Assembly (NCBI RefSeq): GCF_052324685.1
Contig: NC_135221.1
Location: forward strand, 5,155,739-5,219,738
DNA from: Brachyhypopomus gauderio
Lineage: Eukaryota > Chordata > Actinopteri > Gymnotiformes > Hypopomidae
DNA length: 64,000 nucleotides
Direction of reading: 5' to 3'
Shown piece after piece: positions 1 to 64,000 of the stretch. Each line of letters opens with the position of its first letter. The stretch's first letter is position 1. A program made the translations under genes and the position numbers. The notes beneath the pieces are model-generated. The model had not been told where the DNA came from and searched no databases. It was given only the letters and a program-made list of their open reading frames with translations.

Positions 1-623
1 CGCCGGGCCCCTCCTGGCCCCTCTGGGGCCCCCCCCACCCAGAGGGTCCCGTGCTCAGCTGCACCTCTGCTTCATGTTTGCGTCCTGCGTCTTGTCCCAC
101 GTCGCCTTGTGGCTCCTCCTGGGCCGCCGCGCTAACCTCCCCGCTCTGCCTCAGCCGCACATCGCTTCCCCCGAGCCCTGCACCTTCCTCCTCCTCCTCT
201 TCCTTCTCCCGGTCCCCTCCCTCCGAGCCCCTGCCGCGGGTCCGGGCCTCTGCCTGGCTTCTTCCGGCAGGAGAAGACGCCAGTGTATCGGTAGCATACT
301 TATTCCATTTCTGCGGTTGGTTTTATGAGTGATCTTTTGAATGGACTGAAACCTGGTCCCCTATGTGGGCGTGTTCAGCCGTAGCCCCGCCCTGTCTGTC
401 CTGCCCTTTGTCTGCCAGCTGCCCACTCTTCCTCTCCCCGTTCTGCCTTCATTTTGGCTCCCTGCGCGGCTTCTCGCCGGGCGTCTGCGTCTGTCCGGCC
501 CCGCACCGCTCAGGAGGCCGGCCTTCTTTCCTAAACCATTGAGACCGCTTCCTGTTTTTTGTTTCTTTGTGCCCCCTCTTCCTCATCCTCCTCTCCCTCA
601 CCCTACCCTCGAATCTGTTGTAG

Positions 624-728
624 GGCTTTTCAAACCCGCGGGCCCGCTGGCAGAGGGCCGCTGGGAGAGACGGGACTGGAGCAGCTGCAGGCCCCAGAAC
701 CGCTACCTGTCAGGGCCCGGACACGCTG
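624..728 (+). other. Candidate 105-nt cassette exon of mbnl3
   Basis: A long pyrimidine tract (about 565-620) ends in TAG at 623. The block runs to CTG at 728 and is followed by GTGAGG, a good 5' splice site. The length is 105 nt, a multiple of three. In the phase required to join the 3983 exon (first two bases completing a codon, last base starting one), it is open with no stop. The encoded peptide is rich in Arg, Trp and Pro and resembles no muscleblind segment I know. GC-rich sequence is often open by chance (all three frames are open here), so this is a splice-site-based guess only. Confidence 0.25.
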
Positions 729-797
729 GTGAGGGTATAGCCCTGCCCCCCTACCCACCTTCCCACGCCCCGCCCCCCACCTCTGTGCATGTACACC

Positions 798-822
798 TGA
801 ACACACACACACACACACACAC
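798..822 (+). repeat. (CA)n microsatellite
   Basis: Perfect CA dinucleotide run inside the first mbnl3 intron of the window. Confidence 0.9.
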
Positions 823-957
823 CTTCCCTACTCACTGATCACACAGCTACATCAGCCTGACACCACACACTCTCCGCCATGTTATTTGAAGGCCGAAACG
901 GTTTTAAGGAGTGGACACACACCCACCTCACACCTCTGCTCTGCATCCGGTGCACTG

Positions 958-1553
958 CACTACCCTTCTATACTACGCTTCTGTACTACCCTTCTATACT
1001 ACCCTTCTGTACTACCATTCTGTACTACCCTTCTATACTACGCTTCTGCACTACCCTTCTATACTACGCTTCTGTACTACCCTTCTGTACTACGCTTCTG
1101 TACTACGCTTCTGTACTACCCTTCTATACTACGCTTCTGTACTACCCTTCTGTACTACCCTTCTGTACTACCATTCTGTACTACCCTTCTGTACTACCAT
1201 TTAGTACTACCCATCTATACTACCATTCTGTACTAGCCTTCTGTATTACCCTTCTGTACTACGTTTCTGTACTACCATTCTGTACTACCCTTCTATACTA
1301 CGCTTCTGTACTACCCTTCTATACTACGCTTCTGTACTACCATTCTGTACTACCCTTCTATACTACGCTTCTATACTGCCCTTCTATACTACGCTTCTGT
1401 ACTACCCTTCTGTACTACCATTCTGTACTACCCTTCTGTATTACCCTTCTATACTGCCCTTCTGTACTACCCATCTATACTACCCTTTAGTACTACCCAT
1501 CTATACTACCATTCTGTACTACCCTTCTATACTACTGTACTGTACTACCCTTG
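958..1553 (+). repeat. 13-bp minisatellite, about 45 units
   Basis: Tandem array of the unit cttctRtactacS with unit-to-unit variation at a few fixed positions (G/A in RTAC, and C, G or A at the ends). Because 13 is not divisible by three, the array reads as a long open Tyr/Leu/Pro/Thr-rich frame in all three frames. Those frames are repeat artefacts, not genes. Confidence 0.95.
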
Positions 1554-1974
1554 TATGCTATCGTTTTGTACTGCCCTTCTGGGGGAGCCACTGGTGTTCT
1601 TCAAATCCCTAATCCTCTGTTTGTGGTGTAATGACCGATGCTGTGGTCTAGAGTGAACCTGGTGCCTGTGCGTGTGCATGTATGCGTGTGTTCGTATATG
1701 CATGCGTGTGCCTGTACCGTTAAACCTGAGCCCGCTCCCACCCCGCTCCCCTCACAAAAATAGTTTCCTCTCCTAATTAACTGCAATAAAGAAAAATAAA
1801 TTGAGAGGACAGTACAGCTTTAGAAACGCAATACACAATAATATCTGTACTAGATAACTTCTTAAGCAAAATAAGATTCCAACAAAATAAGGTTCACAGC
1901 TCCGTGTTCCTCGGGAGTGGAATATGTAAACAATGCGCACGAGGGCATCAAAGGACTGAATCGAAACTAGCTAG

Positions 1975-2046
1975 CAGTGGTACGCTAACGACAGCGGTGG
2001 TACGCTAACGACAGCTAGCGGTGGTACGCTAACGACAGCTAGCGTC
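1975..2046 (+). repeat. Short tandem triplication with GCTAGC motif
   Basis: About three imperfect copies of a 20-26 bp unit containing gtggtacgctaacgacag, two followed by ctagcg. It resembles the GCTAGC/TTAGC clusters seen next to the other promoters in this window. Confidence 0.75.
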
Positions 2047-2404
2047 GCCACAGCGGGTGGAAATTATCATACAGTTAAGCCCGCCCACTAAGAGGGAAGA
2101 TATGATTGGTCAATTTTGCTGTCATTTGAAACTGGTATTGCGCTGAATTATAACTGCCGGGCCCTCTGTACACGAACAGCGGGCATCACAGTCCTGATGG
2201 GGGGAGAGACAGGCTCACAGGCTTCCACTTAACTTAACCCCTCACCTTCAAACACAGATTGAATAGACACGGTTGAATAATTTATTTGCTTATAATTTTG
2301 TAATTGTTTAGATGTATATTGTCAAACTAAGTAGATAAAATAAAATTGGATAAATTATATATATTTATGTTTTAAGAATATTTTTAGGCCCTCTGAGGGC
2401 CCTG

Positions 2405-2695
2405 ACGGTTCTCCACTGGCCTGTACATGTGCGTCTGCATGTATGCACGTGTGTGTGTATGCATGCAGTGCGTGTGCGCGTGTATGTGTGCACGTGTGCG
2501 TGTATGCGTGCATATGCGTATGCGTGCGTGTGTGCGGGTATGCATGCATGAGTGTATGCGTGCGTGTTCCTGAGAATTTGCATGTATGCGTATGCATGCG
2601 TGTATGAGTGCGTGTGCCTGTGCATTTGCATGTGTGCGTATGCGTGCGTGTGCGGGTATGCGTGTGCGTACGTGCGCCTGTACGTGAGGGGACAC
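2405..2695 (+). repeat. Degenerate alternating TG/CG/TA tract
   Basis: About 290 bp made mostly of tgtgcgtatgcgtgcg-like alternating purine-pyrimidine steps, interrupted by short unique stretches. Both strands give long open frames rich in Cys/Val or His/Thr that are low-complexity shadows. The tract is expected to favour Z-DNA. Confidence 0.8.
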
Positions 2696-3158
2696 GCGTG
2701 TCTGCGTTTCTTTTGCATTTTCGGAGCGTTGGGCACCTCAGATTCCGCCGCTGGTCTCTCCTCAAGCTGTATCTGGCCAGTTGTAGCTCATGTCAGGAGA
2801 GCTACCTCACACACGTCACTCCCAAACACATGTCACTCCCAAACACACGTCACGTGTGCATATCACAGTAACAGGCCTCTCGCAGCGGTCAGTGTTCGGT
2901 GCATACTGTGTTACCACGGGACAAACGTGCTAGTTGTGTGCCACCATGCTTTGTGTGTGTAGTCTACATCAGCCTATCTGTGTTCGTTTGCTTTTCCTTC
3001 TGCTTTCCTCCAGCACATCAAAATACAACCGACAGATGTGAGCGTCTGATCGGATTGATTTTGATGACCTCTCACATTTGTGTATGAAAATGAGAAACAT
3101 AGTTTTGTTGAATTCACATTTCCTTAGTACAGTGCCTAGGTGTAGTTCATGTCAAGTT

Positions 3159-3805
3159 GGTAACACTTTATAATAACCTTTAGAAGCTGTTTAAGACAAT
3201 TGAACTATTAAAACTTAAAAATAAACAGGCAGTTGTATATAGTGAACACTTGGGTGGTTTAGAATTCATATTCTGTGTTTGACAGTTTCTGCCATTTCTA
3301 GACATTTACCATTTCATGAAGTATCTGTAATATGTTCATTGATCTTTTGTTGGTTGTTTGCAAGGCTGTTTTAAAGTAGAATCATAATCGCATCATGATT
3401 ATGTGTAATCTTAACCTTTTTACATGTTTTAGAAGAAATGTGTAAGTTCATAAATCACTTGCTAGTTATTTACTATTCTTTTTGCAGTAAATTATTCCTT
3501 AATGGCAACAAAAACTTGCAGATATAATGAGACAACCTAATAGTTTGATTCAGACAAACCGCTATAGAATAACATTTCTTAGCAGAACATTATGAACAGA
3601 AGACAAAGTAAGTATCATTAGATTGTCCTGGTTTTGCCTGGTAATGATAAGGATCATAGTTTTTAAAAACATAGCCGTAGCCTTTTCATGAATAATATCT
3701 CAATGTGCTGAATAGCCATTTTAGCATTCAGTCGTTTAATAGTTGCTAGTTTATAAATACTTCCTATAAACATCGTATAAACGACGATTGTTATAAAGTG
3801 TTACC
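3159..3805. mobile_element. Small non-autonomous DNA transposon with 15-bp TIR
   Basis: The sequence ggtaacactttataa at 3159-3173 is exactly inverted at 3791-3805 (ttataaagtgttacc). The interior of about 0.6 kb is AT-rich and has no ORF. Fish genomes carry many MITE families with GGTAACACTTTA ends, and this matches that type. I could not identify a perfect target-site duplication; the flanks share only a loose match. Confidence 0.6.
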
Positions 3806-3982
3806 TCTGAGTTTTACTTGCATGTTCTGGGGTGGAAACGTCATCTTGGTAGTACATAAATGCTTGTTACCATGACTCTTCCGCCTGTTCCTCTGGCATA
3901 TTGTGTCATGGTACTCATAACATTCCTCCTCCCCTCCACCTCCCCCTCTCCCTTGTTTCTTGTCTGACTCGCCTGAAAAAAG

Positions 3983-4077
3983 TTCCCATGATGCACGGTG
4001 CCACCACTTCCACTGTTTCGTCGGCTACGACCCCAGTCACCAATGTTCCTTTTGCTGACTCTGCCTCCACCAATCAG
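3983..4077 (+). CDS. mbnl3: mbnl3 (muscleblind-like splicing regulator 3), 95-nt 3' exon
   Basis: Muscleblind-like proteins bind YGCY RNA motifs through CCCH zinc fingers and regulate splicing and mRNA localisation. This exon encodes part of the C-terminal tail: joined in phase, it begins VPMMHGAT and continues through TVS, ATTP and NVPFA motifs to end in NQ. That is the tail seen in vertebrate MBNL1/2/3 (PMMHGAT...SVPFA...NQ), closest to MBNL3. Splice sites are an AG at 3981-3982 with a C/T tract about 25-60 bases upstream, and GTTTGC after 4077. The exon is 95 nt, so inclusion or skipping shifts the downstream frame. The adjacent downstream rap2c in the same orientation matches human MBNL3-RAP2C. 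Earlier mbnl3 exons are outside the window. Confidence 0.85.
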
Positions 4078-4396
4078 GTTTGCCCCTTCATTTTGGCCTC
4101 TTATCTTTTTAGCTGTAGACGCATCGGTTCTGGTCCACAGAGAGAACGCACTTGTATTTATTATATAGGCCTGTTGCGTTATAGATGCAAATGTATGCAG
4201 ATCTAACAGTCCCTATAGGATGTAAAGGGTTCTGTTTATTTTTGTTTATTCGTTCCATATTTAACCAGGAAGGGTGCTTTTGGTCCTTAGGCAAGCCAAC
4301 TGAGTTCGATGTTTGTGCAGGTTAACCCCAACTGGATTCAAACTCTCTGTGGACCATTCAGAGCCTCTGTGTAGCTCAGTGTCACCGTGTCTGTCT

Positions 4397-4398
<2 letters not shown>

Positions 4399-4438
<40 letters not shown>
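4399..4438 (+). repeat. (TG)n microsatellite
   Basis: Pure TG run of about 40 bases in an mbnl3 intron. Confidence 0.95.
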
Positions 4439-4439
<1 letters not shown>

Positions 4440-4569
4440 CACCTCTATACTGTGTCTTTTCAAATGTCCCCACTGTATGTTGGTCCTACATAGCTGCATC
4501 CTCTATGTAGATAAAACGCCGTAGTGTTCAAAGTCATCCTTTCTCTTCTCAGGTCTATTAAAAAACCTT

Positions 4570-4940
4570 TGTGAAAATGACACTGTGATGCAGGCGCCCA
4601 TATAGAGACACCCCCACCCCCCCCTTTTAGCAGGGGACGCAGGTTCGAGTCCCAGCTGTGCAATTTGTCGTCTGGTGATGGTGTCCCATAGGACGCCATC
4701 GGTTGTGTTGTCGCAGAGAGGGAATCTGAGAAACGCTCTTCCTGTACCATCAGCAGGTACCAGGCTGTCGGTCCAGCAGGGCTCCACTCCCCGGTGTGAC
4801 AGACCGCTAGCTTATAATGCTGCGTGGCCAATAGCCCCGAACCATGTCGCTGTCGGACTGCTGTTACCTTTCAGCATGCTGGTTGTGCTGTGTGATTAGG
4901 GACCGCCCCACTACAACACTGGGTCTAGTACTAGACTAAG
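4570..4940 (+). mobile_element. tRNA-derived SINE (candidate)
   Basis: At about 4642-4653 the sequence ggttcgagtccc is a perfect RNA polymerase III B-box (GGTTCGANTCC). About 280 bases of non-tRNA body follow it, containing a paired accgggctgt-like segment and a distinct tail ending near ctagtactagac. A clear A-box at normal spacing was not found, so the 5' part is diverged or truncated. The boundaries are approximate. Open frames here (both strands) are shadows. Confidence 0.5.
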
Positions 4941-5234
4941 GAATGATTCTTAAAAAGACATTTGAAAGCTTTTGCGATGTTTGCTTCTTATTATACGACA
5001 GTCTTTTTTTTTTTTTTTTAATCTGATCCCAGTTTTCAAATTGTCAGCACTGCTGTGGAGGGCAGAGTGAAGAGAATTAATTTCCTGTCTGGTTTTTTTA
5101 TGTTCAGATAATCTCTCAAAAGTCACAAAATGTGCCTTCTTCTGGAGGTCCTTCTTTTCCCGTCTCAGATCAGCGATTACGTCAGGATATTGCAGTTTCA
5201 CATGGCTTCTCCTTGTTGGAAAGAGTAGTTCGGC

Positions 5235-6020
5235 TCGTTCGTGGATAAGAACGTTCTGATTATGATTATGTGGCTAAGAACGTTCTGATGATGATTATGT
5301 GGCTAAGAACGTTCTGATGATGATTATGTGACTAAGAACGTTCTGATGATGATTGTGGCTAAGAACGTTCTGATGATGATTGTTATGTGGCTAAGAACGT
5401 TCTGATGATTGTTATGTGGCTAAGAACGTTCTGATGATGATTGTTATGTGGCTAAGAACGTTCTGATGATGATTGTTATGTGGCTAAGAACGTTCTGATG
5501 ATTGTTATGTGGCTAAGAACATTCTGATGATGATTATGTGGCTAAGAACGTTCTGATGATGATTATGTGGCTAAGAACGTTCTGATGATGATTGTTATGT
5601 GGCTAAGAACGTTCTGATGATGATTGTTATGTGGCTAAGAACGTTCTGATGATGATTATGTGGCTAAGAACATTCTGATGATGATTATGTGGCTAAGAAC
5701 GTTCTGATGATGATTGTTATGTGGCTAAGAACGTTCTGATGATGATTATGTGGCTAAGAACGTTCTGATGATGATTGTTATGTGGCTAAGAACGTTCTTA
5801 TGATGATTATGTGGCTAAGAATGTTCTGATGATGATTGTTATGTGGCTAAGAACGTTCTGATGATGATTATGTGGCTAAGAACGTTCTGATGATGATTGT
5901 TATGTGGCTAAGAACGTTCTTATGATGATTATGTGGCTAAGAATGTTCTGATGATGATTGTTATGTGGCTAAGAACGTTCTGATGATGATTATGTGGCTA
6001 ATAACGTTCTGATGATGGTT
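5235..6020 (+). repeat. Approx. 26-copy 28-32 bp minisatellite with AGAACGTTCT palindrome
   Basis: Units follow gtggctaagaacgttctgatgatgatt(gtt)at, alternating between about 28-30 and 32 bp because of an optional gtt insertion and loss of one gat. Most units keep the 10-bp palindrome AGAACGTTCT; a few have aacatt, aatgtt or ataacg variants. Near the 3' end two segments repeat with an exact 122-bp period (markers aacgttctta at 5791 and 5913), showing recent multi-unit duplication. Confidence 0.95.
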
Positions 6021-6187
6021 TTTATGCCAAGCATCCTTCACTTTGCCTCAGTCTTCATTCTACATTTGTTACCCTAGACCTGAAGGAGCTTTCCTTCTCA
6101 CCTCTCTGCCCCTCCCCTTTCCCACCCAAACCCCTCCCCCTCCTGCCCCCCCCTCCCCTGCTCTGCCCACGTGTCCTTGTCTTCCAG

Positions 6188-6303
6188 TAGACCCCGCCGA
6201 GGTACTGACTGCAGACCCGACAGACCTCCACTGCGTTCCTGTGGATGGCCACTTCAGCCCGGTCCCCAAAATCCTGCTGGCGACACCCATGACTCTGAGT
6301 ACA
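6188..6303 (+). CDS. mbnl3: Candidate alternative 3' exon of mbnl3
   Basis: An exceptionally long pyrimidine tract (about 6090-6185) ends in TTCCAG, followed by a 116-nt block and the strong donor GTAAGC. In the phase obtained when the 95-nt exon is skipped, it reads [V/I]DPAEVLTADPTDLHC... for 38 codons without a stop. In human MBNL genes an alternative tail exon also starts with V/I-D at this position. If the 95-nt exon is included, the first codon here becomes TAG and the protein ends in NQ. Beyond the first two residues there is no obvious similarity to the mammalian exon, so its coding status is inferred from splice sites and phase. Confidence 0.45.
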
Positions 6304-7549
6304 GTAAGCCTCGCCCGCAACCTCAGTTAGAACACGCCCCCCTAACCTTGGCCACGCCCTCCCCCCACCCCCCCACCCTGTCATCACTCCTGACTGCACC
6401 GCCGAGATGCGAATGCAACAAACGTGTGCCTAAACTGTACGCCCCCCCCACCGGGGCAACCCTTTCATCCCTGCAGCTGACGGACACGTTCCACGTCACA
6501 TTAGGGTAGAAAGAACAACAACAAAAAAAACAAAAGACTACGTCAACAAAAGGTTTGTTGATGCTGAAACAGGCAATACGTACGTTTGGACATATAACTG
6601 TTCGAGGAAGCATGCCCTGTTGATGCAAAGAGACTTAGTGGAGCTGAACGCTCTTTGAATTCACAGCCATACAAGTACACACAGATTTGTGGATGTGCAC
6701 ATGCTCGCGCACAAACACACACACACACACACTCGCGCACTTGTGAAAACGGTGCACTCTCTTGAAGTGAGGGTGAAATCTCAGACCCTGCATAAAGGAT
6801 CCACCACAGTAACGGAGCTGAGGTGTGACCGCGCCTGACATCACAGCAGCCGCGTCCGTGGAGAACCCCAGGCTGCCATGGCTGTGTGTGTGTGTGTGTG
6901 TGTGTGCGCACGTCGCCCAGGCCGAGAGAGGGACGCAGACCGCCCACGACCGCTGGCACCAGAGTTTCCACTTCCTTTACATCCTCAACAAGCTTGCATG
7001 TGATTTTTGCTTTGCGCGCAGACTTCAGAGGTTCCTGTGTGCAACGCTGGAGGAAGATTGTTCACGTCATCGTAAGATCATCTTGGCGTCATGTCCTAAA
7101 GGCCGATTTAGTTTAAAGGTCGTCATTGTTCGTGCCTTCCATGTTAGAAGTGTCTTTTCCTGATACTCAAGCACCTGACCTAGATCTTCTGGTAGATATG
7201 TAAAAAACAAAACAAAACAAAAACAAACAAAATCCAAAAAAAAAATGTCATATAGCCTTTTAAAATGTCGGTGTGTTGTTCCTCACCCTGTGTAAAAATC
7301 CACTTGATGTCTGTTCTTGGTCTCGTGAGAGAGTTTCACATATGTAACCCAAACCTGATGTGCAGTAAGAGGTTGACTGAAATTGAGTGTTATTTTTCAC
7401 TGCTTGTAGGGAACGTGGCTGCGCAGATACACACACACACACACACCTCTGTTTTCGAAACGCACACCGCCTTGAGCAGGTGCGAGAATGCCCCTGCGTC
7501 TGCAAAGATGCAGGTTCCCATCGCGGTGGCCCGGCTTGGCACCTGCCGC

Positions 7550-7665
7550 CCCTGTGATTGGACCGGCACCGTTTCCGAGCCCGACTGCTCCTCTCCCGCC
7601 AGCCTCGTCGCGGCTCATTGGCTGTCCCTCGCAAACTAGCGGCCCCTCCCTCTGATTTGCATATG
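7550..7665. promoter_or_regulatory. Promoter-like CCAAT/octamer cluster (candidate)
   Basis: Within a GC-rich island there are two inverted CCAAT boxes (gattgg at 7556 and attgg at 7617) followed by a perfect octamer ATTTGCAT at 7655-7662. Octamer plus CCAAT is the arrangement of some histone and snRNA promoters, and it could equally be an enhancer. No histone ORF or snRNA follows, so its target is unknown. Confidence 0.3.
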
Positions 7666-9239
7666 AAAACGGTCGGTGAGGTCGCCATGGTTTTGCTGGA
7701 GCCTTTTATGGTGCGATTGCTTGCTAGCGTGTTGGTCGCCGCCTCTCGTCATGGTGCGGACGGTCCTTGCCAGAATCCACGGCCCCCTCCCTCCTGCTGT
7801 GTGACGGTCTGTTTGTCTCTGCTTATTGCCTGGCACTATTTGTTCCACCTCACAGTAGCACGAGATCTTGGAGCCGTCCACGCTGCAGATATTCTCAGCC
7901 AAAATGCCTCATGTCGAGTTCCACAGAACGCTTATCTGTTTGGAGGTGTTGTGCAACCAAAGGCCCTCTGGTGACCTGTGTAAAGATGGGGGTAAGATGG
8001 GGCCAGCCGACTAAGAACCCCGACGGTGCCGTTTGCCGAATACCCCTGAAATCGATTGTAGCGTGGTCAATACTTTCCACGCTCCCTGATCTCGCCGTCC
8101 AGCAAGTGCGCCCAAGGCCGTGGGATGTCCAGGCCTCTTAACCAGACCTTTCAAACGCAGCGTTTCCTGATCAACAGTGGTTGACGCAGAAGGGACACGT
8201 GGTTAAAGGGGTGAACCCCGTGCACCTGATCCAAAAACCAGACTGGTGGCTTTCGAGGGCGCTTTCCACCCCCCCCCCTTTGCGTTTGACGCAGTCGATT
8301 GTGATGCGTTTTCTTCTGAGCTCTTCCGTCTTTGCTAATTCACCTCATATGGTTGACTGGAGTCGATTCTGGCTGCTCCAGATATTGCAGCCCTGGGTCT
8401 GTCTGCTCTGAGTGAATCCAGTGATCTGCTCTTGATCTGGTCTGCTGCGAGACCTGGTAAGCGGTTTCTTTAATATGGCCTGAGGTGGTGGTTGGTTTAA
8501 AACGGATGGGTGCAGCGATGCGAGGTATAAAAGACAAACCCAGACTGTGTTTTAGGTTGGCGCAGAAGGCGTTTGTCCCTCCCAGTGACTGTCGGCTAAC
8601 GCTGACTGAATGTTAGAGCATTTTGTTCTTTTAAATTAAGAGTTAATCCGATGTTTTTTGTCTTCATAAATATGCGTCTGTCTAGAAGTTTGAATTCAAA
8701 CCACAGATTTTGTCCTTGTCAAACGTCGGCGGACCAAAATCGTAGGGCTTAGCTGACCGTCAGCCGTTTGACCTGTGTAATAACGTTTGCAAGTTGTGTT
8801 GAAAGCAGTGACCTCACAGGTCACGTAGGAAGAGAAGCACGTCCCTAGAGGATCCACGTCCCTAGAGGAGGTGTACAAGATGCAGCAGAGGTACTGGTGA
8901 ACGATGTCACTTAAAAACATTGCCATGAAAGGGCCTTATATACATTTGAATGTGACATTTAGGACAAGGAGAATGTCGTTAAAGTTTGAGGATGCCTGTA
9001 TTACCTTTTCTTTCCCTTCCTCCCAAATCCAACCACGACATATTTCAACATATCAAGGAGAGCGAAGCCTCTCAATGCCATCCACTGTTGACGTACTATA
9101 CAAATCAGAGTCAAAGGATTCTCGAGTTATGGAGATTCACAAAGGACCTTTTGGAGTTGTTGCTTCGTTAAAACAGCTGTGCTGTTTGGTTGCAAAAGCA
9201 ACGTAGCCACAGTGAGGAGGGATTTTAGATGGAAAACCA

Positions 9240-9307
9240 CTGCATCTAAGAGATGAGGATCACCTGCATCTCTAAGATGAGGATCACTGCATCTCTAAGA
9301 TGAGGAC
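9240..9307 (+). repeat. Short tandem triplication
   Basis: Three near-identical copies of gatgaggatcac(c)tgcatctctaa, about 24-26 bp each. Confidence 0.85.
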
Positions 9308-9759
9308 CTCCCTGGAGAGCGCATATTGGAGTCTGTTAAAAGTAGATCCCTCCAGGCCAAACATTTGGACCTGTTTTCTAGACATAGATTGAGGCTGGGC
9401 AAAGACTAAAACTGGTTTTTACTAGAAATGTTGTCTGAGTAATTTAGTCAAAGTCTTAATCTGTCTTTGGAAAACCAGCCCAAAATATATTATGCTTTAC
9501 TATGGTGATATAAAAGATAATAAGCATGGAGCACTTAAAAGTCAATAGTGTAAAACTGAAGTCAAATGCAAAATCACAACAAGACGATATACTGTGTTAT
9601 TGAAATACTGAATATCTGTGTTGTATACATTTTATAAAATGTTGGTGTGGGTGCGTGTAAAAGTTGGCAGTTGTTAATTTGTTTAGGAGAGTATCAGCTG
9701 TTGATTTGTGTTACAAATTATTTCTTGTAGTTGAATGAATTTCAATACCTAGCCAAGGT

Positions 9760-9785
9760 ATAGATCTCTCTCCCTCTCACCCACC

Positions 9786-9827
<42 letters not shown>

Positions 9828-9847
9828 ACCCCTTTCTCTCTTTTTCT

Positions 9848-9881
<34 letters not shown>

Positions 9882-9890
9882 AAGAGTTAT
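9760..9890 (+). repeat. (CT)n low-complexity tract
   Basis: Two long CT runs separated by cacccaccc and ttttcttctctc sequence. Polypyrimidine on the plus strand, intronic in mbnl3. Confidence 0.95.
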
Positions 9891-10660
9891 GCCTTCTCCA
9901 ACTGCTGTCCAGCTGGAAACAACAAAATACTTGATTAAAAAAACAAAACGTATGCCTCGTTTGGGGCTTTAGCATTTTAAGAACACTCACTTTTTAAGAA
10001 GTGTGTATTCATGTATAAGATAGTTAGATGATCTTATGTGTACATATTACAAGTGCGTCATTGTTATAGTTTTATCAGCATTCTAGTTATCATCACTTGA
10101 CCTTTGTCATTTTAATGGTACTTATTTTGGATATATTGTCACAACTTAAGTCATGTTATAGCGTGTGTGGCATTTTGAAGAACTGTTGATTTCTAGCTAG
10201 TCTGATCATTAATGATTTCCTCTCAGTTACTTGTTATAGAGCATAAAATCTCATCGCATGAAATGAAAATAATCTGAATAATCTGATTCATAGTTTGTGC
10301 AGTTAGTGGTTTAAGATAAAATGCATAAGAAATATCTATTATATATACATTAATCTATATATACATTTATATGTATTACAATGATAGATTCATTGTTACT
10401 TGATAGTAAGTTGTTGTTGCTATGGCAACAAAACTACAACATGGCTACCTTTGTGAATCTTATTGTGAATTTTTTCACACTTAAATTGAAATAATGTACA
10501 AGGTTAACTTATTCTGAAATGGAATGTGTAGTTTATCTTGGATTGAGAGATGATTGCCTATTTTATACAAAAGAAAAAAAATGACAGGTGACATACCTTG
10601 AGTCCAAAGGCCATTTGGAGACATCATATGTTCTGTTTTTATGATTTCTTATTTTTCTAG

Positions 10661-12930
10661 GGGGTTATCGTTCTGTTCTGAAACCCTAAGGAGGTCATGT
10701 CTGTGCCTCAGCGAGGATGGCATGCATCACTGGGGGAAACATTTGGTAGCTTTGTTCACGTTGACACTGCAAAGAAAGTATAGTGCAAAACAGACTTACT
10801 TGAGGTTGGGAATCATCTTTTCAGAAAGGGCTGTCTGGACTGCTAGACTCCAAAAGGGATCTTATAGAACGGCTCATTTTGATGACCTGCGCATAAATCT
10901 TTAACTTGATGTCGGGTGTGGTGAGCTAGAGTTGTCCCCATGGTAACGTCTCCTTCCCCTGGTCTACCCACACTGCAGCCCAGCTGTGCTGGCCCCCCGG
11001 TTACTTGCCGCGCCCCCCCCATCAGTGTACGAATGTGTGTTCTTCACCTTGTTTGCACTTATGTACATAACTGAATCAAAAATATTCAGAATTTATTTTG
11101 AATATACATAGACGAATGAAAAAAATATATATAAGAACTGGTTCAAATCAAATGACTGTATTGTTCGGAATACAGGTAAACAATGATCCTTTTAATAGGG
11201 TGTCGGAGAAATGCTGTTTTCGAGGGATTTGTTGTACCGTTTGCTAATGCCCTTCTTACCATGAGCATGTTGTTGCTTGCTGATAAAATAGGAAAAATTC
11301 AATGATGCTTTGTAGTTTGTCATGGTTTATAACTGCAGATTCAATTGAGCACTCTGGCTGGGCTATATCTGATCCTGAAGTGTGCTGGTGGTGGTTGAGG
11401 GAGTCCTGTAAAACGTAGGTAATGTGTTACTGTATCTAGAAACCAAAGAATAGACTTGTTTTTCTCTTTTTTTCTTTATGGATTGTGAATTACTTGTTCT
11501 GTTTCACATATACCGCTGCGATTATTCACATATGTAATGGGCTAAATTCAAATTAACCTGTGGGTCTAGGAGCTGAAATGAACTTGGATCTACTTGGGTT
11601 TAACGTCTCTGAAATCTGCTCTGGTAATATTCTGCCCCCTGCAGGTGGCAAGAAGTATAAAAAATTCCCTTGACTGTGAGGAGGGCTGTCCTCCAGATAG
11701 TGTCCTACAGGTCACCAACTTCAGGGTCAGATTATAGAAGGACAGCATTGCAACCAGTTACACAATGTAAGGACTTTTGTTCCTTTTTTTGGTTCGTTTT
11801 CAGTGTTTAGCTTTTTCAAATGCTTGTGCATTCCCCAAAATCAACAATACTCCTAAATATTTTACTGTATTTCCTCAATCAAAGTAACAATGTTCCACAA
11901 TCAAACGGTGAAAATCACCAGACAGAAGCCACTGTTGAAGAAATCTTGTACATTCTGTGCTCTACAATTGCTTTGGAAGCCAATAATTTTGTTGCCATGG
12001 CACTTGTCCTAGTAGTGAGGGAGAGACTGAATCTTTGTAGGTTACTACATATCGTCGATGCACCTTTGGGCCACTTTGGTCCTGAGCCTTCTGACTGTAA
12101 AGTGAAAGGTAGCACTTAGGACTTAATATGTGCATTGAATTGAGAAGTCCCAATGTGCAGAACTAAATGCAAAGGACACTTTTTACCACTGTGCTTGTTG
12201 GAGGAAAAACAACTAACACTCCTGCTGTCCGTCCTCCTGTGCCTAAACATTCTGTGTTGTGAAGACGAGTTTTGTGTTTTGTTTTGGGGTGTGTGTTTGG
12301 TTTTTTGTTTTTTTTTGTTTTTTTTTTTAGGGGAGGGTGGGGGGTAAAAATAAAACAAACAAAAAAATTTACTCCTTAATCATGGAGACCATCACTCTTA
12401 TTGTAACCCATATCTAAATACCAATTTGTCTGCGTGTGGTGTGGGGAAAATTTATTTTATTCGTATTTGAAAATAGTTGACACAGTTGATATATATAGAG
12501 AGATAGTAAGTAGTATTTTAAGTTCATATTTATGTTGTACAAATGTTGGTATGGTTTATAAATGAGGTCTCTTGTTGAGACTGGGATTTGTCCCTTTAAG
12601 GGTGTCAGTTGAGTATAGTTTTAAATGCTGATGCCAGTGTATAAGTGCTATCTTGTACTTGGAACAGTTATAAGAATGTTTCAAACCTTGTTTGTTTCAA
12701 AGCCATAAAAGGTTCCTCTTTCCCCCACTGTAGGACAAGACATTTGAATGCTTTGACTCTTTATATGAAATGCTTCTCTTTCTATTTAGTGTGTCGTGCT
12801 TGTATGTGCTGAAGAATTGTGCTTCTTGCCAATCCCTTTTATGATTATATTAATGTATAGAATATATACATACTTATATGATCTCTGTTCATTTTGTTTG
12901 ACATTTTAATAAAGCACTTAAATGGAAATC
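10661..12930 (+). other. mbnl3: Probable mbnl3 terminal exon and 3'UTR
   Basis: A good acceptor (pyrimidine tract then TTTTTCTAG, ending 10660) is followed in phase 0 by GGG GTT ATC GTT CTG TTC TGA. Spliced after the 95-nt exon this gives a protein ending NQ-GVIVLF, comparable with the very short NQ-IILK-type tails of mammalian MBNL isoforms. The rest would be 3'UTR of about 2.2 kb. It is AT-rich, includes a Pumilio-type TGTACATA near 11063, and ends at the poly(A) signal at 12908. The acceptor choice is inferred; the 3'UTR assignment rests on position and the poly(A) signal. Confidence 0.5.
12908..12913 (+). terminator. Poly(A) signal, mbnl3 end
   Basis: Canonical AATAAA at the end of the AT-rich mbnl3 3' region, followed by a TTTTGTCTTGT-type GU-rich element. 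The next gene's GC-rich promoter begins about 300 bases later. Confidence 0.7.
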
Positions 12931-13229
12931 CTAGACGACGTTTTGTCTTGTATAAAACATGAAGCCTAAGCTACACCGTAATTCGTCCCGGATCCTCCTG
13001 ATGTCCAAAACCACCGCGTGTGCTGTGCAGAGAATTGCTTCGAAAATCTTCGCACCGCGGCCTGGTCGTGTTATGACTTGATGTGTATTATTTATATATC
13101 CTTTACACGATCCTTCATGAGCAACTACAACGATCCGTATTTTTTTTTAATGCTCCAGATTGTTAATGCAATACCTTTTTTAAACGATTTCTCTGACGTT
13201 TCTCTCCGCAAGTCCCGCCTAACCGTTAC

Positions 13230-14269
13230 TTGAACCTATGAACGGGACCGGCCGCGCAGGATCCAATCCAACATTTCGACGAGCCACATCGAGGTTTGCA
13301 ACACATTTTTGCAAAAGTAGCGGCCATATCTTGACAGTGGGCTGCCGGGTTCTTCTCGGTTCGTTACCCCCCCCCCCCCCCCCCGGATATATATTTTTTA
13401 ACGCTTTACACTGCAATAAAACCTGTTGTTGGAGCTCAGATTGGGGCGGATGCGGGGTTTCCGCCCGTTGTGCACCGGTCGGGCTGACGCGCTTTAACCG
13501 AGCGGGTCGGGTCGGTTAGGGAGGGAGGAGAGGGAGTGGAGGTCTTCACCACCAACAACCGCGGCTTTGCGTGGAGCTTTGAACCTGTTGATTAAGAGCC
13601 AGGACCCCCTGCGGCCGACGGAAGACGCCCGCCCGCCGTACGGAGGACACGGAGGGGCCGTTCCTCACCTTTATCCCCCCCCCCCCCCCGCACATTAGGG
13701 ATGGCTGCCCGGCGCTAGCGACGCTCCTGCCTGGCGCTGCTCGTTCTCATGGACGCCAAGATGGAAGCGGCGGCGAACGCGTTGTGCATCTTTCCGCTTT
13801 AGTCAGCTAACGGGTCCTGCTGGGACTTATGACAGGCGAGTTAACGGGGGGGAGCGGCTGTTTAAAAAAATCTTGTCCAGTCTTGTGTTGCACTTGTGCG
13901 GAAGCGCGCCGAATCTAGACCGAGCGTAGATGGAGCAAGGGCGTCTTTGGTGTAGCTAGCTTAGCTTAGCCGAGCTTAGCTTAGCATACATTCGCCCGGC
14001 TTAGCCAAACTCGGCCTGTCTTAGCTTAGCTTAGCCTAGCTTAGCTAACTAGCTGGCCTGTGCTGCCGTATCGGAGCACATCGTTCAAGACGGATATAGG
14101 AACAAGTTTCGGCGCGTTTGGTTATTGGTTTCGGGTTTGAGGAACTGCTTAATTGCCGGTTCGGAGCACTGGGGTAATTCAACAGGTGGCTGCCTGCTTG
14201 TATGTCGGTAAGCAGGCGAAGTCCGCCACGCCGCAGCTGGGTCCGTCACTAGCGCCCGAACCCGCCCGG
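13230..14269 (+). promoter_or_regulatory. rap2c promoter region and 5' leader
   Basis: The sequence changes abruptly to CpG-rich, with an inverted CCAAT box (gattgg at about 13439), two poly-C runs (about 13370-13384 and 13676-13689) and a 13950-14057 cluster of TTAGC/GCTAGC repeats. No intron is evident before the rap2c ATG. Upstream AUGs followed by short ORFs occur at 13749 (17 codons before TAG) and 14202 (16 codons, ending 14252), so the leader may be translationally restrictive, depending on where transcription starts. Confidence 0.6.
13950..14057 (+). repeat. TTAGC/GCTAGC repeat cluster in rap2c leader
   Basis: Many direct copies of the pentamer TTAGC (as gcttagcttagcc and variants) over about 105 bp, in the rap2c 5' region. 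Confidence 0.85.
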
Positions 14270-15074
14270 ATGAAGGAATACAAGGTGGTGGTGCTGGGCA
14301 GCGGCGGCGTGGGCAAGTCCGCGCTGACCGTCCAGTTTGTCACGGGAACCTTCATAGAGAAGTACGACCCGACGATCGAGGACTTCTACCGCAAAGAGAT
14401 CGAGGTGGACTCGTCCCCGTCGGTGTTGGAGATCCTCGACACCGCCGGGACCGAGCAGTTCGCGTCTATGCGAGATCTGTATATTAAGAACGGACAAGGC
14501 TTCATCTTGGTCTACAGTCTCGTCAATCAGCAGTCGTTTCAGGTAAGGCGTTTGCGTGGGTCAAGTCCACGTTCAGGTATAGCAGTTCTGGGAATAGCTT
14601 GCCAACTTTATGCAACAACTAGCTAGATGAACACTTTGTAATGATGCATAATTGCAGCGAGGTAAACTGTGTGGATCATGTAGGCGGCATGATGGACGTT
14701 CATTACCTGTGTGGCAGGCCTAAAGTAACTACAGCGGATGGATCAACAGGTAGGAAACCATGACATTTGCATCCTGTCTTCTTGGGTCCCTCTAGGATAT
14801 CAGACCAATGCGTGACCAGATTGTTCGAGTGAAGCGCTTTGAGAAGGTTCCTCTGATTTTGGTGGGCAACAAAGTAGACCTGGAATCTGAGCGGGAGGTT
14901 GCTGGCTCCGATGGCCGAGCCCTTGCACAAGAGTGGGGTTGCCCCTTCATCGAGACATCGGCTAAGAGTAAGACCATGGTGGATGAGCTGTTCGCTGAGA
15001 TCGTGAGGCAGATGAACTATGCCACCTTGCCCGAGAAGCAGGAACAGTGTTGCACGGCCTGTGTGGTGCAGTGA
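14270..15074 (+). CDS. rap2c: Rap2c small GTPase
   Basis: Ras-family GTPase of the Rap2 branch, cycling between GDP and GTP at membranes and signalling to cytoskeletal and TNIK/MAP4K effectors. There are two exons, 14270-14542 (donor GTAAGG) and 14796-15074 (acceptor TCTAG), giving 183 aa, the normal Rap2 length. Visible motifs: P-loop [11 protein letters not shown] (10-20), switch [13 protein letters not shown] with the Rap2-specific Phe39, DTAGTEQ (57-63), VGNKVDLE (about 114-121) and ETSAKSK (about 145). The tail QCCTACVVQ has two palmitoylatable Cys (176, 177) and a CVVQ prenylation box. The CVVQ box and LPEKQ upstream of it match RAP2C rather than RAP2A (CNIQ) or RAP2B. The ATG at 14270 is fixed by homology; the frame stays open upstream but has no in-frame ATG. 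The neighbouring mbnl3 supports the identification. Confidence 0.97.
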
Positions 15075-17947
15075 GGTCTCGGGGCCCTACCACACACTTC
15101 CCAGGTACTGGCTGTTATAACAAAGCCACACACGTATGGTCCCACATGTACAGTACACATTTCACCAATACTTTACCAAGGTGTTTAAAGAATGTGCCAT
15201 TTGTTTTATTAATTTAACTACATTGGTAGTGTCTTGAAGCACAAAACTGGTGTCGTGTCTGATTTTGAACCAAACGTAGTGAACATAGTCATGTCCTGTA
15301 CAAAGCAGAAAGGTGCTATTTGCACACAAACAGCTGTTTTTGTGCTGTGTGAGGATATTCCTCTCTTTTAGAGTCCAGAGGGACACACGGGTAACGCTAT
15401 TCTAACCTGGTTTGGTTCTGTTATCGGTACATCACCCAAAGAATGTTACATAAAGAACAAAGCCAGCCAAGTCCAGCACAAGATTGCTGAAGCGTGAAGA
15501 GCCAGGCACAGTCTAGACTAGTCAGGTGGACATGAGCAGGGAGATTCCCAGAAAGGGCTAAGGAAGCCCCGCTGTCCTGAACAACAGTGTTCCAAAACAG
15601 GAAACTGCGCTCTGCATCGGATGTGCAGCTGTCATTTTGTTGTTGTCTTTAATTTTACTAAAGTAACATAAAAAATTCCCCAAGTCTAAATTCGCAGTGC
15701 CCGATTGATTTTAGTGGTCACAAATGTTCATGGAAATGTTTTGACGGTTGTGGTGTCATTAGGAAATAACTTCTCATTGCAACTTTTTCCCTGACCTACA
15801 TTAGTTCGGATTTGTCAACCACACTCTTTGTTTTATTTTGGATCTTTATTCCAACTTTAATCTTGCTTCTGCAAAAAGGTAGTATGCCATTGTTGCTGTG
15901 AATGTGAATTCATGCCGTACGATGAGGAACTAAGGTAGCAGGTTTGCCTAAAATACAATGATTGTTTAGTGGACACTTAACATGTGTAGCAAAGTGATAT
16001 GTAACTGAATCCCTAAATGGATAACTTAAAATCTGGTTTGATATGTTCACTTGGGCAACAGACGTGTCTTTGTTGAGACAGGAAGTCATACATAAATCAA
16101 TGTTTTTATTAATCCATTAATGTCCATCTTCAAATATTACCAGTCAAATAATTGAATTATTGGTGTTAAAATAACTAACGCTGTTGCCTTTTTCTTTTGC
16201 CTAGACATAACATCTGGCAGGCTGCCCCTGTTGGACCGGTGTCTGCTTCAGTGACGTTTCGACCTGCTTCAATGAGCCACACCAGTGCCACTGAGCCCCC
16301 CTGAACACTAAGGCTAAATAATGTCATCTGACCAGGCTTGGTTTTGCTGCAACTTAAGCAGGGACTTTGAATTCTCTGACTTTCATTGGTGTCTGTATTG
16401 TAGAGCACATATATAGTACAGTATATATACAGTATACTGGGCTTTTTGGGGAACATGTGGTTAGCATTGGGGAGGGCGGGGAACATCTGTCACAGGGCTA
16501 TTAATATCTATTTTCTTAGGGGGAAGTGGGTTATATATGAGCAGGACTTTTCAAGGCTGTAAAACTGCTGAAGGTGCTCAGTTATACATAATATCCCCAG
16601 GTCGTCTTTTAATGTTTTAAGTTTGATATGTAATTTTAAAAGTGACAATAGCCATTATACAGGTTTGAGACCTGGACCATCTAACTTTTGATCCCCCCCC
16701 CCTCTCTATCTTTTTTTTTTAAACTACAGTATGTATGCTTTTTTTCTCATAATAGTCTATTTATTAAAACGTTTACAAAGATGGAAACATATTGCATTTT
16801 TATGTTACATTGATTTATTTGCTTTTTGTGAGTATGCATTGTTTCTGAATTGGAGCATTAATGACGCCTTAAATGATTACAGTCTCAAACTTGTGCTGAG
16901 TCACTGCTTCCTGTCTCCTGTACTTTCTCTTGGACACGCAGGCCAAAAACCTTTTTTTAGATTCCACGACTTGCATGTATTGGGGAAAGGGCAGAGGGAT
17001 GAACTTTGCTATGAAAATGATCATTCTACGACTGGAACGTTTGCTGAAAATGACTGCTTATAAGGCCTTTTTAATCCACTAAAAGAATATCACACAGTGC
17101 AAGTGTTGAATTTATAATTCTACACCAGGAACTAAAATTGAAAACATAAATCTTTCAGCAGGCTTCTAGTAATGTGACCTTCCCTAAGAGTCCCAAACAT
17201 CTTGGTTAATTATGAAGGACAATTTGAAATGTATGAATTGAAGCTGTATGATGGAAAAAAGGTTTTTCCATCTTAAAGACATGATTGCTTAATGAGCTCA
17301 AAACGAGACCAGTAACGCATATTCATTATCTAACTAAACATGTTATTCCAGTATCATTGGTTGGTAATTAGATTTACATTGAAAAGTTTTCCTGTAGTTT
17401 TCGCTGCATGTGGATGTTAACGAGAAAATAGAATTTCAGTTCAAGAGACGCTGGAACGACTAAGTTAAGCAGCTTCAAGCCTCTCAAATAATATAACGTA
17501 TAGTCTTTGAATGAGTCGTTTATTTACATAAATTAATACATAAATGAAATATTTACTGCTTTATTTTATTCTTCAGTCCTATAGAGGGCAGTGTATACCC
17601 GCTTATATTGTCTGTAAGCATTTAACCATTTATTCTTGTACTGGTCCAGCAATCTCTTTTATCGGGCTTGAGACGCCAAATCATGTAATTCTGCTTTACA
17701 CAATTAGGTGTACAGCATATAATTATCGTTGTAAAGATTTTAAACGATTCTGGTATTTCCAAAGTACGTGTATTCCGTTAAGAACCAGACTCGGTGGTTG
17801 CAGAAAACGTTTATGCGCAATAAGATACTTTTATTTTGAAGGGGAATTTTGTAAACAGTGTCCGCCATTTCCCCCACATTGTACACCTTCCCTGTTTCTT
17901 CCCCCTAAATTGCAGTTCCTATATGAACAGCGGCAAACATAATCACA
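15075..17947. other. rap2c 3'UTR and intergenic region to alg13
   Basis: AT-rich and mostly unique sequence without a coding signal. A long rap2c 3'UTR is likely, but I see no canonical AATAAA before 17.9 kb; ATTAAA occurs near 16764. A C-run and T-run lie at 16694-16720. The alg13 promoter must fall within roughly the last 500 bases and shows no clear TATA box. Open frames here are short and have no resemblance to known proteins. Confidence 0.5.
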
Positions 17948-19072
17948 ATGAAGACGGTGTTTGTCACAGTGGGAACGACTTCTTTTGATGACCTGATAGT
18001 CAATATAACGTCAAGTGAGGTCGTAAAGGTAATGTAAAAAGTTAGTTAATAACATTCAGGGTACAAGAAGGAACTGACAGCTAGCTAGCGTTAGCTATGT
18101 GACTATAAAACATCCTAAATGTCATTTGGCTGGCGAGCAGAACATATAGAAAATACAGTTAACTAGTTATAATTTTACCATATGCCTGATTAGACGGGCA
18201 CAAACACTAAACAATAGCTTAACGAATCTCTATTTCAGACAGTTTTGTCACTGTTCTCATTTGTGACTCTTTAAGGCCTTGTTGGATCTTGGATATACAG
18301 ACGTGGTGCTGCAGGTTGGCCGGGGGTCAGTTGCCCCAGACCCACGGAGTTGCCCCGGCCTGAGGGTGGAGGCCTTCAGCTTTAAAGAGTCCATATCCGA
18401 CAACATCCAGCTCGCTGATTTGGTCATTAGTCATGCTGGTGGGTGCTTTGATGTGTTCATGAACATTAATGTATAACACATAATGTGTTATTAACATTCC
18501 CACTGGACTTCCGTGGGGTTTTCATCAGTGGGATTTCATGTTTTCTTCAAGGAGCTGGCAGCTGTTTGGAGGCCCTTGGCGCTGGCAAGCCTCTCCTTGT
18601 AGTGGTCAATGACAAGTTAATGGACAACCATCAACTCGAGCTCGCCAAACAGCTGCAGGCAGAATCACACCTGCTCTACTGCACCTGCAGGTTTGGTGCA
18701 GATGGGTTACTTCACACAAATTCACTAAAGAATCATTCGGGGGTCTCATTTTATTAAATGTGTGCTCTTAGCGACAGATGTCAGACCACATGTCAGATTT
18801 CTCGGGTTATACCTCTATACTTCATTGATTTAGGTCAATCTTGCAGCAGATATTAACAATTGTCTTGTTTTATATATGTCTACATAGATGGTATGTTTTT
18901 ACTAACTGATGTTTATCCTCTTTTTAAACTTCCTTTTGATTTTGTTTTATTTTATTTCAGCACTCTGCTGCAAACCCTCAGGAATATGGACTTGTCTACT
19001 TTGGTGCCGTTTCTGCCTGGTCAGCCTCAGAACTTTGCAAACTTTCTGGACAAAGCTGTTGGACTTGTCTGA
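17948..19072 (+). CDS. alg13: ALG13, UDP-GlcNAc transferase catalytic subunit (short form)
   Basis: ALG13 pairs with membrane-bound ALG14 on the cytosolic ER face and adds the second GlcNAc to dolichol-PP-GlcNAc in N-glycan synthesis. There are four exons: 17948-18028, 18276-18438, 18552-18690 and 18961-19072, all with GT-AG borders and consistent phases. They give about 164 aa, the size of the short ALG13 form. Visible family motifs: [13 protein letters not shown] at the N-terminus (nucleotide-fold start), [36 protein letters not shown], and the terminal [15 protein letters not shown]. The stop in exon 4 and the il2rg start 389 bp later leave no room for the OTU and Tudor extension found in the long mammalian isoform, at least in the usual position. 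No AATAAA lies between this stop and il2rg; the first is at 19590. Confidence 0.95.
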
Positions 19073-19461
19073 GCGTTGCCAGCTTGTATCGTGGTAAACA
19101 TCAACGTGGAAGTGGACTGCATAGTGAACCATGTTCATTTAGAATATTGTTGTTAAGGAATGCAATGGTTTTGTTTTTCTTCTGCCAAGGACAGTGAAGA
19201 ACTAGTTAACAGAACAGGCTGGAAATTAAGATACTGTGTACAAGATGTATGGAGATTGTGACAGTCAGCATGTATTCATGTTGAATTGTTCATACTACAT
19301 TGGTTTCACTGACTGAAGGAAGCATGTATGACGTACTTAGCACATGGAGGAAAATACTGTGGTCAAATGCGGAAGCGTGTTATTACCTACATCCTGTGCT
19401 TAGTGTAGCCAGAACCAGAATTTTGTGCTCAAGCTGTGGCTGGATGGTATAACTATGTAAC

Positions 19462-21995
19462 ATGACTTGGGTACGAACTTCAAAGATTCTTGTTTCTTGT
19501 TTTTTATTTGTCATCTTTTTTCATGGATATTTGTCTAGACCTCAACCCAGTAAGTGTTTGAACAGCTTTCACTTTATTTATGTCTTTGGAATAAAATTCT
19601 TTCTTGGAGTCTGTCAGTGCAATGATCCTGATCTTAACGTTTTAATTTGTTGTAAAAACAAATGACAGAATTTGTTATAGTTATTGTATTAGAAGCGGCG
19701 TTTTAGATTAAGTCATGTAAAATAAAAGTTTCTCTTTATTCAGTACGGCTCAGAAAATGGGTCTGGAAAATTTTCTGGGGATTTCCCATGCGTTACTTGC
19801 GTTGACGTGCAGAGCGTGGTACTTAGAAAAGATATTTATGCCAGCTTTGACAAATTGTCTTAAATTCTTCTTTCTGAACCTTAACAATTCCTTCAGTGTC
19901 TTCTACACATTTTGTTTAGTATTATCTAAAGTTGCAGAGTAACTGGAGGACAGTAGCAAATAACAAATAATCGGTGACCCAACCACCACATCACAACATA
20001 AGACTGGACCAAGAAGTGCAACAATAATGATGTGCAATACTGTTCACATTCTTATAGATATATATTTTTTCTGATCATATTCTTATATAAATGTTTCTGT
20101 TTATGTTCTAACTGCTATGAGTATTTGTCATCCATTTTGCCTTTTGCAGGTCTGAAGTGCACAAGTTTGGATTGTAAGGTTAACATCAGTTGTACAGTCA
20201 TCAACCTTGAGTATGTGGACTGCAACTGGACCGCCCCACCAATGCAGGAGAAGAACTACACCTTCCACAGTTTGTACGCCTATGTGGATCTCCATCTTCA
20301 CTTCTACACCCGTCCTGTGTCTGTGAAAGTGCAACAGGTATATGTTTGTTTATGTATGTTTCATATAATGTTTCTTTTCTCTTCAGATTTAAAGGGCAAA
20401 GTTCATATCACAAGTGTCCCGAGTACCTTCAGGAGCACAAGTATAATCTTGGCTGTAGGATTCCTTTTGAAAGACAAGATCAACGGTTTGATTGGTTCTC
20501 TACAAAGCTGTACATGGGAGGCAATCGACACATCAATAAAAATTACACAAGACTCCTAGAAAGAGGTAAGACGTATTGTTCAATAAGACATATAATCACC
20601 CATTTCCCCCCTAAATACCGAAAGGTTTTTTAACTGCAGTTCAGACCCCTCATCTGAGTTTTATAGATTTTTTTTTGTTGTTGTGGCCCACATTTATTTA
20701 TTCGTTCTTTAAAGTATTTTTAAAGATATTCGTTGCATCAAATTAGCATTGCTTAATTAAATGGTCATGTGTCATATGGTCGTATATCTGTACGTTCCAG
20801 TGAAGCTCAATCCCCCTTGTAACGTTTCTGCTGAATGGAATTCCAAGGATGAGCTGTGTGTGTATTGGGTGAACAATGTTCATAAGCTGAACTGTGTGGT
20901 CAATATGGTGCGTTATAGGAGAGCTTCTGACCCATGGCAGGTATAAAACACTTTTTGGTTATTTATTTATATGTTTACATAAACACACACACACAAACAC
21001 AGGCTTCCAGAGAAACAATGTTTTGGATAATCCTAGTGATTAATTTGGTACCTGTAGTTTTTTTTGTTTTAGAGTGCATGATACATTTTGATGTGTGTAC
21101 TGCCATGAGAAAATGTTTTTATTACTGGTTTATTTGGTCACAGCACGAATATTGAACATATTTATTCTTCCTTTCATCTGTTGCCCCATGCAGATTCACA
21201 ACACAGGGAGGTCCTCTCTGTACTGCATGTCTTATGCCTCTAAGGTAGCTGTTTACACTTTCCAAGTAAGGAGCAACATTGATGAAGCATGTGGTCCTTC
21301 TAAGCTTTGGAGTGACTGGAGTGATCCGGTCCAGTGGGGAAACCACACAGGTAGAGTTGAACATAACATGATGTATTTAGCTTAAGAAAATGTTTCTGCC
21401 AGTAGAAACACTGAGTGGTCAGAATGGAATTCTAACAGATTCTCAGATTCTTTTACTAATTTCAGTTTTGTTTGTCTGTTTGTCTGTCTTTGGATTCTCT
21501 ATTGCTTTCTAGAAGCAGTGGAGTGGCAGTCAGTTTTGGCCTATGTGTTGGGAGCCATTCTTCTTATCGCCCTTGCAGTGCTGCTGTGCTATTGTGAAAG
21601 GTATGACATGTACTTTATACATACTTTATAGGTATGTATGGGTTTTAGAAGTTTTGACTTCTAAAAATCTTACCCCTCTGGGCACAGGATAAAGGTAGTT
21701 TTCCTGCCTGCTGTGCCGGACCCAAGCAAGAACCTGCAGAATTTGTTTCAGAAATACAACGGGAATGTAGAGGTAAGTCTGTGTGTCCCGACCCTACTTT
21801 TGCTCCAAACCATCTCATGGCCTAATCATCATGCACAATTTTCAACTCTCCCCCTGCCCATCTCAGAGCTGGGTTCACGTCTCCGAAGAGCTGAAGGAGG
21901 CTTTCGAGCCAGACTACACAGATGTTGCCTGTGTCGTGTGCGACCCCAATGCCCCACCAGGCTGGGACGTGCCTACGGAACAGCCCTCCTCTTAA
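19462..21995 (+). CDS. il2rg: Interleukin-2 receptor common gamma chain
   Basis: Type I cytokine receptor subunit shared by IL-2, -4, -7, -9, -15 and -21 receptors, which signals through JAK3. Eight exons were deduced: 19462-19549, 20150-20273, 20387-20565, 20801-20940, 21194-21350, 21513-21600, 21688-21772 and 21867-21995. Phases agree and give 329 aa. Exon 1 encodes a hydrophobic signal peptide (KILVSCFLFVIFFHGYL) with a GTAAGT donor. D1 contains CTVINLEYVDCNW, matching the mammalian CFVFNVEYMNCTW. D2 ends in LWSDWSDP (WSxWS box). Exon 6 is the transmembrane helix (LAYVLGAILLIALAVLLCY). The tail has a Box1-like VPDPSKNLQNLFQKYNGN and SWVHVSEEL, like human PTLKNLEDLVTEYHGN. The exon 2 donor (GTACGC) is weak; a better-looking GTATAT 64 nt later leads to an immediate stop. 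The poly(A) signal is at 22996. Confidence 0.93.
19590..19595 (+). terminator. AATAAA within il2rg intron 1, possible alg13 poly(A) signal
   Basis: First canonical AATAAA after the alg13 stop codon (a second is at 19721). Both lie beyond il2rg exon 1, so if either serves alg13, the alg13 3'UTR overlaps the il2rg start on the same strand. Confidence 0.45.
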
Positions 21996-22995
21996 GCTCT
22001 GTGCTGTGTTCCTCGGACCCTGGGCCCCTTGACATGGTGCTCTCAAATACCAGCAGACACCTTGTGCGTGTTTTGGTTACCCTACTGAATTAAGGAACTA
22101 TATACGAGCAGCTCTTTGAGCTCTGAAGTGAGAGTAACGTTTTATTGTTTTATTTTTATTTTTTTTTGTGTGACAACTGGTAGTCACAAGACTGAAAAGC
22201 AAAAATATGATGACTGAGTCCTAGATACATAAATGTTTGTGCCTCAGCTTTGGCCAGAGGACTAATAACATTTTTATCATGTCTGTTTTCTGCATTTGTC
22301 TATATTTTAGACACTGAATGTTATCAGTTATTCCAAAGGTCATACTTAGATGGCCATATAGATGGAGTCTTACTGATTCAAATGCTTCTTGACAGTCTTG
22401 TGTTCAGTTCTTAATTTCTTCATTTTTATATTTTTCCCTTTAAATTCAGTTTTTGACATGAACACTGACAGAACACTTGCTTCTTTTAAAGATTACTGAG
22501 TCACAAGTGATTTTGTAATATCTCCCTAAGCTAAGAAAAGACAAAATATTTACTTGATGGGATACATTCAGATAATATTCTGAATATAATATAATATTTT
22601 ATATTATAATATAAAACTTTTTCATTTTATGTAAATTAATACATTATTAAATTATTACATTTTTACATATTACACCCCCCCCCAGATATTTTATGAAGGT
22701 CTCTAAGCAAAATGGCTTTCTCAGTCATTGTGACCTCACAGAGCGTGATTATTACATCACTGTACTGTAGTTTCACATTTGTCAGTTGTGTTACTGCAGA
22801 CAGCACCTTTAAATTTCACCTACAGGCATTCTAGATGCTGCTCCCTGTGGCAGCTTTCTCTGATGTTCATATGTGTTACATGCAGGAGTAAGGATGACAT
22901 TTATGTATCTGTCATGCCATGTAAAAGTAGAAATGTACTTGAAATTGTTGCACTTGCTCACCATTGGTTATTGGAATATGGCTTGTGATGGCAGA

Positions 22996-23001
22996 AATAA
23001 A
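22996..23001 (+). terminator. Poly(A) signal, il2rg
   Basis: AATAAA about 1.0 kb after the il2rg stop, followed by TTTTGTTTTGTCACTCTTTTTT, a GU/U-rich downstream element. Confidence 0.65.
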
Positions 23002-23691
23002 AAAATGTGAACATTTTGTTTTGTCACTCTTTTTTGCAGCTAAGCTGCTGCATTTCTATATATAGAAAATGAGCAGTTTTTGGTTAACATCAACCGCTCA
23101 ATGTCTTTTTACAGTATTTGAGAGCTGAGAGCAGGTATGTGGGTGTCCATGGATCAGTCATACCAAATAACATAGATAAATAACTTAATATATATAATAA
23201 TATATATATTAATAAATAACTTAGAATATTAGTCATGAAAGAAGACCACACCTTCATGTCTGTTGAACACAGCCTTTGTGCTTTATAGTGCAGTGTTTAA
23301 TGATTTTGTTCTTTTTATCTTTCAAAAGCCATCCAGAGTCCTCCAGAATAAGGTTGTGATATGGTGACTGCATGTGAGTGCCTTGGAGAGTTTGGAAGCA
23401 TTGTTTTAAGGTGTGTAAAATAGACAATAGGATAGCAACACCTCACCGTGTCTTTGGGCCAGAGGTCGCAGGTCTCCGGTGTAAATATTTCAGGCACCCT
23501 TTTGACTAGTAAGGCACCCCAGCGGTGGTGTCTGCTTTCATCTGTGGCATGCTGTCAAGACATGCAGCTTACATAATTTGGCCCACCCCATCGCTAATGA
23601 AGGGTTTTGTCATTAATGCTGTGGGCTTGATTCTTTTTCTGCTGGTGTGGGAAACCTGAAACTGTAGCCCTAAACACGTTATCTAACCTAA

Positions 23692-23693
<2 letters not shown>

Positions 23694-23756
<63 letters not shown>
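23694..23756 (+). repeat. (TG)n microsatellite
   Basis: Pure TG run of 63 bases. Confidence 0.97.
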
Positions 23757-23758
<2 letters not shown>

Positions 23759-24240
23759 GAGCTAGTGGATCATTGTGATCAACATGGCACTCTCGGGAAT
23801 GTTCCAGCAGATTTCTGCCCTCTCCTGGTGTATTTACAGTCTGCACTGTAAACGTCTACCTGCCTTTGGTAGAGTTGCTTCCATGACTAACATTATGGTC
23901 ATCAAACTAAACAGAAATGAAGCAGACCTGCTTCTTCTCCTGGTCTTCTCATCAGGTACTTCAGGTGTGTTCAGGTGTGTTCAGTTGGGGCCTATTCATC
24001 ACTCCACATGTGGCAAACCCCGACTCAGCAATGCGAGGTAACATTATGCTGAAGGAGTTAAAACTGCTGTTTAAAAATGATCATGGGATTTTAGAAACAT
24101 ATATTTGTACATATATATGTATGTGTGTATTTATGTGTGTGTGTGTGTGTGTGTGATCTCTGCTACTCCTCAAATTATGAATTTGTTGAAAAAGGCACTT
24201 ATATTTACCTATATTTATAATCAGGATCATTCAAATGTAC

Positions 24241-24242
<2 letters not shown>

Positions 24243-24317
<75 letters not shown>
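24243..24317 (+). repeat. (TA)n microsatellite
   Basis: Pure TA run of about 74 bases, self-complementary and prone to cruciform extrusion. Confidence 0.97.
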
Positions 24318-24319
<2 letters not shown>

Positions 24320-24736
24320 AAATATACAAATATGCTGAAGCGTGACCAAAAGTAACACTGTCTACCTTCAGCTCCACAGGTTAAGGGTCACGGTCGAGCA
24401 GCGCGTGCAGATGCTACTGATGATTCGCACCGTCAGATGGGAAATAAAAGGAACCGTAACTGACCTTTACACGCATGCGCATATCTCGGTTTTAAATGCC
24501 AGGGTTGTCAGACCCTGACGATTGGCAGTTTTGTGTGTTTTCTGTTCTGCTTATTTTGCCCCCTGTTCTGTATAGGTCCTTGTAACGTATAACAGTTCAG
24601 TTTTGAAATTAAAATTTGGTTTTCGTTCGTTTTTCCAACTTCCGTCTGTTTAATTTCTGCTTTCTGTTTACTTTTGAGTTTATGATCGTCCACGTTTGCT
24701 TACTGTAATATAAAGTGGAACGACTGTACCATCTGA

Positions 24737-25066
24737 GACCGGGATGGGGGTGAAAACCACATCTGCTTGTGATTGGTCGCCGAGGCCGCAGGAATTTTCC
24801 CCTTCACGGTGATAAAAGCGTTTGACCATGTCGGCGAGAGTCCTGACTGAGCAGCGATTACTGGCGATATTCAAAGTAATATATTGAACTATACTTGCTT
24901 TTTTGGGACAGTCTGGTGTAATGCATAACAATCTATCTATCTTTCCATCCAACCATGTAACTAGACAATCATTATTCATTAATCCATAGACTGCCTCTCA
25001 CCCTGACTGACCTGCAGTGACGCCCATCCATCACAAACAGATGTGGTTTTCACCCCCATCCCGGTC
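24737..25066. mobile_element. Palindromic element with 29-bp perfect inverted repeats
   Basis: The 29-base sequence beginning gaccgggatgggggtgaaaa at 24737-24765 is exactly inverted at 25038-25066. The roughly 270-bp interior has no transposase; a minus-strand open frame here is uncharacterised and probably incidental. No clear target-site duplication is visible, so this may be a MITE or the remnant of a fold-back element. Confidence 0.55.
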
Positions 25067-27418
25067 ATACATGGAAATTGGACAAATTAACGGAAAATAA
25101 ATTAATTGAAATTCTACCAAATAAAAAATGAAAAGTTTTGCATCCAATCCTTCACTTTCAATTTTGGCTCGGCAAGTCGGATGATTGAATTGATAAACGT
25201 TCCACGGACTGTGTCTGTGTTGAATACATGTTCACTATTCTTCTGCTGGTGCAAAAGTAGCATTTTGCCATGGGAAGCAAAAACGATTTGCCATAGCAGC
25301 GAACACACTGATTAAAAATGATCTATAGATGCAAGCCAGTGGCCCACATTTTAGTGTCTCTGTCTCTCTCACTCTCTCTATGTGTAGTTTATCATTTACA
25401 TAAAAATATGTCTGTCTTTGATTCTACTGGAAGCGTTTTACATTAACTGCTGTATCTAGACTGTCATGTATCTTTTTAAGAACAGTCTGTGTTTCAGTTT
25501 CCTCACATTTAATGGCATCTGGCAGTAGTAACTTTCCAGGTCATTTCCATTTAAGTTGTTTATCTCCAGCGTTTGTGTCACTCTCTTTTTAAGCATCTAT
25601 GGAATTGTTTGATGGTCCCTTGACATTTAGTAACGGATGATGTCACCATAGTCAGCTGTGATTGGTTAGTATGAATACCTGTTTGTTACTAAGCTTTGCT
25701 CAGATGGGAGAAAATTGATGAAATCGTGCAAGGTGGGTTTATATTTAGAACGATGTAGGCAAGGGCGCAGTCGTTTGTACCTAGTTTCTTTTTTTGTTTG
25801 AATCACCCAACCTATAAGCCCGAAAGTGGGAGTAAGTTCTTAAGAAGACAACAGGCTTTCAGATAAAGGCCTTCGAGAAATCACAACCCACAGCCCATCT
25901 ACGTCTGTTATCTGTCTCCCATCTCCAGTGTCACTCACATTAATGAGTTCTCGGGCCTGCTTTATGCTTTATGCTGCTCTAGACATATTTTGCATCGTGC
26001 AACATGCCACCAGGTGGGTGGAACGCAGCTGTGAAGCACAGAAATGTCAGTTAGTGGTTTAATCTTCTGTGCTTCTTCTAATCTCCCATGCAGTTTTCCT
26101 CTGATAAAACTGTTTTGTGTGTTTTTAGAGTCATGTCATGCGAAATGTTGAACGCCACTATCGGGAAAGTGTTAAAGAAGGGGTGACGTATCGAATCCGC
26201 TTATGAGACAGCTGTCAGTAGTCAGTACAGTAGTACTAAAGGTTATAGCTGTCGGCTAGTTCGTGGTGAGAGTGCAGGGACTTCTTACTTTAGAAAGGAA
26301 ATGAAAAAAATGCCCTGGAAAAAAAAAACAACGCAGTGAAATCAACAGCCAAATAAAAGGCAAATGTGTGGCACGAGAATTTAAGATTAAGGACGTATAA
26401 TTGTAAAAACTAACGTATGATCCTTTAAAAACTGCTTACATATTTAAAAGACAAAATAAAACACAGCCGATATTAATGTATCCATTCCTAAACCATAAAG
26501 TTGCTAAATAACGGCTACATACCAACAGTAATCTTAGTTAGTTCAATCATTAGCCTAACAGTTACACCAAACGCACAATTCTCTCGACTCGAAGTGTTAC
26601 TGATGCTTGTTTTTGGGAAGTTCCACTACGTCATTCATGATTTTTAAAAATTACCAGTATTACAACATCTTGCATTGAAATGTTAATTTAACATTGTTAT
26701 TCGTCTGCCTTTGTTAAAAGTCCTGTACAAGTTACATGTTTAATCTCATTTACGTGATTTGTTCAAATAGATGTCATGTTGTAACTGATGGAAGTTGCCC
26801 CCTTGTGGTTATTCCCATTAAATAAGAAACGTTTTACATTCTAGTATGTTCATACTTTTTATGTATATCAGAAATATTACAAACTCTCACAACGCCTAGG
26901 TGAGCCAAAACCTTAAGTGAATTTTCAGGCTTGACAAAGTTAATTTTCATTGTTAGAAACTATTCCCCATTATATTTTGTTCAATGGGAGATAGATTGGT
27001 TTTGCCAGAGAATGTGCAGACATTTAATTCCCCACATTCAAAGCACAATATCTATAGTTGCACTTCACAATTATAGCCTAAGTCTCCTGAACTTCAGAGG
27101 CACATAGAGTTGTAATGGAAGCCAAGAGCATGCGCTACATGCTACGAAGTGATTTATGACTGTGATAGAGGAGAAATCATCCTGGACAAACCAAAAACAA
27201 AATAATAAAAACTTTTTCTCAAAACATCAAACTTAAAGCACCATAAAAATATAGTGCATAACTACACAGCATAAAACATGTTAGTCCACATTTATCTCAT
27301 TGTGTGTGTGTGTGTGTGTGTGTGTGTCATGACCACCAACTGTTCAAGAGTACCATGGCCTATAGGGACAAATGTCCCCTCTCCGTGTGTCCCTGTGGGA
27401 TTGAGGTTGGAACAGCTT

Positions 27419-27460
<42 letters not shown>

Positions 27461-29583
27461 AGGGGTGGGGAGCAGAATTCTGAGCACAGCTCTTTTCCTT
27501 ATGCATTCACCACTGGCGTTTGGTTGCCCTCAGTACTTATGATTCAGTAACTGACACTTTGAAGAGGCCCGTGGCAGGGACACAGCTCAATCGATTGCTT
27601 GTTCTGTGTAAGAGAGAGAGTGAATGGGTCTTGCCCTCGGTTTGGCTCTGATTACAGCTCTTTCATTTCTGTAAATGAACTTTGAATGTTGTAAAGCAAT
27701 GATTGACAAATAAATTTTATCCCATAATGCCTGACTGCTCTCGTTTTATGACCATAAAGCAGTGGTGCATGTATCTATTTATATCACACGTTAAAGGAAC
27801 ACATTTAATTAATCCTGTGGCTAATTTTGTATGTATATGTTTACATGTTTGCATTTATACATTTATATCACATTTCATCTGTGAAATACATATTATACTA
27901 ACTTGTCCATGCTGGATTTGATTCACTAATGATCGTTCCTGTTTATCATTATCATTGACGTGTAATGTGTTGAGGGTGGTGTGAAGTCAGGGAGCAGGGC
28001 CTGTGATACTGAATGTGTTGGAATAATTAGCCCCTAATTTCAGGGCGGGAAGCAGTTTGGCACATATTTGGACAAATGTTATGCTTGGACCACCTTTGAA
28101 ATGGCACTTCTGGAGGAAGACCTTCACTGCCAAACAACGCTTGACCACCTGAAAGTGCTTCCTTGCCTCCCCTCTTAAGAGTAAGTGTAGCAGCAGTGTG
28201 AAATGTGTTTTTGTGCAGTGAGAATAATGAATGTTCTGTTTAAACATTCCTACAACCAAGACAATGATTGGATCACAAAACAGGGCACAACAGAATTATT
28301 TAATAAATCTAAACATTTTACATAATGTGCAGGAAATGGCACTCTACATGAATTTGATATTAGCATTCTGTCAGATGAAGGATAATTGTGTAATAATTCA
28401 TGGAAGTCTCATGGATTTTTGACTAGAGAAAATAAAAACAACCAGGGTTTAAGCAAACACGAATGAAATTTAAAGTAAGTTATTTCCCTAGACAACAGCA
28501 CCATTCATTAGAGTCAATGAAATGATGGAATTATTCCAGACAGAAAATAACAGAGACCAAGGAGGCGTGTGTTACGATTTCTAAGGAGGACAATCTGAGA
28601 CCTTTTAATCTTAACCTTTGTGGTTATAAACAAGAAACCATGAAAATCCTCTCTCCTAGATAACCTCCACCGCAAATTAGGGATACATCTAGTGTTTACC
28701 CTAGACGTAGCAGGTATTTATAAGCAGATGATCTGTGATCAGTGATATGTTCTGAAAGTCCAATATCATTCAATGACTAATACTACCCTCCCCAACCCCA
28801 GCACACCCCCCCCCACCCCCGTAACCCCCACCCCCTTGTTTTTAATACAAGATTAGCCTTTGCTTGAGGGGCAAAGCAAATAAAAGTACAGAGGGCTGAG
28901 TTAACTGCCAGGCCTCTGGGCACTGATAAAGTGTTATTTTGTGCAATAATTCAATATCATATCACAAATACATTGCCAGACCCTATTGTTTCCTTAGACC
29001 TCGGTTTAGATGGGGCATTGAATTACAGACAGATACTGTAGCCTGCCTAGAACAGAATTCAACACTACAGCCTTGATGCATAGCTTTACTTTCCAGACTT
29101 TTTAAAATGTCAAATTCATATTTCACAAAGTCTGAATGTTAATTGTTAAGTGCTACCACCATTGCATCAAATAGCAGTGAGAACTAAAAGGGTTATTTTA
29201 TATTTAATATATATAATATAATATGTATTCATTTATTTATTACGGGCCTGTTATTTTAATATTACAAACTACCTTCTTCCCTGTCTGCATGCATGGACAC
29301 CGTTAACATTTGTGGGACAAGTGCTTTAAAAGTCAGAAGAAATACTCTTGTGCAGTGGTACCAAAATGATAGCACCATTACTCACACTGCACATATACTG
29401 CTTACAAACAATAACTAAATCTATTACCATAATTATCTACTTTGTTTTCCTGAGTATTTTGATTATACCCAGCTCATAAGTTTGATATAGGTTATTTTCA
29501 AGCTCCTCAAGAGCTGAGTCAGTTGTGTTGGTGCAGAGAATCACACAGTTTCTTTCTTCACCATTTACTTTCTTGCTTTCTGT

Positions 29584-30987
29584 CAGAGGTGGGGACTCAA
29601 GTCACATGACTTGGACTCAAGTCAGACTCGAGTCATTAATATTAAGACTTTTGACTTGACTTGAAAAAATATTCAGAGACTTAGACTTGACTTGGACTTT
29701 TACACCAATAACTTGGGACTTGAATTGGACTTGAACCTGTTTACTTGCAAAGACTTGATTTTTTTTTACCCCAAATCTAAATTTTAAAACGCATATTAAT
29801 ATTTATAAAGTGCGCCCCATTAATTTCATTTCCGTCCTTCTGGCGCAGACCGATCCTCTGCTTTTCCACACTCTGTACGTGTGTGTGCATGAGCTGCAGC
29901 ACAACCAATCAAATGGGGGGTTGGCGAACGTACATTTTTACCGGGCGGGGTGTAAAATGGACACAAATTAAGTATTATATCGCGATCGATCGATCGCCAG
30001 TGGTTGGTGCCAGAGCGAACTAGTAACTCATTGAATCATAGATGTGGATCAGAGGTAAATAAACTAGATTTTTTTCCGGCGTGAGAAATCGGATGTGTGG
30101 CGTGAGAGCGTGTGAAGACGGTCAAATGCGTGTGTCTCACGCTCAATGCGTGAGAGTTGGCAACCCTGGGTTCTGTATCTGAACTCAGGGAAGAGAGCCT
30201 CTCTCTGTCACCATCATAATATCCAGTTCTATCTCAGCATGGATTGTGTATTTGAAGACATCTACGTAGAGAAAAAAATATATTGACAAAAAGTGGAGCG
30301 AGTTTTCAGCTATGGGGACATCATTCATCGTGCACAAATGACATACAGACTTTTGGCCAGCAAATGCAATGCAGAATAGTTTACTGAAATGTCTAAAGTT
30401 GCAGATTCCTGTTAATTGTTCAGTTCTTATATTTGTTTGTCTTGTGTCACTCACACATGTTCTCCAAGAAACCAGATAAGAGAAGAGAGGGAAAATGCTG
30501 TTATGGTTCTTTGTATTGTACTGTGAAAATATCAGCACTTTTTATTTGAACATGGAGTTCTACTTATGACTTTTTCACAGAATATTTATTTCTGGAAAAT
30601 TGTAGTTTAAAGTATGAATATTTTTGCAGCTAAGTTTAACATTGAACTGTGCAATAAAGAGGTGTAATTTTAATTTTTTTTTATACTTCGTGTTTTCAGT
30701 TGCACATGTTTTATCAAGATTTGAGGAGAATACAGATTTTAAAAAGAATGCATGTCTATTATTTACATTTAAAATATACCTGCAACATTGGTAAAAAAAA
30801 AAAAAAAAGACTCGAAAGGACTTGAAATTCCAAGTTTCAGACTTGGGACTTGACTTGACTGTTGCCTGTCTTGACTCGAGACTTGACTTGACTTGAGTGT
30901 CTTTGCTTGAGACTTGACTCGGGACTTGAGGTATAAAGACTTGGACTTACTTGAGACTTGCAAAACACTGACTTGGTCCCACCTCTG
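29584..30987. mobile_element. Non-autonomous hAT-type transposon, 1.4 kb, perfect 8-bp TSD
   Basis: The element begins CAGAGGTGGGGACTCAAGTC and ends GACTTGGTCCCACCTCTG, inverted termini of the CAGAGGTG type used by Tol2-like hAT elements. It is flanked by the exact 8-bp duplication ctttctgt at 29576-29583 and 30988-30995. Both ends carry sub-terminal ACTTGACTTGA repeats. The interior has no recognisable transposase; a 117-codon minus-strand open frame at 30185-30538 is not similar to hAT transposases as far as I can see. A plus-strand GCAATAAAG poly(A)-like signal is near 30649. Confidence 0.85.
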
Positions 30988-31369
30988 CTTTCTGTTGCTG
31001 TGTAATTGTCCTCTTAAAACTATAAAAATTTGTCTCCTAAGATGTTTGAGCTAAAGACCCGAAGCTGATCTTCACACCCACAACATACACCCACACGCAC
31101 TTTCACAGTACCCTATTCCATTTCCTTTAATAGCATTGCTATGTCATGGTCAAGTAGTTTTGGGTAACGCAAGTAGGCACACGCATATATGATCAAATTA
31201 AACTTTAACACAAAGACTATTTCTCATATAATTTCGTGAGATATGTAACTAGCATTACATCATCAGAGGTTGAAGCGGTTAACAGACAGGTACTTTTCCA
31301 CCACATGATTGGCTTAGCCATAGAACACACAGCTGTAACCTAAAATCCTCTAAGCTGTCGCTGATTGGA

Positions 31370-31590
31370 CAATTCCTTTAAGCACACCCTCGCCGTTGAA
31401 CCCGCCTCTCGGGCGCTCCGATTGGCCAAAACTCTCGGCGGCCCGTGTCAATCTACCGCTTTCAACCAGTAACACCACAGCTAGCGTCCGGACTTGTTAG
31501 ATTTCACAGCGGCTCGGCTTTTGTTAGAGAGTTGGCCGAGATCGAGAAAGACAGCGGAGCCGTATTCATGCACTTACGGGGAGGAAAATG
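31370..31590 (+). promoter_or_regulatory. CpG-rich promoter, probably of the sestrin gene
   Basis: GC-rich block with two or more inverted CCAAT boxes (gattgg at about 31361 and 31420) and a CpG-dense 31380-31580 segment. It lies just upstream of an ATG-containing exon-like sequence and is the nearest promoter-like region 5' of the sestrin exons on the same strand. Confidence 0.5.
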
Positions 31591-31653
31591 ATCATCTGTG
31601 CGAAGAATATGGACTATCGCCTCGGAACTCAGTGCCAGCGCGTCCAGAACCAG
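31588..31653 (+). CDS. Candidate sestrin exon 1
   Basis: An ATG with A at -3 opens 22 codons (MIICAKNMDYRLGTQCQRVQ...) ending CAG before GTCGGT. Phase 0 matches the phase-0 start of the sestrin exon at 38134, so direct splicing gives an uninterrupted 437-aa protein. The sequence has no strong similarity to known sestrin first exons, which are variable. The conserved GPSxFIPEKE segment of other sestrins would then be absent, unless a diverged exon such as 37728-37819 supplies it. The donor is weak. Confidence 0.35.
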
Positions 31654-31764
31654 GTCGGTTCGCGATACTGTAACGCGTACGCGGCGCTGTGCTCGTCCCT
31701 TAACCTAGTTATCTGTCTCTTTTCTAACGGACCGTGGTCTCCTCGGCGGCGGTGCAGGAAGCCC

Positions 31765-31860
31765 TATGTGTACGCTAGCTACGTTACCTACGCTAGTTAC
31801 GTTAGCTACACTAGCTACGCTAGCTACGTTAGCTACGTGAGTTACGTTCGCTACGCTGGC
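31765..31860 (+). repeat. GCTAGC/ACGTTAGC tandem tract
   Basis: About eight degenerate 12-13 bp units of the type tacgYtagctacgt directly downstream of the promoter-like island. It reads as an Ala-Ser-Tyr-Val peptide repeat in one frame but is probably untranslated. Confidence 0.75.
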
Positions 31861-33922
31861 AGCTGACGCCATCCAGCTGCATTTAAGTCCGCAAGCTCGT
31901 CAGCTTTCAACACTTATCGTGATAATCCAGTGGTTACGTGCCTTTTGTCCATTAATTCATTCGCTGTTTACCTTTTAAAGCCAAATATCTGAAATTATCC
32001 AGTTAATGTAGATATCCCACAGTGTTGCCTAGCTACCTAACCCAGCCGCCGTTTGCGTAAACCCTATTTTACGGCGGTGTATCCGAGCACGTCGTGTTTA
32101 TCTGATAATACGGGCTGTTTAACGAACCTGTGATCCGTGTTAGGGGGGTAAATAACCACGACAGACCCGTCGGAGGCTAACGGCGGCCAGCCAGCGGGGC
32201 TGAGGGGGCGTCTTAGCTAGCCGAGCTGCAGCTAACACGAACTCAGTCCTCCGGGTGTAATGGGTCAAACTTTCCCTACACGGTCCCGACACACACACCG
32301 ACACCGGGTCGTGGGTCCCCCGGGTCGCGGGTCCTCCACCACCCGACCGGTCCGCTGTGGGAGTCTGATTAACAACACTCGCTGTTTTCTGCCCACAGTC
32401 TGAAGGGATTAATGTAGCTAACCGGCTAACGTTAGCCCATTGAGATGGCCATAACTAACTAACTAGTGGTCTCGCTGCCCAACTAGTGAGTTAAATGTGA
32501 AATATCGCTGTTTATTAAAGTCTCTAAGATCCATCTGGGGGGTTTCTAACATGTTTATAGAAACCGAGCAGCGGGTACTTTATATTCCGTTTATGTCCGT
32601 GTAACTATTGTGCACAAAGGGGGAGGGGGGTTGCATGCTATTTTTTTATTCATAAACTCCACATAGAATAAAGTATTTGACGTTTGTGTTGGTGTGTAAG
32701 TGTAATCCAAGCTGTGAATAGTGAGACTGGTTCATTTTCACCTCAGGTTGGATCGTACCTGCAATTATAACGCGCAGTTTTATTCACAATGCAACGAGAT
32801 TTTCATTTGGACTTGGATTTTCATTCAGTCTTCTGGTTTACTGCCTTGTTGTTCGTTGATAATTACATTTCCGTCAATAAATCATGTAAATACACGCAGA
32901 GTTTGGGTCTGTGTTGTTTGAATGAGCCTCGACTGCCCATACAGCCACCAAGCTCATTTTTGGCAATTTATATGGAGGTGGTAACCTGGACAAAAAGGGT
33001 TGCTGTCAGGACCAATAAACCTGGTTATATGCACAGTACCAAACGAGAATCGATGCTTTTCCATATGTGTAGACTGTATATTTGAACGCTTTGCCGTTTA
33101 GTTATCTGTATTGTGAACCTCTTTTTGTTAGCGTTTGTGCGCCGTGATGCTGATACACTGCCAATCAAAGTTGTTTTTCTCCTCTGTTGCCTGCTGTTCC
33201 TTTGCCGGCCGTAAGGGGTCGTTGCGGGCACAAACTTCTTTAGCGTTTTTAAGAACAATGGATGCGTGTGTCCTGTATTAATCTATCTGTTGTTTTCCCC
33301 AGTTTGGTGTCCTTTTCTCGTGCTCTGTTTATCCTGTGTAATGCATATCTGTGGTAAATACGGGCTTAATTACATAATCATACAATGAACATTAATTGGG
33401 AGCCGGGTGAACGTTGAGGAAGGTCATTGATTCTCTTTTTATAAGTGAAGAAATACTTTTTTTCTTTTAATAAGCACTGTAGGCTTTTGTCTTAAGAAAA
33501 TCTGTGTTTGCCTAATTCAAATATGGGTAGCAGTGGCACTACAGACACTGAAAACACTGGATGACTCAACATGTATTTCAGACTTGATACAGAGTGGTTT
33601 ATCTCTTGTTGCAGAACAACTCTGGACATTTTAAGTAATCCCTAGAACAAGGCTAATAAGCAATTTGCGTAAAGGAAGAAATGATATGATACTTCACTGT
33701 AAATGGTATGAATAACCTAATGGAGATGGCACATCACACTGAGCTCCTGCACGTGTGTGAATTACGAATAACTGGGCTCACCCAGACTTTTGTGAAGGAT
33801 ATTTGTGTGGTTCATTGTTTCTTGTCAATCAAACTGCATTATCAAACCACATAGAATACATGGGCATAAAACTGCTGGTGTCTGTCTCCGCAGAAGACTC
33901 AGTGTGTGGGTCTGTCTGCCTG

Positions 33923-33955
<33 letters not shown>

Positions 33956-34036
33956 CAAGCTGCAGCTGGCTGTTTTGTTCCCCTCTCTGGCTTCAGGTTG
34001 CGGAGCCAGAAGAGTGTTTCTACTGTGGCAAGAAGG

Positions 34037-34075
<39 letters not shown>

Positions 34076-37000
34076 AGAAACAGCAGCAGGGACACTTGCG
34101 CATGACAGGGAGAGATCCCTCCAGGCGCTCCAAGAATGTAGATTGAATATCTCCACCAGCTCTTACATGGTTCCTACACTGGAGCCTTCTCACTTACTTC
34201 CTTGTTAAGATCTTGTATAAAGGTGCAGCGCATGGGCGAACTGTTATTGTCTTAACGGCGTCTGTGCTTATCTGCTCTTGTCTTCTCATCTTTGTTCTAT
34301 CCTTTCCTTCCCCACATCGTTCAGAAAGAGCAGATTTGACATTCCTAATATTTTTGTTCTATTTAGGAGGCTTCTTGTAAACGGTCGTCTTCAAACGTAA
34401 CCTGAGCAGAGAGAGAACTTGTGTTGCATTAAACCAAACGCATTTAAATCTGCCTGCCAAAGGCCATTCAAATATATTCAAATCTAAATGCTGGTTGGTT
34501 TGCCTATGACAAGGTGGATGTAAGCAGACACCACAGACCAGCTGTGCTAGTTTTGAGTTATTCTGTATTTGAATGTACAAGCCATAGCTAAGCAAATTGG
34601 TAGTAGGGGCAATAAAGGGGAAACTATAAAATCCCAGTTAAAAAAGTTATTGAGTGTTGCTTCAATCTCATCATGAAAGTGCCATCCTAAACATTCAGTT
34701 GAAGTGGCGTGGGGACTTGCCTGGAGGACGTGTTGACTGGCTTCCTGTTTCATGTGTAGTGTGGGCAAGGGCATGTCTGTGCATGTTACTGATGGCCATG
34801 CCGAGGATCCTATTGACGGCAAATAGCCGCGTTTGACGCCGTCTCTTTGGATAATTGGGGACGTTCTGCAGTAGTAATTTTGGCTAAGATTTTCTCCTTG
34901 GCTGCCATTTTGTGTTTTAAGAATCTTTTCCATCAATCACCCACTCGTAGAACATGGCACTTTTCCCTGCTGGAAACTCCCTTCTTAAGGTCCTTCTTGG
35001 ATGCTTGTGTTAGTCCTGTCGCTGACACTTGGCTGTAAGTTCCACTCTATTGAACCATGATGGCAAGTTGACTGTCTTTATTTACAGTAGCCTGTTTTTC
35101 TGGGTCACTGCAGTGGAGCTGTGGGCATTTGGTATTGAGCCCTGTGACATGTGATCTATTTAGCAGTGAATGTGCCCCTGGAGAGTCCTTGTGTAGAGTG
35201 GGGTCCTGGGCTGTTTGCTAGAGTGTGAGGGTAGCATCTCCTTCCCTCATTAACTTGGTAGTTAGCCTACACTTTAATTGGAACATTATCTTTGACATCA
35301 TGATGACGTTTGTGTCCCCTTCATATGTTGGTTGCCCCCCACAGGTGTTCCCTCTGGCAGTGATGTTCATTTTCTTTGCATATATTACTCGGATTTAGCA
35401 GAAACAAACCAGAGGTTTAAAGTATCTGTCTGCGAATTAAACTGTTTTAAGTTCCATTAAAATTACAACTTTTCTAGAAGTCATGGATTCTGTACTGGTT
35501 TTAACACTTTAACCTGGAGATGGATTAAATGAGTGGTGCTTAATTTTGTGTCTAGACTATATCTCAGGGAACTTTACATTTTGACAGTTTTTTTTGTCCC
35601 GTATTGTAGCTACAGTCTTGTAATATATTTTTATTTGGAATTTTAATCCAAGTTTAAACCAAAGTTTAAACGACGTAGCTATAAATTCTTAAGTTTATAG
35701 CTACATAAGAGCCATGTTGAGATGAATGTTTAATTATAGAACAAAATCATTCATAAATTGGATTAACTGATAACTGAATTTTGCCCTGCAGAATATTGAG
35801 CTCATAAAAAAAATCGCTAGCTGTTCCAAGTGCAGGTTGTTATTCAAGATGTTCAGTCATTCTAGGTAACCTGCTTTATGCTAGTGTTAAGCTCACTGCA
35901 ATGTAACAGCCCCTCACGGTGTTGCCACGGTCAGACCCCCGTGACCTACTTTGCCCTCGTGGTTGGCATAAAGAGAGAAGCGGTGGAAACGCTACTGCGA
36001 AGACGCTCGCGTGTTCCGCTGGCTTGAATATAATCTCTCGTATTCCGAGAGATTGAATATAATCTCTCGTATACGGAGCGCTTGAATGTAGTGGTGTTCT
36101 GGTGGAGGGCACCATCAGCTGACTCGTCCAGGGACGGTGGGAATGTTGGCACTTTGTTGCCCGGCACCTCTTGCCGAAGAGAGGCCTTTCAGCTCTGCTC
36201 TCCGCAACTGCTATCCCAGCTGTCCGCCTCAGATATTTATAACCGCCCAATTCTGATGTGACACGGGCAACTCGGCCTCCGCCGGGCAGGACAGGGAGAC
36301 ATCAGCGTTGGACTGGACATGTGGACACCCACGTTGTCCTGCCTCTCTGCTAGTGTGGCTTCATGCTTGGGAGTTTGGAATTTGTTCTGCTTAATGAGGT
36401 TTAGGCCTGGCCTCTGTACTATTTATTTAATTTATCTGCTTGTGTTTATTTTTTAGTTTGTTTATTTATATACCTCCTCCGTTTTGTAAAGGGAATGTAA
36501 AGATCTTTTTTTTTTCCCCTTTCCCCATCTAACCTATGTGACCTAATGCAGGTTTAGTTTCTTATTTTTTTATTTCAGCCTCTGTCCAATGAGTAAGAGA
36601 AACATTTAGACATCTATGATGGTCGGTTTCATAGAAGTTGTGTTGCAAGAATACGCGGCCCCATTCAAGCTCGGTCAGAAGCCGATCCTGACCCCCCCTG
36701 TGTGTAACCGACCTCCTTCCCACCATGTCAGCCTGCCGTCCAGGCCAGTGGAGCGGTGGTTTACTCGAAGGAATGACTGCTGCCAGCACTGTTGCTTCAC
36801 TGCCAGCGAAACATTTTGGCTGCGAGAGGCCCCCGTCTCCTGTTTCACATACCAGGGAAAATAGGCCAGACTCATTTTAGTTTCAATAATAACTCCCAAT
36901 AAGAATAACAACTGGATTTGTGTAGCTTTCATCCATTAACATGTCTTACATCCTTGAAATGGCTTAGCCCAGAGCTCCACTCCTCCACTCCTGCAGGGTT

Positions 37001-37727
37001 CAGGGTGCAGCACGCTGTGATTTAATCGCCAGTCGTCATCATCGTTAACTGATGAGTTGAATCGGACACACGGCAGTAGGGGACTGGCCAGACTTCTGCT
37101 TTGGACGTGTTCCTCCTCTAATCGTCTCCCCTTGTCCGCCCGAGGGTCAAGTACGTGGGCCCCGGTGTGCACGTGGACAGATTGGGGAAGTTCAGGGGGT
37201 GGATTCTGTGATGCCCCTCGGACAAACGCAGAGCGGACCGTAGGTTGTTGTCAGGAGGCGCGAGCCGGCCGCTCGCACGACAACAGGATGGCATGAGCAA
37301 ATCTTCCATTTCCTCTGCGCTGCTGTAATGTCAACGCAGTATTCGTCTTCCCTTTTGTCTTGCTCAAGGTTTAAGGAACTAATTGCAGAAAGCAGATATC
37401 CTGCACGTAAGGATGGATTTAAGCAGACGGCACATTCTGTCTGTACGCTCCCCGTGTCTGTGCTGAGCACCGGACAGGCAGACGTCTGTCTGGCTGTTGT
37501 CTTTTAAGACTTAAAAACCAGACATGCAGGGTGCATGTCTACCCCTCACTCACTCACTGCATGTCTCCAGGATCCAGCACGGAGGACTTTTGGTTGGTTG
37601 GGTTTTCTTTCCCTCCCTCCTCCCTCTCTCTCTGTCTGTCTTCTTTTTTTTTTTCCTGGCTCTGGAATTATATGAAAGATGCTTCTGGTGACTCTGCTTC
37701 TATTTTCTTTCTCTCGTTCTTTTTCAG

Positions 37728-37819
37728 GAGTCCAACAGGACTCCTTAGAGACCGACTGGAGCTGCATTACCCACGGCAGAGTCGTGGCCCGTTACCATTT
37801 TATAACGCTGCATTTGGAG
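37728..37819 (+). other. Candidate diverged sestrin exon
   Basis: A strong acceptor (ctttctctcgttctttttcag) precedes an open frame containing LLRDRLELHYPRQSRGPLPF, which faintly recalls the basic stretch and RGPSAFIPEKE of SESN3. Ending at GGA before GTCAGC would join 38134 in phase. The donor is poor, and the 5' phase does not match the 31588 exon. Treat as speculative. Confidence 0.2.
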
Positions 37820-38133
37820 TCAGCGTGCCGCAGTCCGGCCCAAACGCACTCAAACGGGCTACAGTCAAAATGGAAGCCTGAACTGTGGTGTTTTTTTTTT
37901 TTTTTTTTTCTTCTTAATTCAGTTTTGTGGCTGATCCGTTTTCTTCAGTGGTATAAAAGCACTTGTATTCATATCGCAGGCAGCATTGTTTGTCTCTTAT
38001 TTTACTGGTACTTTATGCGGGAGCTTTTTTTTTTTTTTAAGCCAGTCTTCAGCCACATGCGTTTTCCTTCCTTTTCTGTGTTTGGCTGCGTTATTTGTGC
38101 CGGGCTCACACTCGTGTTCTCTCCTCTGCGTAG

Positions 38134-41065
<2,932 letters not shown>

Positions 41066-41350
41066 ACGCCCGCGGGGCGCAGTGCGGAGGGAGACCGGGC
41101 CGGCGGGTGGAGCGGGCCAGAGATGGGTGGAGCGGAACAGGCTGGTGGGGAGCAGTACGTCCTGTTGTTGTTCACGGCTCCTGTATGTTCTCATTTTGAA
41201 AGATCACTGAAGCATGACCCAAGGTACTGCTGTGAAGAAAAGAAAAAAGAAAAACAACACAAAAAAACAAAAACCTTCAAGGTGACGCTTGGAGTTGGAA
41301 AAAACTAAATCTTACTTTTTGTCTGCATGTTGTTCCATTACTCCTTTATT

Positions 41351-41464
<114 letters not shown>

Positions 41465-43587
41465 CACACACGTATGTGTGTCCAGTGTGTTTTTCATTTT
41501 TTACTTTTCTTTGTTTGAATATCCTTGTTCCAGATGTGCAATTACTTTTATTCTATTACTGTTATTGTGAATAGTTTTTATCATTGTGTTTAGTGTTTTG
41601 TTGTTATTTTTGTCTGTTGAATCTGTGTTGACTGGGAGAATAGACGTCAGTGTGAGCTGTGTAGTATTGAGTGGTGAGACTGAGACAAAACAAGTGACTG
41701 AACTCTCCCAAATCAGAGTCTGTGTTTACCGAAGCTACGTGAACAGACGGATGATGATGGAATGTTTGACAAGGTTTCTGAATGTTTCATTTCGATTTAT
41801 GTTCAGAACAAGATACAACAGACAAGCTGGCAAAGATTACATGGCTATGAATTCGTTTTAATAGCACTTTTAAGATAATCACGTTTAGGCACCAAATACT
41901 CGCAGCAGCATCTGACTGATCTTGAAAACCATCGTAAAAGGATGTGCTGGTTGTGACTCCTTTTACATATCCAGATGTTCTGCTAACTCATCCAGCATTA
42001 ATGTGAATAACGAAGATGGTAAACACAAATCTGGGATTCAGAAGAGTCTGGCAGAACTTTCAAATGATTCTGTTGCATTTTAGGAATTTTTACTGCAAAA
42101 TAGTAACCTTACGATGTGCACTCCACCGACTATGGGGGTTTAGAATAAGCTTGTTTAATATTGAAACATATTGGTTTAGGTCAAATGAAGGATTTTGTTT
42201 TATTTTAAACTGATCTGCAAAACGGTTCAATGATATTTTGCCATCTGTGATACTTAAAAATGCGATAAAGGTCAGAGGTCAGCCTGCCGTGATGCTTCCT
42301 GTAATTGACCTGCACAATTTGTTTCCTTGCACTGGACTTTTTGCACAAAACCCCATAAGTGACCTGCATTGCCTCTGAGCAGCTGTTTTCGGAACAAATG
42401 ACCTGGTGAGGCCTAGATTCACTGGTACCACACTGATGCCATAGTTACTTTAAATGTTTTGGTTGTGGAAAAAAGCCAAACTTGATTATTTGGCTAGGTA
42501 AAGCCATGAAAGTATTGAAGCGTTGCGGTTTTCTACTGCTCATGTAAGGTACAGTAGGCAAAGAAACATGGGCACCATCATTGATTTGTTTTCTGATTTA
42601 TTTATTTTCCAACACATTGCATTACTATATCACTATGGCTATGTTCAGACTTTTTTATAGTACTCAAATTGGATTTGTATTTTCTTTTTTTTTTCTTTCC
42701 AAATCTGATTGGACTTAGGAATTTGGACAATAATATGGATTCGAACTGAAGTGTTGCAATGTTGAGAAGATGTGTAAGAGAGGGTAATTAATCATTTGAT
42801 TGCCTTTCTAAACATAGCCAGTGACAGTGTTGTTCATTTTTTTTGGTGGGGTGGGGGGGACAGATGGTGCTGAATCTCATAGCTGTCATTTGTAATGCGT
42901 TGTGGGATTCTTGGAAGAACTAGTAAGTGCATATCAGTAGGGCACCAAAACAAACGATTTTTCAGTGTGTGCTAAAATGTTTGGGGGGGGGGGCATACTT
43001 CCTAAATGCCGATTGAAAAACCTTTTGGAGAAGAGACTGTGTCATTTGGTCTCGGACTGTGGTTTCTGATGAACCACATCACGCGGCCACAGCCAGCTTC
43101 ATTAGCGCGGTGCCTTCAGCTTCTATCGGTAACGAACGTGGGCTGGTGGTGTCACTGGACCGGGTGGCGTTGGAGCGCTTGGGTGTGTTGGACTGGGCCC
43201 TGGTTTGTAGCGTGGCCACCACTTCTTATCGCATGGTGGTCAAAGCTGTGGACGAGGAGCTCGCAAGCAAGGACCGTTCATCCGTTTTGCTTGGAGAGGA
43301 CCAGCCGGCACACAAACGCAGCGCTTCTCTGCACCATCGGGCTGCTCCATGTTTTTATGGAGCTTGTGTGTGATGTTTGCCTGTCGTACCATCAGCGTGT
43401 CTTGATTTGGTTTCTCCCCGATTGCCTTTTCTGACGAGAAAGAGCAACAGCGGACTCCTTTCCCCTCCTTTTTCCTTTACAAACTCTCCTGTTGATGGAA
43501 GAACTTAAGAACTGTGGCACGGAGACCGAGAGACTGGACAAGCATGGCTTTTGCCAAGTTGATATTTACCACGTAAATGTAGGGATT

Positions 43588-43593
43588 AATAAA
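43588..43593 (+). terminator. Candidate poly(A) signal, sestrin
   Basis: AATAAA in attaataaatgaaaac context about 2.5 kb past the stop codon. Other signals may be used. Confidence 0.4.
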
Positions 43594-44113
43594 TGAAAAC
43601 AAACCAACAAAAAAGGTCAAAACTAGAAAAATCAAGCAAAAAAAAAAGTTTCTTCAAATATGAGCTTATTTTTTCTATAAAGATATGCTATACCACATGC
43701 GTGTCTCCTGTTGTGTGTTGTTTCTACCTGTTTTCTTGACTCTTGATCTGTGGCTCTGCAGTTCTTTTTTTTTAAATCCTAGTCTAAACTAGATTATACC
43801 TACCGTTGAGGTTCTGAATGTTGATGCTCCAGCATGGTGGTACAATACAACTGGTGGTTCCTCACCACTGGCCCAGTAGCCCCATCTAGTGGTAGGTACA
43901 TGACCTGCACTAAAGGGAGGCCTAAAAAATGACATAGCCTACCAACTGCAGAGGGCACGTTTTTAAAGTTCGTGTGATTTGACTGTCTATTTAAATAGTC
44001 TATTATTTGCGAAAAGTACGTTTGTGAATTCAAATATACTCTCGGACGTGCACCACAACCGGCTAAAAGCAGGTCTGAAAGTCTCACATAAAACGGCCAC
44101 TTTCTTGCACATA

Positions 44114-44386
44114 CATGGACGTAGTTTTGATTTCACAAGTGGGGGGGACACAACCTGGGGTGGCGAACTGTTAAGCGGGGGGGGGGGGGGGTGCTGCATG
44201 ATCCTAGTGCTAGATTTGTCGCTATTTGGATATTGGTTTTTTTACCGTTAAAAAGTGGGGGGGACATGACTTTGTCACTACTTAAATATTTGGTTTTAAC
44301 TGTAAAAACTGGGGGGGACCAAAACCGGCTTTTGAAAAAGTGGGGGGGACATGTCCCCCCCGTCCCCCCCCAAAACTACGTCCGTG
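44114..44386. mobile_element. G-rich MITE with perfect 8-bp TSD
   Basis: Termini catggacgtagttttg and caaaactacgtccgtg are inverted with one mismatch. The flanking duplication tgcacata is exact at 44106-44113 and 44387-44394. The interior repeats a tgggggggaca-type unit four or five times, with runs of 7 to 14 Gs, and ends in a C-rich complementary stretch. Eight-base duplication suggests a hAT-type insertion. Confidence 0.85.
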
Positions 44387-44394
44387 TGCACATA

Positions 44395-47300
44395 TTTCAG
44401 GCTGTTAATAAACCAGCTAGCATTACGGTTACACTTTTTTTTCTTATTTATCAAATTGTCTGTTTCCTTGCGGGCGACTGTCTCTGTTTCAGTCAGATGA
44501 TTCAAACGTACAGTTAAACCACAGCGACCCCCCTGCTGTCTAATCAACACGCTGCACGGGAGAACCTGCTGTCAGTTATGAGATACGACACTTCAACATA
44601 GGCAGAAACTCCTGAGTGCCTAACCACTCCAACGTTAAAGTGTATTAATACATTTTATTGAATATTACACTGGTACACGCTCATTCCAATGCCTATACCA
44701 TTAAACCACTTTTAACACGTGTATCAAAGTTACCAGGGGCTTTAAGTCAAGGCCCATTAAGGATTATTCATTTGTCTTTGGATTATTGAATTTATTTCTC
44801 ACCTCTCAGGTTTAGGGTAGTGTAGTGCTTAAATTGTTATTCTAATGAGGTTTTTAATCCTCGGTTATTTTTGATCAAAATGAATACAAATTAATATTTT
44901 CCAAGGTGCTCATGGTGTCTATCACTAGTTGGTCTTCTTGATTAATGCTACACTCATTTTGATAGCACTTTGGTTTACATCTGTTTTAAAGATACTTACT
45001 TGCTTTGTATGTTGAGGATGACAACCTGTTATTTCGTAAACATGAACAACACCAGAACAGATCACGTTGGTCCATCTGGGCCTGAGACTTTTGAACTCCC
45101 ATGTCTTAAGGCTATGTCTTAAACTGCCACAGATAAATAATGTATTGTTTATAGGAAACACCAAAGGAAAAATATGAAGCACTGCCTTAGAACACAAAAT
45201 GACATTAGAATGAGAACATGGTGGTGAAATTTTAAACAAAATTTTGGAAGAACCCACCTGGAATATTTTGCTTAAATACTTTAGCTTATGTAAAGGTGTA
45301 AAGAAACTAGACCTCAAGTCGTTTGTTTCCATTTCTCTAATCTACAGATTCAGTGCAGTTTTAGAAGGAATACTATGCAGGTATCATAGATCATCATATG
45401 ACAAAGTGCATATAAAGACAGATTCTCGCTGAACCTATCTGCCAGTATACATGCGAGACTGGAAATATCCATTTAAACCACCACTTGGTTATTTAACTAA
45501 GATGCCATTAATAAATATTTGATATAATCACAAAAGACAATATGAGTTACACAGATTAGGTTTATTTCAGTTATCCGTGACTGGTTTGACAGTCACCTCT
45601 GGCTAACATAAGAATGGCAGAGGAAAGGAAGAAAACACAATCAAATCAAAGCAGTAACGTACACATACAGTAAATTGGCTATGCACAACTCACCAATCTT
45701 TTATGATGCCCTCCCCCATTAAAAGCAAACAAAACTCATGAGCAAATCCTACCCATAAACTAACGTTTAGTTTCAACTGGATACGCAGCAGATTCTCTCA
45801 AGAGAAAAGAGGAAAAACTATAACAATTTTATACACAAAAAAGCTAATAGCAAAACAGGAAAATGTGATTTGGAGTCAAGGTATGGAAACTTCTATATAG
45901 AAAGTCTGCGGCCCTCTCTCAGGACTTCTGTGATGTTCACTCCTAATGTTCAACTAACCAGCTTCTCTCAACGGAACACTTCAAATAAAAATGCTGTTAG
46001 TCACTACACCCACTATTGGAAAAAAAGGCATATATTTTGTCAGTCACTTGGTAATTAAACCTATAGACTAATTTGACAGGCAGCCACGTTAATATTATCA
46101 TGTATCTAATACATCGTAGTCTGTGTGTTTTAGTATATAATCGCAGAGACTTGTCCCAATATGACCAATTCAATCTTTAAAATGATTGCTTTAAAATCAA
46201 CATATAAACTTGTACATCCAATTTTAGCACTACAGCCTGCTTGTCTAAATGTAGCCTAATGGTTAGTCTTATAATGCACATTGTAACCAAACGGCCACAT
46301 CACCATCATTCCAATGTTGGAAACATACAGACACCGCATACACACATGTAGCAAAAGCCCAAAACATAGAGACACTGCATACACACATGTATGACCAAGC
46401 AAAAGCTCAAAAGATGAGAGCAGTTATGTAAACGGTTAATTGAAATACAGATCAATAGCCATAACAAAATAACACTATGTTTCTTTCTTTTTTTGTTTCT
46501 TTTTTTTAAAAAAAAAGACTGATTTCAAGAACTGTAGTGCATTGTTACTTGATGTGTGGCGAGAGACTCATTCAATGGCTAACCCACCTCTGCATTCAAA
46601 TATTATTAGGATTCTACAAAATTAATTATATGTTGGGGATAAAATAGGTTATTTTATCTTTCTATTTTCTACATTTAGAAAATGTTGTGATGTGCTGCAT
46701 AAAATGATACAAGGCCCTAAAATCTAAATTATGGCCCTCTCAATTGTCATAGAAAACGTCTAGCACCGACCAATTGGATGAACACATATCCTGTGCAGAG
46801 AGCAGCATTAACAGTTCAAATCTAATATACAGAAGATATTACAGTTAAATGATGAAAAACGTCCAATCCATATAAACAATGTGAATGCAGAAAGAAGGAG
46901 TGAACCTGATCAACCTGATCAACCAATTAAGTGAAAAATGTCAAGATTTCTAAAACGGAATATTAAGATGAAACAAAGGGGAGGAGCAGAATGCGTCGCT
47001 CTAGACGAACATGCTATAGTGTTCATTGGCAGTTTTACAACGTCTGTCTAAATTCGGTAAATGCATATACGTTATGTAACTCCTCAAGTGGAACATAAGT
47101 CATACTCCTGTAATATGAAAACATTTAATTGATGGCTGGGTGACATTTAAAAATATCATCAAAGAGTTGTAATGTGATTATCTTGCCACTTCCTACAGGA
47201 AGTAATTTTTAAAATGTCTATTATTATTATAATTGTTATTATTATTGTATCATTAACATTATATGTATTATATATATTTATATATTTTTATTATTACATT

Positions 47301-49260
47301 TTAACCCTGAGAGTTAAACATTGCATTACTCATCCACTTTCTGCTTCATTAGCTTTTTTGTATCTCCAATTTTTTATATAAAGATGAAATCGTATCAATT
47401 TTCTGAATTGTCTGGCAAGTGTGATTGAGATCAATGCATCCTCGCCTTGATGGCATTATCAAATCAAGAGATCACATGGAAAACTCTAATTTGCAAAGCA
47501 CGTTATCGTGTTAAATGCACCCATGCAATCCATTTATTTGACAAAAGAAAATGTTAAATATTTTCTGAACAGGTTCAATTATGTAAAGCTTATCTACACT
47601 GCAATACTTTCATCTCAAGCCCAATCAGGCTGACATGCAGTTCTTAGTGTTCCTTTGGTTATGTATAAAATCTACATGCATCTCATCTTTTACAAAAATA
47701 AAAGATTACATAGAAAATGACCGTTAAAATGATCGGATCATTTATGCTGTTTTTTGTTTTTGTTTTTTTTTTTAAAAACACACATTAACAGTGTATTTTC
47801 TGATTAGTATGAATAGTCTAATATAGCCCCATCTAGAATGGATGCTGAAACTATAGTCAATAAACTCACTTTTTTGTTGTTTCTCTATAACAAATTTATA
47901 CAAAAGATGTTAGTACTATATAAGAGATAATCACTGAGAAAATAATGTCATGTGAACATTTTTCTGTAGCATCTGCTGACAAATGAACCTTTTGAATGAA
48001 ATTATTCAACGTTATTTTGGATTCTTTTCTCCATTTGCTGAATTTAAGCGCTTAAAGGTACTAGAAACATCAAACATCGCACAAAAAACTTCAGATATTG
48101 CATCCTGCAAAAGGGAACTCCATTTCTGATATCACTATGCCATTCAAATTGCTGGCAAGTGGTAAAAATCCACAGAAACAGAATAACTAAAATTCTATGG
48201 TAAAACCAAAATGCCCTGTGTATAATCACATTTCTTCATACGGTTAATAACAACACAATTTAAGAATAAGTGATCAAAGTCTCACTCAGTGATCTGCCTC
48301 AAGTCCTCAGCACACAAGGGAAACACACTTTCCTGAGCAGATGTTACAAATGCCAAACTAAAAGCTCATTAAACATCATAACAGTCAAACCAGCTTGAAA
48401 TATTTAATTTTAACTTCGTTTTGCCTCCTCCGTCCAAGAAAGAAAACACGAGTATACTTCGTACCACTGAGTCTGTGCTATTGGAGCACAGCTTCACTGT
48501 CCAACTACGTATTATGTTCTGGGCTCAGTAAATCCATACCAATTCAAACTCTATGGTGAAGATTGTGTTGTTGTTGACAGTGTTTCTGTGACATAATGCT
48601 GCCTTCAGGAGGTGGTCACAGAGTAGACAGGTGAGCTGGGTCACACACCTGTTCCACCAGTTCATTCAAGTGATCAATGCAGCATTTTTGTATTCTGATA
48701 TTCCATTCGTTTTCAGTTGCTGACCAATGTAGGAGGGTCCTCGCATTTAGTGGATCTGCAAAGTTTGATTCCCCTGGCCAAGTTAGTCTTGTCTTTAGAT
48801 AAAGGAAGAGGAGTACCATCTCAGTCCTGTGCTATTTTGGTATTAGTAGAAGGCAGTACTGTAATAAACATGATTAATAGTTTATTAGTTGTGCTTCTTC
48901 ACTACTGTCTTCTCTTCTTTTCTCTACTCAAGAACTCTGTCATCCGATAAAACAGCAACTTTGAAAAACCCTTGCAAATATTGTATGAAAAAAATTGATT
49001 TCAAGACATTGCCGGTGTTCTGTGTCTAGGTGTCCAATAGCCCACGTCCCCATACACATTGGCACTTGAATAAGACTCCACTCCACCCTACCACCCACAA
49101 AAAAGAAGCCCAAGTCTTTTTAGTATCTTAAACCAAAAATAATTAACGCTGATACAATGGCAGATGTAGGGGCAAATATTTCCCTGCAGGGGTAACATTT
49201 TAGGTAATGCACCACACGAGTATCCACCATTTTGTTACTTTGTTAGGGGTGAAGGGCTTT
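44395..49260. other. AT-rich region: foxo4 3'UTR and intergenic
   Basis: No coding signal. Part of this must be the foxo4 3'UTR, which runs toward lower coordinates from 49261; several TTTATT words (AATAAA on the minus strand) occur, for example near 47870, 45557 and 44651, and I cannot choose among them. A roughly 55-bp direct duplication lies at about 46325-46410. Confidence 0.45.
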
Positions 49261-49261
49261 C

Positions 49262-49446
49262 CTGCAAGAAGAATAGAGAGAAGAGTGATTAAACACCCTG
49301 CACTCGGACACGTTTCCCCTACACTGACATGGTACAAGGAGTTTAAAGGCAGGCTTATTATATCATGGAAGATAAAAAAAAATGTCTACTGTGTATCACC
49401 TGCAATTACTATTGTTGCTTAAAAAGCAAACGGGTATGCACCTTAC
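49262..49446 (-). other. foxo4 3'UTR intron (inferred)
   Basis: On the minus strand, 20 bases after the foxo4 stop the sequence reads GAGCAG|GTAAGG (donor at 49446), and 185 bases later CTTCTCTCTATTCTTCTTGCAG|G (acceptor, exon resuming at 49261). Mammalian FOXO1 and FOXO3 also have a final non-coding exon, so a 3'UTR intron is conserved in the family. Being less than 50 nt from the stop, it should not trigger nonsense-mediated decay. Confidence 0.65.
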
Positions 49447-49467
49447 CTGCTCCTATCTTTAGCAGAG

Positions 49468-51569
49468 TTAGCTGGGCACCCAGTTGTGAGACGAGCTCTG
49501 TGTGGTAGCTGGCCCAGGATAACTTTGTCCGGCTGGTACAATGGGATCAAAGTTGAAGTCAATTCCATCTCCGTCCATAAGATCACTGTTGATGATGTAA
49601 TCAACATCACAATCTAGGTTCTCTGTGAACATGTCAATATCCAAGTCTGTGGGGAGACGGTCCTGAGAGGGCAAGAAGCAAGCCGGAGAGCCAAACTGGC
49701 CCTGAAGACCTCCATTCCCACTTTCTGAAGGAACAGCCCCATGCTGAAGTAGACCTCCGCCGGGCAACTGATGCGGAGTCTTCATGGCTGTTAGCTGCGG
49801 TGGCTCCTGGCCCATGCCTGGTAGCAGCATCCCAAAGCCCATTTGTGTGAGTTGCTGCTGTGGCTGTTGGGATTGGGGCTGAAGGGCCATTTGCCCCACT
49901 GGGCTAGATTCCATACTCTTGCCCAATATCATTTGACTGGGCTTGCCTGGGTTGCCAGAGATGGGGCCCCCAAGCCCCAACAGATTAGCACCTCCCTGGC
50001 TGGGCATGAGGGGATCCACCTGAGTCATCATGACATCACTGGGTGGGGGCGAGTCTGAAGTGAGTAATGCCTCAAGACTGGAGGGTACGTGAGTATTGAA
50101 GCCACTTCGAGATCCAGGCCCGGGCAGTGGATTAAACAGAGAGTTTCCAAAGTTTGATGAGCTTGTGCTGGAACTTCCTCCCTGAACTGAGTTCTGTGGC
50201 CCTGGCTGGGTTGGTCCCTGAGGTCCCTTCACTGGCTGACGCTGACGATAAGAGGGAAAGTTTGACCCGCGAGGCAGCAGGGTGGATGCAGAGGGCAGTG
50301 GTGTAGGTGGAGCTGGTGGGGCTGTGCTTGGGCTCGCACCACCTTGCTGCGCCGTTATTAAAGTAAGCCCGTCGATTAGGTCCAGTTCTTCCATGAGGGT
50401 CTCGGTAAGTGTAGGTGGAAGGCTGCCGGTGGGATAGCCACTCAGGCGACCATCCTCGGGTAGGTCATCTTCGTCTTCTTGACCTGGGGCGATTGGAGAG
50501 AGTCTGCCGCTCAGAGTGCTGGCGTTAGAACTGGTGCGTGGCCTGAAGCTCGTCCACATGTCCTGGTCGTCCAAGCTACCGCGGGACGATGGACTGCTGC
50601 TGTTCACCCCCCACTTCCCAAACTGCGATGGAGGACCAGGACTGTCGGCACCCCCCGCACCAGACACACCCTCAGCCTGCAAGGAACCACCAGGGCCACC
50701 TATACCACTGGCTCCCGCCTGCTTTTTGGTCTGCTTTGCCCTCATGCGGCTTTTCAGCAATTTAGTGCTATTGTCCATGGAGGCGGCACGGCGACGAGGG
50801 GCTTTGCCAGTCTTCCCCCCCTCGGGGTTGAGCATCCACCAGGAGCTCTTTCCTGTAGACTCATTGTGTACTCTCAAAAACTTGTTGTGGAGGGACAGAT
50901 TGTGACGAATCGAGTTCTGGGTAAAGACAAAATAACACAAGAAAATAAATGAATAAATGAGATGACATGCCACGACACAAAAAGAGTTAAAGCAAGAGCT
51001 AATGGTTAGTTTGGAGTCTACATGTTATAGCACATATAACCCAGATATTTGATTTGTATATTTCTGGGGTAAATGGAGTATATAAGCATGGAAACAATAC
51101 AATGAATCTATGTCATTTGAACTGAAATGATCTGTACCTTCCATCCAGCAGAGCTGTTGCTGTCTCCTTTATCCTTAAAATACGGCACCGTTTTCACCAT
51201 CCAGTCATAGATCTGTGCCAGAGTGAGTCGTTTCTCTGGTGAGTTCTCAATCGCCTGGCTTATCAGATCAGCGTAGGATTGATTCCCCCAAGCATTGCGA
51301 CGGGATGATCCCTTTCTTGGCGTGGCCCCTCCCACTCCTGTCACCACTCCTCCCTCCGAGACGGCAACCTTTTCAGGTTCGGATACGATTGGCTGGGGCT
51401 CTTGTTTGTCTTCCTCGGCAGGCGGGGTTCCGGCAGTGGACTCGGTGCCGTCTGTTCCCTCTGCTTTGACAGCTGAGATGTCGGGTCTAGGTAACGGCCA
51501 TGTGCACGACCTCGGTCTGCTCTGAGGCTCAAAATCTGGGTCAATTGGGGGAACATTGTCTGCCTCCAT
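49468..51569 (-). CDS. foxo4: Forkhead box O4 transcription factor
   Basis: Akt-regulated forkhead activator of stress-resistance, cell-cycle and apoptosis genes. Two coding exons: 51138-51569 (144 codons, donor GTACAG) and 49468-50916 (482 codons plus TAA), giving 626 aa, longer than human FOXO4 (505). Akt sites: RPRSCT (Thr23), RRRAAS (Ser190) and FRPRTSS. The forkhead domain spans about residues 90-180 (RRNAWGNQSYADLISQAI, recognition helix NSIRHNLSLH, WWMLNPEGG). The intron falls between Lys144 and Asn145, the FOXO-typical site, but is only 221 bp. The C-terminal transactivation region has the FOXO4-type LEALLTSDSPPPSDVMMTQV and the terminal DLMDGDGIDFNFDP. The ATG at 51569 has A at -3 and G at +4; the frame stays open further upstream without an earlier in-frame ATG seen. 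Pro/Gln/Gly-rich insertions account for the extra length. Confidence 0.95.
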
Positions 51570-52870
51570 TGTTGTGTGTAGTGAGGAGAATTTCAAGGGA
51601 GCGCTTGACAATACCGCTTAACTGCTAAGTATGTTGTGCTATTTTTATGTAAAATATTACAACAGATGTGTAGATTAAAATGATAAACTTATCAATTACT
51701 TAACAATGAACGATAAACTAGATAGAATGTTAATTCAAAGTTTGTGCTTGTGATAGAGATGTGGCAGTGATCTCTATCTGTAAATTGTACCAGTAATTTA
51801 GGTTGTTGTTACAAGGCTAGTTATAATCATATATTGCAGACCAGCCTTTTTTGGTTACCCAACCACTAGAAGAGTGGCTGATGGAGCACAGACAAAATAA
51901 TCTGGCCACACCAATATAGCGTCAGTTAATCCTCAGATTGGAGATTAAATGGGACAAATAATCTCCTTAATAGTAACTATCATAAACCTTCGATTTCCAC
52001 AGAGGGAAGGATGAAAAAACGGATCTCTTTACATAAAAGAACAAAGGAAAACCATAGAGTAGTCTAAACCGTACTGCTAGAATACACTTAAACATCTGGT
52101 TTGATAGCAAAAAGTGAAATACAAAAAGTGAGACTAAATCATCTCTACCCCAAGACAAGAGTGCCAGGGTGATCCTAATTATAACTGTACAAGACTATCA
52201 GCAGAGCTCTTATGCAAGGACAAGAAAAATATATATAAACTCATGTAAAGAAGAAAAAATATATATGTGGAAGCAATTAAATAATTAGCCACTGCATAAT
52301 AAAGTCCATACATACACTGCACTAACTCAAATGATTACCTTCCTCTCTTTTCGTTTGTAGCAGCAGATAGCCTACTTGATATAGCAATATATTCGATTCT
52401 TAATAGCTTAATCTATTGAAAACATTTACATCAAGATCATTAATATACAAGTTTTAGAACAACCCTTGTAATAATCTATCTCCTTGTTCATTAATCTACG
52501 CACTCCAAACCCTGCTGTTTAATCCAAAATACTGTCCATCGGCCTTTATAAGGTTTTTCAAGTAAATGTAAAATATTTGTTTGCGAAATAATATGGTGTC
52601 TCAAAACCAAACGACCGCTTATAATTTCAGTCTACTGTAAAGTCCAATCTTTTGTTTAAAAACCAACAGGACTAATTAAATCAAATACATCAACAGAAAT
52701 GTCAAAATTCAGACTTTTACGCCAATGTTTTCACTCTGGTGCTCGCCATAAAAAAATGAATAAAAACCAACCACGCGCCGGGCGCTTTAAAATGTTTTCG
52801 TGTGCTTTGGCAAAGCAACTAATAGTCTAACCTTTAAAAAGCGCACATATAAAGCGAACGTGACAGTCCC
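51570..52870. other. AT-rich sequence upstream of foxo4
   Basis: No coding features. It may be 5'UTR or an intron of a leader exon if transcription starts in the GC-rich block at 52.9-53.5 kb. Confidence 0.45.
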
Positions 52871-52899
52871 TACAGGTACTGACTGTTGCTCGTAGGTCT

Positions 52900-53480
52900 G
52901 ATCCCCAGACGGAACAAATAGCTCGGTCCGTATCACTGTAGTTCAAGTTTGCACGCTTGTGCACGCCGTGTGTGCAGGCGCGCGCCACCATCTGCCATGT
53001 TCCTCCGCACGATGCTCGCGCTCTCGAACTCCGTCCGCCTCGCGCCTCGGCGCCTCCTTATTTCCACGCGAAACCAGCGTCCTCTCACACGCTCAGAGCA
53101 CGGACGTACACCGTGAATTTAACAGCCCGGACCAAGCTCGAAATCATAGTTTTACCATGGGGGGGGGGGGAGAAACTAAGACGGCCACCTAGTTGGCCAA
53201 CTCCTCCGGTTATTTATGAGTTAAAATCCCTCCGCAGAAAGTGGAAGAAAGCAGCTTTCCTCAAGGAATCCGGTTTCCCATCGTGGTTAGTGTTCAATCC
53301 TCTCCACTGTGTAGTTAATGCGGAAGATGAAAGAGTCATTCATCGTATCTATCTTGTTTTGTTTTGTTTTGACTCGAGGCGAAGACTCCCTTCTGACGTC
53401 TGTTTACCACTCCAGCCAACGCGTTCTGCGCCTGCGCGACGGGGGTTGCCGGGAAATGCAGTCAGTCATGTGATAAATTA
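52900..53480. promoter_or_regulatory. GC-rich promoter-like region upstream of foxo4
   Basis: CpG-dense block with an NRF1-like tgcgcctgcgcga at 53427-53439 and, on the minus strand, ACTGCATTTCCCGGC (53448-53462), resembling the ZNF143/THAP11 element. A 10-base G run is at 53161. It is the most likely foxo4 promoter, but transcription start and direction cannot be seen directly. The long plus-strand open frame across it shows no protein similarity. Confidence 0.4.
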
Positions 53481-56400
53481 GGCTTGCCTGTTTGTAAACA
53501 GCGATGGGAGAAATCTATAGCAAGCATGCGTACTCAAAATCTAATATATTATAGTTTTTAAAAAAGTGTGTGATATGTCGCTACTAAAACACTTTTGTCC
53601 TATTATGATAAGTTATACGTATATGACTTAAGCGTATTATCACCGCGGCGCGGAGAACAGTTTCCGCTATAATCTGATGTGCTGATGGTTCACGATTTAT
53701 ACCAGTATTAAATATTGTAGCTATACTACAGTAGCTGATATATTTAAATGTTATGTTAAATGTTAGCACGTATACAGCCAGTTTCTGATTGCCATTGCAA
53801 GCTAACACTTAATAAAACGAAACAAAATATTTATTCTATCACCTTGTTGACCACTTAGAAAAAACGTATAGAAAGAATATCTAGAATGTCAAATTACTGA
53901 GCGTAATTCTAAATGCATTACATGTAGGTCTATTCAGACACATCACCTTGTAGCCTATAATAATTGTTCAGACTAATAACGGTCTAAGAGCATGTTGTAG
54001 TACGTTTTGGTATTGACATACGTTTTCCATTAGTTAACTTCCTGTCATGTCGATTTGCGCCAAACTTTGCAGTCTCCTTTATGGCTCCTTAAAAACTACA
54101 TTTCCCACAAGGACTTGTGTACAGCTCCTCTCCTGCCAGTGGTGGGCGGCACAGGACACGTTGCATGATGCAACCCTAAAGGCTGCAGATGGGTTGTGAT
54201 ATTAGGACATTTCGTTCTATGTAATCATGAGTGTAAACGCGAATAGCTTGACAGTTAAAGCTATTAGAATAGTCTACATTTAATCTTTTGAAAATGTATG
54301 CAGCTGCTTGTTGACTATCCGTTTAAAACACGGTTTCTAACTGCTAATATATGAGGAAAGAGCCAAAAAACTTTAATCCAAAACGTCTGTAAGCATTAAT
54401 CTTGATCACATATTTTCTTAATAGGTCTAAAGTAAACATAATTATATTAGAACATAATAATTCATTTGTGTTAGTGTCGCACATTTTTTATATGCGAAAA
54501 CAGTTAGAAAACAGCAAATCATTTAGTAGCTTAAAACTGACATTAAATAATTAAAATCAACAAAAATGCATTTGTAGCACTAATAAAGATGAAAAAATAT
54601 GACAAATAAACAAACCCATAAATGAATAAACACATTTGTATCATACTTACCATATACATGTGTATTTAATATATAAGTTAGTATTATATATATCTATATA
54701 CATATATATAGGCATTTATAGGGTGGTCGGGGGTGAGAGAGGGGTGGTCGGGTGTTAGCGGGTGTTAGACCAGACACAACTAAACAATACGTCGATACAA
54801 TGACCCGTAGATTCATATAGTCGATGATAGGAACTAATAGCCACGTCCTCCAAAATGGCGAGTCGTACACACAGGTTCTCCGGGTTATGCAGACTGACCG
54901 TAGAGTTGTTGTTTTCCATTCGTTTTTGTTGATGACCAAAAACGCATTTATGCCGCACAACTATTACTGGTGTTTAATGAGATAACCGCATCAAAGTGTA
55001 CTGGTTTTAAGTTTAGCCATCGCTGTTCCTTACAGCATCAAAATCTGCCCAAGCTCTAAATCAGTTCAAACTCTGCTTGGGATCGGTTCGTCCGTGCAGT
55101 CCCAGTCGATGGCTAGTTCATTGTAATAAAATATTTAGGGAATGGTGCTTAAATCCGGCAAATATCCAGCGGGCTTAACTAACGCCAGCAAGCCCAGCTA
55201 ATGGGAACTTTAACAGCTGTCACTGTTGGCGATAACGCCACTATCTAGTTAAATTATTTGTTAACTTCACTAAAGTTAAGCCCATTTATGTGATTAGAAC
55301 AACAAAAAAGTTCGTAAAACTCCATAAGTTCTAATGCTATTAACATAAACGCCAGTTATTAAATCATGTTTTCTAACTATAGGCTGTACATGTTTTCATA
55401 CATGTGTACCTGCTGTTGGTGCCTGGCGGCGTTTTTATGCGTGGTCAAAAGTACACTGTTCTTTCATGTGTGTCCTCCTTCAAAGATATGTTTTAATGTC
55501 GTTTGAAAGTTATTCCGTTTTTAATTTATGAGTTTTATATAAATTTCATTACTGAGTCTTGCAGTAATCGCATTCTGCCTTAATGCAATGACAAAATGCA
55601 GCTTAGAAAATACATCTTTCATTTAGCCCAATTGCATTTATATATTGTTTATTTGAATATATCACTTTTATTCATATAAACCTTTTCTTTGATTGAAGTG
55701 TCTGTAGGAATACTTATTTTTCAAGGTGATAAAGATCATTTAATCCCATCAACATCACGGCACCTTTTGTAGTGGCATTTTGTCGATTGGTGGTTTATTC
55801 ATTGCTTCATGATGGGTCGGCCTTTACTGCACTACACCCGGCAAATATCCATGTGTTATTTGGTCGTTCACCAGATTGAGCTGTTTTTCAAAAGCATTTT
55901 TTAACTGGAGCGCTTAATGGAATTATAAAGTGGGAGCCAAAATGAAAACCACAGAGCTAGCAGTGTTCTATGACTTAACCAGCTTTGAGATCACAAAACA
56001 GATTGTAGCTACATGAGACTTTTCTATTATGCTGTGACTGGTCAGTGCTCTTATTGTGCAGTATTAAACTGGGCTAGTGTTTCTTGGTGGTAAAAAAAAA
56101 AGGCAAATTAAACTCTTGAACCCTTAGATTGCTTAATTTTAATTGTCCACAGAAAGGACAAGGCCCCCCTGTGTATAAGTCATTAAACAGTAGTTAAAGG
56201 GCTGTTTTTTTATTTTAAACGTTTTTGGCAGGTCATCAGGACGACATTGAAGCAAGGGAAGCAATCAAGGGGAAACGTTAACCTGGCCCTTGTTGACTAA
56301 GTGAAAGGACACACGTCCTCTTCGCTTTCCATGGACGTCTGACACGCAGTTCACTCCTGAGGTAAATGACGTCGGTCTGCAGAATAAACCTGTTTGTTGT

Positions 56401-57940
56401 CAGCTCCACCTATATCAGTCTATTTTATTTACTGTATTCTCTTAGATGGTTCTGGACAAAGTCAACTGGCCTGGACACAATGAAGACAACAAATTTGGCC
56501 CTGAGGACCAGTTGATGGATCCTCAGTTCTCCCAAATCTAAAATTAATCCAATGACCAAAAATAAGACATTGTTGTAGTCAAATTGTCCACTGTCCAATT
56601 TGTCAGCTATGAAACGTAAGTGCATATAAACACTATAGAAACACTTCTACGGTCACAGAAGTAGCTAGCTATACAAGGATACTACTTCATTCTGTAGTAC
56701 TAAGATTTCCTGATAACCTTGATTTGGTCTTTATTAGCATAGTGGAAATCCAGAAATATGTCAAATAAATTAATAAATAATGTAGAATTACATACATACT
56801 TTACTTTTACTGTGCACTGGATACTGACACACATTCCCTACTTCATTTGAGAGCGCACATCTTGGCTGTCTATCTCCAGTGCTATGCCACATACCTAACC
56901 AGGACGACTGAAATATAAATTTCATCTTTCATAAAACTGTAGTGCTTCAAGCTGAACAGGTGACTCACTGTGAAAACGATGTCACATCCTGTACCTGAAC
57001 CTCCTTTGGTCTGCACTAGATTACCTATAAGACTAACTTATAACTGCCTGCTTGTCTAACTATGATGTCCGTGGCACAGGTCGTATGAAGGAACATGGGA
57101 TCCTCACTTGGGTGATAATGTTTGGGGAACAGAGTGCACTTTGAGCACACTCAAAGTGAGTGGCTCCTGTGGAATGAAGGCACGCCACGCTGGAATTTAG
57201 GCACCAGAGGAATGCTGACTCACACCACCGAGTCAGGATGATGATAAATTAAGAGGCCAGATCTGCTACTGGAAGGGCTGCAGCAGAGAAAACGTTATGC
57301 TGTATGTGGAGCTACAGCAAACTGCTGCTGACATGAGACCTCCATCAAGATCACCAATACCTTAATACTCTACATGGCTCATGTTACATTCCATCCATCA
57401 CCTCTTTCCCATACTAAGCTGCCACTTGGTGATTGGCATCTTCCTCCTCTAGAATGTGTTAATAAATGTACAGACATGTTATTATGCATTATGATGCGAT
57501 ATGATGTTATTCTACAGTTTTAAATTACATTCTGACTGAAGTGGATGTTGTCATGCTTGTTTCTTTTTCATAGACCTTATATTTCCTGCTGTTTACACCT
57601 GTGCTGTCTATTAAAGCTTATTATTAAGCATTCTGTCCATCATGTAAGAGTGCACATTTTAGAAGTCCTAACTGACTGTTCACAGTGTTTTCCAGAACCA
57701 TATTTGGGACAGCCCAAACATGGTTATCCATGGCTTCTCCAAAATCCTCACATTCTCTGTATTTAGCTTATGCAACTGTCAAAGCCACAAATTTTGTTAT
57801 GTTGTCATAATCATTATATTCAATTAAAATGTGAAACAGAGTTATAAAATAATGCCATGGTTTTATTAAATGTTTGATACACATTGTATTTTGTTATTTA
57901 TTTAAAAAGTAAAAAAAAAAGAACCTTGATATTATTGATG
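53481..57940. other. Intergenic region between foxo4 and the 58.6-kb gene
   Basis: Mostly AT-rich unique sequence with no convincing exon. It contains a promoter-like E2F/ZNF143 cluster at about 54050-54110 and a short purine-rich repeat at 54718-54765. Confidence 0.45.
54050..54110. promoter_or_regulatory. Orphan promoter-like module: E2F site and ZNF143-type element
   Basis: TTTGCGCCAAA at 54054-54064 matches the E2F consensus. ACTACATTTCCC at 54095-54106 matches the ZNF143/THAP11 ACTACAWTTCCC motif typical of housekeeping promoters. No gene start is evident immediately on either side. Confidence 0.4.
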
Positions 57941-58049
57941 GTGTGCCTGTTGGGGTGGTGAGGCGCCGCCGCCTCCAGAGGGCGCTCGCCCAGCCTTCTG
58001 CGCCGTCCGTCTTGGTCCGTCCGCCTTGCGTAGGATTGCGTCACACTTT

Positions 58050-58090
58050 CCCTCATCCAATCACGGACTTTGTTGCAATCTTCAAATTCG
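58050..58090 (+). promoter_or_regulatory. CCAAT and CHR elements of the 58.6-kb gene
   Basis: CCAAT at 58057-58061 is followed 20 bases later by TTCAAA (TTTGAA on the other strand) at 58081-58086, the core of the cell-cycle homology region. This pairing is typical of G2/M-expressed genes regulated by NF-Y and DREAM/MuvB. The surrounding 57950-58140 segment is GC-rich and lies just upstream of the inferred leader exon. Confidence 0.45.
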
Positions 58091-58200
58091 CAGTCTCGTG
58101 CCACCGGAACCGTCTTCGTTGTCTCTATGGAGTTACGTCAGTGAGTTAGCTAGCTAGCTAGCCACGTTAGCTATCCCCTTTGGGTTAATTCAGATTACCG
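58090..58200 (+). other. Inferred 5'UTR exon of the 58.6-kb gene
   Basis: The leader ends at 58200 with CCG|GTAAGT, a consensus donor. The next exon begins at 58576 after CCTTAG, nine bases before the ATG at 58585. The start of the leader is approximate. It includes a GCTAGC cluster at 58143-58163. Confidence 0.55.
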
Positions 58201-58584
58201 GTAAGTCATTCTAATATATAGCTAGTATATAATATTATTCCCTAAACGTTTCCACACACGTTAACCGGCCGAAGTTAACGCGCTATAAAGCATAAAACTG
58301 ACTAGCAAGCTAGTTGGCTAACGCTAAAGTCACTTAGCCGTCTAGCAAGTGTGCTTGCTAGCACTAGTCAGCTTGTAAAACAAATTCAAGATGAACTGAC
58401 CACGCTAGTGTGTCGGGCAGAGTTTAACCAACTGTGTGTTGTTGTGGTTATCTAGTAGTAACGACATGGGTTAACATCGTCGTGGTGTCAGTTAGCTTTG
58501 AATAGGGGTTCAACTCTTGGTGTGGCCGTTTAACATTAACCATTTATGTGTACTATAAAATGTTCTGTTCCTTAGGTTGCTTAC

Positions 58585-61500
58585 ATGGAGAATATTGAGA
58601 CAGAGATGACTAAGGTTGTTGGCGATCCGCTTGGCCTGTCCGTCCTTCCCAAACAGTTTTCTCTCAGCGATCGCCTTTTATCAGACTTGTGTTGCAATAC
58701 ACCTTTCCGAAACATTTCTGATGAGACATTCCCATACATGTCAGCGATCCTGGAGGACACCATGGATATATCCTCAACTCCAAAGGGCACTGATGATTGT
58801 TCTAATGCACAGCTGAATAAAATAACAAATGAAGACGAGGTCGTTTCTGGATCCAGAAGTCCAGTGAAAACAAACGACAGCAGTTGGCTTTGTATGCCAG
58901 AGAAAATAGACCAGGCAGTGGGTGTCCGCATGTCACTTGCATCTCCTCAGAATGACAATGAAGAATTAACCCAAACCATTTCAAAGGAAAGTCCATATAA
59001 CCTCAGTTCATCTTTGCCAAAGTCTAGTATTTGCAACGAAAAGTGTTACATGTTGGTGGAGTCTGATGGTACTTTTGATATATCTAAAGGTTCCAAAGAG
59101 GGGTCTTCTGTATCAGATTCTACTAAAGCTGTTAACTGTGCAAGAGCTGAGCCCAACAATACTTTTGAGAAGTCCCCAGAACCTAAAGAAAATAATTCTC
59201 CAGAACCTAATTCTACTGTTTCCATTAATGATGGCAGTCTGCAAGGAGACCATGAAATGTATTTAAAGTCCAGCATTGATTTTTGTGGCCCTTCAAACGT
59301 TACCACAGGACAGCCAAATAAAAAAAATGGCAGTACTGTAGATATTACTAATTCAGATGTTTCTAAACAAGAGCAGTGTAACGAAGCACTTGTGTGTGGT
59401 GAGGACTGTGAGAAACATGGCACTTTTACAAAGGAGATTAACATGACTTTTGGCTTAACTGGTGTCATGGAGCAAACTGGCATTGCTTCTCTTCACGCGT
59501 CCACCGAATTGGCTGAGCCGTTAAGTAAACATGACGCGACGGCTGACCTCGCACATCCAAGGCCCCTTCCCACCTTAAAGATTTCCAATTTAAATATCAT
59601 TGAGGATGTGGAAAAGACTTCAAATGTTGAATTACCGCCACAGTCCAGTGGTGCAGGTGTATGTGATGCTGTTCTGTCTGGATCATCAGATGCTGTCAGC
59701 ACAACAGCTGTTCCTGCAGTAAATGTTGAATTGGCAGCTTGCTACAATAGAACCGCAGATCTTCCTGAAGCTGAAACTAAAGGCGTAAACAAGCAGGCAG
59801 ACTTCCAACGGAGAAATGGGGTTTCTGATGGAGATTGTCATCTCAACCTCAACTTCAGCAATTGTAGCAGTTTTTCTTTGGATGACACACTTGACATGAA
59901 AACCCATGCCCTGGTTACATCCACTCCTATTATTCTGAATAGGGGATTTGACAGACTGGAAAGTGCAAAGCTCACAGAACTGCAAAAAAGACTGTCTGTG
60001 ATCAACAGTATTGACGTGCAGTCAACCGATAACCTGGATGGCATTAGTGAGCATGATGGATCGGACACATCAAAAACCAGTTCTTCATCTAATAAGGCTG
60101 AGATCCAGAAGGTGTCCGAAAAAAGCTCCACTGTGTCTAAGTCACCAGCTGTGAGCAAGCCTCCCTCAAAGCTTGCAGTCAAAAGGAAAATCCCTCAAGC
60201 TGCATTTAAATCCAGTATTCCCAAAACCCAGATTCAGCTAAAGCCTCCCATCGCCCAGGACAAATCAGCGCTTGTAAATTCTAAGGTGGTTCCAGCAACA
60301 CGAGCTCTTAAAAAGCCAGAGACATCTGCAGCTTCTTTGCAAAGCTTAAGGAAAACAGTTGAGATGAATAAAATAAAAAACTTGGGTCCTGCCAAGAGGT
60401 CCATGACTGCTGCCACTGAACGGGTAAGGGATACTGTAAATCTCAATCTTTGAGTAAAGGCATTTTATTTTCATATTGCCTCCCCTCAGTCAAGTAAGAG
60501 TTGAAATATTCAGTTTGAAACATTCGAAGTTGATTACTGAAGTCATTTAGTTATCGTTGCTTCTGTGATGCGCCCCAATCTGTAAACAGTAAAGGGCCTT
60601 GATTGAACTAATATCCTTTCTTCTTAATTTTGATTCCCAACCTAGTTATCTGCAATGCCCTCCAGTGGATGTAATGTTACTGCAGGTGAGATTTGGCTTT
60701 ATTTGCTAATTTGATATTTGCACTCTATGGCTTTTTTTTTTAACTGACTTGTTGACCACTAGAAGGCAGTAGAAGATATTTTTTGTTTGTTTGAAGGCTA
60801 GAGTCATCATCCTATACCAACACTATTCCAGAGGGGTTTTTTGTCATCACATACTTTTGTTCTTTTATTGAACATTACTAAATTACTAGCCCATTAGGCT
60901 GACATGTTTTTGACTTCAATAATTTGTTTAAAATTATTTTTATATATTTTTTGGAACAGGTACAGGTCATTCTGTTCTAGCAGATAAAGAGAATTCTTTA
61001 CCCTTTTGTTGCAACAATTTTTTTTTATACAGCTATGGTAATTTGTTTAACACTTTATGTAGTACATGTTGGGTGGTGAAATATTAATGCATTATTCTCT
61101 GTGAATGTAATTTCATGTGTTTAAAAATGTTCAGTGTGTACCACACTTTAGTAGAGATGTAATTATATGCTTGCAGATTTGAAGCCCTCAAACAGTCACA
61201 TGACGAAGCCTAAAGTGTCCAGGATGCCGGTGCCCGGCCAGAGAAGACTGGGTGTTCACCCCGCTGGAGGAGGTGCTGTCTCAGCAGAGATCACTCATTC
61301 TCAGACCGCTTCTAAACCATCAGGGTTAACAGGTACCACCACTACAGTTTTAATCTCTATTTTATATAATGATATTTTTCCTATTTGAGTAATATAGATA
61401 ATGTTCAGTTTAAACTGAATTAAAATTGAATTAAAGGTATAAGACAAAGGAGTTCACTGCTTCCAAGTTTTGCCCAGAAGCATGCAAGCAATGATGTCCT

Positions 61501-61744
61501 GCCATTGGCAAAAAGAAAGAAAACTGGTATGATGAGTCTGATATATATTTTTTTGATCAGTGAGCTCTGTACCTGGTGCACATTGTCTTGAGCAATGTGT
61601 GGGCACAAATGTGATGTTTTTCTCATTCAGATATGCAGGAGCTGCCAGCCTGTCCTGCCACTTCAGCAGACCCAAAGCCAGGTGACGGTGATCAGGCAGT
61701 AATTACTGATCCCAGAGACAGCCAAATAAAAGGGTGCAGTACTG
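58585..61744 (+). CDS. Unrecognised Ser/Thr-rich protein with SxIP motif, partial
   Basis: Five coding exons: 58585-60423, 60646-60685, 61177-61332, 61437-61526 and 61631-61744, with GT-AG borders and matching phases, giving 746 codons. The last exon ends in phase 1 with GTAAGA, so the gene continues. I cannot name the family. Residues 1-500 are acidic and Ser/Thr/Asn-rich, with loosely repeated TFDIS, NTFEKS, STVDIT and NMTFGL phrases. Residues about 435-480 (STPIIL..FDRLESAKLTELQKRL) could form a short helix. From about 520 it becomes strongly basic (SKLAVKRKIPQAAFKSSIPK...), with SSIP at 543-546 inside a Lys/Pro/Ser context, the canonical EB1-binding SxIP type, and SRMPVPGQRR in exon 3. 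The upstream CCAAT/CHR pair suggests G2/M expression. A spindle or microtubule plus-end protein is an inference from these two signals, not from homology. Confidence 0.85.
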
Positions 61745-64000
61745 GTAAGACTTGCAGTTTCGTCATAGTTTCATTTTGACAGCTGTACATCTCTCTTTTT
61801 TTTCCTTTGCTTTGTAGTCAGCGATTTTAAAAGGAGACATTGAATAAGGCAAAAAATGACTGTGTTAATTCATTCATGTACATCTATGGTTAATGGGTAA
61901 ATCATATATGAAATATCTTCCTTTTGTAACTACACCCTGCTTTATTTTTCAGCCTAACATACTAAAGGCAATTTGCAGGCTTTGAATTGTCAGTGGGTTT
62001 AGAGTACTTGTCATGATGGAGCATAAGAATAGTAATTATTGTAGTTAAAAAGATAATCCAGTAAGTAATGAAATTATTAACACATCTATGTGTAAGTGAA
62101 ATCAAATGCATAGTTAAATAGTAGGTAATGCAGATGAATGTAGCAAACGTAAATTGTTACCGGGGCGGTGTGTATATATACAACCGTCGATTGAGCGGTC
62201 GATCGCGATCGACGTATTGGGCACCCCTGCTTTAAAATGAGTTTTTTAAAAAGGCATTGGAGTGGTATCTAAATGCTGTACTCATAACCCAGAGTTGTCA
62301 GTGATTCTTGAGAATTGGGAAAACTTCATAAAACAGTAAGCATTTTTAAGTTGCTGATTTAGCATAAACTTTAAGATTTATGTAAAGGTGTATATGAATA
62401 TGATAATGATTTTAAATATATTTGATATTTTGAAGCTGCAGGGGGTCTGAAAGTCTGAAAGTGCCCTTCAGCTGTAAGATCTCATAATTTCAGATAGAGT
62501 TCAAATTTAAAAATGGCATATTTTGAGGTAAAAGTGGGTTAGTTTAAAATGATGCATGTTAAACATTACAGATTTTCTTTTTCATACATATTATGTTTAT
62601 ACTGTTATGGTCACACATGTCTGCACTATATTTCTTCATATTCATTTTATATTTATTTTACATTTGCATTGAAATCAGAATGAAAAAGGTGGAATTTGTG
62701 TGTGAGGTTCCAGTTTACTGTTGTTAAAAATATCAGCGTAGAGAAAAGGGTTTCCAAAGAAACTGGACATTTCGGACAAAGGTCCTTCAAAATGCTTTTG
62801 CAGCATGCGGCTTTCAGAGCTGCAGGAGGACCATGTTACTTTTGCAACTTCGCACAATAATCAAAATTGTAGTGAATCACACGTAGTTTCCATAGAAATA
62901 GTATGTTTCTCTTTTGTTGTTTCTTTTTGTTGTTAGGAAACAAAGTTTGCTATCAACTTTCCTACCATCACTGGCAGTCAAAGCAGGTGTCATTAATAAG
63001 TGTATATTTGATGGTTTTGTCTCTTCTATAGGACATGGGTTAAAGTTCTCCGTCACTACGACGGATTTCCGTCATTTGATTTTTTTGGGGAAAAAATCCG
63101 TCAAATCATAATAAACAACACACGCGCGTGCTATCTGTTTTGTGGCCGAAATATGATTCTCACTGGCACTCATTAGCGCTGGATGGACGATGGCGGTGTC
63201 ATTTGATTGACTTGCGGTTCATTCCGCCTTCAGATTTGCGGATGTTACGTAGAAAAGTTTTTACCCCCCTCCTGCCTGGCGTGACCGTAGCGCGCGACTC
63301 TGTACACCTGCGCGAACGGCGGAGGCTACTTGCTGCGTCACATTCTTTTTGCAGTGTAGTCCGAAGCAATATGTGGTAGTATAAAGAAACACCTCTCAAA
63401 AACAGGGGAATGAACATTTACCTGACCAATTGTAATGTTGCATTAGTGCTGGAATTTAGGCTAAAGTACTTTAAAATGCTTGAAAATGTAACTACTTCGT
63501 TTCACAACAAATATCTGTCTGACTGAACAGTTATTACGTTAACAAATATGAGCCTCTTGTAATTCCAGGACGAAACATGAGAACGTGAAGTCGTTAAGAT
63601 TGGGCGTTTTGAAAATAAACCACAATTTAAAAATGTGATAAAAAGCGAATTATTTCTAATAATTTCGAGTATATGTATAAATATTTAACTTAATTAAATT
63701 TAACGTTGAGAACGCGTTGAAATGGACCTTGAAAGTGACGTACAAGTGCTTTAATTCCACCTTATAAAGGTGTATGAACCCGGCAAACATGACTTGGTTC
63801 ACTGCGCTGAAGCGCTGTGCGCGCGAAGTTACAAAATTCGAGAGGTGCACGACTGCGAGGCTCTCGCGCACTGGTGGAGCCACCGCGATTACGTCATTTT
63901 CGGCGTGCGGACCCTCGCGCTGCTCACGCCACTCGTGCTGCGTCAAGTATAAAGGCTTAAACCAGGCTTAACATGGATGGTGTTGTTCTGTTTGTATTTA
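61745..64000. other. Intron of the 58.6-kb gene and repeat-derived sequence
   Basis: Contains a hAT MITE end fragment (62155-62229) and, from about 63040, a compositionally distinct GC- and CG-rich stretch beginning ttctccgtcactacgacgg that looks repeat-derived but whose ends I cannot define. A weak exon-like block follows TTGTTAG at 62938 (in phase, 49 nt to AAGCAG|GTGTCA) and is unproven. Confidence 0.4.
62155..62229. mobile_element. End fragment of CAGGGGTGCCC-type hAT MITE
   Basis: The segment ends gatcgacgtattgggcacccctg, the reverse complement of the start of the 39948-40145 element with one or two differences. No matching left end is visible, so the copy is truncated. Confidence 0.65.

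What the first reader, a model, noticed from the sequence alone, without database searches (positions are those of the whole stretch)
31588..51569. A sestrin gene sits next to foxo4: candidate fourth vertebrate sestrin
Human SESN1 is adjacent to FOXO3 on 6q21 and SESN2 lies on the same arm as FOXO6 on 1p; mammals have no sestrin beside FOXO4 on X. This window shows a complete set of sestrin C-terminal exons about 8.4 kb from foxo4 (facing it, convergent). The simplest explanation is that the ancestral FOXO-SESN pair was quadrupled in the early vertebrate genome duplications and the FOXO4-linked sestrin survived in fish but was lost in mammals. The protein mixes SESN1-like and SESN3-like segments, as expected for a separate branch.
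Basis: partly seen in the sequence, partly recalled or inferred. Interest (0 to 1): 0.82.

Follow-up and report, generated by a model that had tools for sequence, protein, structure and literature searches.

The report
Fourth sestrin gene beside fish foxo4
A ray-finned fish carries an intact sestrin gene beside foxo4, where mammals have none; it is probably a fourth sestrin from the early vertebrate genome duplications, and it has lost the lid that lets other sestrins sense leucine.

Summary
Window 31588-41065 (+) holds a sestrin gene of 437 codons with eight GT-AG introns (Pfam PA26, 577.7 bits, profile 2-445 of 445). Its stop lies 8.4 kb from that of a convergent foxo4; il2rg, alg13 and rap2c relatives lie on the other side. 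Searches of this assembly find three sestrins: sesn1, tail-to-tail with a foxo3; sesn2, on a foxo6 contig; and this one. No separate sesn3 was found, but the assembly has gaps.

Location favours a fourth 2R ohnologue: FOXO and SESN share one amphioxus chromosome (PMC8805411). Sequence rejects a duplicate of sesn1 (p 0.00025), not one of sesn2 (0.13), and leaves SESN3 kinship open (61/38 in one tree, absent in two). In simulations, SESN3 orthology with an ordinary stem was recovered in 60 of 60 and 40 of 40 runs; in the data it is not clear. Gar and shark could not be tested.

New here: eight codons are lost in frame, removing the leucine-lid residues T374, Y375, T377 and also T386; R390 is K. 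The GATOR2-binding (WSLAEL, DDYDY) and redox residues stay. I predict a leucine-insensitive mTORC1 brake; this is inferred, not shown.

The parts
31588..31653 (+). sestrin exon 1 (tentative), 22 codons, ATG start
   Evidence: phase 0, donor GTCGGT; weak likeness to SESN3 exon 1 in the alignment; inferred
38134..38322 (+). sestrin exon, start of SESN-A domain ([13 protein letters not shown])
   Evidence: tblastn 1.95e-18 to recalled SESN1; AG/GT, phase 0
38647..38829 (+). sestrin exon with [10 protein letters not shown] redox motif (C125, Y127, H132 equivalents) and LAHQPW (LAHRPW in paralogs)
38983..39213 (+). sestrin exon with WSLAEL GATOR2-binding motif
   Evidence: motif role PMC11429811
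39393..39507 (+). sestrin exon, SESN-B linker part
   Evidence: phase fit; weak tblastn, E 0.65
39699..39826 (+). sestrin exon, SESN-B linker part ([16 protein letters not shown]..)
40229..40395 (+). sestrin exon, start of SESN-C; eight codons shorter in frame than in paralogs, leucine-lid TYNT and T386 missing, R390 to K
   Evidence: alignment; DNA read
40577..40721 (+). sestrin exon with DDYDY GATOR2-binding hinge and ASEK (HSEK in paralogs)
40976..41065 (+). sestrin last exon ([29 protein letters not shown], stop)
51138..51569 (-). foxo4 exon 1
   Evidence: translation; Forkhead Pfam; boundary read by eye
49468..50916 (-). foxo4 exon 2 with FOXO-TAD, ends HNWVPS stop
   Evidence: upper boundary read by eye
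20131..21992 (+). il2rg-like cytokine receptor exons (approximate span)
   Evidence: translation; only a sub-threshold CRLF2_D1 Pfam match (25 bits, cut-off 27.3); name from reading
17948..19069 (+). alg13-like glycosyltransferase exons (approximate span)
   Evidence: Glyco_tran_28_C 96.8 bits; name from reading
14270..15071 (+). rap2c-like Ras-family gene (approximate span)
   Evidence: Ras 192 bits; C terminus CCTACVVQ read; name recalled

Best explanation
The window carries an intact sestrin gene that is the FOXO4-linked member of the ancestral FOXO-SESN pair: a fourth vertebrate sestrin born in the 2R genome duplications, kept in this teleost and absent beside human FOXO4 (the human state is recalled). 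Predicted action: it folds as a sestrin and keeps the redox residues (C125, Y127, H132) and both GATOR2-binding motifs (WSLAEL, DDYDY). It has lost the leucine-pocket lid (T374, Y375, T377) and T386, and has K at R390. It should therefore bind GATOR2 whether or not leucine is present and hold mTORC1 down whenever the gene is expressed, so that control shifts from leucine to transcription. Shown: gene structure, neighbours, motif states, the other two sestrin loci. Inferred: 2R origin, leucine insensitivity, GATOR2 inhibition.
For: Intact nine-exon frame with canonical splice sites and near full-length PA26 match. Introns fall at matching sites in sesn2 of the same genome as judged from tblastn edges (IM|AAA, HIQ|, Q|DY, IR|YDD, SEK|VHV), so it is not a retrocopy. 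Tail-to-tail FOXO-SESN pairing recurs: foxo3 C37:493396(+), armc2-like exon C37:525 kb (+), sesn1 C37:532280-534690 (-). sesn2 and a foxo6 share C6. [quoted passage not shown] Pairing with fish sesn1 rejected, p-AU 0.00025. Simulations with W (the window protein) as SESN3 orthologue: stem 0.20, recovered 60 of 60, none at or under 0.085; stem 0.147, matched to the LG+G4 stems of SESN1 and SESN2, recovered 40 of 40, none at or under 0.085. The data give about 0.085 at 61/38 (mixture model) or no such clade (LG+G4; complete columns). Failure to recover the pair occurred only with tiny stems (26 of 60 at 0.03; 12 of 40 at 0.02; 0 of 40 at 0.08). The second CEP57 relative lies on C118 beside pde2a-like exons, not near the window. 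Lid loss: alignment; T374 and T386 mutations abolish leucine binding and R390 coordinates the carboxyl (PMC11429811); an apo-locked SESN2 changed at E451, R390 and W444 was used to form a GATOR2 complex (PMC12136191, passages).
Against: No gar, shark, coelacanth or second teleost sequence was reachable, so age before teleosts is untested directly. No separate sesn3 was found, which is also what one expects if this gene is sesn3. W shares six clean quartet patterns with SESN3 against one each for SESN1 and SESN2, and 12 exclusive states against 8 and 6. Holding W with SESN3 is not rejected on complete columns (p 0.229). W with fish sesn2 (0.133), human SESN2 (0.165), the SESN2 clade (0.446) and the SESN1 clade (0.078) are not rejected either. 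Where W+SESN3 is not recovered, the trees join SESN1 with SESN3 (62, 70/72), which leaves W on the SESN2 side. E451, H454, W444, L261 and H86 are kept, so some leucine affinity could remain; SESN3 is reported to bind leucine very weakly with normal motifs (PMC11429811), so motifs alone predict affinity poorly. LAHRPW is LAHQPW here. No expression data. The FIPEKE exon was not found. SESN1 and SESN3 in the tree are recalled sequences.
Confidence: 0.66

Rival explanations
1. It is the fish orthologue of SESN3: the third ancestral sestrin was FOXO4-linked, stayed there in fish and moved away in tetrapods (or moved next to foxo4 in fish).
For: No other sesn3 found; W+SESN3 is the best grouping in the mixture-model tree, 61/38, and is not rejected on complete columns (p 0.229); quartet patterns 6 to 1 to 1; highest shared-column identity is to SESN3, 57.3 against 55.4 and 55.7 for human SESN1 and SESN2.
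Against: An ordinary orthologue stem was recovered in 60 of 60 and 40 of 40 simulations but is not clear in the data; cep57, recalled as SESN3's neighbour in human, is on other contigs here; identity is far below the fish-human sesn1 pair (83.4) and below the sesn2 pair (62.2).
Confidence: 0.25
2. It is a teleost-specific (3R) duplicate of sesn1 or sesn2 that diverged fast.
For: Teleost-like FOXO duplicates exist in this genome (two foxo1, two foxo3, two foxo6 by reading); the long branch (0.86) could hide its origin; pairing with fish sesn2 is not rejected (p 0.133).
Against: Pairing with fish sesn1 rejected (p 0.00025); 3R copies should sit beside the second foxo3 or foxo6, not foxo4; neighbours are rap2c, alg13 and il2rg relatives.
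Confidence: 0.05
3. It is a sestrin that has become mainly a redox or scaffold protein, with the mTORC1 role weakened together with the leucine pocket (a rival on function, independent of origin).
For: Redox residues kept; long branch; lost lid.
Against: Both GATOR2 motifs are kept letter for letter, which fits continued GATOR2 binding.
Confidence: 0.25
4. Decaying gene on the way to a pseudogene.
For: Fast branch, missing FIPEKE exon, lost lid.
Against: 437 open codons, eight canonical introns, GC3 0.81.
Confidence: 0.06

Closest known systems
SESN3 (human, recalled sequence)
   Same: Highest shared-column identity (57.3%) and shared SDIGHLLD, AHxHALxSFVFGS and HL segments
   Different: No TYNT lid, no T386, K at R390, no FIPEKE exon; sits by foxo4, not by cep57
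SESN1 / fish sesn1 (C37)
   Same: Tail-to-tail with a FOXO gene; similar exon plan
   Different: 55.4% identity; pairing with fish sesn1 rejected
SESN2 (PDB 5dj4) / fish sesn2 (C6)
   Same: Redox, WSLAEL and DDYDY residues
   Different: Lid residues T374, Y375, T377, T386 lost and R390 changed
Apo-locked SESN2 mutant E451Q/R390A/W444E (PMC12136191, passages seen)
   Same: Functional analogy only: a leucine-blind GATOR2 binder
   Different: Made in the laboratory and changed partly at other pocket residues; here E451 and W444 are kept

Membership tests
Sestrin family | PA26 profile above its cut-off | tested here: met
   577.7 bits, cut-off 29.4, profile 2-445 of 445
Sestrin family | DDYDY electronegative hinge (called the defining feature in PMC11429811) | tested here: met
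   D406 D407 Y408 D409 Y410 all identical
Sestrin family | WSLAEL motif with S190 | tested here: met
   identical
Sestrin family | C125, Y127, H132 redox residues | tested here: met
   all kept; Q124 is R
Leucine-sensing vertebrate sestrins | TYNT lid with T374, Y375, T377, and T386 | tested here: not met
   all four fall in gaps of the alignment
Leucine-sensing vertebrate sestrins | R390, E451, HSEKVH base | tested here: inconclusive
   R390 is K, H449 is A; E451 and H454 kept
FOXO-linked 2R sestrin ohnologues | tight linkage to a FOXO gene, tail-to-tail | tested here: met
   8.4 kb to foxo4; same relative order for foxo3 and sesn1
FOXO-linked 2R sestrin ohnologues | separate branch older than teleosts | tested here: inconclusive
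   pairing with sesn1 rejected, with sesn2 and SESN3 not rejected, placement weak
FOXO-linked 2R sestrin ohnologues | same gene beside foxo4 in gar and sharks | not testable with these tools
   no vertebrate genome other than this one was reachable; one scan each of genome contigs and viral contigs gave no sestrin
SESN3 orthologue | supported clade with SESN3 | tested here: inconclusive
   61/38 in one tree, not recovered in two others, not rejected (p 0.229)
SESN3 orthologue | linkage to cep57 (human order recalled) | tested here: not met
   CEP57 family matched only at C37:428482 and C118:256251
SESN3 orthologue | linkage to mtmr2 (human order recalled) | tested here: inconclusive
   a myotubularin lies 256 kb right of the gene (C11:5453396-5459041), but it is only 34-38% identical to recalled MTMR2, MTM1 and MTMR1, so it is not mtmr2; mtmr2 itself was not located

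The most novel reading that the evidence does not exclude
Vertebrates began with four sestrins. The FOXO4-linked one (SESN4) survives in fishes as a leucine-blind GATOR2 inhibitor, in a lineage that seems to have dropped SESN3, so that 'three sestrins' in fish and mammals are not the same three.
Probability: 0.33. Interest if true: 0.75.

Novelty: new variant of a known kind. Interest (0 to 1): 0.6.

Why it matters
A 2024 review states that vertebrates have three sestrins (PMC11429811). A fourth ohnologue beside foxo4 would complete the FOXO-SESN quartet expected from two genome duplications, would mean that a fish's third sestrin need not be the SESN3 orthologue, and would offer a natural sestrin with the leucine pocket dismantled but the GATOR2 surface intact, which is a direct test of what leucine sensing adds to sestrin function.

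Tried and rejected
Looked for the FIPEKE exon in 31-38.3 kb: none above background. Looked for sestrins in genome contigs and viral contigs as stray vertebrate DNA, one scan each: 114 and 15 pattern hits, none confirmed. Looked for a perfect p53 element (spacer 0-2) in the window: none; FOXO-type GTAAACA sites number 22 in 64 kb, two of them in 29.5-38.2 kb, not informative. A recalled part of CXorf65 gave only chance-level matches, and reading the frames around the best one showed nothing more. The myotubularin search meant to map the SESN3 block was answered (60 matches); I fetched three of its places. The C11 gene 256 kb from the sestrin is too distant from MTMR2, MTM1 and MTMR1 (34-38%) to be one of them and reads like the MTMR6/7/8 type (recalled); mtmr2 itself stays unlocated. 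The angiomotin search and a search with the window protein itself never got an answer. Literature: searches returned nothing; others gave listings (20 of 39, 12 of 13, 6 of 6, 1 of 1, 10 of 10 and 15 of 26,391 papers shown) in which I saw no fourth or foxo4-linked sestrin in titles or abstract starts. The one hit for 'sestrin4' is a reference number printed after the word, and 'sesn3' in a sea bass paper is only a cited pathway, not a fish gene. Of PMC8805411 I read section 9 with the Fig. 6 legend; the figure and supplement, which may show gar, were not available.
Full report
What is there. The window is C11:5155739-5219738 of a 796.5 Mb, 840-contig assembly with seven FOXO-TAD loci: foxo4 in the window and six that I read, against recalled human C termini, as pairs of foxo1, foxo3 and foxo6. 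That is a teleost-like set. The sestrin gene at 31588-41065 (+) has nine exons that join in phase with canonical GT-AG at eight introns into 437 codons plus stop. It matches Pfam PA26 over profile positions 2-445 of 445 at 577.7 bits. GC3 is 0.81 against 0.51 GC in introns 2-8. The stop of the convergent foxo4 is at 49468, 8.4 kb from the sestrin stop at 41065. On the far side lie relatives of il2rg, alg13 and rap2c; these names come from reading the translations, and Pfam confirms the family level for rap2 and alg13 but only a sub-threshold cytokine-receptor match for il2rg (25 bits, cut-off 27.3). That human FOXO4, IL2RG, ALG13 and RAP2C all lie on the long arm of X is recalled, not from a call.

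How many sestrins. PA26 and recalled human SESN3 both find the same three loci and no other: C6, C11 (window) and C37 (23 matches at E up to 0.001; 27 matches at E up to 10; the tool scores only its best candidates, 26 and 25 here). C37 is sesn1: 83.4% to recalled human SESN1 over 368 shared columns, with an armc2-like exon and a foxo3 39 kb away in tail-to-tail order. C6 is sesn2: 62.2% to human SESN2, with matrilin-like and lck-like exons within 15 kb and a foxo6 on the same contig. No separate sesn3 was found. This is not proof of loss: 23 kb of the 50 kb read on C37 are N, fam76 on C34 runs into an N stretch of at least 2.8 kb right after its second exon, and 6 kb of the 40 kb read on C118 are N.

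Origin. [quoted passage not shown] 6 legend). The window therefore shows the pair at the FOXO4 region, where human has no sestrin; that is recalled, and consistent with SESN1-3 being mapped to chromosomes 6, 1 and 11 (PMC11429811). Intron positions match sesn2 as far as tblastn edges show, so it is not a retrocopy.

Tree. With six proteins (window, fish sesn1, fish sesn2, human SESN1-3, of which SESN1 and SESN3 are recalled) the mixture-model tree puts the window protein (W) with SESN3 at 61/38 and gives it an end branch of 0.86. LG+G4 on 440 columns and the mixture model on 368 complete columns do not recover that pair; they join SESN1 with SESN3 (62; 70/72), leaving the window protein on the SESN2 side, and in the complete-column set W+SESN3 is not rejected (p 0.229). 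Pairing with fish sesn1 is rejected (p-AU 0.00025) and with human SESN1 alone too (0.00019); pairing with fish sesn2 (0.133), human SESN2 (0.165), the SESN2 clade (0.446) and the SESN1 clade (0.078) is not. Clean quartet patterns are 6 for SESN3, 1 for SESN1 and 1 for SESN2; exclusive states are 12, 8 and 6.

Simulations. With a stem of 0.20 for window+SESN3, near the mixture-tree stems of SESN1 (0.19) and SESN2 (0.24), the pair came back in 60 of 60 and its stem was never 0.085 or less; with 0.03 it was at most 0.085 or absent in 58 of 60, recovered in 34. Because those runs were fitted with LG+G4, under which the real stems are 0.147 and 0.145, I repeated them on LG+G4 lengths: stem 0.147, recovered 40 of 40, none at or under 0.085; stem 0.08, recovered 40 of 40, 27 of them at or under 0.085; stem 0.02, recovered 28 of 40. 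The real data give about 0.085 in the mixture tree and no such pair under LG+G4. This speaks for a split near the 2R events rather than at the fish-tetrapod split, assuming clean alignment and a steady model; the window branch is long, so the point is an argument, not a proof.

Neighbour genes of SESN3. The CEP57 family has two matches: one with foxo3 and sesn1 (C37:428482) and one on C118 beside exons that I read as pde2a, none near the window; that SESN3 neighbours CEP57, FAM76B and MTMR2 in human is recalled. FAM76 matched only on C34. A myotubularin gene lies 256 kb right of the sestrin on C11. It could have been mtmr2, which would have favoured SESN3, so I checked: it is 34-38% identical to recalled MTMR2, MTM1 and MTMR1, too little for any of them. 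mtmr2 was not located.

Function. Mapped on SESN2 numbering, the window protein keeps H86, C125, Y127, H132, W189-L194, L261, L389, D406-Y410, W444, E451 and H454. It lacks T374, Y375, N376, T377 and T386, and has K at R390, A at H449 and LAHQPW for LAHRPW. The loss lies within one exon and is in frame (eight codons), in a window without N and beside a 626-codon foxo4 and a 625-codon open exon without frame breaks, so an assembly error is unlikely. PMC11429811 (section 5 part 1 of 2, sections 15, 16 and 18, and passages seen) reports that TYNT is the lid of the leucine pocket, that T374 and T386 mutations abolish leucine binding, that R390 coordinates leucine, that T374, T386 and R390 are over 92% and T377 82.4% conserved in metazoan sestrins, and that WSLAEL and DDYDY bind GATOR2. 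[quoted passage not shown] PMC12136191 (passages seen) used an apo-locked SESN2 to form a GATOR2 complex. The most likely reading is a sestrin that inhibits GATOR2 without leucine control. That step is inferred. Kept E451, W444 and H454 leave residual leucine affinity possible.

Print. In the held library, searches returned nothing, and the listings of 20, 26, 50, 78, 81 and 93 show no fourth or foxo4-linked sestrin in titles or abstract starts (listings are capped); the apparent 'sestrin4' is a reference number. The 2024 review says vertebrates have three. Predicted proteins in sequence databases were not searchable here, so the gene may well carry an automatic name there.

Verdict. Observation confirmed; fourth-sestrin reading favoured (0.66) but not proven; the lost leucine lid is the most interesting new point.

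Noticed in passing
window 29584-30987: 1404-bp element with terminal inverted repeats (CAGAGGTGGG...) and an 8-bp target duplication CTTTCTGT, hAT-like, 0.6 kb upstream of the sestrin start.
   Followed up: partly
window 58576-60450 (+): 625-codon open exon with no Pfam match, to the right of foxo4; not identified.
   Followed up: partly
window 861-1653: Tandem array giving repetitive open frames in several frames.
   Followed up: no
G000:C37:532280-534690: sesn1 exons show several frame breaks and the region has many N, probably assembly errors.
   Followed up: partly
G000 whole: FAM76 family matched only at C34:1431204-1432190, next to N stretches, and CEP57 family at two places.
   Followed up: partly
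G000:C11:5453396-5459041: Myotubularin gene of the MTMR6/7/8-like type (name recalled) 256 kb right of the sestrin.
   Followed up: partly
window 44140-44380: Repeated GGGGGGAC-type segments between sestrin and foxo4 (read).
   Followed up: no
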